Position numbers and translations under genes: made by a program | The notes under the pieces: generated by a model | Told to the model about the DNA's origin: nothing | The model's database searches: none | What the model saw: only the letters and a program-made list of their open reading frames with translations | Assembly: GCF_040958095.1 (NCBI RefSeq) | Contig: NC_091209.1 | Coordinates: 8,997,330-9,061,329 of the forward strand | Length of the DNA stretch: 64,000 bases | Direction: 5' to 3' | DNA from: Procambarus clarkii | Taxonomy: Eukaryota; Arthropoda; Malacostraca; Decapoda; Cambaridae | Part shown: piece after piece, positions 1-64,000 of the stretch | How positions within the stretch are numbered: the stretch's first letter is position 1 | Layout of the letters: the number at the start of each line of letters is the position of its first letter

Positions 1-148
<148 letters not shown>

Positions 149-439
149 AAGTGTTAATATTAGCGAGCCTGTAGGCTGGAGCCGTGCTGTGTGTGTGTGT
201 GTCCTCTGGAGGTCAAGGCCCCGACACTGTCCAAGTACACGCCCTGGTGTTATCACTCTTTAGTACACCCTCCTCTAACACACTCACACTCTCACACTAG
301 CGCACTCCCTCACACTCACACATGTATATTCTCACACACACTAGCCTAGTTGCTTACGAAGACTTGTATACACTATTGGCTGCAAGGTCCTCAACATTAA
401 AATGTTACTTCATAGTTTCACTTATATTCTCTACCCCCA

Positions 440-545
440 TCCACTTGGACTGGTCGCTACGACGACGGTCTCGTTTCGTGCATGTCGGGGTTCGATCCCC
501 GATGGTCCAAGTGGTTGGGCACTACCATTCCTTCTCCCTAGAGCT
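440..545 (+). mobile_element. tRNA-headed SINE fragment (family C)
   Basis: A tRNA-like head with a B-box-like ggttcgatcccc is followed by caagtggttgggcac and accattcctt. The same head and body occur in reverse at 5074-5270 and 27183-27384, which defines a dispersed family. Only the head and the first part of the body are present. The flanks (146-439 and 546-789) show no gene. Confidence 0.7.
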
Positions 546-789
546 ACAGAGTTACAATAGCTTAACACCACCTCCTTGATAATTATCTGAATCCTTAACT
601 AATATTTTATACTCATTACAGAGCGGATTTAGATGTATTAATTGATGGATTATCATCATATTTTTGTTACAATTAATCATTAACAAATTGATGGAGTTCC
701 ATGCGGATATTAGCGTGAATGTCCGTATATATATTGGTCTATTGTTTCACCAGACTGTTCCTACAGTCACCAGGTTATTTCTTGAGATA

Positions 790-1613
790 TCAACACCGGG
801 TATATGATATCCACACCTACGGGTATATGATATCCACACCTACGGGTATATGATATCCACACCTCCGGTATATGATATCCACACCTACGGGTATATGATA
901 TCCACACCTCCGGTATATGATATCCACACCTCCGGTATATGATATCCACACCTACGGGTATATGATATCCACACCTCCGGTATATGATATCCACACCTAC
1001 GGGTATATGATATCCACACCTCCGGTATATGATATCCACACCTACGGGTATATGATATCCACACCTCCGGTATATGATATCCACACCTCCGGTATATGAT
1101 ATCCACACCTACGGGTATATGATATCCACACCTCCGGTATATGATATCCACACCTCCGGTATATGATATCAACACCTACGGGTATATGATATCCACACCT
1201 CCGGTATATGATATCAACACCTACGGGTATATGATATCCACACCTCCGGTATATGATATCCACACCTCCGGTATATGATATCCACACCTACGGGTATATG
1301 ATATCCACACCTCCGGTATATGATATCCACACCTACGGGTATATGATATCCACACCTACGGGTATATGATATCCACACCTCCGGTATATGATATACACAC
1401 CTACGGGTATATGATATCCACACCTCCGGTATATGATATCCACACCTACGGGTATATGATATCCACACCTACGGGTATATGATATCCACACCTACGGGTA
1501 TATGATATCCACACCTACGGGTATATGATATCAACACCTCCGGTATATGATATCCACACCTACGGATATATGATATACACACCTCTGGTATATGATATCA
1601 ACACCGGTATATC
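790..1613. repeat. 20/21-bp minisatellite containing GATATC
   Basis: About 40 head-to-tail units alternate between a 20-bp form (tatgatatccacacctccgg) and a 21-bp form ending acctacggg. A few units read atcaac or atacac in place of atccac. Mixing two unit lengths shifts the frame, so the open frames on both strands are by-products. The 1614-1856 flank is plain AT-rich DNA. Confidence 0.96.
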
Positions 1614-1856
1614 TTAAACTTTTGGAAGTCGATATTTCACAACCAAACTGCTCATATAAATATTAATATAAAAATGGATAAATGTAAATTGCTGACTTTT
1701 TCTGCTTATTTTCTGACGAGTTTTGTGGTATTTCACATTTTTTGGGTTTAATGTAATGAGACAATAAACTCTTCATCTCTTTAATATTATCCAATTATTT
1801 TCTTTATATATTTAGATCCAGGTTTACTTCTCTCTGTGTATACTCGCTGGTTGGTT

Positions 1857-4800
1857 AGTAAACTGTTGTAGTGGTCTTAATAACTGTTGTAGTGGTCTTA
1901 ATAACTGTTGTAGTGGTCTTAATAACTGTTGTGGTGGTCTTAATAACTGTTGTAGTGGTCTTAATAACTGTTGTGGTGGTCTTAATAACTGTTGTAGTGG
2001 TCTTAATAACTGTGGTAGTGGTCTTAATAACTGTTGTAGTGGTCTTAATAACTGTTGTAGTGGTCTTAATAACTGTTGTAGTGGTCTTAATAACTGTTGT
2101 GGTGGTCTTAATAACTGTTGTAGTGGTCTTAATAACTGTTGTAGTGGTCTTAATAACTGTTGTAGTGGTCTTAATAACTGTTGTAGTGGTCTTAATAACT
2201 GTTGTAGTGGTCTTAATAACTGTTGTGGTGGTCTTAATAACTGTTGTAGTGGTCTTAATAACTGTTGTAGTGGTCTTAATAACTGTTGTAGAGGTCTTAA
2301 TAACTGTTGTAGTGGTCTTAATAACTGTTGTAGTGGTCTTAATAACTGTTGTGGTGGTCTTAATAACTGTTGTAGTGGTCTTAATAACTGTTGTGGTGGT
2401 CTTAATAACTGTTGTAGTGGTCTTAATAACTGTGGTAGTGGTCTTAATAACTGTTGTAGTGGTCTTAATAACTGTTGTAGTGGTCTTAATAACTGTTGTA
2501 GTGGTCTTAATAACTGTTGTGGTGGTCTTAATAACTGTTGTAGTGGTCTTAATAACTGTTGTAGTGGTCTTAATAACTGTTGTAGTGGTCTTAATAACTG
2601 TTGTAGTGGTCTTAATAACTGTTGTGGTGGTCTTAATAACTGTTGTAGAGGTCTTAATAACTGTTGTAGAGGTCTTAATAACTGTTGTAGTGGTCTTAAT
2701 AACTGTTGTAGTGGTCTTAATAACTGTTGTAGTGGTCTTAATAACTGTTGTGGTGGTCTTAATAACTGTTGTAGAGGTCTTAATAACTGTTGTAGAGGTC
2801 TTAATAACTGTTGTAGTGGTCTTAATAACTGTTGTAGTGGTCTTAATAACTGTTGTGGTGGTCTTAATAACTGTTGTAGAGGTCTTAATAACTGTTGTAG
2901 AGGTCTTAATAACTGTTGTAGTGGTCTTAATAACTGTTGTAGTGGTCTTAATAACTGTTGTAGTGGTCTTAATAACTGTTGTGGTGGTCTTAATAACTAT
3001 TGTAGAGGTCTTAATAACTGTTGTAGAGGTCTTAATAACTGTTGTAGTGGTCTTAATAACTGTTGTAGTGGTCTTAATAACTGTTGTGGTGGTCTTAATA
3101 ACTGTTGTAGAGGTCTTAATAACTGTTGTAGTGGTCTTAATAACTGTTGTAGTGGTCTTAATAACTGTTGTAGTGGTCTTAATAACTGTTGTAGTGGTCT
3201 TAATAACTGTTGTAGTGGTCTTAATAACTGTTGTAGTGGCCTTAATAACTGTTGTAGAGGTCTTAATAACTGTTGTAGTGGCCTTAATAACTGTTGTAGA
3301 GGTCTTAATAACTGTTGTAGTGGTCTTAATAACTGTTGTAGTGGTCTTAATAACTGTTGTAGTGGCCTTAATAACTGTTGTAGAGGTCTTAATAACTGTT
3401 GTAGTGGTCTTAATAACTGTTGTAGAGGTCTTAATAACTGTTGTAGTGGCCTTAATAACTGTTGTAGTGGTCTTAATAACTGTTGTAGAGGTCTTAATAA
3501 CTGTTGTAGAGGTCTTAATAACTGTTGTAGTGGCCTTAATAACTGTTGTAGTGGTCTTAATAACTGTTGTAGTGGCCATAATAACTGTTGTAGTGGTCTT
3601 AATAACTGTTGTAGAGGTCTTAATAACTGTTGTAGAGGTCTTAATAACTGTTGTAGTGGCCTTAATAACTGTTGTAGTGGTCTTAATAACTGTTGTAGTG
3701 GCCTTAATAACTGTTGTAGAGGTCTTAATAACTGTTGTAGTGGCCTTAATAACTGTTGTAGAGGTCTTAATAACTGTTGTAGTGGTCTTAATAACTGTTG
3801 TAGTGGTCTTAATAACTGTTGTAGTGGCCTTAATAACTGTTGTAGAGGTCTTAATAACTGTTGTAGTGGTCTTAATAACTGTTGTAGAGGTCTTAATAAC
3901 TGTTGTAGTGGCCTTAATAACTGTTGTAGTGGTCTTAATAACTGTTGTAGAGGTCTTAATAACTGTTGTAGAGGTCTTAATAACTGTTGTAGTGGCCTTA
4001 ATAACTGTTGTAGTGGTCTTAATAACTGTTGTAGAGGTCTTAATAACTGTTGTAGTGGCCTTAATAACTGTTGTAGAGGTCTTAATAACTGTTGTAGTGG
4101 CCTTAATAACTGTTGTAAAGGTCTTAATAACTGTTGTAGTGGTCTTAATAACTGTTGTAGAGGTCTTAATAACTGTTGTAGAGGTCTTAATAACTGTTGT
4201 AGTGGTCTTAATAACTGTTGTAGAGGTCTTAATAACTGTTGTAGTGGTCTTAATAACTGTTGTAGGTCTTAATAACTGTTGTAGTGGTCTTAATAACTGT
4301 TGTAGAGGTCTTAATAACTGTTGTAGTGGTCTTAATAACTGTTGTAGGTCTTAATAACTGTTGTAGTGGCCTTAATAACTGTTGTAGAGGTCTTAATAAC
4401 TGTTGTAGTGGTCTTAATAACTGTTGTAGTGGTCTTAATAACTGTTGTAGTGGCCTTAATAACTGTTGTAGAGGTCTTAATAACTGTTGTAGTGGTCTTA
4501 ATAACTGTTGTAGAGGTCTTAATAACTGTTGTAGTGGCCTTAATAACTGTTGTAGTGGTCTTAATAACTGTTGTAGAGGTCTTAATAACTGTTGTAGAGG
4601 TCTTAATAACTGTTGTAGTGGCCTTAATAACTGTTGTAGTGGTCTTAATAACTGTTGTAGAGGTCTTAATAACTGTTGTAGTGGCCTTAATAACTGTTGT
4701 AGAGGTCTTAATAACTGTTGTAGTGGCCTTAATAACTGTTGTAAAGGTCTTAATAACTGTTGTAGTGGTCTTAATAACTGTTGTAGAGGTCTTAATAACT

Positions 4801-4984
4801 GTTGTAGAGGTCTTAATAACTGTTGTAGTGGTCTTAATAACTGTTGTAGAGGTCTTAATAACTGTTGTAGTGGTCTTAATAACTGTTGTAGGTCTTAATA
4901 ACTGTTGTAGTGGTCTTAATAACTGTTGTAGAGGTCTTAATAACTGTTGTAGTGGTCTTAATAACTGTTGTAGGTCTTAATAAC
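1857..4984. repeat. 3.1-kb, 21-bp minisatellite (ggtcttaataactgttgta core)
   Basis: About 149 tandem units of 21 bp. The left part mixes tagtgg, ggtggt and tagagg variants; the right part is dominated by tagagg and tagtggcc variants. Four 19-bp units that have lost 2 bp lie at about 4261, 4343, 4887 and 4969. Because 21 is divisible by 3, both strands stay open for hundreds of codons (LITVVVV or TTTVIKT repeats). These frames lack any non-repeat sequence and are not called as genes. Confidence 0.97.
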
Positions 4985-5073
4985 CCTCCGAGACACTGGT
5001 AAAGTGGTTTACTGTTATTGAAGGTCAACAAAAGACACAATATTTGTGTTTATGTATTAAAACCAAATTTTCG

Positions 5074-5270
5074 GGAAGGAAGGGAACTATCAGGGGAAAG
5101 CGCCGAGCCATTAAGACTATATAGCACTGGGAAGGGGTCAGGATAAGGTTGTGGGATGGGACGGAGGGGGGAAGGGAATGGTGCCCAACCACTTGGTGGA
5201 CGGTCGGGGGATTGAACTCCGACCTGCATGAAGCGAGACCGTCGCTCTACCGTCCACCCTAAGTGGTTGA
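5074..5270 (-). mobile_element. tRNA-headed SINE (family C), near complete
   Basis: Read on the minus strand, a head with ggtggacggtagagcgacgg (A-box region) and a B-box-like gttcaatccccc is followed by ccaagtggttgggcaccatt. A pyrimidine-rich body then ends in a region that also contains a short AT-rich motif. It is homologous along its length to 27183-27384. Confidence 0.8.
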
Positions 5271-5328
5271 ATTTTAAGATGCAACCTTCATCCTTGCTCA
5301 AGGTTCTGTATACATTGTTCTGAGCAAG

Positions 5329-5412
5329 GTGGCTGTTGCTGTTGTCTTAGATTTAGTTACTCAGAAGGAAATGTCCATGTAGCACGGGCTATGGTGAGCC
5401 CGTGATGAGCAA
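5329..5412 (+). repeat. Dispersed repeat (gatttagttactcagaa family), copy 1
   Basis: Contains tgttgtcttagatttagtta and then gtccatgtagcacgggctat and ggtgagcccgt. Related copies are at 5472-5548 and 52505-52575. Its class is not recognised; it is probably a SINE body or tail. Confidence 0.65.
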
Positions 5413-5471
5413 GATTGTAAGTACTTGGGTTTATATATGTGTGGCAGAGCGGCCTCTCAGTTGGCGACCAC

Positions 5472-5548
5472 CGTTGTTGTTGTTGTTTCAGATTTAGCTA
5501 CTGAGAACGAAGTGTCCATGTAGCACGGTCTATGGTGAGCCCGGAAGC
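5472..5548 (+). repeat. Dispersed repeat (gatttagctactgagaa family), copy 2
   Basis: Second copy of the 5329-5412 sequence about 143 bp downstream in the same orientation, with several substitutions. The pair may be a local duplication. Confidence 0.65.
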
Positions 5549-5742
5549 GTCGAGCGTTAGACGCACCATAATGATAACTCCAAGTGGTGATGGTCGTGAG
5601 GCTCTCCAACACATACACACACGGACTTACACTCTCTGTACCCAAATGTTTACACTTGATAAAGGATGGAAGTCCACACGAAAAATCGGTGTAATAAGAC
5701 ACTTATAGGTGTATTGAGAGTGTCTTCACATTTGCCACCAAT

Positions 5743-5988
5743 CTTGAGGTTATCTTGAGATGATTTCGGGGCTTTAGTGTCCCCGCGGCCCGGTCCTCGA
5801 CCAGACCTCCACCCCCAGGAAGCAGCCCGTGACAGCTGACTAACACCCAGGTACCTATTTTACTGCTAGGTAACAGGGGCATAGGATGAAAAAAACTCTG
5901 CCCATTGTTTCTCGCCGGCGCCTGGGATCGAACCCAGGACCACAGGATCACAAGTCCAGTGTGTTGTCCGCTCGGCCGACCGGCTCCC
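5743..5988 (-). mobile_element. tRNA-headed SINE (family A), full length
   Basis: Read on the minus strand: head gggagccggtcggccgagcg, a B-box-like ggttcgatccc, the shared body gttacctagcagtaaaatag, the tail tgtcacgggctgcttcctgg, and a terminal cctcaagat motif. The same order occurs at 29267-29516 and 49986-50240. The tRNA-like head makes this a Pol III retroposon rather than a functional tRNA gene, since the 3' acceptor strand runs straight into the SINE body. Confidence 0.88.
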
Positions 5989-6261
5989 AACACTACCATA
6001 TTGCAGTAAGTTTCTCCGTTATCATTATTATCGTAAGCGTTGGTTAAAGTACCAAGGTAAGAAGTGGGAAGACACCAACGCGGCACAATATTGCGTTACG
6101 CCGCGTTCTCCAATTTGGATTCAAAATGTTTTCAAGGCGAACTTTGCGAAAGTCATTAAAGTGCCAAGCGTCACTGGTTGAGGCTATTTCAAATTTAATT
6201 TCTTGTAAAGACGAAAAGTACAATGGTGGGGGAGGGGGGACATGGTATTATAACCCGGAGG

Positions 6262-6576
6262 CAGATTCACGAAGCAGTTACGCAAGTACAGCGGCCAGAT
6301 TCACGAAGCAGTTACGCAAGTACAGGGGCCAGATTCACGAAGCAGTTACGCAAGTACGTGTCCATCTTTCCTCAATCTCTGACGGCTTTGGTTACATTTA
6401 TTAAACAGTTTACAAGCATGAAAACTTGCCAATCAACTGTTGTTATTGATATAAACAGCCTCCTGGTGCTTCGGAGCTCATTAACTGTTTAATAATTGTA
6501 AACAAAGCCGCCAAAGATTGAGAAAAGACGTACAGGTTCGTAAGTGCTTGCGTAACTGCTTCGTGAATCTGGCCCC
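6262..6576. mobile_element. Foldback/MITE-like element with iterated left end
   Basis: The termini are inverted copies of ggggccagattcacgaagca; the centre contains aaacagtt...agcctcctggtgcttcggag. The left terminus is repeated three times with a 34-bp period (agattc at 6263, 6297 and 6331). Other copies are at 7262-7378 (half), 32497-32746 and 50692-50948. There is no coding capacity, so it is a non-autonomous element of unknown superfamily. The next 340 bp (6577-6918) hold nothing recognisable. Confidence 0.75.
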
Positions 6577-6918
6577 TAGTTACTGTCTTAATTATTCTTA
6601 AACTTTTCCAGCATCTTGTGAAGCAACCTTCCCTCTTCTGATAGACAGTCACCATATTAAAAAAATATATAAGTTTCACAGTAACAAACTTGAAAATTTT
6701 CTTTAAAATAGGTAAAAATTTGGATAAAATAGAGTATTTTGAATTTGGGTAAAATAGAGCAAGAAATATTTTTGTTGTTATAGATATGGATTATAAATGA
6801 AGAGAAAGATAACACAGGTTATAGTTTCTGATATCTTGACAGTGTCTAAAACTCCGAAATATTCCCATTTGTCAAGTACAGCATCTTGGCGCTGGAGCCA
6901 AGCATGTATGTCCCATCT

Positions 6919-7087
6919 TGAGAGGTTATCCTGAGATGATTTCTGGGCTGTAGTGTAGTGTAGTGTCAACCTCCACCCCCAGGAAGCAGCCCGTGACAGC
7001 TGACTAACACCCAGGTACCTATTTTACTGCTAGGTAACAGGGGGCATAGGGTGAAAGAAACTCTGCCCATTGTTTCTCGCCGGCGCC
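6919..7087 (-). mobile_element. SINE family A, head-truncated
   Basis: Minus-strand body and tail of the family at 5743-5988 (ctgttacctagcagtaaaat, gtcacgggctgcttcctggg). It stops at the gagaaacaatgggcag junction, so the tRNA head is missing. The gtagtgtagtgt stutter near 6950-6966 is private to this copy. Confidence 0.8.
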
Positions 7088-7261
7088 CACACTTACAAGG
7101 ACACTGTAGTTATGTAAGTTTCATACTTACAAGGACACCGTGGCTACCTTCGCCGCATACATACAATGAGAGTGTATTAATTCATGCGGCGTACGTGCAA
7201 GGACAATACATTTTGTTTACCTTTGTTTCTCAGCTAAAGTCATACACCAGTGTGTATGTGT

Positions 7262-7378
7262 ATTCACGAAGCAGTTACGCAAGTACAGGGGCCAGATTCA
7301 CGAAGCAGTTACGCAAGCACTTACGAACGTGTCCATCTTTCCTCAATCTTTGACGGCTTTGGTTACATTTATTAAACT
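7262..7378 (+). mobile_element. Left half of the foldback/MITE family
   Basis: Two iterations of the terminal attcacgaagcagttacgca, then the inner terminal region down to catttattaaac, where homology stops abruptly. The other arm is absent. From 7379 to 7815 there is no recognisable feature. Confidence 0.7.
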
Positions 7379-7815
7379 ATCAGACTGTTACTGTGACTCC
7401 CTTAAGTACAACCTACCCGATCGTGGATGCAAGTGTGTGCAGGTGCAACCAATGACTTGCAACCCGCCTCGTCACCTCAGGACTGGACATTGTGCAAGCA
7501 ACCCACGCTGCTGTCTGGAGGCGTCATGCAACAGCTTCTTCAACTCAGTGACGTAACTTGACGTAACTTGAGCAGAATTTAAATGTTCTAAGAGGCTAGG
7601 ATCAGGGAGAAATGTTCTGGCTTTGAGTCATTTATGAGTCTGGCCACTCAAGGTGCACTACTTGAGTGCCCCCGCTCAAGTGCTGCACGTTTTAAAGTTG
7701 TAACTTTAAGTTATGTTAAGTAAGTGTCTCGCTGTTGTATATGCCTCGACGTTTCTAGATATCAAAGAGAATTGTATTCTTTGAGATTTTATGTTATTCA
7801 GACGCTTCGTCCCAG

Positions 7816-8452
7816 ATGATATCTCAGATATCTGCTTGTGTAGTGGTGACGATAGCCCAGATATCTGCTTGTATAGTGGTGACGATAGCCCAGATATCTG
7901 CTTGTATAGTGGTGACGATAGCCCAGATATCTGCTTGTGTAGTGGTGACGATAGCCCAGATATCTGCTTGTGTAGTGGTGACGATAGCCCAGATATCTGC
8001 TTGTGTAGTGGTGACGATAGCCCAGATATCTGCTTGTGTAGTGGTGACGATAGCCCAGATATCTGCTTGTGTAGTGGTGACGATAGCCCAGATATCTGCT
8101 TGTGTAGTGGTGACGATAGCCCAGATATCTGCTTGTGTAGTAGTGACGATATCCCAGATATCTGCTTGTGTAGTAGTGACGATAGCCCAGATATCTGCTT
8201 GTGTAGTAGTGACGATATCCCAGATATCTGCTTGTGTAGTGGTGACGATAGCCCAGATATCTGCTTGTGTAGTGGTGACGATAACCCAGATATCTGCTTG
8301 TGTAGTAGTGACGATAGCCCAGATATCTGCTTGTGTAGTAGTGACGATAGCCCAGATATCTGATTGTGTAGTGGTGACGATAGCCCAGATATCTGCTTGT
8401 GTAGTGGTGACGATAGCCCAGATATCTGCTTGTTTAGTGACGATATCCCACT
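7816..8452. repeat. 33-bp minisatellite
   Basis: About 19 head-to-tail units of gatagcccagatatctgctt plus gtgtagtggtgac, with local variants (gatatccc, gtagtagtgac, gtatag). A period of 33 keeps both strands open. The predicted peptides are pure repeat, so no gene is called. Downstream 8453-8704 is plain AT-rich sequence. Confidence 0.96.
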
Positions 8453-8704
8453 GAGTATCCCAGCTTGAGGAAGGCAAGATCACAGTAGCAACTTTCAGTG
8501 TTGATCAAGTTCTCAAAAAACAAAGTTATGGGGATTTAATATTTTCATTGTGTTCCTCACATTGAAAAGTTTGAATTCATTTTGTCTTTTCAGGATTTTA
8601 TGTATTTTGGTATTGTCAAGAATGTTTATATATTTGGTATTGAGAGTAAAGATGACAATGGTATTAGTTGTTGGTATTTATGAAGAGTTATGTGTGGTTT
8701 GTTA

Positions 8705-8750
8705 TGGTATTGGATGGTATTGGATGGTATTGGATGGTATTGGATGGTAT
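8705..8750. repeat. 10-bp tandem repeat (ggtattggat)n
   Basis: Four and a half copies of ggtattggat in a row. Confidence 0.92.
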
Positions 8751-9009
8751 TCTGTTGTGTTCATTCTGGTCTGAATATTTTAGGTGTGGCTCCATCTCTG
8801 TCATCTCTGTTCAAGTTGATATATCTGTAGGTTGTCCCTTTTGTTATCATGCGGTCCGTTATCTTGGGTTATCGTAGTGTGGGGAATGGTTGATGGTGCG
8901 AGGAATGGTGCTTAGGTCAGCTGACCATCACAGCCAAGACTGGTGAGGTTAGGTGTTGATGTGTCAACAATGGTGGTGACCTCTTCCAGTACCTCTCTAC
9001 CCCTTCCGT

Positions 9010-9205
9010 CACCACTACCACCACCACCTGCACCACCACCACCACCACCACCTCCACCTCCACCTCCACTACGACTACCACCACTACCACCACCTCGACC
9101 ACCACCACCTCCACCTGCACCACCACCACCACCACCACCACCCCCCCCCAACAACCACCACCACCCCCCCAACAACCCCCCCAACCACCACCACAATTAC
9201 ACACA
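9010..9205. repeat. (CCA)n-rich low-complexity tract
   Basis: Imperfect CCA/CCT/CAC trinucleotides followed by C-runs and aacaaccacc motifs. On the minus strand it reads as poly-Gly or poly-Val, with no other coding evidence. Confidence 0.93.
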
Positions 9206-10149
9206 GCTTCCGACCAACGTTTGCAATACAAAAAATACAGTGATGGAATTTTGATCATTTTATGGTCTTAAACACAGTTGTGTGAGGCAGGGGAGCGAGG
9301 AGCGGCGTACGGTGTCGCCCCCGGCACTGTACTCGTCCTAATCTCACTATAAACTACAGTTTTGTTCCCCCTTTATGTATATAGTTATAATAGTTGACCA
9401 ACTTTTACCACAGACCTCAATGAATAACCCAACTTTTCCGTCAGATTTTAATATGTCACTTTATGGGAGCGTCAGACGTGAGTGTAGAATAATAACATTC
9501 ACGAAGATAATTGAAAACTATAATATAATTGTATCTAACTTTGCATCGTACGCTCCAAATGTGTTCATTAACTTTCAAGGGAATTCGCTCAGGCCAAACA
9601 GTGCCAAAAGTAATACACTTTAATGTATGCAAGATTTAAAAGGCTGATTGATCACAGGCGTTAGTAAAGATACGTAGTTTATGGTGAGTACTAAAGGAAC
9701 AGTGATGAAGATAACTGTGAGGATAGCAACTGTGTGTAAGTGAGGATAGCAACTGTGACAGGCTGGATAACAGCCTGACAATTCGTCATTACTGGTAAGG
9801 AAGTTAATTGATAATTTATCAATATAATATGGCGTCGAGGAAGGAGAGGGGACATGTTTGCGACGTGGGCGATTGACAGAAAAGTTCCCGGGTAAACATG
9901 CTAGAGTTGAGGTGTGGTTCCTTGAGAAGTGTGTGGGCGGTGAAGAGCACGGAGGAGCCCCGGAGACCAGACCTCGCTGGCACACACAGCTGCAAGGAGA
10001 CCAATCAACGTTCTCCATTTGTTCCCAAAGGGACAGATTTTGTGAAAGAATATTTAAACTGAAAGTGAGTAAATTGTCTTCGTCTAGTGTCATGTGACCT
10101 GAAAACATTGACCAAACTTTGAGCGATGACGTTCATGTGAGGCTCTAAC
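9206..10149. other. Unassigned non-coding stretch
   Basis: About 940 bp of mixed composition. Small open frames occur on both strands, but none shows a motif, a splice context or repeat homology elsewhere in the window. Nothing is called here. Confidence 0.5.
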
Positions 10150-10444
<295 letters not shown>

Positions 10445-10552
10445 CTTGATCTTGATCTTCGGGTATCCAGATAATCAACCAAACTGCTGCTGCTACAGGT
10501 GGGGACACACAGAAAACTGTGCCCTGCAGGACGTGACTCTCACCCGTCCACT

Positions 10553-10605
10553 ACCAGCCAAGTACCTGTTAACTGCTAGGTGAACAGTGGCATCAGGTGA
10601 AAGGA
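10553..10605 (-). mobile_element. Divergent SINE-body remnant
   Basis: The sequence taactgctaggtgaacagtg followed by gcatcaggtgaaagg resembles the body shared by SINE families A and B (tactgctaggtaacagg...gcatagggtgaaag). Head and tail are not recognisable. It lies between the TC tract and the next minisatellite. Confidence 0.4.
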
Positions 10606-10724
10606 AAGAGTACCATGTTGTTTTTTGGCATATTCAGGATTTGAGATCTGGATCTATGTGTGTGAAGTCTCGTTTTCTGATAGTACTATTAGTACTATGT
10701 ATAGAAATTCCCTTGTGTGTGTTT

Positions 10725-11472
10725 GTGTGGGTACTAGAAGTTCCCTGTGGGTACTAGAAGTTCCCTGTGGGTACTAGAAGTTCCCTGTGGGTACTAGACG
10801 TTTCCTGTGGGTACTAGACGTTTCCTGTGGGTACTAGAAGTTCCCTGTGGGTACTAGAAGTTCCCTGTGGGTACTAGACGTTTCCTGTGGGTACTAGACG
10901 TTTCCTGTGGGTACTAGAAGTTCCCTGTGGGTACTAGAAGTTCCCTGTGGGTACTAGACGTTTCCTGTGGGTACTAGACGTTTCCTGTGGGTACTAGAAG
11001 TTCCCTGTGGGTACTAGAAGTTCCCTGTGGGTACTAGAAGTTTCCTGTGGGTACTAGAAGTTCCCTGTGGGTACTAGACGTTTCCTGTGGGTACTAGAAG
11101 TTCCCTGTGGGTACTAGAAGTTCCCTGTGGGTACTAGAAGTTTCCTGTGGGTACTAGAAGTTCCCTGTGGGTACTAGAAGTTCCCTGTGGGTACTAGAAG
11201 TTCCCTGTGGGTACTAGACGTTTCCTGTGGGTACTAGAAGTTCCCTGTGGGTACTAGAAGTTCCCTGTGGGTACTAGAAGTTTCCTGTGGGTACTAGAAG
11301 TTCCCTGTGGGTACTAGAAGTTCCCTGTGGGTACTAGAAGTTTCCTGTGGGTACTAGACGTTCCCTGTGGGTACTAGAAGTTTCCTGTGGGTACTAGAAG
11401 TTTCCTGTGGGTACTAGAAGTTCCTTGTGGGTACTAGAAGTTTCCTGTGGGTACTAGAAGTTCCTTGTGGGT
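10725..11472. repeat. 20-bp minisatellite (gtgggtactaga core)
   Basis: About 37 units of gtgggtactagaagttccct or its variant with acgtttcct. The early units follow an ordered two-by-two alternation (aag, aag, acg, acg), giving an 80-bp higher-order period; later units lose that order. Confidence 0.96.
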
Positions 11473-11723
11473 GGTAAACAATACGTCTATATCCCAGGCG
11501 TATCCTGGGATATAGGATATATATATAGGCCGCCGGATATAGTATCCGGCCACTATAACATCACATTGCCAAGTTCTTGCTCTATTAGTTCCATATATAA
11601 ATGTCTCTCGCGGTGTTCATTACAATGTCTATTGCTGTAGCTTTGTGAATTAGTTCACTAAGATTTTTCTCGATAATTCGTTTCACTATTCTCTTTGTGA
11701 CGGCTAATGAAACACCTGTATTA

Positions 11724-12413
11724 GTCAGGTATGGTAGTCCCAGTCAGGTATGGTAGCCACCGTCAGGTATGGTAGCTACAGTCAGGTATGGTAGCCACAG
11801 CAAGGTATGGTAGTTACAGTCAGGTATGGTAGCCCCAGTCAGGTATGGTAGCCACAGTCAGGTATGGTAGCCACAGTCAGGTATGGTAGCCCCAGTCAGG
11901 TATGGTAGCTACAGTCAGGTATGGTAGCTTCAGTCAGGTATGGTAGCCACAGTCAGGTATGGTAGCTACAGTCAGGTATGGTAGCCACAGTCAGGTATGG
12001 TAGCCCAGTCAGGTATGGTAGCCCCAGTCAGGTATGGTAGCCCCAGTCAGGTATGGTAGCTACAGTCAGGTATGGTAGCCCCAGTCAGGTATGGTAGCCC
12101 CAGTCAGGTATGGTAGCCCCAGTCAGGTATGGTAGCTACAGTCAGGTATGGTAGCCCCAGTCAGTTATGGTAGCTACAGTCAGGTATGGTAGCCACAGTC
12201 AGGTATGGTAGCCCCAGTCAGGTATGGTAGCCCCAGTCAGGTATGGTAGCTACAGTCAGGTATGGTAGCCCCAGTCAGGTATGGTAGCTACAGTCAGGTA
12301 TGGTAGCCCCAGTCAGGTATGGTAGCCCAGTCAGGTATGGTAGCCCCAGTCAGGTATGGTAGCCCCAGTCAGGTATGGTAGCCCCAGTCAGGTATGGTAG
12401 CCCCAGTCAGGTG
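11724..12413. repeat. 20-bp minisatellite (cagtcaggtatggtagc core)
   Basis: About 34 units of cagtcaggtatggtagcccc, with variable last four bases (cccc, caca, taca) and two 19-18-bp units. It lies about 250 bp from an unrelated array of the same 20-bp period. The intervening 11473-11723 contains short palindromes (ggatat/atatcc) but no gene. Confidence 0.96.
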
Positions 12414-12455
12414 TGTGGTGGTTTAGTCACGGTAACACAGACACACACACACACA

Positions 12456-12678
12456 GCCTCGTAGCCTGGTGGATAGGGGGGGCCTCGTAGCCTGGTGGAT
12501 AGGGGGGGCCTCGTAGCCTGGTGGATAGCGCGCAGGATTCGTAATTCTGTGGCGCGGGTTCGATTCCCGCACGAGGCAGAAACAAATGGGCAAAGTTTCT
12601 TTCACCCTAAGTGCCCCTGTTACCTAGCAGTAAATAGGTACCTGGGAGTTAGTCAGCTGTCACGGGCTGCTTCCTGGG
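12456..12678 (+). mobile_element. SINE family B (Thr-CGT-like head), head triplicated
   Basis: The tRNA-like head starts at 12508 (gcctcgtagcctggtggata). Its anticodon arm can fold with loop ttcgtaa (anticodon CGT, Thr-like), and it has B-box ggttcgattccc. The first 26 bp of the head are repeated at 12456, 12482 and 12508. The shared body follows, then the tail is cut at cttcctgggg by a GT tract. It is a retroposon, not a tRNA gene. Confidence 0.85.
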
Positions 12679-12777
12679 GTGTGTGTGTGTGTGGTGTGGA
12701 AAAAAAAAAGTAGTTAGTAAACAGTTGATTGACAGTTGAGAGGCGGGCCGAAAGAGCAAAGCTCAACCCCCGCAAAA

Positions 12778-12851
12778 CACAACTAGTAAACACACACACA
12801 ACACACACACACACAACACACACACACACAACACACACACAACACACACAC

Positions 12852-12917
<66 letters not shown>

Positions 12918-12980
12918 ACACACACACCACACACACACACACAACACACACACACACACACACACACCACACACACACAC

Positions 12981-13017
<37 letters not shown>
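12778..13017. repeat. (CA)n microsatellite with AACA interruptions
   Basis: CA dinucleotides interrupted at intervals by an extra A or C, giving patches of 10-14 bp periodicity. Peptides read across it are meaningless. Confidence 0.96.
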
Positions 13018-13020
<3 letters not shown>

Positions 13021-13063
13021 ATGATGATTCCACACTGAGCTTGACACCGTCACGCTTCAAGAG

Positions 13064-13740
13064 GTGTGAGATACGGTTGGGCAGCCTCACGCTACGACCA
13101 GTGAGAACGACCAGCCGTGAAGAGAGACCACGAGCAGAAGCACAATAACACCCTCCAGGAGTGTGAGATACGGTTGGGCAGCGTCACGCTACGACCAGTG
13201 AGAACGACCAGCCGTGAAGAGAGACCACGAGCAGAAGCACAATAACACCCTCCAGGAGTGTGAGATACGGTTGGGCAGCCTCACGCTACGACCAGTGAGA
13301 ACGACCAGCCGTGAAGAGAGACCACGAGCAGAAGCACAATAACACCCTCCAGGAGTGTGAGATACGGTTGGGCAGCCTCACGCTACGACCAGTGAGAACG
13401 ACCAGCCGTGAAGAGAGACCACGAGCAGAAGCACAATAACACCCTCCAGGAGTGTGAGATACGGTTGGGCAGCCTCACGCTACGACCAGTGAGAACGACC
13501 AGCCGTGAAGAGAGACCACGGTCAGAAGCACAATAACACCCTCCAGGAGTGTGAGATACGGTTGGGCAGCCTCACGCTACGACCAGTGAGAACGACCAGC
13601 CGTGAAGAGAGACCACGAGCAGAAGCACAATAACACCCTCCAGGAGTGTGAGATACGGTTGGGCAGCCTCACGCTACGACCAGTGAGAACGACCAGCCGT
13701 GAAGAGAGACCACGAGCAGAAGCACAATAACACCCTCCAG
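13064..13740. repeat. 97-bp tandem repeat, seven copies
   Basis: Units begin with gtgtgagatacggttgggca at 13064, 13161, 13258, 13355, 13452, 13549 and 13646, exactly 97 bp apart, and differ by only a few substitutions. Because 97 is not a multiple of 3, it cannot encode a repeated peptide in one frame. The following 13741-14073 is purine-rich DNA with no gene seen. Confidence 0.97.
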
Positions 13741-14069
13741 GAAAAGAACCCAATATCAAGGAGACAGAAGAAACAAAAATGAAAAAGATTGAAATTAAAA
13801 AGTCATAACAGAAGGAGACTGAAGTCAAAAGAAGGAATACAAAGGAAAGTGAATAAAGGAGAACAAGAAAGACACGGGGAAATTCCATATAGAGAGGGTG
13901 AATGTAAAATATAAAAGATGAAATATGAAGGCAGCTAGAGATGAAAGGAGACAAGGGAAGGGGAAGGAAGAGGCAGAGCTGAAGAGGATATAGAGAGCTT
14001 ACAAAGGATAGGAGGAACACATGAAGCAGAAAGAATACATTGGTGGCAGAATGACACCAAGGAACCCCC

Positions 14070-14073
<4 letters not shown>

Positions 14074-14103
<30 letters not shown>
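14074..14103. repeat. (GT)n microsatellite
   Basis: Short GT tract immediately before a LINE 3' fragment. Confidence 0.9.
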
Positions 14104-14106
<3 letters not shown>

Positions 14107-14283
14107 CACCTAGTTGTGTTTGCGGGGGTTGAGCTCTGGCTCTTTGGTCCCGCCTCTCAACCGTCAATCAACTGGTGTACAGGTTCCTCAGCCTTCTGGG
14201 CTCTATCATATCTATACTTGAAACTGTGTATGGAGTCAGCCTCCACCACATCACTGCCTAATGCATTCCATTTGTCAACCACA

Positions 14284-14284
<1 letters not shown>
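14104..14284 (-). pseudogene. CR1-like LINE ORF2 C-terminal fragment
   Basis: On the minus strand it reads VVDKWNALGSDVVEADSIHS followed by FKYRYDR, the typical end of CR1/L2-type reverse-transcriptase polyproteins (inner motif V-V-x-x-W-N-x-L). A diverged second copy lies at 54740-55020. It is only a C-terminal stub flanked by two GT microsatellites, so it is a 5'-truncated relic. The clade name is inferred from the motif. Confidence 0.7.
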
Positions 14285-14285
<1 letters not shown>

Positions 14286-14367
<82 letters not shown>

Positions 14368-14372
14368 TGTGT
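14286..14372. repeat. (GT)n microsatellite
   Basis: GT dinucleotide run directly abutting the LINE stub. Confidence 0.96.
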
Positions 14373-14431
14373 GCGCGCATATTTGAACATTTAGGGTCAA
14401 ATTTTACCTCTAGGATTCTATTTTTGCCGCT

Positions 14432-14488
14432 GTCATTCACCTGTCATTCACCTGTCATCCACCTGTCATTCACCTGCTATTCACCTAG
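14432..14488. repeat. 11-bp tandem repeat (tgtcattcacc)n
   Basis: About five imperfect units of tgtcattcacc. The rest of 14489-14770 shows no feature. Confidence 0.8.
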
Positions 14489-14770
14489 TGCAGTGATCCC
14501 TACGTCTAGCAGGTGCTATGACCTCGACCTCTTAAACTGTGACTGGCGTCGTCTGCACCGGGCTCTCTACTTCACTCCACTTGGTGTTCTCACACTCAAG
14601 AACTGTGTACTTACTTCCCCCTACATCTCACTTGAGCCCTTAGCATCCTTTAACACTTCTACTTCCACTTGTTTCCACTTTAAAACATTTCCTTGTATTT
14701 TTGTCTCTTGTATGTCTTGATCATGGCACCTCTATGATGCTTTCCTCGTGTGGATGATTACTGATGGTGT

Positions 14771-15270
14771 NNNNNNNNNNNNNNNNNNNNNNNNNNNNNN
14801 NNNNNNNNNNNNNNNNNNNNNNNNNNNNNNNNNNNNNNNNNNNNNNNNNNNNNNNNNNNNNNNNNNNNNNNNNNNNNNNNNNNNNNNNNNNNNNNNNNNN
14901 NNNNNNNNNNNNNNNNNNNNNNNNNNNNNNNNNNNNNNNNNNNNNNNNNNNNNNNNNNNNNNNNNNNNNNNNNNNNNNNNNNNNNNNNNNNNNNNNNNNN
15001 NNNNNNNNNNNNNNNNNNNNNNNNNNNNNNNNNNNNNNNNNNNNNNNNNNNNNNNNNNNNNNNNNNNNNNNNNNNNNNNNNNNNNNNNNNNNNNNNNNNN
15101 NNNNNNNNNNNNNNNNNNNNNNNNNNNNNNNNNNNNNNNNNNNNNNNNNNNNNNNNNNNNNNNNNNNNNNNNNNNNNNNNNNNNNNNNNNNNNNNNNNNN
15201 NNNNNNNNNNNNNNNNNNNNNNNNNNNNNNNNNNNNNNNNNNNNNNNNNNNNNNNNNNNNNNNNNNNNNN
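14771..15270. other. Assembly gap (500 N)
   Basis: Exactly 500 unknown bases, a size commonly used as a placeholder. It coincides with the left edge of the large GC-rich array, so the true left boundary and size of that array are not known. Confidence 0.99.
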
Positions 15271-18200
15271 GCAGCAACAGCCGCACCAGCAGCAACAGCC
15301 GCCACCAGCAGCCGCACCAGCAGCAACAACAGCCGCTTCAGCACCAGCAACAGCCGCACCAGCAGCAACAGCCGCACCAGCAGCAACAGCCGCACCAGCA
15401 GCAACAGCAGCAACAGCCGCACCAGCAGCAACAGCCGCACCAGCAGCAACAGCCGCACCAGCCGCACCAGCAGCAACAGCCGCACCAGCAGCAGCAACAG
15501 CCGCACCAGCAGCAGCAACAGCCGCACCAGCCGCACCAGCAGCAGCAACAGCCGCACCAGCAGCAGCAACAGCCGCACCAGCAGCAACAGCCGCACCAGC
15601 AGCCGCACCAGCACCAGCAACAGCCGCACCAGCACCAGCAACAGCCGCACCAGCAGCAACAGCCGCACCAGCAGCAGCAACAGCAGCACCAGCAGCAGCA
15701 ACAGCAGCACCAGCAGCCGCACCAGCACCAGCAACAGCAGCAGCAACAGCCGCACCAGCACCAGCAACAGCAGTACCAGCAGCCGCACCAGCAGCAACAG
15801 CCGCACCAGCAGCCGCACCAGCAGCAACAGCCGCACCAGCAGCCGCACCAGCAGCAACAGCCGCACCAGCAGCAGCAGCAGCAACAGCCGCACCAGCAGC
15901 AGCAACAGCCGCACCAGCAGCAACAGCCGCACCAGCAGCAACAGCCGCACCAGCAGCCGCACCAGCAGCAACAGCCGCACCAGCAGCCGCACCAGCAGCA
16001 ACAGCCGCACCAGCAGCAACAGCCGCACCAGCAGCAACAGCCGCACCAGCAGCAACAGCCGCACCAGCAGCAACAGCCGCACCAGCAGCAACAGCCGCAC
16101 CAGCAGCAACAGCCGCACCAGCAGCCGCACCAGCAGCAACAGCCGCACCAGCAGCAGCAGCAGCATCAGCCGCACCAGCAGCAATAACAGCCGCACCAGC
16201 AGCAACAGCCGCACCAGCAGCAACAGCAGCACCAGCAGCAACAGCCGCACCAGCAGCAGCACCAGCAGCAGCAACAGCCGCACCATCAGCAACAGCCGCA
16301 CACAGCAGCAGCACCAGCAGCAACAGCCGCACCAGCAGCAACAGCCGCACCAGCAGCACCAGCAGCACCAGCAGTAGCAACAGCCGCACCAGCAGCCGCA
16401 CCAGCAGCAGCAACCAGCAGCAACAGCCGCACCGCAGCACCAGCAGCAACAGCCGCACCAGCAGCAACAGCCGCACCAGCACAACAGCCGCACCAGCAGC
16501 AGCAACAGCCGCACCAGCAGCAGCAACAGCCGCACCAGCAGCAGCAACAGCCGCACCAGCAGCAACAGCAGCACAGCCGCACCAGCAGCAACAAGCCGCA
16601 CCAGCAGCAACAGCCGCACCAGCAGCACCAGCATCAACAGCCGCACCAGCAGCAACAGCCGCACCAGCAGCAACAGCCGCAGCAGCCGCACCAGCAGCAA
16701 CAGCCGCACCAAGCAGCAGCAACAGCCGCACCAGCAGCAACAGCCGCACCAGCAGCACCAGCCGCACCAGCCGCACCAGCAGCAACAGCCCGCACCTAGC
16801 GCAACAGCCGCAACAGCCGCACCAGCAGCAACAGCCGCACCAGCAGCAGCAACACCGCACCAGCAGCAGCAACAGCCGCACCACCGCACCAGCAGCAGCA
16901 ACAGCCGCACCAGCAGCAACAGCCGCACCAGCAGCCGCACCCAGCAGCAGCACCAGCAGCACCAGCAGCAACCAGCCGCACCAGCATGCATACAGCCGCA
17001 CCAGCAGCAAACAGCAGCAACAGCCGCACCAGCAGCAACAGCCGCACCAGCCGCACCAGCAGCAACAGCCGCACCAGCAGCAGCAACAGCCGCACCAGCA
17101 GCAGCAACAGCCGCACCAGCCGCACCAGCAGCAGCAACAGCCGCACCAGCAGCCGCACCAGCAGCAGCACCAGCAGCACCAGCAGCAACAGCCGCACCAG
17201 CAGCAACAGCCGCACCAGCAGCAACAGCAGCAACAGCCGCACCAGCAGCAACAGCCGCACCAGCAGCAACAGCCGCACCAGCAGCACCAGCAGCAACAGC
17301 AGCAACAGCCGCACCAGCAGCAACAGCAGCAACAGCCGCACCAGCAGCAACAGCCGCACCAGCAGCAGCACCAGCAGCAACAGCAGCAACAGCCGCACCA
17401 GCAGCAACAGCCGCACCAGCAGCAACAGCCGCACCAGCAGCCGCACCAGCAGCAACAGCCGCACCAGCAGCAGCAACAGCAGCACCAGCAGCAGCAACAG
17501 CCGCACCAGCAGCAACAGCCGCATCCAGCAGCCGCACCAGCAGCAACAACAGCCGCTTCAGCACCAGCAACAGCCGCACCAGCAGCAACAGCCGCACCAG
17601 CAGCAGCAACAGCAGCACCAGCAGCAACAGCAGCACCAGCAGCCGCACCAGCACCAGCAACAGCAGCAGCAACAGCCGCACCAGCACCATCAACAGCAGC
17701 ACCAGCAGCCGCACCAGCAGCAACAGCCGCACCAGCAGCCGCACCAGCAGCCGCACCAGCAGCAACAGCCGCACCAGCAGCCGCACCAGCAGCAACAGCC
17801 GCACCAGCAGCAGCAGCAGCAACAGCCGCACCAGCAGCAGCAACAGCCGCACCAGCAGCAACAGCCACACCAGCAGCAACAGCAGCACCAGCAGCAACAG
17901 CCGCACCAGCAGCAGCACCAGCAGCAGCAACAGCCGCACCAGCAGCAACAGCCGCACCAGCAGCAGCACCAGCAGCAACAGCTGCACCAGCAGCAACAGC
18001 CGCACCAGCAGCCGCACCAGCAGCAACAGCCGCACCAGCAGCAACAGCCGCACCAGCAGAAACAGCCGCACCAGCAGCAGCAACAGCCGCGCTAGCAGCA
18101 GCAACAGCCGCACCAGCAGCAGCAACAGCCGCACCAGCAGCAGCAACAGCCGCACCAGCAGCAGCAACAGCCGCACCAGCAGCAACAGCCGCACCAGCCG

Positions 18201-21200
18201 CACCAGCAGCAACAGCCGCACCAGCAGCAACAGCCGCACCAGCAGCACCAGCAGCAACAGCCGCACCAGCAGCAACAGCCGCACCAGCCGCACCAGCAGC
18301 AACAGCCGCACAGCAGCAGCAGCAACAGCCGCACCAGCAGCAGCAACAGCCGCACCAGCAGCAACAGCCGCACCAGCAGCACCAGCCGCACCAGCCGCAC
18401 CAGCAGCAACAGCCGCACCAGCAGCAACAGCCGCACCAGCAGCAACAGCCGCACCAGCAGCAGCAACAGGCGCACCAGCAGCAGCAACAGCCGCACCAGC
18501 CGCACCAGCAGCAGGCAACAGCCGCACCAGCAGCCGCACCAGCAGCAGCAACAGCCGCACCAGCAGCAACAGCCGCACCAGCAGCAACAGCCGCACCAGC
18601 AGCAGCAACAGCCGCACCAGCAGCAACAGCCGCACCAGCAGCCGCACCAGCAGCAGCACCAGCAGCACCAGCAGCAACAGCCGCACCAGCAGCAACAGCC
18701 GCAGCAGCAGCAACAGCAGCAACAGCCGCACCAGCAGCAACAGCCGCACCAGCTGCACCAGCAGCAACAGCAGCAACAGCCGCACCAGCAGCAACAGCAG
18801 CAACAGCCGCACCAGCAGCAACAGCCGCACCAGCAGCAGCACCAGCAGCAGCAGCAGCAACAGCCGCACCAGCAGCAACAGCCGCACCAGCAGCAACAGC
18901 CGCACCAGCAGCCGCACCAGCAGCAACAGCCGCACCAGCAAAGCCGCACCAGCAGCAACAGCCGCACCAGCAGCAACAGCCGCACCAGCAGCAACAGCCG
19001 CACCAGCAGCAACAGCCGCACCAGCAGCAACAGCCGCACCAGCAGCAACAGCCGCACCAGCAGCAACAGCCGCACCAGCAGCCGCACCAGCAGCAACAGC
19101 CGCACCAGCAGCAGCAGCAGCATCAGCCGCACCAGCAGCAATAACAGCCGCACCAGCAGCAACAGCCGCACCAGCAGCAACAGCAGCACCAGCAGCAACA
19201 GCCGCACCAGCAGCAGCACCAGCAGCAGCAACAGCCGCACCAGCAGCAACAGCCGCACCAGCAGCAGCACCAGCAGCAACAGCCGCACCAGCAGCAACAG
19301 CCGCACCAGCAGCACCAGCAGCACCAGCAGTAGCAACAGCCGCACCAGCAGCCGCACCAGCAGCAGCACCAGCAGCAACAGCCGCACCAGCAGCACCAGC
19401 AGCAACAGCCGCACCAGCAGCAACAGCCGCACCAGCAGCAACAGCCGCACCAGCAGCAGCAACAGCCGCACCAGCAGCAGCAACAGCCGCACCAGCAGCA
19501 GCAACAGCCGCACCAGCAGCAACAGCAGCAACAGCCGCACCAGCAGCAACAGCCGCACCAGCAGCAACAGCCGCACCAGCAGCACCAGCAGCAACAGCCG
19601 CACCAGCAGCAACAGCCGCACCAGCAGCAACAGCCGCAGCAGCCGCACCAGCAGCAACAGCCGCACCAGCAGCAGCAACAGCCGCACCAGCAGCAACAGC
19701 CGCACCAGCAGCACCAGCCGCACCAGCCGCACCAGCAGCAACAGCCGCACCAGCAGCAACAGCCGCACCAGCCGCACCAGCAGCAACAGCCGCACCAGCA
19801 GCAGCAACAGCCGCACCAGCAGCAGCAACAGCCGCACCAGCCGCACCAGCAGCAGCAACAGCCGCACCAGCAGCAACAGCCGCACCAGCAGCCGCACCAG
19901 CAGCAGCACCAGCAGCACCAGCAGCAACAGCCGCACCAGCAGCAACAGCCGCACCAGCAGCAACAGCAGCAACAGCCGCACCAGCAGCAACAGCCGCACC
20001 AGCCGCACCAGCAGCAACAGCCGCACCAGCAGCAGCAACAGCCGCACCAGCAGCAGCAACAGCCGCACCAGCCGCACCAGCAGCAGCAACAGCCGCACCA
20101 GCAGCCGCACCAGCAGCAGCACCAGCAGCACCAGCAGCAACAGCCGCACCAGCAGCAACAGCCGCACCAGCAGCAACAGCAGCAACAGCCGCACCAGCAG
20201 CAACAGCCGCACCAGCAGCAACAGCCGCACCAGCAGCACCAGCAGCAACAGCAGCAACAGCCGCACCAGCAGCAACAGCAGCAACAGCCGCACCAGCAGC
20301 AACAGCCGCACCAGCAGCAGCACCAGCAGCAACAGCAGCAACAGCCGCACCAGCAGCAACAGCCGCACCAGCAGCAACAGCCGCACCAGCAGCCGCACCA
20401 GCAGCAACAGCCGCACCAGCAGCAGCAACAGCAGCACCAGCAGCAGCAACAGCCGCACCAGCAGCAACAGCCGCACCAGCAGCCGCACCAGCAGCAACAA
20501 CAGCCGCTTCAGCACCAGCAACAGCCGCACCAGCAGCAACAGCCGCACCAGCAGCAGCAACAGCAGCACCAGCAGCAACAGCAGCACCAGCAGCCGCACC
20601 AGCACCAGCAACAGCAGCAGCAACAGCCGCACCAGCACCATCAACAGCAGCACCAGCAGCCGCACCAGCAGCAACAGCCGCACCAGCAGCCGCACCAGCA
20701 GCCGCACCAGCAGCAACAGCCGCACCAGCAAGCCGCACCAGCAGCAACAGCCGCACCAGCAGCAGCAGCAGCAACAGCCGCACCAGCAGCAGCAACAGCC
20801 GCACCAGCAGCAACAGCCACACCAGCAGCAACAGCAGCACCAGCAGCAACAGCCGCACCAGCAGCAGCACCAGCAGCAGCAACAGCCGCACCAGCAGCAA
20901 CAGCCGCACCAGCAGCAGCACCAGCAGCAACAGCTGCACCAGCAGCAACAGCCGCACCAGCAGCCGCACCAGCAGCAACAGCCGCACCAGCAGCAACAGC
21001 CGCACCAGCAGAAACAGCCGCACCAGCAGCAGCAACAGCCGCGCTAGCAGCAGCAACAGCCGCACCAGCAGCAGCAACAGCCGCACCAGCAGCAGCAACA
21101 GCCGCACCAGCAGCAGCAACAGCCGCACCAGCAGCAACAGCCGCACCAGCCGCACCAGCAGCAACAGCCGCACCAGCAGCAACAGCCGCACCAGCAGCAC

Positions 21201-24200
21201 CAGCAGCAACAGCCGCACCAGCAGCAACAGCCGCACCAGCCGCACCAGCAGCAACAGCCGCACCAGCAGCAGCAACAGCCGCACCAGCAGCAGCAACAGC
21301 CGCACCAGCAGCAACAGCCGCACCAGCAGCACCAGCCGCACCAGCCGCACCAGCAGCAACAGCCGCACCAGCAGCAACAGCCGCACCAGCAGCAACAGCC
21401 GCACCAGCAGCAGCAACAGGCGCACCAGCAGCAGCAACAGCCGCACCAGCCGCACCAGCAGCAGCAACAGCCGCACCAGCAGCCGCACCAGCAGCAGCAA
21501 CAGCCGCACCAGCAGCAACAGCCGCACCAGCAGCAACAGCCGCACCAGCAGCAGCAACAGCCGCACCAGCAGCAACAGCCGCACCAGCAGCCGCACCAGC
21601 AGCAGCACCAGCAGCACCAGCAGCAACAGCCGCACCAGCAGCAACAGCCGCAGCAGCAGCAACAGCAGCAACAGCCGCACCAGCAGCAACAGCCGCACCA
21701 GCTGCACCAGCAGCAACAGCAGCAACAGCCGCACCAGCAGCAACAGCAGCAACAGCCGCACCAGCAGCAACAGCCGCACCAGCAGCAGCACCAGCAGCAA
21801 CAGCAGCAACAGCCGCACCAGCAGCAACAGCCGCACCAGCAGCAACAGCCGCACCAGCAGCCGCACCAGCAGCAACAGCCGCACCAGCAGCAGCAACAGC
21901 AGCACCAGCAGCAGCAACAGCCGCACCAGCAGCAACAGCCGCACCAGCAGCAGCAACAGCCGCACCAGCAGCAGCAACAGCAGCAACAGCCGCACCAGCA
22001 ACAGCCGCACCAGCAGCAGCAACAGCCGCACCAGCACCAGCAACAGCCGCACCAGCACCAGCAACAGCCGCACCAGCAGCAACAGCCGCACCAGCAGCAA
22101 CAGCCGCACCAGCAGCAACAGCAGCAACAGCCGCACCAGCAGCAACAGCCGCACCAGCCGCACCAGCAGCAACAGCCGCACCAGCAGCAGCAACAGCCGC
22201 ACCAGCAGCAGCAACAGCCGCACCAGCCGCACCAGCAGCAGCAACAGCCGCACCAGCAGCAACAGCCGCACCAGCAGCCGCACCAGCAGCAGCACCAGCA
22301 GCACCAGCAGCAACAGCCGCACCAGCAGCAACAGCCGCACCAGCAGCAACAGCAGCAACAGCCGCACCAGCAGCAACAGCCGCACCAGCCGCACCAGCAG
22401 CAACAGCCGCACCAGCAGCAGCAACAGCCGCACCAGCAGCAGCAACAGCCGCACCAGCCGCACCAGCAGCAGCAACAGCCGCACCAGCAGCCGCACCAGC
22501 AGCAGCACCAGCAGCACCAGCAGCAACAGCCGCACCAGCAGCAACAGCCGCACCAGCAGCAACAGCAGCAACAGCCGCACCAGCAGCAACAGCCGCACCA
22601 GCAGCAACAGCCGCACCAGCAGCAACAGCAGCAACAGCCGCACCAGCAGCAACAGCAGCAACAGCCGCACCAGCAGCAACAGCCGCACCAGCAGCAGCAC
22701 CAGCAGCAACAGCAGCAACAGCCGCACCAGCAGCAACAGCCGCACCAGCAGCAACAGCCGCACCAGCAGCCGCACCAGCAGCAACAGCCGCACCAGCAGC
22801 AGCAACAGCAGCACCAGCAGCAGCAACAGCCGCACCAGCAGCAACAGCCGCACCAGCAGCCGCACCAGCAGCAACAACAGCCGCTTCAGCACCAGCAACA
22901 GCCGCACCAGCAGCAACAGCCGCACCAGCAGCAGCAACAGCAGCACCAGCAGCAACAGCAGCACCAGCAGCCGCACCAGCACCAGCAACAGCAGCAGCAA
23001 CAGCCGCACCAGCACCATCAACAGCAGCACCAGCAGCCGCACCAGCAGCAACAGCCGCACCAGCAGCCGCACCAGCAGCAACAGCCGCACCAGCAGCAAC
23101 AGCCGCACCAGCAGCCGCACCAGCAGCAACAGCCGCACCAGCAGCAGCAGCAGCAACAGCCGCACCAGCAGCAGCAACAGCCGCACCAGCAGCAACAGCC
23201 ACACCAGCAGCAACAGCAGCACCAGCAGCAACAGCCGCACCAGCAGCAGCACCAGCAGCAGCAACAGCCGCACCAGCAGCAACAGCCGCACCAGCAGCAG
23301 CACCAGCAGCAACAGCTGCACCAGCAGCAACAGCCGCACCAGCAGCCGCACCAGCAGCAACAGCCGCACCAGCAGCAACAGCCGCACCAGCAGAAACAGC
23401 CGCACCAGCAGCAGCAACAGCCGCGCTAGCAGCAGCAACAGCCGCACCAGCAGCAGCAACAGCCGCACCAGCAGCAGCAACAGCCGCACCAGCAGCAGCA
23501 ACAGCCGCACCAGCAGCAACAGCCGCACCAGCCGCACCAGCAGCAACAGCCGCACCAGCAGCAACAGCCGCACCAGCAGCACCAGCAGCAACAGCCGCAC
23601 CAGCAGCAACAGCCGCACCAGCCGCACCAGCAGCAACAGCCGCACCAGCAGCAGCAACAGCCGCACCAGCAGCAGCAACAGCCGCACCAGCAGCAACAGC
23701 CGCACCAGCAGCACCAGCCGCACCAGCCGCACCAGCAGCAACAGCCGCACCAGCAGCAACAGCCGCACCAGCAGCAACAGCCGCACCAGCAGCAGCAACA
23801 GGCGCACCAGCAGCAGCAACAGCCGCACCAGCCGCACCAGCAGCAGCAACAGCCGCACCAGCAGCCGCACCAGCAGCAGCAACAGCCGCACCAGCAGCAA
23901 CAGCCGCACCAGCAGCAACAGCCGCACCAGCAGCAGCAACAGCCGCACCAGCAGCAACAGCCGCACCAGCAGCCGCACCAGCAGCAGCACCAGCAGCACC
24001 AGCAGCAACAGCCGCACCAGCAGCAACAGCCGCAGCAGCAGCAACAGCAGCAACAGCCGCACCAGCAGCAACAGCCGCACCAGCTGCACCAGCAGCAACA
24101 GCAGCAACAGCCGCACCAGCAGCAACAGCAGCAACAGCCGCACCAGCAGCAACAGCCGCACCAGCAGCAGCACCAGCAGCAACAGCAGCAACAGCCGCAC

Positions 24201-26580
24201 CAGCAGCAACAGCCGCACCAGCAGCAACAGCCGCACCAGCAGCCGCACCAGCAGCAACAGCCGCACCAGCAGCAGCAACAGCAGCACCAGCAGCAGCAAC
24301 AGCCGCACCAGCAGCAACAGCCGCACCAGCAGCAGCAACAGCCGCACCAGCAGCAGCAACAGCAGCAACAGCCGCACCAGCAACAGCCGCACCAGCAGCA
24401 GCAACAGCCGCACCAGCACCAGCAACAGCCGCACCAGCACCAGCAACAGCCGCACCAGCAGCAACAGCCGCACCAGCAGCAACAGCCGCACCAGCAGCAA
24501 CAGCAGCAACAGCCGCACCAGCAGCAGCAACAGCCGCACCAGCACCAGCAACAGCCGCACCAGCAGCAGCAACAGCCGCACCAGCAGCAGCAACAGCCGC
24601 AGCAACAGCCGCACCAGCAGCAGCAACAGCCGCACCAGCAGCAGCAACAGCCGCACCAGCAGCAGCAACAGCCGCACCAGCAGCAGCAACAGCCGCACCA
24701 GCAGCAACAGCCGCACCACCAGCAGCAACAGCAGCACCAGCAGCAACAGCAGCACCAGCAGCCGCACCAGCAGCAACAGCAGCACCAGCAGCCGCACCAG
24801 CAGCAACAGCAGCACCAGCAGCAGCAACAGCCGCACCAGCAGCAACAGCAGCACCAGCAGCCGCACCAGCAGCAACAGCCGCACCAGCAGCCGCACCAGC
24901 AGCACCAGCCGCACCAGCAGCAACAGCCGCACCAGCAGCAGCACCAGCAGCAACAGCCGCACCAGCAGCAACAGCCGCACCAGCAGCAACAACAGCCGCA
25001 CCAGCAGCAACAGCCGCACCAGCAGCAACAGCAGCACCAGCAGCAACAGCCGCACCAGCAGCAACAGCCGCACCAGCAGCAGCAACAGCCGCACCAGCAG
25101 CCGCACCAGCAGCAACAGCCGCACCAGCAGCCGCACCAGCAGCAGCAACAGCCGCACCAGCAGCAACAGCAGCACCAGCAGCAACAGCCGCACCAGCAGC
25201 AGCACCAGCAACAGCCGCACCAGCAGCAGCACCAGCAGCAACAGCCGCACCAGCAGCAACAGCCGCACCAGCAGCAACAGCCGCACCAGCAGCAGCACCA
25301 GCAGCACCAGCAGTAGCAACAGCCGCACCAGCAGCCGCACCAGCAGCACCAGCAGCAACCGCCGCACCAGCAGCACCAGCAGCAACAGCCGCACCAGCAG
25401 CAGCAACAGCCGCACCAGCAGCAGCAACAGCCGCACCAGCAGCAGCAACAGCCGCACCAGCAGCAGCAACAGCCGCACCAGCAGCAGCAACAGCCGCACC
25501 AGCAGCAGCAACAGCCGCACCAGCAGCAACAGCAGCAACAGCCGCTTCAGCAGCAACAGCCGCACCAGCAGCAACAGCCGCACCAGCAGCACCAGCAGCA
25601 ACAGCCGCACCAGCAGCAACAGCCGCACCAGCCGCACCAGCTGCACCAGCAGCAACAGCTGCACCAGCAGCAACAGCCGCACCAGCAGCAACAGCCGCAC
25701 CAGCAGCAACAGCCGCACCAGCCGCACCAGCTGCACCAGCAGCAACAGCCGCACCAGCAGCAACAGCCGCACCAGCCGCACCAGCAGCAACAGCCGCACC
25801 AGCAGCAGCACCAGCAGCAGCAACAGCCGCACCAGCAGCAGCAACAGCCGCACCAGCAGCAGCAACAGCCGCACCAGCAGCAGCAACAGCCGCACCAGCA
25901 GCAGCAACAGCCGCACCAGCAGCAGCAACAGCCGCACCAGCAGCAGCAACAGCAGCACCAGCAGCAGCAACAGCAGCAGCAACAGGCGCACCAGCAGCAG
26001 CAACAGCAGCAGCAACAGCAGCACCAGCAGCAGCAACAGCAGCAGCAACAGCCGCACCAGCAGCAGCAACAGCAGCAGCAACAGCCGCACCAGCAGCCGC
26101 ACCAGCAGCAACAACAGCAGCAGCAACAGCCGCACCAGCAGGCGCACCAGCAGCAGCAACAGCAGCAGCAACAGCCGCACCAGCAGCAGCAACAGCAGCA
26201 GCAACAGCCGCACCAGCAGCAGCAACAGCAGCAGCAACAGCCGCACCAGCAGCCGCACCAGCAGCAACAACAGCAGCAGCAACAGCCGCACCAGCAGGCG
26301 TACCAGCAGCAGCAACAGCAGCAGCAACAGCCGCACCAGCAGCAGCAACAGCCGCACCAGCAGCAGCAACAGTCGCACCAGCAGCAACACCAGCAGCACC
26401 GGCAACTGCACCAACAGCAGCAGCACCACCAACAGCAGCACCAGTAGTAACACAAGTAACAGTACCAGTAGTAACACACGTAACAGCACCAGTAGCAACA
26501 GCAGCATCAGTAGCAGCACCAACAGCAGCAGCACCAGTAGCAAGAGCAGCAAGAGCAGCACAAGTAGCACCAACACCACC
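15271..26580. repeat. 11.3-kb GC-rich satellite of 18/21-bp CAG-containing units
   Basis: The basic unit is gcaccagcagcaacagcc (18 bp), varied by an added CAG (21 bp) and by 9-bp subunits. All lengths are multiples of 3, so every frame stays open for long distances: plus frames read QQQPHQ, SNSRTS or ATAAPA; minus frames read LLLVRL, AAVAAG or CCCWCG. Scattered stops and frame switches occur. The right edge decays after 26380 into imperfect cag/cac/agt motifs. The array also has kilobase-scale internal duplications. No start, splice or unique domain supports a protein, so it is annotated as satellite DNA. Confidence 0.95.
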
Positions 26581-27182
26581 ACGTGACGGGGTAGTGCTTC
26601 ACACCCTCCTAGCTCACCCCCACCTGACGGGCAGAGGTAGACAAAGGTGCCGGCGACACTGAGCCAATATCTTAAAACATGTCAACAGGTGATGTTATCA
26701 TCACTATACGTATTACAATTTAATCTGTATTTTGTTATATATTATTATCACATGTACGTGACGTTATACATCTGTAGAGTCTAGGTGATGGAGGTAATGT
26801 TATGAATTACATCAGTAACAGTGGATAACGAGCCACAGCGAGCAGTTACCCAGCCTAGACTCGTTCTGGTGCCTGGCTAGTGTTATGAAGACTGCAAGAA
26901 TAGACTAGCGGGTGAGCTTAGCAAGGTTACGTGAAGGCTGGGCCGCGCAAAGCCAGGCAGAGCGCTGGGGACACGCCGGCCTAGTGGAGGTTCTGACGGG
27001 GACTCCCGGACTTACCAGTATGTACGTATTAACTGTGTTGTGGAACCAACGGGTTGTGGACTGCTAGGGTGAGTGCAGTTGTATTGTTTGAGTTAAAATA
27101 TCACAGCGTCTTCATGAACAAGAACTAAATATTCGTCAGTACAGCCACTGAACGGTTTATTTCTTTATATAGAAGATGTATT
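26581..27182. other. Unassigned stretch right of the satellite
   Basis: About 600 bp of unique-looking DNA, locally GC-rich near 26930-27010. No open frame with recognisable motifs and no repeat copy elsewhere in the window is seen. Confidence 0.5.
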
Positions 27183-27384
27183 GGATTGGGAAAGGCACTG
27201 TCAGGGGAAAGTGTTAAGCCATTACGACTATATAACACTTGGAAGGGGACAGGATAGGGATTTAGGATGGGACGGGGATGAGGAATAGTGCCCAACCACT
27301 TGGACTATCGGGGATTGAACGGCGACCAGCATGAAATGAGGCCGTCGCTCTACCGTCCACCCCAAGTGGTTGGGCCGATACATA
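27183..27384 (-). mobile_element. tRNA-headed SINE (family C), full length
   Basis: Reverse-strand copy of the 5074-5270 element: head ggtggacggtagagcgacgg, ccaagtggttgggcactatt, and the tail region with aagtgttatatagtcgtaat. It shows small indels relative to the other copy. Confidence 0.8.
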
Positions 27385-28494
27385 ACATTGGTTTTTATAT
27401 TCTTGTAAAGCCACAAACACACTTAGCGTAAGAGGACAGGTCCTTAATCAAAGTGAAAGTATTAATATGTACATTTTAGTATTTGAGTTCAACATAATAT
27501 AAAGTGATTACACTGAAGTTGCATGTCTTGAGTACTAATATTAGGGACGTGAGTACTAAAAGATAGTTTGAATCAAAAGGTAGGAAACTGAGGATGTATT
27601 TAGGTACTTTTTAGTTTTACTTTTTGTCTAAACTCGTTGATTTGATAATTTTGTTACGACATTGAGGAGAGAATTACATAGACTGGTTAGTTTTCTTTGC
27701 ATGGAGTGTTTACACAGATTATGTTTGACTGGGGATATCAGATACTACTTTTTGGTGTGGTGCTCATGGGGGTTCTGTTGCATCTATCAAGGAAGTTTCG
27801 GATAAAGATTAGAATTTAGGAACAAGGTTATTGTATGTGTGTGTTTAACATGTTAAGGGACTTAAATAGAGGGGGGCTGTGTGTTGTCTGAAGACAGAAT
27901 TTATAGTTCTGATAGCAGGTTTTTACTGGGTGATGATGGACCTGAACTAATTGGCGACATTGAACCCCTAGTGCACATATTTTTGAACTGGAGAACACTG
28001 CAGGAGGGTAGCAATGCTCGCCCCGCACCTGGCCACTCACTTGCTCTGGATTAGCCCTCACGAGGGAAGATTGAGTGGGCGCCAAACCGTAACTGGTCGC
28101 CCCTGTTCACTCGGCAGTCAATGAGAACCCGGTTGTAAGGAGATTTGCGGGTTGTGTTCCAGGGAAGAGGAGCGGGCATGGCTTCCTGTCACATGTGAGA
28201 AGGGTAAGTTCTCGGACCTGTTGACAGGAACCGAAAGTCGTATGTGGACCACCACCTGTGTGAAGAGAACAGAAGTTTCTTGTACTAACCCCCTCCCTCG
28301 AGCAGGTCTCCTCAGAGATGAGACCCCAAAGATCTACTCATAAATTTCAGCCATTCAAAGTGTTTAATATCAAATAGTATATTAAATTTTATTTAAATAT
28401 ATTTTTATTACGTTTTTAAATAAATGGTTTGGGCTCTATTGGTAAATTTGTGTAGATAAAGGGTGGGGGGGGGGGGGGGGGGGTTAGCACAAAC
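27385..28494. other. Unassigned stretch with a poly(G) run
   Basis: About 1.1 kb without a convincing gene. A G homopolymer occupies 28465-28483. A 63-codon open frame at 28152-28343 has no motif and is not called. Confidence 0.5.
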
Positions 28495-28790
28495 CCGTCC
28501 ACAGTCCAGTCCATCCAGCAGTCGATCTCGGACACATTCATAAATTTTTACATGCTGTGCATTCAAAACGGGAATTTTCTCAAATATAAATTATTATAAT
28601 AGCATATTGTGCATTTATAGGCATAGGTTAGGTGTTTAGGTTCTGTTGGCGATTATTTGTAGTGCGTGGGTGAAACATTTACAGCGTTCTGGTTCGAACT
28701 AAATTTGTCGGTGAAGTACTTGTTCCGAAAGTGTTCAAATGCAATCAGTCGAGTCGCGTGTAAACCGGTTTTTCCTTCATAAACCGGAGA
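28495..28790 (+). repeat. Dispersed repeat D, copy 1
   Basis: Shares ordered blocks with 30600-30910: cattcaaa...cgggaattttct, tagcatattgtg, ataggcataggttaggtgtt, and gtgaagyacttgttccg. The class is unknown; no coding capacity is evident. Confidence 0.7.
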
Positions 28791-29266
28791 CGTTCCGCCC
28801 CGGACTTGTACCGGAGCCGCCCCGTCTCGCCCTGGACTTGAAATGTTCGTTCTATATTTGTGTGTTCTCTCGATGTCCTTCACATTTACGCAGGATGTTG
28901 TCTGCAAAACTTGTTACACATTATTCTTGCTTTCGGAATGTTCTGACGTTCTTACACGGTCTTGGAATGTTCTTAAATGTTCTCTGTACAATTTTACATT
29001 ATTCAGTGTACTTTGCCTAACCTCTGATCTTATGTAATTTAACGTAACTTACACGATGTAACTTCTCATACCTAACCTACCTGAGGTAGCTTTCATAACC
29101 TAACTTGCCTGACGTAACTTCTTGCGTAACTTATCAACTTAAACTTACGTAACTTATTTAAATCATTTTATTTTCTGAAACATTAATTCGTCTTTTACTT
29201 CCCAAGGCAAGCCTCAACAGTTACCATTACAAAACTGTACTTTCATCTTGCATTTACATGTATTAC
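28791..29266. other. Unassigned AT-rich stretch
   Basis: Contains degenerate iterations of cctaacctacctgaggtagc-like and acgtaactt motifs at about 29030-29160. No gene is recognised. Confidence 0.5.
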
Positions 29267-29516
29267 GGGAGCCGGTCGGCCGAGCGGACAGCACGCTGGA
29301 CTTGTGATCCTGTGGTCCCGGGTTCGATCCCGGGCGCCGGCGAGAAACAATGGGCAGAGTTTCTTTCACCCTATGCCCCTGTTACCTAGCAGTAAAATAG
29401 GTACCTGGGTGTTAGTCAGCTGTCACGGGCTGCTTCCTGGCGGTGGAGGCCTGGTCGAGGACCGGGCCGCGGGGGACACTAAAGCCCCGAAATCATCTCG
29501 AGATAACCTCAAGATA
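29267..29516 (+). mobile_element. SINE family A, full length
   Basis: Starts gggagccggtcggccgagcg, with B-box ggttcgatcccgggcg, body gttacctagcagtaaaatag, tail gtcacgggctgcttcctggc, and end agataacctcaagata. The head is tRNA-like: an anticodon arm with loop cttgtga can be drawn with one mismatch. It lies 417 bp from a family B copy with the same body. Confidence 0.9.
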
Positions 29517-29933
29517 TACTTGCATAAAATGTCCATGACAGTTTTACATAAATTGCATAAATCCGTACACAAAATGTCACATATTCACAAACTAGCATAA
29601 ACTTGCAGAGATACACAAATGAACAGACTTGCGTGCAAATGTTCATTTCACTACACAAACTCCTCCTTATATACGAAACTTGTAGAAACTTCCACACAGT
29701 TATTCAAACTCTTATACAATTTGCACAAATTTTCATAAAATTATTTGCGCATACACTTCCTGAACTTTTACATATGTCTATTCAACATACAAATTCTTTG
29801 CGAAATTGTACAAATACTTGCAATTACACTCGCAAACTTGTATGAGAGTGGTCGGTTCTGGTGCTCTTCTTAGCTTCACGTTCTCAGTCATGGGAGGTAT
29901 AACTATAATATTTGAGTTGTAACCTCGTAGGGG
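29517..29933. other. Unassigned AT-rich stretch with caaa/cata iterations
   Basis: Loose reiterations of short acaaact, cataaa and ttgcata words on a ~15-20-bp scale suggest an old degenerate tandem repeat. No gene is seen. Confidence 0.4.
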
Positions 29934-30198
29934 GCCTCGTAGCCTGGTGGATAGCGCTCAGGACTCGTAATTCTGTGGCGCGGGTTCGATTCCCGCACGA
30001 GGCAGAAACAAATGGGCAAAGTTTCGTTCACCCTAAATGCCCCTGTTACCTAGCAGTAAATAGGTACCTGGGAGTTAGTCAGCTGTCACGGGCTGTTTCC
30101 TGGGGGTGGAGGCCTGGTCGAGGACCGGGCCGCGGGGACACTAAAGCCCCGAAATCATCTCAAGATAACCTCAAGATAACCTTTTTTTTTTTTTTTTT
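29934..30198 (+). mobile_element. SINE family B (Thr-CGT-like head), full length with poly(T)
   Basis: Head gcctcgtagcctggtggata, anticodon loop ttcgtaa and B-box ggttcgattccc are followed by the same body and tail as family A. It ends aagataacctcaagataacc and a run of about 18 T. The terminal T run on the sense strand is compatible with a Pol III terminator carried into the copy. Confidence 0.9.
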
Positions 30199-30273
30199 TC
30201 TTCTTGAATTTAGTCGGTGGGGCACTATCGTCCTAATGGCCTCGATGGGGACAGAAAACTAGCCGCTTGTCAA

Positions 30274-30452
30274 AGTTCCCTCCATTGTTCCAGAAGATTT
30301 TTTTTCTATCTGGATTTTGAAAAGGGTATTTACTTCCCTCCATTGTTCCAGAAGATTTTTTTTTCTATCTGGATTTTGAAAAGGGTGTTTACTTCCCTCC
30401 ATTGTTCCAGAAGATTTTTTTTTCTATCTGGATTTTGAAAAGGGTATTTACT
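30274..30452. repeat. 58-59-bp tandem repeat, three copies
   Basis: Three near-identical units containing ccattgttccagaagatttt, ctatctggattttgaaaagg and tatttact, starting at about 30281, 30339 and 30398. Confidence 0.92.
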
Positions 30453-30599
30453 CATTTTAAGGTATTTGTTAAAGATGGTGTTTATGCATTTTTCTAAGAA
30501 ATTATGACATAAAGATGTTTGTTCATTTCGAGGGAAATTTAATAAAGATGGAGTATTTAAGATCATGTTTTTGAGTGTATCCTTCTTGCATAAAGAGGC

Positions 30600-30910
30600 A
30601 ACCCGTCCTCGACTGGAGTCCATTACATTCAGCGGTCAACCCCTCAGACGCATTCATATATTTTAACATGCTGTTCATTCAAACCGGGAATTTTCTAAAG
30701 TATAAATTAATATTATAATATATTAGCATATTGTGTATAAATAGGCATAGGTTAGGTGTTTAGGTTCTGTTGGTGATTATTTGTATTTGTAGTACGTGGG
30801 TGAAGCATTTATAGCGTTGTGATTCGAACAAAAATCGTCAGTGAAGCACTTGTTCCGGATATGTTCGAACGTCAGCAGTTGTGAGTCGTGTGTAAACCGC
30901 TTTTCATTCA
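30600..30910 (+). repeat. Dispersed repeat D, copy 2
   Basis: Second copy of the element at 28495-28790 in the same orientation about 2.1 kb away, with indels and substitutions. From 30911 to 31157 nothing is recognised. Confidence 0.7.
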
Positions 30911-31157
30911 TTAACAGGGGGTTTGGCGGGTGCATGGAATCACTTTTGGGTCTTTGTTTGGAGGATGGGCTGAAAGAGGGCATGGGAGTATTATTTGACA
31001 CTGAAGCTGTCTCAGAGTAACTTTAGTTTAGAAATATTATGAAGAAATTACCTTTGACTATTTTTTTTCTTTACTCCACGAAGCATAATGTTAGTAAAGT
31101 GATGACAGATTCCTTCGGCTATTTTTCGAACGAACGAAGTTATTTTAATAAAGTACC

Positions 31158-31390
31158 CCCTCACTGTCTGGCCCATTGCCACCGTGAGGAGGCTTGGTGG
31201 GCAGCTGCCGGAGTGTGATGCTCCATGGGTCAGTCCTCTGTCCTTTTGCAGCCTTATACTCCTGCTGCTGCCTTTACCAATTTTGCCAGACCCCTTTTCC
31301 TTTTCCTCGTGTTTCATTGTTCTTCCCCTCTTCTTCTATCAAATTGTCATTTCCTGCCAACCTTTTGCCCGTTTTGATTATTCTTTCAAA
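31158..31390 (+). mobile_element. Isolated 5' UTR copy of the I-like LINE
   Basis: Closely matches 62877-63110: ctcactgtctgg, cgtgagg, ggcttggtgggcagctgccg, and gagtgtgatgctccatgggt. Homology ends near the ttgattattctttc motif, before ORF1 would start. No ORF1 or ORF2 sequence follows. Confidence 0.75.
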
Positions 31391-32277
31391 ATTTAGAATT
31401 TAAAAATTATTCTATATAAATTTAATATAAACCCCCACTAATGTGTAAGGATAGATTTGTGAGAAATATTGCAGAAATACAATCCACTTATACCAGTTGC
31501 TATCGAAATATATAAATTAACGTAAATATAAATTCTATATAAATCAAATGCATATAAATCTCTCAGGTCGGTTCCCACACAAGGTGTATGAGACATAATG
31601 AAGCTGCCACCCCTTGCTAACGTCCGCAGGTGCACGGCTGTTTCTATACGAAAATGGTAATTCAGCTACCAGACACTTTCCTCGTTGACTATGGCGTCGC
31701 TTGCCTTCCTCTCCCCTCCTCGGGATCGCTCGCACATGCGCAGATGCTACGACGCATTGAATATTTCTACACTTTATTTAATATCGTGAGTTGATGGAAC
31801 TATGGCGTATCAGAAACTTTAGAGAATAAATTGCCTTATTTGATAATAAATTAATTATTTCTTAATGATTAAATGAACGTTGGTTGATATGAGAATGTAC
31901 TGGGTAGAAATTCTATTTTCTATGGACGCTTCGCAATTGCATGAATTATCGGCTGATGAGCAATACAGTCTAATAACTAAGATAAACATTGTCAGCTGTA
32001 AGTCACTGAATATAGTTGTAATAATACATTACCAAATAATGATTCCCATTAAGGAATGTGAAATAAAGAGAACTTCAGACGATTCTTTCATGTAAATTTT
32101 TTTCGCTTTCGTCATGTACTGATGTAACATCTCGCTAGAATTTCTGGGGCATGATGCGTTATTAGGCATTAATAAACTAAACTCCTTATTGCTAAGCTAT
32201 ACGTTAGTAAATAATGTTAAGCAGTACAAGACTAGTGACTTAAGGTACTGATTATTAGTAATAAAGTGTTGGAAATT
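31391..32277. other. Unassigned stretch
   Basis: About 890 bp of mostly AT-rich DNA with a GC-richer patch at 31600-31750. Open frames of up to 71 codons show no motif. Confidence 0.5.
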
Positions 32278-32400
32278 TCCAACAAGAAGGGAAGGCACCA
32301 TCATGAAAGTATAAAGCCATTGCACACTTGGAAGGGATGAGGATAAGGATTTGAGATAGGTCTGGGGATATGGTTTGTTGTAGTTCAATGGGATTGTAAA
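32278..32400 (-). mobile_element. SINE family C tail remnant
   Basis: Minus-strand match to the distal half of the 27183-27384 element (ccttcccaagtgt, atccttatcc, taatgg-type words, on + gaaggcaccatcatgaaagt and cacttggaagg). The head is missing. Confidence 0.55.
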
Positions 32401-32496
32401 GGAACCAAATGTTCTGTGCAGGGGGGATTTTTTACACTTGGGGCCTGGTACTGGTGTGGTGGGTGTGTCCTCGTGGGAGGTGGTGTTATAGGTCCA

Positions 32497-32746
32497 GGGG
32501 CCAGATTCACGAAAGCACTTACGCAAGCACTTACGAACCTGTACATCTGTTCTCAAACTTTGGCGGGTTTGTTTCCACTTATTAAACAGTTAATGAGCTC
32601 CGAAGCACGAGGAGGATGTTTATAACAATAACAACAGTTGAATGGGAAGTTTTCATGCTTGTAAACTGTTTAATAAATGTAATCAAAGCCGTCAAAGATT
32701 GAGGAAAGATGTACACGTTCGTAAGTGCTTTCGTGAATCTGGCCCC
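32497..32746. mobile_element. Foldback/MITE-like element, intact 250-bp copy
   Basis: Both termini are present: ggggccagattcacgaaagc at the left and its inverse (gctttcgtgaatctggcccc) at the right. Arms of about 90 bp converge on the agctccgaagcacgaggagg centre. This is the best-preserved copy in the window. A target duplication is not obvious. Confidence 0.85.
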
Positions 32747-32831
32747 AGTTTGTTGATACGATGCTGGACTAGTTGGGCTCCGTCAGTAAGCCCTAGGATG
32801 AGTTTATTGTTGTGCGAGTTAAGTGTCCAGG

Positions 32832-33104
32832 ATGACTGCTTCCTGTGGTAAAGAACAAAGTGAAACCAGTGACGCTTGTAGTGATAGTGACGAAGTTCAA
32901 CTGGACGTGGATGCCCGCCTCGGGCCGCGCACGCCACATCCCAGACGGTTCCGCCGTGACACATTTAAAGAAATGGTGACAGGTGATGTGCTGACTGAAG
33001 AGGAAAAAGAAGCTGTAATAAAGCACTACAACCGGTATGTAGACATACTTGCTTTCCTGAAACTGCAGACTGATAAAGTACAAAAGAACAATGGCGGCCT
33101 CTGA
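32832..33104 (+). CDS. Small hypothetical protein or exon remnant (90 aa)
   Basis: An ATG at 32832 opens a 90-codon frame ending TGA at 33102-33104. The N-terminal part is Ser/Asp/Glu-rich (ETSDACSDSDEVQLDVDA). A basic Arg stretch (PRRFRR) follows, and then a predicted helical segment (LTEEEKEAVIKHYNRYVDIL). Composition looks more protein-like than the surrounding frames, but no family is recognised. It starts 85 bp after the MITE and is followed by a repeat-like tail. It could be a host exon, a retroelement protein fragment or chance. Confidence 0.3.
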   Translation: MTASCGKEQSETSDACSDSDEVQLDVDARLGPRTPHPRRFRRDTFKEMVTGDVLTEEEKEAVIKHYNRYVDILAFLKLQTDKVQKNNGGL

Positions 33105-33149
33105 ATCTCATAAAAGTATTAACGACAAGACCTACCATTAATGTATGAT

Positions 33150-33400
33150 GACTTACTGTAAATATGTAGCTCTTGTAATAACACTTTCTCTGTAACTAGC
33201 TGACATTGTATCTATAAGGTGTGAAGAATTGAAGAAATTGTTTATGTAATAATCTAAGATGAGGTCTGATAAAGACCTTTTGTGCCTTCTGTAATGCTTT
33301 TGCGCTACCGCTCACAGGATGAGTATGGGGTGCACAATAAACTAGCCGCCTTCGGCGGCAACAATCAAAATATGGGAAGACCTCCGTGACAGGTCGTTAT
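33150..33400 (+). repeat. Possible retroelement tail with GC hairpin
   Basis: Contains taatctaagatgaggtctga, then ctaccgctcacaggatgagt and a perfect hairpin gccgccttcggcggc at 33340-33354. The layout resembles a transposon 3' region, but no second copy is in this window. The call is tentative. Confidence 0.25.
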
Positions 33401-33479
33401 AGACATGATACAGCATTTACATCTCTACAGTTTTGAGTTTAAGAATTTTATTTTATTATTATTATAATTATTATTATTG

Positions 33480-34420
33480 TCAGATCAGTTGGGTGGTGTG
33501 CGCGTCGCTGATGTGTGAGAGTTTGGCTCCCAGACCCCTGGTAGTTTACTATTTAGTTCCGTATTATGAAGCAGTCATGTTTTGTTACTAGCTGTACCTG
33601 GCCATGCGTTGCTGTGGTTCAGCTGAGCTACAGCAACCCTTCCCTATCCTCCCCAACCATCCTCGCTCCCCCATCCCCTCGTCCTCCCCACCATACCTTG
33701 AGGGGGGGGGGGGCAGTACAGGAAAGTAACAAGTTGTTCAATTTTGTTAAAAATTTATTTACAAACCGTTAATGGTAAGGGCTGCAACTGGTCAAAGTTT
33801 CAGCATCACACCCTAAATAGAAAAGTGAGAAAAAAAATACACAACGTATTATGCAACGAATTTTCAACATTTTCGAAACATTTCTAGGAACACATGTCAA
33901 CTAAAATCATTTCAATAACAGTCAGATATCACATTAGCATATAATAAAGAATTTCACTTAGCAGTTTTATCAAAAAAGTGTTTAGTGCAATAATACAACT
34001 ATTCAAAGTTCCCCTTCCAAAAATATGCAATATATGATGTTTATCAATATTTATAAAATCAATATATGGACTTTGGATTAAAGTGTTACGTGAAATTGTA
34101 GAAGCACAAACTCTACATATAAGGTGTAATTTGCATGTAAATTGATTAATAAATGAAAGCTGTGAAACGCCTTGAAGTTGAAAATTTCTTACATGAGTAA
34201 GATAAGATCAAAGTTTGGCCACCTGTAGCAGAGCTTGACGTCGACCAATTTCGTTCATAATTTACACCCTTGCAGATAGGCATCCGTTCAGCAAGGTGTG
34301 TAAGCTCAATGCAACTCCCCTGATAACAACCGGAAAAAAAATTAAAAAAAAATTGCGCATATAAATAATATATATATATAATTATATATAATATATATAT
34401 ACTAGTATATTTTGGTAGCA
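33480..34420. other. Unassigned AT-rich stretch with a C/G-rich patch
   Basis: 33600-33715 is C-rich and ends in an 11-G run; the rest is AT-rich. No open frame with motifs is seen. Confidence 0.45.
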
Positions 34421-34424
34421 GTCT

Positions 34425-34640
34425 TTCCTGTGGACATATATTATTAAATATGACCGAAAAAGTAAGATTAATAATTTTAACACGAATTTTTTCTCTTGTG
34501 TTTCTTTTCACTGTTGATGGTAATTGGACAAATCAATTCTCCAAAATTCATTTTTATTTCTAGTCTGACGCGACACTTGAACGCGTTTCGTAATAACTTA
34601 TTACATTTTCAAAGACTTTTAGTTTACACACAAACTATTA
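34425..34640 (-). mobile_element. Penelope-like element terminal repeat, copy A
   Basis: On the minus strand it runs aagtctttgaaaatgtaata, through cgaaacgcg and gcgtcagactag, to aaaaatgaattttggagaa and tttttcggtcatatttaata. Three further copies occur at 36124-36320 (minus), 36600-36860 (plus) and 38045-38315 (plus). The shared block ends in a start of translation (MNFGE...), which is frameshifted in this copy. It lies downstream of the RT/GIY-YIG body in the same orientation, consistent with a Penelope-type terminal repeat. Confidence 0.7.
34561..34618 (-). ncRNA. Degenerate hammerhead-like fold, copy A
   Basis: On the minus strand the order is agtct (stem I), ttgaaaa (core 1), gtaataa/ttattac (stem II), gaaa (core 2), cgcg...cgcg (stem III), tc, and agact (stem I). 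This is the order of a type I hammerhead. Core 1 departs from CUGANGA at positions 3 and 8, which change together from C-G to U-A. This copy has the best stem II. Activity is unknown. Confidence 0.35.
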
Positions 34641-34830
34641 CCTGCAAACACTAAACAGAGTTCTTACTTATGCTATGGTTTAAACAGCTTTCATTTTTCA
34701 TTTTATACCCGCATTTTGGGTGAGGTGATATGTTACAACAGTTTTGGATGAGGTGAACAAAACTTTCAATACAGGATAGAACACGAAACAATGGGTATTG
34801 AAGGTAAGAATGGAAGTAATTGCAGAGGGC

Positions 34831-36003
34831 CTATTGGCCCATATTTCTTAATGCTAATATACTGGAGCGGAGTCTTGAAGTGGGTAGAATATAGTTGTGC
34901 ATTAATTGGCTGTTGATTGCTGGTGTTGACTTCTTGATGTGTAGTGCCTCGCAGATATCAAGCCGCCTGCTATCGCTGTATCTATCGATGATTTCTGTGT
35001 TTGCTAAGATTTCTCTGGTGATGGTTTGGTTGTGGGAAGAGATTATATGTTCCATAATGGAGCCCTGTTGCTTATGCATCTTTAATCGCCTGGAAAGAGA
35101 TGTTGTTGTCTTGCCTATATACTGAGTTTTTTGAGGCTAACAGTCCCCAAGAGGGCATTTGAAGGCATAGACGACGTTGGTCTCTCTTAAAGTGTTCTGC
35201 TTTGTGTCTGGAGAGTTTCTCATGAGTAGGCTGGCCGTTTTTTTGGTTTTATAGTAAATCGTCAGTTGTATCTTCTGATTTTTGTCTGTAGAGATAACGT
35301 TTCTATTAACAATATCTTTCAGGACCCTTTCCTCCATTTTATGAGCTGTGGAAAAGTTCCTGTAAAATAGTCTAATAGGGGGTATAGGTGTTGTGTTAGT
35401 TGTCTCTTCAGAGGACCGTTGTTGACTAGGACCTGCTTTACCCTAGAGTTCTTCGTCGACTTGCTTCCATCCTGAGCTGTGGCTGAGAGCACGGTCGACA
35501 TAAGCATTAACAACACTCCTCTTGTACCTGTCTGGGCAGTCACTGTTGGCATTTAGGCACATTCCTATGTTTGTTTCCTTAGTGTAGACTGCAGTGTGGA
35601 AACCTCCGCTCCTTTCCATGACTGTTACATCTAGAAAGGGCAGCTTCCCATCCTTCTCCATCTCGTAAGTGACACGCAACATAGAATTATGCTCAAATGC
35701 CTTCTTCAGCTCCTGCAGATGTCTGACATCAGGTACCTGTGTAAAAATGTTATGAACATACCTGCAGTATATGACCAGTTTCAAGTTCATGTCGACTAAG
35801 ACCTTTTGTTCGATGGTACCCATGTAGAAGTTCGCAAACAGGACACGTAGGGGAGAACCCATGGCGACCCCATCTACTTGCTTATACATGTGCCCATTCG
35901 GGCTCAAGAAGGGGGCCTCTTTAGTACAAGCTTTGAGTAGTTCCCTTAGAATGTTTTCTGGTATGTCAAGAGGAGTACAGGCCGGATCACAGGTCGTTCG
36001 ACG
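34831..36003 (-). pseudogene. Penelope-like element polyprotein (RT + GIY-YIG), broken
   Basis: Minus-strand reading gives the second part of a Penelope-type reverse transcriptase: MYKQVDGVAMGSPLRVLFAN (fingers/palm motif), CRYVHNIFTQ at the catalytic box, then KLPFLDVTV. A GIY-YIG endonuclease follows: VVYAFKCPLGDC, a TAG stop, then TQYIGKTTTSLSRRLK, EHIISSHNQ, and an Ile/Asp-rich tail to 34831. Breaks visible are the YVDD box changed to YVHN (two codons), a frameshift near 35450-35550, another near 35337, and a TAG inside the GIY-YIG domain at about 35140. The N-terminal part is absent on this strand. Penelope elements characteristically pair an RT with GIY-YIG, which supports the call. No active product is possible from this copy. 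Confidence 0.88.
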
Positions 36004-36081
36004 TAGAATCACTGTTTACCAACGTATCTGTGGATGAAACAATCAGGATGATAGCGGACAGAGTGTATCGTGATCCGGCCT

Positions 36082-36085
<4 letters not shown>
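36004..36085 (+). pseudogene. Penelope-like RT fragment in opposite orientation
   Basis: The plus strand reads SLFTNVSVDETIRMIADRVY and then RDPACT. This is the stretch that should directly precede the DPACTPLDIPENI start of the minus-strand body. The two pieces overlap by DPACT and face away from each other, so the element is inverted at this junction. It ends in a (TA)n tract at 36086. Confidence 0.75.

Positions 36086-36118
<33 letters not shown>
36086..36118. repeat. (TA)n microsatellite
   Basis: Pure AT dinucleotide at the right edge of the inverted RT fragment. Confidence 0.95.
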
Positions 36119-36122
<4 letters not shown>

Positions 36123-36123
36123 A

Positions 36124-36320
36124 AATATATATTATTAAATATGACCGAAAAAGTAAGATTAATAATTCTAACACGAATTTTCTCAATCTTTCGTACATTA
36201 TGCTTCACTGTTGGAGGTAAATCAAAAATCACTTCTCCAAAATTCATTTTTATTTCTAGTCTGACGCGACACGGGCGCGTTTCGTAAAACTTATTACATT
36301 TTCAAAGACTTCACAAATTA
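36124..36320 (-). mobile_element. Penelope-like element terminal repeat, copy B
   Basis: Minus-strand terminal repeat with an open start MNFGEVIFDLPPTVKHNVRK continuing to IEKIRVRIINLTFSVIFNN, then AT repeats. It is an inverted near-identical copy of 36600-36860. In the region before 36345, aattattgcacaa words are duplicated in inverted form. Confidence 0.75.
36256..36311 (-). ncRNA. Degenerate hammerhead-like fold, copy B
   Basis: Same order of stems as copy A. Stem I is agtct/agact, core 1 is ttgaaaa, stem II is gtaa/ttac, core 2 is gaaa, stem III is cgcg/cgcg with a 7-base loop, and the cleavage triplet is gtc. Confidence 0.35.
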
Positions 36321-36344
36321 TTGCACAAAGTTGTGCAATAATTG

Positions 36345-36860
36345 GCTGCAATAATACAGCCAATTATTGCACAACTATATTCTACCCACCTCAAGACTCC
36401 GCTCCAATATAGAAGCATCAAGAAATATGGACCAATAGGTTTTCTACAAACACTTCTATTCAATACCCATTGTTTCTGTTCTGTCTTGTGTTGATACTTT
36501 TAATACCCTATTAATATCCTCTAGTGTTCTGTCTTGTGTTAATGCCACATCATCCTTCCCACCTCACTCAAATGTAATGCCACATCACCCTTCCCACCTC
36601 ACTCAAATGTAGATATAAAATCAGGGAAACGCAAGTTCTAATCAGTTGTGTATTTGTGAAGTCTTTGAAAATGTAATAAGTTTTACGAAACGCGCCCGTG
36701 TCGCGTCAGACTAGAAATAAAAATGAATTTTGGAGAAGTGATTTTTGATTTACCTCCAACAGTGAAGCATAATGTACGAAAGATTGAGAAAATTCGTGTT
36801 AGAATTATTAATCTTACTTTTTCGGTCATATTTAATAATATATGTCTACAGGAAAGACTG
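36345..36860 (+). mobile_element. Penelope-like element 3' end with terminal repeat, copy C
   Basis: On the plus strand the end of the GIY-YIG frame is visible (QLLHNYILPTSRLRSNIEAS), parallel to the C-terminus at 34840-34920. A 3' region with a catcayccttcccacctcac duplication follows (36545-36608). The terminal repeat then starts at about 36655 and has an intact MNFGEVIFDLPPTVKHNVRK at 36723. It is therefore a 5'-truncated element in the opposite orientation to 34831-36003. Confidence 0.75.
36659..36713 (+). ncRNA. Degenerate hammerhead-like fold, copy C
   Basis: Sequence identical to copy B but on the plus strand: agtct, ttgaaaa, gtaa...ttac, gaaa, cgcgcccgtgtcgcg, tc, agact. Confidence 0.35.
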
Positions 36861-36873
36861 CTACCAAAATATA

Positions 36874-36875
<2 letters not shown>

Positions 36876-36946
<71 letters not shown>
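36876..36946. repeat. (TA)n microsatellite
   Basis: About 70 bp of AT dinucleotide between the Penelope-like terminal repeat and a TIR element. Confidence 0.96.
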
Positions 36947-36948
<2 letters not shown>

Positions 36949-36949
<1 letters not shown>

Positions 36950-37309
36950 CGTACCTAGTAGCCAGAACGCACTTTTTGGCCTACTATGCAAGGCCCGATT
37001 TGCCTAATAAGCCAAGTTTTCCTGAATTAATATATTTTCTCTAATTATTTTCTTATGAAATGATAAAGCTACCCATTTCATTATGTATGAGGTCAATTTT
37101 TTTTATTTGAGTTAAAATTAACGTAGATATATGACCGAACCTAACCAACCCTACCTAACCTAACCTATCTTTATAGGTTAGGTAGCCGAAAAAGTTAGGT
37201 TAGGTAGGTTAGGTAGTCGAAAAACAATTAATTCATGGATACATGGCTTATTAGGCAAATCGGGCCTTGCATAGTAGGCTGAGAAGTGCGTTCTGGCTAC
37301 TAGGTACGA
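36949..37309. mobile_element. MITE-like element with ~70-bp terminal inverted repeats
   Basis: The left end tcgtacctagtagccagaac continues to gcatagtaggc-type sequence. It is mirrored at the right end by gttctggctactaggtacga. Inverse copies of ggcttattaggcaaatcggg are also present in both arms. The inner part has cctaacctaac/gttaggttagg words that extend the foldback. Both sides are TA-rich, so a TA target duplication cannot be resolved. Confidence 0.8.
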
Positions 37310-37310
37310 C

Positions 37311-37432
37311 ATATATATATAAAATTATATATATATATATATGTGTGTGTATATATATATATATGTGTATATATATATATGTGTATATATATATATATAT
37401 GTGTATATATATATATATATATATGTGTGTGT
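37311..37432. repeat. Compound (TA)n/(TG)n microsatellite
   Basis: AT runs separated by short GTGTGT blocks in a quasi-regular spacing. Confidence 0.95.
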
Positions 37433-37706
37433 CGGAAAATCCGACACCATTTAATATATCATACAGATAATAGCTGTATTGTATAAACAAGTAACCCATA
37501 GAAAACGTAACTTGTAGTGGAATTACCGTCTAAAGAAAACGGGATATCATCACCACATACTATTATAATTCACCAGCTATTCTGCTGGGAATTATTCTTA
37601 AATACATTAGTCTTTGGACTTTACCATCATAAAACATCTCATATAAATTAACTTAATTATCAGTATTAAAGTAGAGTAAATGTGACCCTTCTATCACTTT
37701 CTGAAA

Positions 37707-37905
37707 TCTGGACAATGTAAGCCAGGCGTCAGTGAGGAAGGAGGGGCAGCCATTGTTGTGTCACATCCGAGACACGTGGAGCAAATTCGGCTCCTATCAT
37801 ATCTGGACAATGTCGGCCAGGCGTCAATAGTATGGAGTGTTAGTCGCAGCCATTGTTGAGACTAGACCAGAGGCTCACACGGGAGCAAATTCGGCTCCTG
37901 TTAAT
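37707..37905 (+). repeat. Imperfect direct repeat, two ~95-100-bp copies
   Basis: Each copy has tctggacaatgt, gccaggcgtca, gcagccattgttg and gagcaaattcggctcct in the same order. The second copy carries a short insertion. Confidence 0.8.
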
Positions 37906-38044
37906 TTACTTGGACGTAGTGTTATGGAAACCAGAAGTGTACCATTATCAACACGCTGTCTACAAATCAAGTTAAGTGTTCTTTCCGAAACCCATTATCT
38001 TTCATTTGTGGCCATTAATGTCATTATATAGGGTGACCCGGTTA

Positions 38045-38315
38045 GAGCACGACATAATTAGTAATTAAAATGTAGATATAAATAAATCGGAGATGTGTAA
38101 GTTCTATTCAGTTGTGTATGTGTAAACTAAAGTCTTTGAAAATGTAATAAGTTTTACGAAACGAGCTCAAGTGTCGCGTCAGACTAGAAATAAAAATGAA
38201 TTTTGGAGAATTGATTTTTGAATTACCATCAACAGTGAAAAGAAACGTACGAAAGATCGAGAAAATTCGTGTTAGAATTATTAATCTTACTTTTTCGGTC
38301 ATATTTAATAAAATA
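38045..38315 (+). mobile_element. Penelope-like element terminal repeat, copy D
   Basis: Plus-strand terminal repeat with start MNFGELIFELPSTVKRNVRK at 38196 and continuation to FSVIFNK, then an AT/GT microsatellite (38316-38368). No RT or endonuclease sequence is attached. From 38369 to 38520 nothing is recognised. Confidence 0.75.
38130..38187 (+). ncRNA. Degenerate hammerhead-like fold, copy D
   Basis: Same architecture, with stem I agtct/agact, core ttgaaaa and gaaa. Stem III here is cgag...cgcg with one mismatch, so this is the most decayed copy. Confidence 0.28.
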
Positions 38316-38316
38316 A

Positions 38317-38348
<32 letters not shown>

Positions 38349-38525
38349 ATATTATGTATATATATAATGCCTGCACCTATTTATTATAACCCTAAAACAT
38401 ACTAACCTATTGTAATTGATCCGAGTTGTGGGTCCTCAAGGTGGCACTGGAATGGGCACTAATAGGCACCTGTCCCATTGCCCGGTTCACCTTCCTCAGG
38501 ATCCTGTCTCGGCTTGGTGGAGAGA

Positions 38526-38672
38526 GGTGTGTGAGGGGGGTCCAGGAAGGTGTGTGAGGAGGGTCTAGGAGGGTTGAGGAAGGTGTGTGAGGAGGGTCTA
38601 GGAGGGTTGAGGAAGGTGTGTGAGGAGGGTCTAGGAGGGTTGAGGAAGGTGTGTGAGGAGGGTCTAGGAGGG
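38526..38672. repeat. 33-bp tandem repeat, about four copies
   Basis: Units of ggtgtgtgaggagggtctag plus gagggttgaggaa in direct repetition. The following 38673-39230 shows no clear feature; a 75-codon minus-strand frame there has no motif. Confidence 0.92.
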
Positions 38673-39232
38673 GGTAGTCGGTGTCAGCCTCACAGCTGAT
38701 GCAGGGAGGCCAACACGATCTTTCACTTGATATTACTCTTCTTTGCGCTTAAGCGCCTTTCCTTTGCTGATAAAGACGGCGACCGAGTGCCAGATTTGCT
38801 GCTCTTCTGACACTTCCTCTTTGTCATTGTGCAGTAGACGCAACAATGCGCTATTCCAGGAGCGAGAATGGAGGGCGCGTCGACAGTCCTCAATAGGACA
38901 CACGAGGTGACTGAGGGCTGGTACCTCGCTCATCCCTACTAGGGATGAGAAGGTTGCCAATGAGTGTATATTTACTCTTCATACATAGTTATTTACGACG
39001 TTATTACGAAAAATTTGACGTTTAGAACGTACGACGCAATACCTTTGGCGCGCCACAGTCGCGGGGCACCGGATTCTGCACAATTACGCATGCAAATGTG
39101 CCATAAATACGTAAATTTATATCGTAAAATAATTCTGATTGCACCAGAGTATTGCCAGAACTACGTAGTATTTTTTAAATATTTAAAAATGTTACGATTG
39201 TTTCCCGATTTTTTTTCGTACGTACACCCCCT

Positions 39233-39291
39233 TGAGACGAGGTGATTTCGGGGCTTAGCGACCCCGCAGCCCGGTCATCGACCAGGCCTCC
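39233..39291 (-). mobile_element. SINE family A/B tail remnant
   Basis: Minus-strand match to the common SINE tail (gaggcctggtcgatgaccgg, ccccgaaatcacctc). It ends about 190 bp before the start codon of the dehydrogenase gene, within its likely 5' flank. Confidence 0.7.
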
Positions 39292-39479
39292 AAGCTTTCA
39301 ACAGTTTCCTCGTGTCTTATATTCTTGTATCTCTTCTTGCAGAGTCGACATTAGATCTGGATACCCAGAGGACGAGCACCGGCCTTTCACTGTATTCTTT
39401 GATAATGCTTTATTTTTAAACTTGCTTGGCTCTGTATCCTTGCCTGTAGACCCAGGTTACAGTAACCTTTAAAAAAAAA

Positions 39480-39624
39480 ATGATTTGGGTTTTATGGGTG
39501 GCGTTGACCACTACAGCGGCCGTAGGCTTGGCTGTAAGGCTAGGCTACAGGTACCAGTCTGGCCGGTGTTCCTCTCGCAGGAAACTCTTGGGACAAACTG
39601 TCATCATCACCGGAGCTTCAGCCG
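39480..39624 (+). CDS. Dehydrogenase exon 1
   Basis: 145 nt encoding the membrane anchor and TGASA. It ends in phase 1 before gtaggt. Alternative donor gtaaaa four bases later would break the TGxxxGIG motif, so the first is preferred. Confidence 0.88.
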
Positions 39625-42600
39625 GTAGGTAAAACTTGTAAACATTTCGCTGACATAAAGATGGCGCATTATTTATGGTTGGGGGAAAAAATTGGAAAGG
39701 GTTTTTGTTTTAAGATTTAGATTTTTTGTGGGACAAATGTTTTGTAATAAATGTACTAGTTATTGTTGGCTGCAGTTCAGGTCTGTCATTTATAATACTA
39801 AACGAGCAAAATCACTGTATTTATCCTCTTGATTATATAGGTTGTTTATCAAAGAATTCCATAACCCATAGCGCCCTCGGATTTTTTCCACACATTCGAT
39901 GGTGCTACATAGCCTTCTCAGTTTGGTGCCATCTTTTGATAATTACTTACATAACCCATAACTAGTGAATGTGGAGACTATTGCATATGCGGTGAGATTC
40001 TTTAAAATAATTAGCTGATTGAAATAAAACTAACCATTATAAGGTTCCTTCCTGGCAGGCATCGGGAAGGAAACTGCACGAGACCTTGCAAGACGAGGAG
40101 CCCGTGTCATCCTCGCCTGCAGGAACACTAACAAGGCACAAAAGGTTGCAGGTATTTTAATAATTATTTCGTAATAATTATTTTATATTGTCCAGTTTAG
40201 TGTTGATGTGGAGAAAGACACGGTTCTCACCGGTTGTTTTGCTCCGTAGTGGGTCAACACCTCGTATTTTACTCTTGTCGGGCACTGACTCGACAATAAA
40301 CTATTGGAGCTTTGCTTTGGTTAACCAGTGTAATAGCTGTACATAATTCAATATTTATATTTGTATGGGAACCAGTTTGTAATGTGACATTTGATCTTGT
40401 TTGTAGTAGTAGTGTTCCCGCCTTGATGTGCATGACAATCATTAGAGGCGGGAACGCTGTGGGATGACATTCATGTGACTGCCATCCCATAGCTTCGTCC
40501 AATGTCACACTTTCAGACGACATCATAAGGACTACAGGTAACAGGAAGGTGGAGGTCCGCCAGCTGGATACTTCTGATCTATCCTCGGTCAGAAAGTTTG
40601 CTGAAGACATCCTTGCTACAGAGAAGGCTCTTCATGTCCTGGTAAGGCACAAGTTTACCCTACTTATGTGTTGGCCTCGTTTGGTTTACAGATGGATAAA
40701 ATATTATTCTAAATTTGATTAGTTCATTGTTTCAAAATTTCATAAAATTTATCTAACGGTTGTTATATATATTTTGGAATGTTAGTGTATCTATAAATGA
40801 ACAATGTACGAAAATCCTACATTGAATACCTACCTATGTTCTATAAAACTGCTTGGCCATGTAATCAAAAGGCCCCATAGAGAATAAATCAAAGTAATAA
40901 TAGTTAAAGTGAAGCTCCCTGTTAAAGTAGATGGGGTGGGGAAATCTACCAGTGAATAATCAATATTTTAATTATCTTCAATGGATTATTTGTTTCAATT
41001 ATTTGTTTCTTCAAAGCGGACTATATTGTTTTAATATTTAAGATAACTGATAAACTTTCACTTCACACACTTGGGGGGAGGCTTTAAATTATATTATGTA
41101 ATCATACCGTAATTAAACAGTAGATCTAATGAACAAATCCACAAGGGCCGTGACGAGGATTCGAAGCTACATCCGAAAGCTTCCCAGACGCTTCCTTAAT
41201 CGACTGAGCTACGACATGGTTAAAAAAAAAAAAAAAAAGAGTTGAAACCAGAAGTTCTACTGAATCATGTCGTAGCTCAGTCGATTAAGGCAGCGCCTGG
41301 GATGCTCTCGAACTTAGGTTCGAATCCCTTGTGGATTTGTTCATTTGATGCATCACGCTATTGTGATTTGTGTGTAATGCAGTAGATCTTAACTGTTATT
41401 CTACTGTAATGGTTAGTAATAATTTAGAACAGTGTCTGTTTCTGTAGTGTGTAAGCTGGTTATCCAAGAGTAGACGCTCTTAGGCACCTGCAGGACAGGT
41501 GTTAGTCCATACTGGACAGGTGTTAGTCCATAGAGGACGGGTATGAGTGGCGTCCTCGTGGTCATGGGATGTTCCAGCTCTGTTAATTTCTCCAGTAATC
41601 ACAAATTACCTGCCGAAATGTTACATCGTTACAAATGCCACTAACAGATATAATACAATTATGACACGAGGAATAATTAATTATAATTAATTCAATCTTA
41701 CCCATTTGGGTGTTGTTTTCCTGCTGCATAACGACTGCACATTAAGAAATAATTGGCCAATAAATCTAATATGTGAATAACCGAACATAGGCTATTTGTA
41801 GTCGGTTAAGTTATTTTTAGTCCTATCTTGTTTAGCAAGGGAGCACACTAATTATTAGACTCGGGGGGAATCGACTCGCTGTGGCTGGTTCCTTTAGTCT
41901 TTGACCAACGACACAACAATGACTTCTTCCCCGGAACTGATGGTGATAACTGCGCAACTCCGCCAGAATAAATTTGGTGCACAACCATGGATCACGGTTG
42001 ACGCCTCTTTCAGCTCCGGGTTTTTGATGGTTACTCCCCTCCTTGCCCAGGGATGTCTCCCCAGAATGGTTCTTAATGGGTTTTATTGATAATTGGAAGG
42101 AGGTAATTGTAATTAATTTGATAACTGATAATTTAGTACAGTATATTTGTTAGTTTGTCACGACCATTGGGTTTAGTATTAATTATATGGGTGTCAAATT
42201 TATTATTGCGACGTGGCAATATAATCTCTTTCTGGAACGAATTTGCAACATATACAATTTTGTTCTAGTGACTAAAGTATTTAATTTATATTTGAATTAA
42301 TACAAAACGGCAGCATTTTATTTTTTGCCTATTGTATTAGAATTTATGATTAATATGGGAAATTTCCCGCAGATGGCTAGTCCGGCACCAGACACGGGAC
42401 ATGAGAACGTGTCTGTTAAAGTGCGTTTATTGAGCCAATAAAATACATCTCAAAGGGATAGAGTAACTTTGGCTATTTCTACCATCCTTAGCGTGTCTTG
42501 GGGGTGAAACCTCAGCTTCACTCTCTAAACAGACGGTGGTGTTTGTGCACTACTCTAAATGTGTGTGCTGGCGTGCATGACATAATGGGCTCCTTCACCT

Positions 42601-45600
42601 CCATTATGGCGGACTGATTCTATTGGATGAAAAATCCACTGCAGTGTAGAATAATCACAAGAAATTTAGAAATTTATATAGCTGAGATGGGATTAACGAG
42701 AATTTGGCCTTTTGTTGATAAGGACGGGCTATTGAAATATATGGTTGGTGTTCCAATGCTTCGGAATAATGTTGTTGTGAAATTTGAGATGTCATCCTCG
42801 GCATTTGTGAGAAACGGTAGCATTCTTAAACTATGGGAGAGTGGAGAATGATTGTATGAATATTCTATAGAAATGTCAAATGGCTGTTAAACAATAGAAC
42901 AGTAACACTGGAATTTGTTTCTTCTCGCTGTTGGGGCTAGCAGCCTTAATCACACTTGAATACTCCTCAATTCTGTATAGTCTCCTAGGTTCCATGATTA
43001 TTTTAGTCTACCTACATGCACAAAATATTTCTTGTCTGATGGCACCACTACTACTACTACTACCCTTGATGTTTTCACTTGCATAAATGCATTAAGATGG
43101 TTGATTAGGATGTCATCTTTCATTCCACATAGTCCAGCCATTGAAGCCTTTTTTCCAGAGAGGTGGCCGACCCCCCCCCCCACCACGTTTTTTCCAGGGA
43201 GGTGGCCGACCCCCCCACCCCGTTTTTTCCAGGGAGGTGGCCGACCCCCTTCCCCCCGATTTTTCCAGGGAGGTGGCCGACCCCCCTCCCCCCGTTTTTT
43301 CCAGGGAGGTGGCCGACCCCCCGTTTTTTCCAGGGAGGTGGCCGACCCCCCGTTTTTTCCAGGGAGGTACGGCCGACCCCCCCCCGTTTTTTCCAGGGAG
43401 GTGGCCGACCCCCCCCCCCCCCCCCCGTTTTTTCCAGGGAGGTACGGCCGACCCCTCGTTTTTTTCCAGGGAGGTACGGCCGACCCCCCCGTTTTTTTCC
43501 AGGGAGGTACGGCCGACCCCCCCGTTTTTTTCCAGGGAGGTACGGCCGACCCCCCGTTTTTTTCCAGGGAGGTACGGCCGACCCCCTGTTTTTTCCAGGG
43601 AGGTACGGCCAACCCCCCCGTTTTTTTCCAGGGAGATACGGCCGACCCCTCGTTTTTTTCCAGGGAGGTACGGCCGACCCCCCGTTTTTTTCCAGGGAGG
43701 TACGGCCGACCCCTCGTTTTTTTCCAGGGAGATACGGCCGACCCCTCGTTTTTTTCCAGGGAGGTACGGCCGGCCCCCTGTTTTTTCCAGGGAGGTACGG
43801 CCAACCCCCCGTTTTTTCCAGGGAGATACGGCCGACCCCCCGTTTTTTCCAGGGAGGTGGGCGACCCCCCCCCCCCGTTTTTTCCAGGGAGGTGGGCGAC
43901 ACCCCCCCGTATTTTCCAGGGAGGTGGCCGACCCCCCCCCCGTTTTTTCCTGGGAGGTGGCCGACCCCCCCCCCCTCGTTTTTTCCAGGGAGGTACGGCC
44001 GACCCCCCGTTTTTTTCCAGGGAGGTGGCCGACCCCCCCCCCCCGTTTTTTCCAGGGAGGTGGCCGACTTCCCCCCCCCGTTTTTTCCAGGGAGGTGGCC
44101 GACTTCCCCCCCCCGTTTTTTCCAGGGAGGTGGCCGACCCCCCCCCCGTTTTTTCCAGGGAGGTGGCCGACCCCCCCCCCGTTTTTTCCAGGGAGGTACG
44201 GCTGACCCCCCCCCGTTTTTTTCCAGGGAGGTACGGCCGACCCCCCCCCGTTTTTTTCCAGGGAGGTACGGCCGACCCCCCCGTTTTTTTCCAGGGAGGT
44301 ACGGCCGACCCCCCGTTTTTTTCCAGGGAGGTGGCCGACCCCCCGTTTTTTTCCAGGGAGGTGGCCGACCCCCCCCCCCGTTTTATCCAGGGAGGGAGGT
44401 GGCCGACCCCCCCCCCCGTTTTTTTCCAGGGAGGTGGCCGACCTCCCCCCCCCCCGTTTTTTCCAGGGAGGTGGCCGACCCCCCCACCCCCCGTTTTTTC
44501 CAGGGAGGTGGCCGACCCCCCCACCCCCCGTTTTTTCCAGGGAGGTGGCCGACCCCCCCCCCCCCGTTTTTTCCAGGGAGGTACGGCCGACCCCCCCCCC
44601 GTTTTTTTCCAGGGAGGTACGGCCGACTCCCCCCCCGTTTTTTCCAGGGAGGTACGGCCGACCCCCCCCACCCCCCGTTTTTTCCAGGGAGGTGGCCGAC
44701 CCCCCCCCCCCGTTTTTTCGAGGGAGGTACGGCCGACCCCCCCCCCCCCCGTTTTTTCCAGGGAGGTGGCCGACCCCCCCCCCCCCGTTTTTTCCAGGGA
44801 GGTGGCCGACCCCCCCCCCCCGTTTTTTCCAGGGAGGTGGCCGACCCCCCCCCCCCCCGTTTTTTCCAGGGAGGTGGCCGACCCCCCCCCCCCCGTTTTT
44901 TTCCAGGGAGGTGGCCGACCGCCCAACTGCTTCGTCACGTGTTGAATGGAGCGCTGACAGTCCAGGGTGAGGACGTGTTGCCTGGTTGAGGTGCGAGTCT
45001 GCTGGTAGGTGTGGCTGGGTTGAGCATACGCTGTCGTAAAGTAGAGACCCGAGTGTGGCTGGTGGTGTGGGGTCTTTTTGATCCACGTAGACAGGATTTG
45101 AGTTTGAGCCCTATCGACTAAGCTATTGTGTGCACTGTATTGGGGGACGTGCTGTGCCCCAGTCTCGTTTGAATTCGGCATTTAATAGCTTGGAGAGAAT
45201 TAGCAAAATATAAGGATGTCGGTGTCGTCCAAAACTTGGAGGTCGTTTTAAGGTGCTCCCCTTGCCGTCACTTGTGGGCGTGGTAAAGATTTCGGATATT
45301 AGGAAAGAGACTTCTTAAGCGTTGGTGAGTGATTCGCCTGTTGAGACGACGTGATAGTGTTTTGCCTCGGTTTGGTACTGTTTACAGTGCGTAGGCAAAT
45401 ACACGTCGGGCCTGGTGGTAGAGTCGTTAAACGGAAACTGCGCTGTTCATATGCAGTTCTCGAGAAGTGTTTCGTCATCTGTGATGGTGATGGGTTATTA
45501 CCTGCAGAGTGTATAGTATGAAACCCTTGCACCTGTTTCAAATGCAGGTTTCCTGGATATCTGGCTGTATTTTGTGGTGCGGGACTTGGCGATGGCATCA

Positions 45601-48600
45601 ATGTGTTCAGTGAGTGACTCTTCCATCTTTAAGTTCTGGTAACGTTGGTGCTCCTGATACTATAGTGATTCGTGATGAGCATAGTGCTGATGGTCGTCTG
45701 ACTGAGCCTGTACCTACAGGAGGGTGTGCTCCAGATGGGACTGTTGAAGCACCCATGTGAGGTGGGTTGAGAAGTGCATTTGCAAGCTTCGGTCGAGTTG
45801 GAGAGAAGTGCACGAGAAGTGGGGTGTGGTGGCTTCCAGTATAGGATGTTCTGGGGGTATGGATTGTGTGGGTGTGAGGATAGTGAGTTATTTGTCCTAT
45901 CAGGTACCATGAGAGAGGTGGGACCGGATCAACCCGGTGTTGAGGCCGGCCTGTGGTTGGTGTGGTGGTGGAAGGCTGCTCTCGACACGACTGTGATGCG
46001 GGTGACCAACCCGTTCTCGCAAATTTAATAAGTCAATATTGACTTATTAAATATGTGCATAGGTGACATACTTAACATAATAGTTTCCCTTGAAAAGCTT
46101 CATAGAAAACACCGACCTTACCTAACCTACTTAGTATGTTAAGATAAGCATCTTATTGCTTCGTAATTACAATTATTACCTAACCTATACCTATAATAGG
46201 TTAAGTAACAATTGTAATTACGAAGCTATAAGATGCTTATTTTAACATACTAAGTAGGTTAGGTAAGGTCGGTGTTTTCTATGAAGCTTTTCAAGGGAAA
46301 CTATTATGTTTAGTATGTCACCTATGCACGCAAATAATAAGTCAATATTGACTTATTAAATTTGCGAGAACGGGTTGGGGTGACACAGGCACCTCCCGGC
46401 TGTTCGTGGGATACGTCGGCTCCAGGAGAAGGGTGTTGTTGATGGTGGGGAGGGGAGGGAAAGTTCCCAGAGGGCATCAACGACCGCCTAATGACGCTCC
46501 AGCTCCCATTTTGAAATAAGAGTGCATCGCTGATCAGTGCGTATGCCCAAACGTTGACCAACCTAGATGACAAGTTATCTGAGGAACTCTACAACCTCTT
46601 TACAGCACACTCGGATATTATTATCCTCCGGGACTTCAACGCCAGAGTAGGGACAGACCACAATACTCCGGAGTGATAAATATATACATTTCTTTCTTTA
46701 CACATGCAATATATATTGTGGTTTGTAATATTCTCATCCAGTCATTTGATGGGTATACCAATAAGGGTTGGGCCCCAACATGGACCCTCTCATTCTCTAG
46801 TCATTCATTTCCGATAAGCACGCCCCCTTTTTTTTGTTTTAACCATTGTTTGATCCACACTAATATTCTACCATTTATTCCATATACCTGTAATTTCCTT
46901 TGAAATCTTTGTGGTACCTTATCAAAAGCTTCAGCAAAGACAGTGTATACTACATCAACTGGAAGTCGTTTCTGAATACTTGGTTACCGTTTACAAAAAT
47001 GTGAGCAGGTTTGCAAGGCTGGATCTAATTTTAGAAAACCTGTGTTGCATGGATATATATCAGAACTGAGGAAAATAGTCGACTGTGCTCCTTGAGTAGT
47101 TACTTGTTAGGTATTAAGTGGAACTTTAATATTTTAAGCAATTTAAAAAATATATATATTTTATATATTATAGTACCAACAGTGACAATTGGACTATTAT
47201 TTAAACAATTTGTTTAAAAAAAAGAATCGCGAATGTAGAATATTATAAATATTACAGCAGATGAACGCTGGCTTGAGGCTAGTGTGGTGTGGCTTGAGGC
47301 TAGTGTGGTGTGGCCTGAGGCTAGTGTGGTGTGGCCTGACACATGTACTCTTGACAGATGAATAATGCAGCAATACTTCCTATGACAGAGAAGAAACTAA
47401 CAACAGATGGGCTGGAGCTGACAATGGCCACCAACCATTTTGGACACTTTCTTCTCACCAATATGCTGTTGGGTAAGTCAAATTGGAGTGACCTTTCTTG
47501 AAGGTGTCTGCTACATAACCTGGTTAGTGAACTTTGTGTGAGCTCGTTCCTGTTAATTGGCGTGGGCTGCCATCCACGACTCTCCTGACCTTGCTAGTAG
47601 ATTTGCAAAGGGGTAAATATGCACGATATAAAATTCTGAGCAACTATCCACATGCTGAAGCCAGAATTTGGACATTATGGAGGAAGACGCCATAACTTGT
47701 AGACATCTCTGCCCTTCCTGTCATCACTGGGCTTTATACTGTTAGGACCAGTATCCTTGCTAGACTAGTTTTTGTAATTTCTTTGACCTTTTTGGTGTTG
47801 CATCGTCTGACAGCCTGTGAGCTTGTCTCTCCTCATTACTACTTGCTTCCCTGATGCGCTTGTTACATTATAATGTTATACCTGAATGGTGAGTCACGTG
47901 GGTCGTGCACTCTGCAGCAGGTGCTGAGTGCAAGCAAGCACGGGGTCCAAGCAACTGGGCAAGCCTATATAATGAAGTCGGGTCTAATGGGAGGATTTCT
48001 TAACGTTCAAAAAGTTTATTAACTCATTTAAAGTATTGTGGCTACTTTTTTTTAATCTAGATTTTTATTAAAAAGTTTTTATTAAAATCCGAATAACTTA
48101 TCAACCCCACACACGTACACGCACAAGGAACTTCGTAACACCACCAACATGAGTTCAGGGATGCCAAATCTTTCCTCACAGGCTTAGCAGAATTCTATGA
48201 CCAGGTGACAAAGATTAAACAAGACAAAGAAGTGCGGGCAGACTGCATTTTCTCAGACTGTCGGAAAGCCTTTGACACAGTACCCATAAGAGGCTGGTAC
48301 ATAAGCTGGAGAAACAGGCAAGAGTAACTGGTAGGGTGCTCCAGTGGATAAGGGAGTACCTAAGCAATAGGAAGCAGTTACTGTGAGGAGTGAGACCTCA
48401 GACAGGCGTGAAGTCACAAGCGGAGTCCCACAGGGTTCTGTACTCGGTCTTATCCTGTTTCTGATATACGTAAATGATCTCCCAGAGGGTATAGACTCAT
48501 TCCTCTCGATGTTTGCTGATGATGCCTAAATTATGAGACGGATTAAGTCAGAGGACAGCATGAGGCTTCAGCGTTACATACGGCCAAAAATTGTCGTATT

Positions 48601-51600
48601 AGAGAATGTAAGCGGCTGGCAAAAGTGACGTAATGTCCCGTTTTCTGTTTTGGGTCCTGTGGTAAATTAGGAGAGGAGACTTTACCATTTTCTTTACGTT
48701 AACCTTAGGAGGACACGCTGGGGTATTTGCAGGGCGGGCTTATGTAATTTAGGCAGAGTAGAAATATCTGGCTTGAACCCCAGCCACAGTTTAGTGTAGC
48801 CACCACCACCACCACCTGCCCCAGCAACAGTGTAGTGTAGCCACCACCACCACCACCTGCCCCAGCAACAGTGTAGTGTAGCCACCACCACCACCACCTG
48901 CCCCAGCAACAGTGTAGCCACCACCACCACCATCACCACCTGCCCCAGCAACAGTGTAGTGTAGCCACCACCACCACCTGCTCCAGCAACAGTGTAGTGT
49001 AGCCACCACCACCACCACCACCACCACCTGCTCCAGCAACAGTGTAGTGTAGCCACCACCACCACCACCACCACCTGCTCCAGCAACAGTGTAGTGTAGC
49101 CCCCACCACCACCACCACCACCACCTGCTCCAGCAACAGTGTAGTGTAGCCACCACCACCTGCCCCAGCAACAGTGTAGTGTAGCCACCACCACCTGCTC
49201 CAGCAACAGTGTAGTGTAGCCACCACCACCACCACCACCACCTGCTCCAGCAACAGTGTAGTGTAGCCCCCACCACCACCACCACCACCACCACCTGCTC
49301 CAGCAACAGTGTAGTGTAGCCACCACCACCACCACCACCACCACCTGCCCCAGCAACAGTGTAGTGTAGCCACCACCACCTGCCCCAGCAACAGTGTAGT
49401 GTAGCCACCACCACCTGCCCCAGCAACAGTGTAGTGTAGCCACCACCACCTGCTCCAGCAACAGTGTAGTGTAGCCACCACCACCACCACCACCACCACC
49501 TGCCCCAGCAACAGTGTAGTGTAGCCACCACCACCTGCTCCAGCAACAGTGTAGTGTAGCCACCACCACCACCACCACCACCTGCTCCAGCAACAGTGTA
49601 GTGTAGCCCCCACCACCACCACCACCCCCACCACCACCACCCCCACCACCACCACCTGCTCCAGCAACAGTGTAGTGTAGCCACCACCACCACCACCACC
49701 TGCCCCAGCAACAGTGTAGTGTAGCCACCACCACCACCACCACCTGCCCCAGCAACAGTGTAGTGTAGCCACCACCACCACCACCACCACCACCTGCCCC
49801 AGCAACAGTGTAGTGTAGCCACCACCACCTGTAGGCTTCAGAGGGTTAGAAACATTTTGGAACGTCACTGATGTATACAAGAAAGCTGATCGGCTACCCG
49901 GCGTTACCCGGGTCTCCCAATCTCCTCCATTTCGGATGTCCAAACCACAGATCAGAAACTAATACTCAACAATACCCCAAGACCAGGGAGCCGGTCGGCC
50001 GAGCAGACAGCACGCTGGACTTGTGATCCTGTGGTCCTGGGTTCGATCCCAGGCGCCGGCGAGAAACAATGGGCAAAGTTTTTCACCCTATGCCCCTGTT
50101 ACCTAGCAGTAAAAAAGGTACCTGTGTGTTAGTCAGCTGTCACGGGCTGCTTCCTGGGGGTGGAGGCCTGGTCGAGGACCGGGCCGCGGGGACACTGAAA
50201 AGCCCCGAAATCATCTCAAGATAACCTCAAGAAGATAACCCCCCCCCCCTACCTACCTGCCTGAAGGCTGGAGATGTAAATTCAGTCACCGTTAGCATCG
50301 TTGGATCAACATCAGTACAATCAAACCCACATTTTACATTTCCTCGGAGTTTGGTATTCTGAGTGTAGCTGGTCCTTCTTAAAGCAGGGCAAAGGGGGGG
50401 GGGGGAGGGGGCCTCGACGTGAACCAGCCTATGACACTGCATACAGTCACAAGTCACCCTGCAGAGTTTGAGGCTATCTTCAAGCGTCTGGCGTATAATC
50501 TCAGACAAATTGAGACATTTTCTTTATGCCAATAAGTCCTAAAATGGTCCCTTTCTTTAACACGTAAGGATAGGAACAGACAACTTCTGACTCTTATTAG
50601 CATGTTGAGAGCATTACCTTCCCATAGCTCATGGTAAGCCTTACCCCATTAAATTTCCCTGGAACACGACTCGCCAATTGGTTAACGACTAGGGGCCAGA
50701 TTCACGAACCAGTTACACAAGCACTTTTGAACGTATACATCTTTCCTCAATCTTTGACTTTGGCTTTGGTTACATTTATTACAGTTTACAAGCATGAAAT
50801 CTTCCCAATCAATTCTTATTGTTATAAACAGCCTCCTGGTGCTTCGGAGCTCATTAAATGTTTAGTAATTATAAACAAAGCCGCCAAAGATTGAGTAAAG
50901 ATGTACAGGTTCGCAAGTGCTTGCATAACTGCTTCGTGACTCTGGCCCTGGTACCCAATTACTGCTGGGTGAACAGAGGTGAACACTTACTGGCGTCTAG
51001 CCAATCCTCCCAGGGCCAGACTAGAACCCAGCAAATCTACAGTTACCACTGTACCACCGAAGGCTATCGTTAACGGGATAGGTCGTGGACAACGTCCACG
51101 ACCATCAAAATAGATGTCTTGGATATAAAGTTGCTTTTAATATTAAACCCCCCTGGTAATACCAGCACATGATATCTTTTTAGGCAATAAGAAGTGCAAT
51201 AACATCAAAGATATGTTATCGTTTTACACTGAATCACATGCCAAGTGATCCTATCATAGACTATTATACCTTTTAAATCCCCAGGTCTACTGAAAGCCAG
51301 CGCCCCAAGTAGGATCATCAACGTATCTTCCCGCCAACATCTCGCCCGCCAGACGTTTGATTCAGACGACCTAAACTATGAGAAGACGCCATACCCCGGC
51401 TGCACTGCTGTCTACGGTGACACCAAGCTCGCAAACGTCCTCTTCACAGTGGAACTTTCCCGGAAGCTGCGCGACACACGTGAGTTAGTCAAATTGAAAA
51501 CCTCAACCTATGTGGAATCCCCAGTGTGGAATCTGGCTTACCTGTTCATCTCTACCCCGCAGGTGTGACAGCGAACAGCGTTCACCCGGGAGTGGTCTCG

Positions 51601-52284
51601 ACGGAGATATTGAATAAAGGAGGAGGAACCCGGCTTCTCCCGTACTATTTCGGCTGGCCAGTGTGGCTCATGGGAAAAGTATTTTATCTACTTAAAGTGC
51701 TTTTGTCCAATCTGTTGCACAAACGAATAGTGCATTTGAAAAAATCCACAAGGGCCATGATGAGGCAATGAGTCACAATAACGTGGCTGAAGTAGTTTGA
51801 CTAGACCACACACTAGAAGGTGAAGGGACGACGATGTTTCGGTCCATCCTGGATTATTCTCAAGTCGATTGTCAAGTAAAGTCGAAACGACGTCGTCCCT
51901 TCACTTTCTAGTGTGTGGTCTGGTCAAATCCACCCTTGTGGATTTGTTAATTTGCTATATCACGTTATTGTGATTTGTGTGAATAATGCTTTAATTATAA
52001 TTTTGAAAAATATATAAAATGAACCCATTTATCTGCACGTCTTAAATGATAAAATTATTTATAAAGGATGCAGAACTTGGCGCCCAGACGTTGATCTACC
52101 TGGCAGTGTCGGAGGAAGTAGACGGCATCAGTGGGAAGTACTTCGTTGACTGTAAGGTGAGCTGGCGAACGATGTGGTTTACATCCATCTGGCAGCATTA
52201 ATGTTATAAAGCTTTGTGCCATTTTCTGTTGACTCTTCCCTTTTATAGGACGTACTGATGCCCCAACCTTCTAAACAAACGTGA
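39480..52284 (+). CDS. Retinol-dehydrogenase-like short-chain dehydrogenase (SDR), 8 exons
   Basis: Joined exons 39480-39624, 40059-40151, 40517-40641, 47358-47472, 51285-51479, 51563-51696, 52067-52156 and 52249-52284 give 310 residues with every intron GT-AG and the frame kept. Residues 3-23 are a hydrophobic N-terminal anchor. TGASAGIG (44-51) is the nucleotide-binding turn and ILACRN (66-71) fits NADP(H) preference. NNAA (123-126) replaces the usual NNAG. The catalytic residues are Asn147, Ser175, Tyr203 and Lys207 (YGDTK), and HPG is at 232-234. Family members of the RDH11/12/13/14 type reduce or oxidise retinoids and other carbonyls at membranes; the substrate here is inferred. The length is close to the usual 310-330 residues. 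The last exon gives a short, unusual C-terminus. Start: ATG in an A-rich context, no upstream in-frame exon seen. The gene is expanded to 12.8 kb by repeats in introns 3 and 4. Confidence 0.9.
39838..39960 (+). mobile_element. I-like LINE 3' UTR fragment in intron 1
   Basis: The words tagcgccctcgga, cacattcgatggtgctacat, agccttctcag and ttggtgcc match the 3' ends at 60620-60710 and 61625-61690, followed by gataattactta. It is a 5'-truncated relic. Confidence 0.7.
40059..40151 (+). CDS. Dehydrogenase exon 2
   Basis: 93 nt after acceptor ttcctggcag. It completes [20 protein letters not shown] and CRN, with donor gtattt, phase 1. Confidence 0.9.
40517..40641 (+). CDS. Dehydrogenase exon 3
   Basis: 125 nt after acceptor cacactttcag, with donor gtaagg. 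It encodes the [20 protein letters not shown] segment, including the LDxSDxxSVR motif typical of the family. Confidence 0.9.
41131..41219 (-). mobile_element. tRNA-headed SINE (family E), minus copy of inverted pair
   Basis: Minus-strand head atgtcgtagctcagtcgatt, B-box-like cttcgaatcctcg, then cttgtggatttgttcat. It faces a plus-strand copy at 41266-41375 across an A-rich spacer. The pair sits in intron 3. Confidence 0.85.
41266..41375 (+). mobile_element. tRNA-headed SINE (family E), plus copy of inverted pair
   Basis: Plus-strand head catgtcgtagctcagtcgat, B-box-like ggttcgaatccc, then tgtggatttgttcatttgat and the tail ctattgtgatttgtgtg. The composite is flanked by the 10-bp direct repeat cagtagatct (41118-41127 and 41380-41389). 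Confidence 0.85.
41376..43148. other. Intron 3, repeat-poor part
   Basis: About 1.8 kb of AT-rich intron. A short duplication of acaggtgttagtccata lies near 41499-41533. Open frames of 62 and 74 codons (41901 and 42627) have no motifs, no splice context and are not called. Confidence 0.6.
43149..44922. repeat. 1.8-kb C-run minisatellite in intron 3
   Basis: About 50 units of gttttttccagggaggtggc (or ggtacggc) followed by cgac and a C run of 5-15, so unit length varies from about 31 to 42 bp. Long proline- or glycine-rich frames on both strands come from the repeat alone. The minus (template) strand carries regular G runs. Confidence 0.96.
45385..45625 (+). pseudogene. Retroelement gag fragment with altered zinc knuckle
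   Basis: Plus-strand reading gives [20 protein letters not shown], a stop, then [18 protein letters not shown]. The Cys spacing matches a CCHC knuckle (C-x2-C-x4-H-x4-C) with the His replaced by Tyr. It is in intron 3 and has at least one stop. A LINE or LTR gag origin is inferred. Confidence 0.45.
46006..46378. mobile_element. 373-bp near-perfect palindrome (foldback/MITE)
   Basis: The outer arms ccaacccgttctcgcaaatt and their inverse close the element. Inside are the self-complementary taataagtcaatattgactt, gtgacatac, ccttgaaaagcttcatagaa, cttacctaacctacttagta, and a short loop around 46170-46200. It is non-coding and located in intron 3. Confidence 0.88.
46476..46676 (+). pseudogene. RTE/craniofacial-type LINE endonuclease fragment
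   Basis: The frame reads [12 protein letters not shown], a stop, [29 protein letters not shown], then [16 protein letters not shown]. The block GDFNARVG is the conserved DFN motif of AP-endonuclease domains in LINEs; here G has become R. One internal stop and no RT follow, so it is a fragment. Confidence 0.7.
46677..47268. other. Intron 3, unassigned AT-rich part
   Basis: About 590 bp with no clear feature. Confidence 0.5.
47269..47340. repeat. 21-bp tandem repeat (ggcttgaggctagtgtggtgt)
   Basis: Three and a half imperfect copies ending only about 17 bp upstream of the exon 4 acceptor. Confidence 0.88.
47358..47472 (+). CDS. Dehydrogenase exon 4
   Basis: 115 nt after acceptor ctcttgacag, with donor gtaagt, phase 1. 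It encodes [20 protein letters not shown] and then [15 protein letters not shown], including the catalytic Asn of the TNHFGHF motif. Confidence 0.92.
47473..48147. other. Intron 4, proximal unassigned part
   Basis: About 675 bp without a recognised feature. Confidence 0.5.
48148..48575 (+). pseudogene. CR1/Jockey-type LINE reverse-transcriptase fragment
   Basis: The plus strand encodes [20 protein letters not shown], then [13 protein letters not shown] (motif A, DxxxAFD), [20 protein letters not shown] (motif B) and MFADDA (catalytic FADD box). Frame changes and stops (for example after FADDA) mark it as dead. It sits in intron 4 in the sense orientation. Confidence 0.85.
48797..49832. repeat. 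1.0-kb variable minisatellite in intron 4
   Basis: About 23 units share cagcaacagtgtagtgtagc followed by a (CAC/CCA) run of 2 to 9 trinucleotides and tgcccc or tgctcc. The variable trinucleotide length gives units of 33-60 bp, so all three minus frames are open in places. The gene-sense strand is C/A-rich. Confidence 0.96.
49986..50240 (+). mobile_element. SINE family A, full length, in intron 4
   Basis: Starts gggagccggtcggccgagca, with B-box ggttcgatccc, and the common body and tail. It ends cctcaagaagataacc then a C run. It is in the same orientation as the host gene. Confidence 0.9.
50241..50691. other. Intron 4, unassigned
   Basis: Contains a G run at 50395-50404. No gene or clear repeat is seen. 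Confidence 0.5.
50692..50948. mobile_element. Foldback/MITE-like element, copy in intron 4
   Basis: Begins ggggccagattcacgaacca and ends with its inverse (cgtgactctggccc). The centre has agcctcctggtgcttcggag as in the 6262-6576 copy. A (g)actag word abuts the left end; ctag also abuts the right end of the 6262-6576 copy. Confidence 0.82.
50950..51073 (-). mobile_element. tRNA-headed SINE (family F) fragment
   Basis: On the minus strand the sequence tagccttcggtggtacagtg continues to gtaactgtagatttgctggg and ttctagtctggccctggga, a tRNA-like head with A-box and B-box-like parts. The body ends at cagcagtaattgggtacc. Confidence 0.65.
51285..51479 (+). CDS. Dehydrogenase exon 5 (catalytic Ser, Tyr, Lys)
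   Basis: 195 nt after acceptor aaatccccag, with donor gtgagt, phase 1. It encodes [14 protein letters not shown] and [20 protein letters not shown], carrying the catalytic Ser and the YxxxK pair. Confidence 0.93.
51563..51696 (+). CDS. Dehydrogenase exon 6
   Basis: 134 nt after acceptor ctaccccgcag. It encodes [17 protein letters not shown] and ends FYLLK, which joins well to exon 7 DAELGAQ by comparison with the family pattern. The donor (aaa|gtgctt) is weak. Reading through instead adds 24 codons, ending at TGA 51769-51771 inside SINE-derived sequence. Confidence 0.8.
51738..51995. mobile_element. SINE E-like fragments around a foldback repeat in intron 6
   Basis: aaatccacaagggccatgat at the left and cttgtggatttgttaatttg at the right are family E SINE parts. 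Between them, 51796-51927 is an inverted repeat: gaccacacactagaaggtga facing tcactttctagtgtgtggtc. Non-coding. Confidence 0.7.
52067..52156 (+). CDS. Dehydrogenase exon 7
   Basis: 90 nt after acceptor atttataaag, with donor gtgagc, phase 0. It encodes [20 protein letters not shown] and [10 protein letters not shown], the conserved C-terminal GAQTxIYLAV...SGKYFxDC block. Confidence 0.92.
52249..52284 (+). CDS. Dehydrogenase exon 8 (short C-terminus)
   Basis: After acceptor cttttatag, the frame reads [11 protein letters not shown] and stops at TGA. Family members usually continue with a longer tail containing a LW-type motif, so either this is a shortened C-terminus or another 3' exon is used. 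A T-rich stretch with iterated cttgcattcatcc words follows (52330-52480). Confidence 0.6.
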   Translation, partial: DVLMPQPSKQT

Positions 52285-52504
52285 CTTGACTTAAGCTTTG
52301 CCCCCTGTTGCTTATGCCTACCCCCACCTTTTCTTATTCTTACCTTTTAACTTATCTTATTCTTACATTCATCCTATTCTTTCTTTATGCTTGCATTCAT
52401 CCTATTTCTTTATGCTTGCATTCATCCTTTTCTTACATAATTCTTATATTCATCCTATTATTACCTTCTCCTCACCTCACTCTTTTACCCGCTCCTCGCC
52501 TTAC

Positions 52505-52575
52505 CTGTTGTTGTTTTAGATTTAGTTACTCAGAACGAAATATCCATGTAGCACGGGCTATGGTGAGCCCGTAAT
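52505..52575 (+). repeat. Dispersed repeat (gatttagttactcagaa family), copy 3
   Basis: Same sequence as 5329-5412: gttgttttagatttagttac, tcagaacgaaa, catgtagcacgggctatggt, gagcccgt. Confidence 0.65.
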
Positions 52576-52774
52576 TGAGTTTGGTTATTCGCGATAACCT
52601 TGTTACTGCGATATTTCGATCAAACTTTTAAATGGAGGTGGGGGGGGGGGTGTTCCTTTTTCCCGTTTCTTTTTCGCTTCTGTTTTAGTGCACTGGTTTT
52701 AGTATTGTTTTAATAACATTATCTTGGTGGCGGATGTAGGTGCACAGTGTTCACTAGTGTGTCTCATTCCTAAA

Positions 52775-52992
52775 CTGCTTTTCTAATCATTATAATCGCT
52801 GTGCAATTTGCATCTAATGCAGCTGTTGTCGTTGGATTAATGTTGAGTTTGATGCGCAGGGCTTCAGTTGCTTCACATTCCAGTAAGTAGTGCAATAGTG
52901 GCGTCTGCTTCTGTGCCACAGATATGACACTTCAACTAATGGGTATATTATCTCCCAGCAGCACTTGTAACCAAGTCTGAGTCTGTGTATAC
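52775..52992 (-). pseudogene. LINE C-terminal zinc-finger region fragment
   Basis: Minus strand, with a frameshift: WLQVLLGDNIPIS, CHICGTEADATI, HYLLECEATEALRIKLNI. The CxxC...HxxxxC pattern is the C-terminal CCHC domain of many LINE ORF2 proteins. It lies just downstream of the dehydrogenase gene in the antisense direction. Confidence 0.6.
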
Positions 52993-53104
52993 TTGCTCCT
53001 CACCTCACTCTTTTTACCTGTTCCTCACACAAGACTTAATAACACTCCAGGATGGAGTGAAACGTTGTCGCTTCAAAAAGATTAAGACACAGAAAAAGAC
53101 TTAA

Positions 53105-53215
53105 GACTGCACAATAGCTTGGGCGATAGAGCTTCGACCTCACACACGTGGAGTCCATGGTTCGAGCCTCTTACAGCCCAGGTGAATGGAATGTCGTCGC
53201 TTCTCCATCTTCTGA
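53105..53215 (+). mobile_element. tRNA-headed SINE-like fragment (family G)
   Basis: atagcttgggcgatagagct (A-box-like) and atggttcgagcctctt (B-box-like) are spaced as in a tRNA, followed by acagcccaggtgaatgg. No other copy is in this window. Confidence 0.5.
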
Positions 53216-54024
53216 GGTGTGGTTTGGTCATCATCAAATAAAAAAAACTACTGTATATAGAAGTGTAAAGGGGTAAACAATACTAAAAGAGAAGCCAGCC
53301 AACATTAGTGAGGATGTTAAGAAATATAACAAATGTACAATATAAAGGTGATAGGCTATGCCTGTCTATATTGGATTCCATAATGTAACAATTAATAAAG
53401 TAGTTTTTAACATGATACAAAGAAGTAATTTGGTAAAACTACTAGAACAGAACATATAGTAAATGGTTTTTAAAAGTAGTAAAGTTTAATGGGGCAAACA
53501 CTTAAAAATAAACACGCATGTCCTATATGATCTTAAGTAATTTTTCAAATGTAGGTGTAATAATTAGATGACGATGAAGAAAGGACAAATCTTCATTTTT
53601 TTTTAAGCTATCAGGAACACAAGAATATCTCATTGAGCAAAATGTAAGTGAAATGAGTATCTTTTGAACTGGTTGGGAGACGCAAAACTTTGAATTATAA
53701 TTGAAAAACTATCCAACTATTGCCTTGTTCAAAAATAAAAATAAAAAAGTACCTAATTTCATCTTCATAGTTTCCTATCTAGTGCTTTAAACTCTCACTA
53801 TATCTAGTGCTTTAAACTCTCACTATATCTAGTGCTACCCAATCCCCCACTATGTACCTAAGCCATACAACTTTACCACTGTCATCATTGTTTTCACCTT
53901 ATATCGTGGTTGTTATATTGACGCATATCTTATTGCATTACACCTTGAAATAGTTCTCAAATTATGCTACCATGTACTTGTTTATAACCCTTAAATTTTA
54001 CTTTAATGTATCTACTAATCTGTC
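53216..54024. other. Unassigned AT-rich stretch with a 25-bp duplication
   Basis: 53775-53835 holds two and a half copies of tatctagtgctttaaactct plus cacta. The rest is featureless. Confidence 0.6.
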
Positions 54025-54476
54025 AAATTTTCTTACAATGTTTCCCTCCATTGTGTTTCCTTGTCGTGGTGAGGGGGCTCGTGTACACCTCTCTGGGACC
54101 GGTGAGGGATGCCTCCGCCCCTTTCCTGTCCCTCTTTGGGAGTTGTACATGCAAATGAACACAAACGTAAGGGACTTGAGTCATCGGACCGCCCACTGGA
54201 GGGGTCGCCCGTGAAGGGCTGCCCCAAGTTGATGGCTGGGTGTCCAGGCTGGGGTGAAAGGGAGAATAAGGTCTTTGAACCAGTGTAGGAGAATGGACGA
54301 AACAGTAAGACTCTACTGTTAAAAAAGGGAGGTCCGCTGGGCACTACGCACCCCTTCCTGCACTGGCCCATGTTTAGTCTCCCTGGCTGTCCTGGTAGGT
54401 GGTATTCCTTGGTTTCAGGCCACCAGACACTTTAAAATACATGATATATGGATACTGACACGACCTCTTACCCAGA

Positions 54477-54700
54477 CTCATGGGGTGGGCGATCAGGCCC
54501 CTGCGTCGAACTGTGATGGAAGACCGGGTTCTGTAGCCCCCACAACATTGGGCCCAGACCGGACTACTACCCACCTCCTCTCTCCCCTCCCTCCCTCTAT
54601 GGTAGGGACGAGCCCCAAGCCCCCAGCGGCGACTACCTCGTCCTCTGGCACAATTCCATCTCTCAATGTGACTACTGTGCCTTTTAACCTCTCTCTCTGT
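54477..54700 (+). pseudogene. I-like LINE ORF1, N-terminal part
   Basis: MGDQAPASNCDGRPGSVAPT and PSMVGTSPKPPAATTSSSGT match in order the N-terminus of the intact ORF1 at 63407-64000 (GVGDQAPES...GRPGSVASA...VGSSPKPPVVTTSS). The frame breaks at a tctgtctg microsatellite. Confidence 0.8.
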
Positions 54701-54739
54701 GTCTTTCTGTCAGTTTGTCTGTCTGTCTGTCTGTCTGTA

Positions 54740-55020
54740 CTCGCCTAATTGTACTCGCCTAATTGTGCTTGCGGGGGTTGAGCTCTGGCTCTTTGGTCCC
54801 GCCTCTCAACCGTCAATCAACAGGTGTACAGGTTCCCGAGCCTATTGGGCTCTATCATATTTACACTTGAAACTGTGTATGGAGTCAGCCTCCACCACAT
54901 CACTTTCTAATGTATTTAATTTGTCAACCACTCTGACACTAAAAAAGTTCTTTCTAATATCTCTGTGGCTCGTTTGGGCACTCGGTTTCCACCTGTGTCC
55001 CCTAGTGTGTGTGCCCCTTG
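54740..55020 (-). pseudogene. CR1-like LINE 3' fragment nested in ORF1
   Basis: Minus strand: HRWKPSAQTSHRDIRKNFFS, VRVVDKLNTLESDVVEADSI, HSFKCKYDRAQ, then a stop. It is homologous to 14104-14284 and longer at its N-terminal side. It is bounded by tctg and tg/g microsatellites. Confidence 0.8.
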
Positions 55021-55071
55021 TGTTATATAGCCTGCATGTGTGTGTGTGTGTGTGTGGGGGGGGGGGGGGGG
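55021..55071. repeat. (TG)n plus poly(G)
   Basis: A TG tract then about 18 G, at the right boundary of the nested fragment. Confidence 0.93.
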
Positions 55072-55074
55072 TTC

Positions 55075-55800
55075 AACGCCGTCTTCGCCACGGCTGCACT
55101 CGCACGATCCCTTCCCATACTCGTATGTACAACGCCTTGTTTGGTCCTGCTACATGGGCTAAATACTTTTAACTCCAACATCTGGATTCTACTCCTGACA
55201 ATTTCTCCCTCCATAAACACCTTGTTGATTCGGTAGATGCCTCTGTTACTATTAACCCCACCAAGCTTGGTACATGTCATCGATGATCCTTATCAAGATG
55301 CAGCTACCAGCTTAGCCGCATTGTCCTGTATTGGGAAACGCTCGATTAAATGCCAGTGTTGGCACTGTTATCCTCCCGCACCATGTTGCAACTGGTGTTA
55401 GGGACCAGAAAAACTGCCACGAGGATATTAAACATGTCCATGAAGCCCAAGGCCATTCTGTCTTCCACGTGGACAAGTTTACTCGACCCCCTCGTGGTCG
55501 TCGCCGTCAGCCTCTTCGAGTTGTGAAAATCACCTTTGATAGTAGGGCCCTTCTGCCCTCTATAATTCTTGCTGGTGCCAGATGCTCCGTTCAGGAGTAC
55601 ATTCCCTCTCCTAGACTATGCAATAAATGCTGGAAGTTTGGGCATAATGCCCTGAAATGCACAAGTACTGTGTATCTATGCCCCATGTGTGGGGACGATG
55701 ATCACTCTTAAGTCCGAGTGCACTTCTCCCCAGGCCCGCTGCTTCAATTGCGGTGACGCCCACTCTACCTTCTCCCGCTCGTGTATACACTAGAAACTCG
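55075..55800 (+). pseudogene. I-like LINE ORF1, C-terminal part with zinc knuckles
   Basis: RRLRHGCTRTIPSHTRMYNA and LFGPATWAKYF resume the ORF1 homology. Further on, a frame gives RVVKITFDSRALLPS and then knuckle 1 CNKCWKFGHNALKC (55619-55660, perfect C-x2-C-x4-H-x4-C), CPMCGDDDHS and CFNCGDAHSTFSRSC. Typical role: RNA-binding gag-like protein. Several stops and shifts make it non-functional. Confidence 0.83.
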
Positions 55801-56595
55801 AGGAAGCCGTCCTCAACTTGAAACACCGGGATCGTCTGTCTTTTCCTGAAGTGAGACTCCAAGTTTGCCGTCTCGCCCCTTTCGCTGGCGTATCTTATGC
55901 TCGCGTGTTGCGTTCTATCTCTCCTTGTCCTTCCCACCTTACTCAGTCTTACGACCGTTTCCAGGCCTTAGACCCGAACCCCCGAACTAGACCTTAGACG
56001 CCCTCCGCCGCCTCCCCTGTTCCTTTACATTCCGTCCTGAAGGGTCCCCCTCCTGGTTCTCCATCTGAAGTTTCCCCCCTTCCTACCCAGTCTGCCATGT
56101 CTCCTGTGTCTTCTTTCCCATCTCCCTCCGTTCCTTGTTCTCATCCCTTTCCCCAGTCTCTTGGCCCTGTCTGTCTTGTCCATCATTCTCCCAGCAATCT
56201 TCATGTTGTTCGTTCCCGTTTTTCTTCTCCTGTTGAGACAATTGAGTCTGTCGCCCAGTACGTTGTTACTGGAACACCTGTCTCTTTGAGTCAGAAACGT
56301 AAGCCTGGCCTCTCTCCTTCCTCCTACCCTGCAGGTAAGAAGGCACCTCTTTCTTCCTCGCGCCCCCCCCCCTACCTCCAGCTGTCCTTGACCGCCCCTC
56401 TCGGTTATCTCCTCCTCCGGACCCTGCCCGTCTGCCTCTGGTCTGTCTTCCCGCTCCCTTCACTCATGCCTTACTCAATTTACCCATGTCCCCCTAATCC
56501 TGACTTCTCTGACCCTGATCCTGAGCTTATTTAATATGCTGTGTTCTTCTTTCCCTTTGTTTCTTCATTGTTGCTGTCATTTCTCCTTTTTGACA

Positions 56596-58257
56596 ATGTC
56601 TATTCTTCATTGGAATATTCGTGGCTTTTATGCCAACTTCCATGAACTCCAACTTCTGATTACTCAAATTTTCATCAATTTGTGTCTGTCTCCAGGAGCC
56701 GATGCTTGGTGCTCGTCCTGGTCACTTTCGTGGTAATTCATTTTTCTCTCCCTCCGTCCCCTTCTTTTGCTGGAGGCCATAACTCTACTGCTCTCTTGAT
56801 TCGTACTGATATTCCCTTCGTTCAGTCGCCTTTCCAATGTTCTGCGGTCCATATATTTGTGAGTAAATGGTATACAGTTTGTTCCATTTATCTCCGCCCC
56901 AAATGTCCAGCTTTCTCTTCCTGAACTTAAGCACCTGTTGGACTCCTTACCAGAGCCTGTGCTCCTGTTGGGTGATTTCAACTGTCGAAATACTCTTTGG
57001 GGTGATGTTCTGACAAACACCCGAGATCGCCTTCTCGAACCATTCGTCTTCTCTTCTTCCCTGTCTCTCCTGAATTCTGGTGAACCCACTCATGTGGACT
57101 CAAGAACTCGCACCCTTTCCTGTCTTGATCTTTCTCTGTGCTCGTCGTCTCATGGTCATTAGTGGTCATAAGTGATCATTTCCACATCCTCATTACCGTT
57201 TTCTTTTTTCACCCTCCCCTTTCCTTTCCTAGGTGGCGGTTTGCCAAGGCTGACGAACCTATTCACCCTCCGTGCTTTTCTCCGACCTCTCCACTCTGCC
57301 TCTCCCTCGCGCCCTTTTCCTTTTTCATGACACCGTCTTCGATGCTGCCCTCCGTTCTATTCCTCGCTCTACCTCTAGGGGGACGCGGCAGTGCGTTCCC
57401 TGGTGGAATGCTGACTGTGCTCCGGCTGTCCGCTGTAAGCGAGTATCCTGGATGAAATACCGGCACCGGCAGACAGCTGATTCATTTTTGTTTCGAGAGG
57501 CAAATGTGATGGCCCATAGGACCATCCGTACAGCTAAATGTGAGAGTTGGAAATCATGTTTCCATCATTACGTCCGATATTCCTCTACCGCCGATCTGAA
57601 AGAAAATCTGCAAGATAGCGGGTAAGTTCGTTCCAGATGTCTCACCAGTCCTTTACCCCTGATGGTACTCTTGTGGTGGACCCAGTGCAGGTCTCAATCA
57701 AACTGGGTTCCCACTTTTCGACTGTTAGCTCTGGTTCTCATCTTCCTCAATCCTTCCTTCCTTCATATGCCCGTTCTTGAATCTCATCCCTTAGATTTCC
57801 GCACTCATCTCCGCCTTCCCTATAACGATCCCTTCTCTCTCTCTCTCTTTTTTCTTTCTTTATCTTTCTCTCTATCTATCTTTCTCTTTCTTTGTCTTTC
57901 TTTCTCTCTCTTTTTCTCTCTTTATATATCTCTTTATCTCTTTCTCTTTATATCTCTTTCTCTTTACATCTCTATCTCTCTCTCTTTATCTCTCTTTATC
58001 TCTCTCTTTATCTCTTATCTGTCTCTTTTTCTGTCTCTTTCTTTCTCTTTCTTTCTCTGTCTTTCTTTCTCTCTGTCTGTCTCTTTCTCTCTGTCTGTCT
58101 CTTTCTCTCTGTCTGTCTCTTTCTCTCTGTCTGTCTCTTTCTCTCTGTCTGTCTCTTTCTCTCTGTCTGTCTCTTTCTCTCTGTCTGTCTCTTTCTCTCT
58201 GTCTGTCTCTTTCTCTCTGTCTCTTTCTCTCTGTCTGTCTCTTTCTCTCTGTCTCTT

Positions 58258-58298
<41 letters not shown>

Positions 58299-60600
58299 GA
58301 ACTTCTGTCTGCCCTGCCCTTCTACGGCAACGGGCTCAGATGACATTCATTATAAGATGCTTCACCATCTCCCTCCTTGCACGTTTCAGTATTTACAGAG
58401 TCTGTACAACGGCTCATTGGCGTTGTACTCTCTATTTGGAAACCAGGGTCTCTCGGGACATTCCTTAAGGACTTCCGCCCTATTGCCCTTAAGAGTTGTC
58501 CGCAAACTTGAACGAATGGTCAATGTTCGTCTGATGTCGTTCTTGGAACGCTTCCACCACCTCAACCCCTTCTCAATTAGGTTTTCGCAAGTGGTATAGG
58601 ACGACTGATGTCCTGGTGAACTTGGAGGTCAATATTCGTACTGCTTTTGCTGCGAAGACCTCCGTTGTTGCTGTCCTTTTTGACCTGGAAAAGGCTTACG
58701 ACACTACCTGGAGATACCATATTCTGTCCCAACTTCGTTTTTTTGGCTTTCGTGGTAATCTCCCTCCCTTTCTCTAAAGCTTCCCCTCTCGTCGTTCCTT
58801 TCGAGTGAGGCTTGGTGCCACTTTCTCTGCCTCTTGAACACTACTTCCTAGTGCACAAGAGAACTGCTTAGTGTTCTGAGCACTACTCTCTTTCTGGTTG
58901 CCCTCAATGGTCTTCTTTCCTCTCTTCTGGCGTCTTCTCTGCTCTCTATGTCGAAGATCTTACCATCTTCTGTTGAGGTGATGATTCACCTCTCCTTCAA
59001 CAGCGGCTACAATTGCGATTGATGCCATGCATTCTTGGGCCACCGATCATGGCTTCAAAATCTCTGCAATTAAAACTTATGCTACGACTTTTACTCGGAA
59101 ATATGCCGTTCTTCGTCCCTCTGTCACTTTATGGTCATCCCCTTGAGTACAAGGATTCCGCGAAGCTTTTGGGGTTAATCTTTGACACTCGTTTGTCTTG
59201 GTCGCTCCATATCTCTTACCTCCGAGTTGAATGCTCTAAGGCCCTTAACCTACTTAAGGTTTTGTCCCATACTTCTTGGGGCGCGGATAGGCGCACGCTT
59301 CTCTTTACATTCCTCTCTCATCCTGTCTTAACTCGACTATGGTTGCCCTGCTCACTCGTCTGCTTCTCCTTCTACTCTTCGTTGTCTTGATGCTTTGCAA
59401 CATACTGGGTTGTGTCTCGGCTCTGGTGCCTTTCGTTCGACTCCTACCCTCAGCTTGTATACGTTGACACTGGTTTCTCCTCTCTCCAGAACCGTCGTGA
59501 TCGTTACAGTCTTCGCTACCTTGTGCGGTCCTTACAACATCCTCACACTCGCCTATGTCGTGCTTTGACTTTTCCCCCTCCTGTAGTTCCTGTTCCTCTT
59601 CACCTCCTCCCTCTTCCTTTCCGGTTGTCTCGCTTGCAAAGTTCTTTCGGTTTGTGTTTTCAATTTTTCTCCTCGTGTTGTTCCGTCCTTGCCCCCGTGG
59701 AGGGTCCTCCTTCCTAAATTTTGTAAATACCTGACTCGCATTACTAAAGCTTTTACCCTACCTACAATTTTGAAACGCCTTTTCCTTGAACACTTTTCTT
59801 CACACTATCACTCCATTTCCATCTCATTGATGGGTCTAGTCTGCAGACGATGTAGGCTACTCTGTTGTTTTTCTGACCATACCGATATGTCACCTGCCTC
59901 TGGAGACTAGCATCTTCACTGCAGAACTCTATGCTCTTTGTCTACTACTTTCTCGCTGTCATTCCTCCTTTGTCGTTGTAGTAGACTCTCGCAGTGCCCT
60001 CATGGCTCTGGACTCCTTTAATCTAGTCCATCCGGTGGTAGTCGAGATTCAACATTGGCAGTTTTTTTTATCTCCAGTAGATTTAAAACGGTAAAACTTT
60101 GCTGGGTTCCCAGCTATATTGGTGTCTCTTCAAATGAGCGTGCGGATGCTGCCGCTAAGGAAGCTATCCACACTTGTCCCATCTCCCGTATAGGTATTCC
60201 TTATTCCGACTTTTACCCAGTTATTTGTTCCTCCATCCTTGCCCTTTGGTAGGGTGGTTGGTCGTTTGGTATTGGTAACAAACTGCATGCTCTTAAGAGT
60301 AGTGTGTCCCTGTGGCCATCCTCCTACCACCGTAACCAGCGGTGGGAAACGGCTCTGGCGAGGTTGCATATTGGCCATACATGCTCAACTCATGGACACT
60401 AATGGAGTGCCGCCCTGCTCCTTATTGTCCAAACTGCATTGTCCCTCCTACAGTCATGCACACTCTTGTTGAATGTCTTGACTTCCAGGACGTGTGTGAG
60501 TCTTGCTTTCCGACCATCCCTTGTGGTCACTTGTCCCTCGATAGAATTCTTGGTGAATTGGATCGAATATCTTTGATGTCGTTCGCCTTGTGAGTTTCTG
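56596..60600 (+). pseudogene. I-like LINE ORF2 (APE-RT-RNase H), broken
   Basis: ATG at 56596 opens MSILHWNIRGFYANFHELQL, the start of an AP-endonuclease domain; LLGDFNCRNTLWGD (56970-57010) is its DFN block. RT: motif A region VAVLFDLEKAYDTTW (58668-58712), then YVEDLTIFC (58947-58973) where YVDD is expected. RNase H: FTAELYAL, VVVDSRSALMALDSF, then LCWVPSYIGVSSNERADAAA. C-terminal: the RRWETALARLHIGHT-like block and CPNCIVPPTVMHTLVECLDF (HTxxECxD). Many stops and frameshifts. Normal role: target-primed reverse transcription. Confidence 0.85.
57832..58298. repeat. TC-rich tract with 18-bp subrepeat inside the RT domain
   Basis: Polypyrimidine: first TTTC/TCTTTA words, then about ten copies of tctgtctctttctctctg (58070-58260), then TCTG and TC. 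LINE coding resumes at the gtctgccctgcccttctacg sequence, so it is an expansion within the copy. Confidence 0.93.
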
Positions 60601-60715
60601 TTCTTATATTAGCATTCTTAGTGATATATAGTGCCGTCTGATTATTCCACACATTTGAGGGTGCTGCATAGCCTTCTCAGCTTGGTGCCTTCATTTTGAT
60701 AATTACTTACTTACC

Positions 60716-61690
60716 CTCATGGAGGGTCCCTTTTTGTAAATTTTTGTAAATCCTTGACCCCACGTGACAAGCTTTTAACCCTCCTACAGTTTTAAAATGC
60801 CGTTTCCTTGCACACTTTCCTTCCCACTCCATTTCCAACTTCACAGATGAGTCCAAGTCTGACAACGGTGTAGGATACTGTTGTATTTCCTGACTACACC
60901 TATGTGTCACCTACCTCCAGAGACTAGCATCTTCATGGCAGACCTTTATGCTATTGTATATGCTCTTCAAGTGCTTTCTCGCTGTCAATCTTCCAATGTT
61001 TTTTTAGTTGACTCTTGCAGTGCCCTCATGGCTGTGGAGTTCTTTAATCCTGTCGATCCAGTGGTAGTCGAAATTCAACAGTGGCTGTTTATTTCTAGCA
61101 GATTTAAGACAGTAGAGTTTTGCTGGATTCCTAACCATATTGGTTTCCTTAAATAAGTGTGCGGACGCTGCCGCTAGGGAGGCTATCCGCACTTGTCCCA
61201 TCTCCCATAAATTTTTTTTTATTGTCTTCTCGGTTATTCATTCCTTAATCCTTGCCCGTTGGTCTTCTGTTACAGGTAACAAGCTGCATGTTCTTAAGGG
61301 TAGTGTCTCCATGGCCTTCCTCTTACCACCATAACCGGCGATGGGAAACGGCTCTGGCGAGGTTACGCATTGCCCATACACGCTTAACTCACGGGCACTT
61401 AAGGAGCAGGGCGGTGCTCTATTATTGTCCAAACTGCATTGTCCCTCTCACAGTCGTGCATATCCTTGTTGAATGTCCTGACTTACAGGATGTCCCTGTG
61501 TCTTGCTTCCCGACTGTCCCTCGGTGTCAATTGTCCCGCGATAGAATCCTTGGTGAATCGGATAACTTTGCAATCGTTCATCTTATGCGCTATAGTTCAC
61601 ATATTAGTATCCTTAGTGATATTTAGCGCCTTTTGAATATCGAGCACTTTCGATGGTGCTACATAGCCTTCCTGGCTTGGTGTCCCGGCT
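60716..61690 (+). pseudogene. I-like LINE 3' end, copy 2 (5' truncated)
   Basis: Repeats the sequence from about 59697 to the 3' end: ctcatggagggtccc, RNase H pieces VDSCSALMAVEFFN and NKCADAAAREAIRTCPIS, then CPNCIVPLTVVHILVECPDL and the 3' UTR cgatggtgctacatagcctt. It directly follows copy 1 in the same orientation. Confidence 0.85.
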
Positions 61691-62867
61691 TATATATTAA
61701 GAGGTGATTACACTGGTAAGGATATATGTCTTAAGTTGTTTAAAGTGGCACGAAAATGGTGCAAAAATAATAAGACTAATAATAAACAGCCCTTCAAATC
61801 TGTTGCAAAGCTCTTCTGTAATACCTCATATATGAAATATATTAGTATCAGTAAAAAGCAAACCTTCAGTGTAAAATGACAAATACATAAATGTTGCAAT
61901 GCAAACAAAAAAATTAGCTAGCTGTCATTACAATAAGGTGTACATGTTAGATATAATTGTAGCTATAAACTCGCAGGTAGTTATGTACATTTAAAAATTA
62001 AATATATAAATTCGCAGCCTTCAGCAGTAAAAATAAAAACCAAAGCCAGCATTGATGCATGTGCACGACCACACAAACACGACCACTCCAGAGTCTCCTG
62101 TCCAAATGCTGTAGTATGCTCTCATCACCAGGAAAGCAAAACCAACGACTTGGCAAAGGACCCTGTGCTAGCTAAGAGGTTATGGGACGCAAGTGAGCGA
62201 CTAGTGAAGATGAAACCAGAGGAGACGCACTGCTAGACACCCACCACCACCACCACCACCACCTGCATGCACCCAAACACACTACTTGCCACCTGCTAGC
62301 ATCAATTATTGGCAAGTTTAAACCACCACCTCATAACAGGAGATATTATCATATTTCTGATTACTTGGGGTAAAGTTAAGAATTGTATAATTTAGTGTTT
62401 TGTGATTTTGTTGAATACCAATTATTTGGTATTTGGCCAAATACTATGACCACAAAATGCCTCCTCTTTAAATGTTCAGTTTTCATTGGTAGCTTGTTTA
62501 CAATTAGCGAGATCGAAATTTGAGACGAATGCCTTCACTTGCTAATATACCTTGTAAATGCTGTAAATTGTTTTTGTAATTGAATTCCACTACTCCCTAA
62601 GCTTCCAATGTGTGAATATAAACAAATAAGTATCAGAGTCCCCCTGAACACACACTCTCAGGTGTCGCCCAATTTTACCCTGGGCTTTCACCTCGTCAAG
62701 GAGCAGCCAATAAAATAAAAATATAATTTTTCACCACCTATACTACTAACACCAGCAGAGCACACACGGGAGTCACCCGGTAATGGACTTAAATATGGTG
62801 AAAGGGCTCAACGTCGTACTTCTAGGGATTTGGCTCAGAACTGGTCTATTGTCAATAATATACACCT
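61691..62867. other. Unassigned AT-rich stretch
   Basis: About 1.2 kb without a gene. A small (CCA)n lies at 62241-62262. Confidence 0.55.
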
Positions 62868-63406
62868 TAACTGTCCCTCTCACTGTCTGGACCGTTGCCG
62901 CCGTGAGGGGGGGCTTGGTGGGCAGCTGCCGGAGTGTGATGCTCCATGGGTCAGTCCTCTGTCCTTTTGCATCCTTATGCTCCTGCTGCTGCATTTACTA
63001 ATTTTCCAGACCCCTTTTCCTTTTCCTCGTGTTTCATTGTTCTCCCCATCTTCTCCTATCAAATTGTCATTTTTCTGCCGACCTTTTGCTTGTTTTGATC
63101 ATTCTTTCGACCTTCTTTTTGTTTTGATGCCCGCGTGTTTGAGGAGGCATAATCTTGCACTTGTAGAACTGTAGTACCCAACGTCTCGAGCGAGGGGAAC
63201 CTTTTATTGTCAATCCTCCTTTCGTCACTGAACCCACTCTAGACGGACTCACGGTTTTTAAGGTGTTTGTGGGGCGTATACTCAACGCACCCCTGGGGGG
63301 CCCCGGCAAGATCGGCGGTAGCTTCTTGTTGGGTGTCCTGCCTCTAATTGTGGCTCCATGGTGGGTGTGGGGGCACATTCGTGAGTGAATTCTTTCTTTC
63401 GTCAAG
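62868..63406 (+). mobile_element. I-like LINE copy 3, 5' UTR
   Basis: Starts near ccctctcactgtctggaccg and runs to the ORF1 ATG. Its first ~230 bp match the isolated copy at 31158-31390. GC content rises before ORF1. Confidence 0.75.
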
Positions 63407-64000
63407 ATGATTACCCCTGCTTCGGCTTCTTCTGGTTTACCTTCTCAGGCTCGTGGGGTGGGCGACCAAGCCCCCGAGTCGGTCCGTATTGGAAGACCGG
63501 GCTCTGTAGCCTCCGCTGCATTGGGCCCCGACCTTGCTCCTCCTTTGGCCTCTCTGACTCCTTCCTCTGGCTCCCCTCCCTCCTCTGTGGTTGGGTCGAG
63601 CCCCAAGCCCCCAGTGGTGACTACCTCGTCCCCTGGCGTGGCTCCTTCTCTAGTTGTAACTACTGCGCCTTTTAACCCCTCTCTCTCTGGGGGTTCTCAC
63701 TGCCGTCTTCGTCACGGCCGCCCTCGCTCGATTCCTTCCAGTTCTGCTACCTATCATGCCTTGTTTGGTCCCGCTTCGTGGGCCAAATATTTTGATCTCC
63801 TCCCTCTTGATTCTGCACCTCCTGACGATTTCTCCCTCCATCGACATCTCATTGATTCCGTGGATGCCTCCATTACTTTCAACCCCACTCGTCTCGGTAC
63901 ACGTGTCGTTGCTGCTCCTTCTCAGGATGCTGCTTCCCGCTTGGCTGCCTTATCCTGCCTTGGCGAGACCCCCGTTCGGGTCTCGAAGAACGTTCAGTTG
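63407..64000 (+). CDS. I-like LINE ORF1 (gag-like), intact so far, runs off window
   Basis: ATG at 63407 opens 198 codons with no stop up to the window end. The N-terminal ~90 residues are Pro/Ser/Thr/Ala-rich (SASSGLPSQARGVGDQAPES). A conserved block follows: CRLRHGRPRSIPSSS, YHALFGPASWAKYFDLLPLD, FSLHRHLIDSVDASITFNPT. The decayed equivalent at 54477-55300 confirms the frame. Expected function: nucleic-acid-binding ORF1 protein of a LINE ribonucleoprotein; the zinc knuckles would lie beyond the window. This copy looks younger than copy 1. Confidence 0.82.
   Translation, partial: MITPASASSGLPSQARGVGDQAPESVRIGRPGSVASAALGPDLAPPLASLTPSSGSPPSSVVGSSPKPPVVTTSSPGVAPSLVVTTAPFNPSLSGGSHCRLRHGRPRSIPSSSATYHALFGPASWAKYFDLLPLDSAPPDDFSLHRHLIDSVDASITFNPTRLGTRVVAAPSQDAASRLAALSCLGETPVRVSKNVQL

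Follow-up and report, generated by a model that had tools for sequence, protein, structure and literature searches.

A probable type I hammerhead ribozyme with a U3-A8 core pair in the terminal repeats of a Penelope-like element of Procambarus clarkii

The window analysed here, a stretch of 64,000 nucleotides from Procambarus clarkii, carries a recurring hammerhead-like sequence with an altered core, and the locus raises the question of whether this is a ribozyme of a Penelope-like element (PLE) and whether it still cuts. A sequence-only reading had placed four copies in PLE terminal repeats; when the sequence was re-examined all four were present there (Table 1), and in each of them the order AGTCT, TTGAAAA, T, stem II, GAAA, stem III, TC and AGACT is correct and the pairing is present. 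This is the type I order CUGANGA, stem II, GAAA, stem III and UH with stem I open; the earlier claim that terminal repeats of a PLE hold a hammerhead of this type is supported. The core UUGAAAA replaces C3-G8 with U3-A8, keeps the other fixed letters and is followed by one extra U after A9. Stem III had been given as CGCG/CGCG for all four copies, which is right for A, B and C and wrong for D, and stem II of copy A, put at up to 7 bp, proved to be shorter and to enclose a 3-nt loop. The fold sequences of copies B and C are identical; the 197-nt arm of B is inverted relative to C, and the arms are 99% complementary. Copies A to D belong to one family and are therefore counted as one observation, not four. 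Across 26 distinct units of this family, four stem III pairs were found in 19 (17 CGCG/CGCG, 2 CGTG/CGTG) and fewer in seven. We consider it probable that copies A to D are type I hammerhead ribozymes lying near the transcript 5' end, in the pseudo-LTRs of an autonomous PLE.

Table 1. Features located in the window, with strand, basis and internal positions
Feature	Position	Strand	Basis	Details
Copy A hammerhead	34562..34617	-	sequence; scan match	read 34617-34562; stem I 34617-34613/34566-34562; core UUGAAAA 34612-34606; extra U 34605; stem II 34604-34590 (6 bp); GAAA 34589-34586; stem III CGCG/CGCG; predicted cut 34567/34566
Decayed C-terminal pieces, two frames	34831..35442	-	GIY-YIG-like endonuclease residues	CPLGDC..YIGKTTTSLSRRL
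Decayed reverse transcriptase piece, same kind of PLE	35443..36015	-	reading frame	
Copy B hammerhead	36258..36310	-	sequence; model match	read 36310-36258
Likely core promoter, copy C	36614..36647	+		TATAAA 36614-36619; initiator-like TCAGTT 36642-36647
Copy C hammerhead	36660..36712	+	sequence; scan match	stem I 36660-36664/36708-36712; core 36665-36671; extra U 36672; stem II 36673-36686; GAAA 36687-36690; stem III 36691-36694/36702-36705; predicted cut 36707/36708
Start-stop upstream frame	36671..36676	+	sequence	AUG, then immediate UAA
Start of PLE reading frame	36723..36842	+		MNFGEVIFDLPP...; 15 nt past predicted cut
Copy D hammerhead	38131..38185	+		predicted cut 38180/38181; stem III 3/4 pairs (CGAG/CGCG)
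F2-type hammerhead motif (second PLE family)	51825..51871	-		core UUGAGAA
Diverged hammerhead-like motif, perhaps F2 type	53028..53074	+		core UUAAUAA

The reading frame that starts behind copy C is intact elsewhere in the genome as an 839-codon frame. The decayed reverse transcriptase piece gave no Pfam match at E<=0.01 and resembles by eye the intact protein P0001, which has an RVT_1 match of 1.8e-6, below the family cut-off. Of the C-terminal pieces, 34831-35136 was without a Pfam match at E<=0.01, and their counterpart in the intact copy matches PF01541 at 6.8e-4, again below the cut-off. Reverse transcriptase and GIY-YIG endonuclease stand in one frame at locus L069 (RVT_1 1.8e-6, GIY-YIG 6.8e-4, both just below the Pfam cut-offs), and the partial copies are arranged in tandem or inverted with pseudo-LTRs, as 2750-bp direct tandems and head-to-head pairs. 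These are the features of a PLE.

A likely core promoter lies ahead of copy C, and copy D has the same layout (38077-38082 and 38108-38113); a promoter function is presumed from the consensus motifs. By the position of this promoter, the fold of copy C likely begins ~16 nt into the transcript. In the upstream AUG of the family, A9 supplies the A, the extra U the middle letter and stem II, with its first base, the G. The RNA would begin at the TATA/initiator just upstream, fold and cut itself between C17 and A1.1 (GUC↓AGACU, the arrow here and below marking the point of cutting or joining). This cut would remove ~64 nt and set the new 5' end 15 nt ahead of the ORF start; in tandem arrays, with their units of 2750 bp, cutting could take place at every pseudo-LTR copy and so release unit-length RNA.

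Could an AT-rich 5' UTR resemble a hammerhead by accident? A relaxed scan of the whole window (no more than two mismatches in the core, one extra base or none, and at least 5, 4 and 4 pairs in stems I, II and III) matched copies A, B and C and nothing further, copy D being missed by the requirement for four stem III pairs. The same scan, applied to one strand of 1,220 Mb generated by a first-order Markov model for which the window minus 15001-27000 was the training set, found 58 matches, from which ~0.006 chance matches are expected per 64 kb on both strands. The fold of the four copies is thus unlikely to be due to chance. That two core mismatches and an extra base had to be allowed speaks for an accidental likeness, but this match rate, together with sister families that have the same kind of core and compensated stems, makes it extremely improbable. 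One such sister family, in which the N-terminus (MSFGELLFQ..) differs, has the same kind of core and a stem II of GAACC/GGUUC.

The sequence-only reading had staked the hammerhead on compensatory substitutions among copies, and the outcome favours it: families with unrelated stem II sequences retain the fold through such changes. We aligned 10 hammerheads of other families (12 at first, two F8 rows being dropped as the aligner had misplaced a gap), leaving out the window's family and the fetched motifs L086, L091, L094 and L095. In this alignment 85% of cells were paired against 67.5% in shuffles, 19 cells were changed on both sides against 7.3, and the covariation score was 0.558 against 0.243 (each reached in 0/500 shuffles; slid alignments scored at most 0.214). 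Two of the five measures were not above shuffles, namely pairs with a change on both sides (6 versus 4.6; 98/500 shuffles) and further pair types (9 versus 10.0; 422/500). For stem II across seven families, 31/35 cells were paired, which 9/20,000 arm shuffles did as well. We thus show that the fold is preserved across PLE families of this genome, changes on one side of stem I, stem II or core pair 3-8 being compensated on the other.

The altered core is the rule in this genome. Searched with one pattern, the 4.03 Gb assembly holds 70,274 related motifs against 28 in the reversed control. A separate search for exact copies of the core found 45,450, and its control none. Core pair 3-8 is U-A in 67,379 of the 70,274 (95.9%), C-G in 1,776, C/A in 820 and U/G in 299, which bears out the claim that U-A stands where the canonical core has C-G. 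The C3/A8 mismatch occurs in small families (for example L091-L094), and seven of 100 listed U/G places are variants that differ little from a single F3-like sequence. Natural hammerheads with U3-A8, the same core base-pair swap as here, are on record in PMC3088659, which gives several examples, whereas the present count comes from one pattern in one genome; the same text reports covarying bases at positions 3 and 8 as active in vitro.

The unpaired U had been called atypical, a view that was not supported. All parsed motifs, found with patterns that demand a base between A9 and stem II, have one extra base there, including motifs with the canonical C3-G8 core. A variant pattern with G directly after A9 matched 611 places, compared with 174 when the control was the reversed sequence; the rows listed for it are largely F2 motifs in which G replaces U, still with one extra base. 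The extra U was also considered as a mark of decay and rejected, as canonical-core motifs and the PAc RNA discussed below carry it. Two further motifs lie in the window: the minus-strand one scores 31.5 bits with the R1 model (E 1.9e-7) and is 83% identical to the F2 locus L083, and the plus-strand one scores 31.8 bits (E 1.5e-7), although F2 loci gave no BLAST match to it.

Single-sequence folding is not decisive. The minimum-energy fold is the hammerhead for copy A only, with competing folds in B, C and D, and in none of five folded stretches did stability clearly exceed that of the shuffled sequences (z -0.84 to +0.81). A check with the Rfam hammerhead models, proposed in the sequence-only reading, gave no hammerhead match for the window, for 4.7 kb, for one copy or for 16 relatives; at E<=10 this holds for the window copies and for the canonical-core families; a whole-genome RF00163 search was likewise without matches, as were the control genomes. 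This is not counted against the hammerhead, because canonical-core PLE motifs of the same genome also fail and Rfam is therefore uninformative here. With the window's family left out of its training set, a covariance model ranked copies A to D as the top four in 34400-38400 with filters off. In the whole window it gave E 0.0059 for copy A and 0.085 for each of copies B and D; copy C was not reported with default filters and was found with filters off.

The competing folds and the lack of an energy excess, like the two altered core positions and the weakened stem III of copy D, would also suit a relic, a fold left by a once-working hammerhead that no longer cuts and is carried along in the pseudo-LTR. 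The Anolis element PAc, which inserts without cleavage (PMC11167929), agrees with this. Against a relic stand the covariation of pair 3-8 and stem II between families and the in vitro activity reported for covarying bases at 3 and 8 (PMC3088659), and we regard it as unlikely. The junctions bear on it from both sides: among loci obtained before the junction search, 0/99 distinct 5' alignment ends fell at the cut, as a relic predicts, and some others fall exactly there, which it does not.

At 481 places AGACTAGAAATAAAAATGAATTTTGG is kept with all five preceding bases different, against none in the control. Among the TA-repeat junctions listed, 10/23 distinct ones coincide exactly with ↓AGACT; for uniform placement over a range of 31 positions P is 9e-10, or 1e-8 when the two arms of one C4 place are counted once. 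All of the first four AGTCT↓AGACT places fetched were head-to-head junctions, each arm beginning at the cut. Of 30 ORF-start loci none had its junction at the cut, and among the fetched loci there was no single end in unique DNA that was fully clean; L107 and L115 were rejected as such, since short matches to the start of the element, of 7 and 9 bases, precede the cut. A minority of copies begins at the predicted cut, often head-to-head there. Cutting, or use of the cut RNA, seems to be partial, because junctions examined without cut-site selection lie elsewhere and only this minority begins at the cut.

Such ends could instead come from reverse transcriptase stops at the folded RNA or from short-homology joining. 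The fold sits at that very place, the second arm begins a few bases inside the cut in L106, L108, L111 and L116, and of the 23 listed TA junctions three lie near GAAAT, the expected stop at the stem I base, and four before CGAAAC, where TA homology could help. A stop before stem I should, however, leave ↓AGAAAT, and one before stem III should keep C17, whereas C↓AGACT is seen in 1/23 listed junctions against the 10/23 at ↓AGACT; when only starts with A are taken, 10/14 share a single position out of the 9 available to them (P 2e-7, the 14 being our choice). We hold this explanation to be quite improbable.

The ends might also mark a second transcription start, as GTCAGAC is initiator-like (TCAGAC) with the +1 A at the same base, an AT-rich stretch (TAATAAGTTTTA) lies ~30 nt upstream, and the main upstream initiator is TCAGTT by the consensus motif. 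The resemblance is weak, the AT-rich stretch is stem II, with a different sequence in other families, and covariation would be left unexplained, so that a second start appears distinctly unlikely.

A further reading is that the U3-A8 ribozyme works in vivo and that the cut RNA may template reverse transcription, giving cut-site insertions and head-to-head dimers. We put this forward tentatively, somewhat short of probable; its probability is slightly lowered because short matches precede the cut in L107 and L115. A genomic footprint of cutting at the predicted site would possibly be new. Of the earlier description of a diverged or weakened lineage, the divergence from C3-G8 to U3-A8 stands; weakening is not shown, since U3-A8 occurs naturally, covarying bases at these positions are reported to be active in vitro, the family has intact 839-codon frames and the predicted cut is where part of the copies start.

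Minimal type I PLE hammerheads were reportedly first described by Cervera and De la Pena in 2014. With these, as presented in PMC6155905 and PMC7229834, the window's family shares the terminal-repeat position, the type I order, weak stems and GAAAC..GUC; it differs in core pair U3-A8 and in a stem III of 4 bp plus A-U with a 7-9 nt loop. The other families fetched have GAAACGU(C/U/G) without such a hairpin, and they were found with a pattern demanding CGAAACGT, which would largely miss families with a stem III like this one. In the Poseidon element PAc of Anolis carolinensis (PMC11167929), on our reading of the printed RNA, a PLE hammerhead likewise has one additional U separating A9 from stem II, and A9-U-G10.1 forms an AUG, as here. 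PAc has C3-G8, its AUG is the ORF start and its cut lies 26 bases downstream, whereas in the window's family UAA directly follows the AUG and the ORF begins past the predicted cut. According to that report, PAc cleavage required protein, mutants left insertion unaffected, and the cut was not the start or end of any RNA read. Non-LTR retrozymes (PMC7229834) also carry type I hammerheads in animal tandem repeats; they are short, non-autonomous and canonical, whereas the window's element encodes its own reverse transcriptase.

The PAc ribozyme was dispensable for insertion in vitro (PMC11167929), which raises the question of why PLEs carry hammerheads. About 70,000 motifs in C-G, C/A, U/G and U-A states, together with the cut-site junctions, make the role of PLE hammerheads testable, for instance by asking whether cut-site junctions are lost in lineages with a mismatched core. 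If true, the U3-A8 reading would be genomic evidence of a PLE ribozyme processing its template RNA.

Copies A to D of the hammerhead-like fold belong to a family whose exact core, TTTGAAAATGTAATAAGTT..TTACGAAACG, occurs 45,450 times in the 4.03 Gb genome containing the window (reversed control, 0). Using the start of the ORF as a protein query gave 90,698 candidates, of which 150 were scored and 149 were identical over 39 residues; several matches had open frames of 839 codons, and fetched places showed units of exactly 2750 bp arranged head to tail, as well as head-to-head pairs. As the protein of one intact copy matched reverse transcriptase and GIY-YIG, each slightly below the Pfam cut-off, the element is a Penelope-like element (PLE). 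The fold begins ~16 nt past a presumed initiator base, for which we infer a promoter role, and the predicted cut (GUC|AGACU) lies 15 nt upstream of the ORF start. A decayed element in the window contains a short inverted reverse transcriptase piece bounded by inverted copies of GTACAGGCCGGATCAC, and the window also holds a long asymmetric 10-kb block (Table).

The four stretches described in the sequence-only reading are present with two small corrections: the short stem III holds in copies A, B and C and is weaker in D, and stem II of copy A, put at up to 7 bp, has 6 pairs. In a relaxed hammerhead scan, copies A, B and C were the sole matches in the window; random sequence with the dinucleotide composition of the window (15001-27000 excluded) gave 58 matches per 1,220 Mb on one strand. 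Single-strand folding of the four copies made the hammerhead the best structure for copy A only, and the energies of the folded stretches showed no gain over shuffles. An Rfam search with the window sequences returned no hammerhead match, a result of little weight because canonical-core relatives from the same genome were likewise missed. A covariance model built from ten aligned motifs, the window's family left out, detected copy A (E 0.0059) and copies B and D (E 0.085) in the whole window and copy C only with filters off; within 34400-38400 the copies were its top four matches. Two further motifs that it matched look like another PLE family.

Compensatory changes among genomic copies, to which the sequence-only reading had looked for evidence of the ribozyme, were borne out. 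In stem II, 31 of 35 cells were paired in seven family representatives, equalled by 9 of 20,000 arm shuffles. In the ten motifs, where cells are sequences and not events and pair 3-8 is constrained by the search pattern, 85% of cells were paired (67.5% in shuffles), 19 were changed on both sides (7.3) and the covariation score was 0.558 (0.243; slid alignment at most 0.214); none of 500 shuffles attained any of these three values. No excess over shuffles was seen in pairs changed on both sides (6 vs 4.6) or further pair types (9 vs 10.0). The window copies are a true hammerhead of an already known kind, and the core swap U3-A8 is a known variant (PMC3088659).

Hammerheads of PLEs, mostly minimal, are described in excerpts of earlier reports (PMC6155905, PMC7229834). 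The RNA printed for PAc, the Poseidon element of Anolis carolinensis, parses as CUGAGGA-U-GCC..GGGC-GAAACGUC and carries an extra U after the core as the window's family does, so this U, earlier held to be atypical, is not peculiar to the lineage. According to excerpts of the same paper, PAc cleavage needed protein and had no effect on insertion, and no reads started or ended at the cut (PMC11167929).

A pattern for a conserved motif of the reverse transcriptase matched 18,531 places. It pointed to F3 (locus L075, minus strand), a sister family in which the N-terminus is similar but not the same and which has a hammerhead of its own, CAC-UUGAGAA-U-GAACC(AUGGA)GGUUC-GAAAC-GUC|GUG. Its core AUG starts a 33-codon frame whose UGA overlaps the main-frame AUG (AUGA), a possible termination-reinitiation arrangement; unlike F3, the window's family has UAA directly after the core AUG. 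Core plus GAAACGU, with stem II unconstrained, matched 70,274 places (reversed control, 28). With only Y admitted at position 3 and R at 8, these comprised U/A (67,379, by subtraction), C/G (1,776; control 3), C/A (820; control 4) and U/G (299; control 10), U-G being a wobble pair. Among the roughly 100 matches listed for each, C/G places were mainly a few separate families (F6, F8, F9, F10), C/A places for the most part strays from F2, a large family, together with small families (L091, L092, L093), and U/G places mostly F2 strays; seven of the 100 U/G matches listed differed little from a single F3-like sequence (TTGAGGATGAACC..) and may form a small subfamily. Stem III of the window's family was absent from the other families fetched, the required GAAACGT having largely excluded such stems from the search. 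The F2-type motif also fills nearly the whole ~37-40 bp unit of tandem arrays, a satellite consisting of little besides the ribozyme motif, and some F2 PLE repeats carry two head-to-head motifs with ~20 nt between matched stretches, giving a long hairpin.

Coordinates of features in the window and the genome (G000; L, fetched locus)
Feature	Position	Remark
Arrays of F2-type motif units	G000:C11:44950798-44951618; C8:21214423-21214712 (L095); C6:24465229-24465332	
Head-to-head F2 motif pairs	L083; pairs such as C1:6565648/6565698	
Further hammerhead-like motifs	window 51825-51871; 53028-53074	covariance model from 10 motifs
Inverted reverse transcriptase piece	window 35973-36083	
Asymmetric block	window 16001-26000	T very scarce on plus strand; AT skew 0.96-0.99; GC 66-67%
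Tandem repeat including cut-site end AGACTAGAAATAAAAATGAATTTTGG	G000:C2:37574836-37575172	unit ~61 bp
Internal hammerhead deletion (L114)	G000:C7:39375528-39375618	from within core to exactly first base past predicted cut

If the RNA were cut at GUC|AGACU, cDNA made from it would begin at AGACT. The end AGACTAGAAATAAAAATGAATTTTGG was kept at 481 places with all five preceding bases differing from GCGTC (control, 0). The first-fetched AGTCT|AGACT places were all head-to-head pairs (4/4) with each arm starting at the cut; in two of them the arms were separated by additional short stretches of the same sequence. A second batch of three places gave arms starting at AGACT separated by a TA-repeat (L102), an additional AGTCT between arms (L103) and a head-to-head junction at the cut, next to which lies another AGTCT|AGACT (L104). 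In a third batch of 12 (L105-L116), L105 and L113 were head-to-head from the cut with filler between, the second arm began a few bases inside the cut in L106, L108, L111 and L116, and TA- or A-rich DNA preceded the cut-site start in L109, L110 and L112; L107 and L115 had ordinary-looking DNA there, yet this included a match to the element start, 7 bases long and inverted in L107, 9 bases long and direct in L115. L114 was an internal deletion that ends at the cut.

TA-repeat junctions gave 483 matches, many being the same place in another register, and those listed come down to 23 distinct places; C4:52199600 and 52199709 belong to a single place as its two arms. Among the 23, 10 lay exactly at |AGACT, four before CGAAAC and three near GAAAT, with one AGTCTT|AGACT, one C|AGACT with a small duplication and four others. 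Among the matches listed, the junctions are not spread uniformly over the 31 positions considered (P 9e-10 for 10/23; 1e-8 for 9/22), nor are those that start with A, for which TA homology might be of help (P ~2e-7 if 14 such junctions are taken). Two other possible sources of junctions at AGACT are an additional transcription start on that same A and stops of reverse transcriptase.

Across loci L001-L082 and the window, 99 distinct 5' alignment ends were compared with the cut and none fell there; five of these ends, at -64, rather reflect differences between subfamilies. Nor did any of 30 ORF-start loci end at the cut. These loci under-represent cut ends because they were largely picked via intact hammerheads or ORF starts. 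In search listings of openly licensed PMC papers we noticed no report that describes insertion junctions where a PLE hammerhead cuts. Cut ends seem to be in the minority, and, judging by the junctions, the hammerhead of the window's family probably cuts in part.
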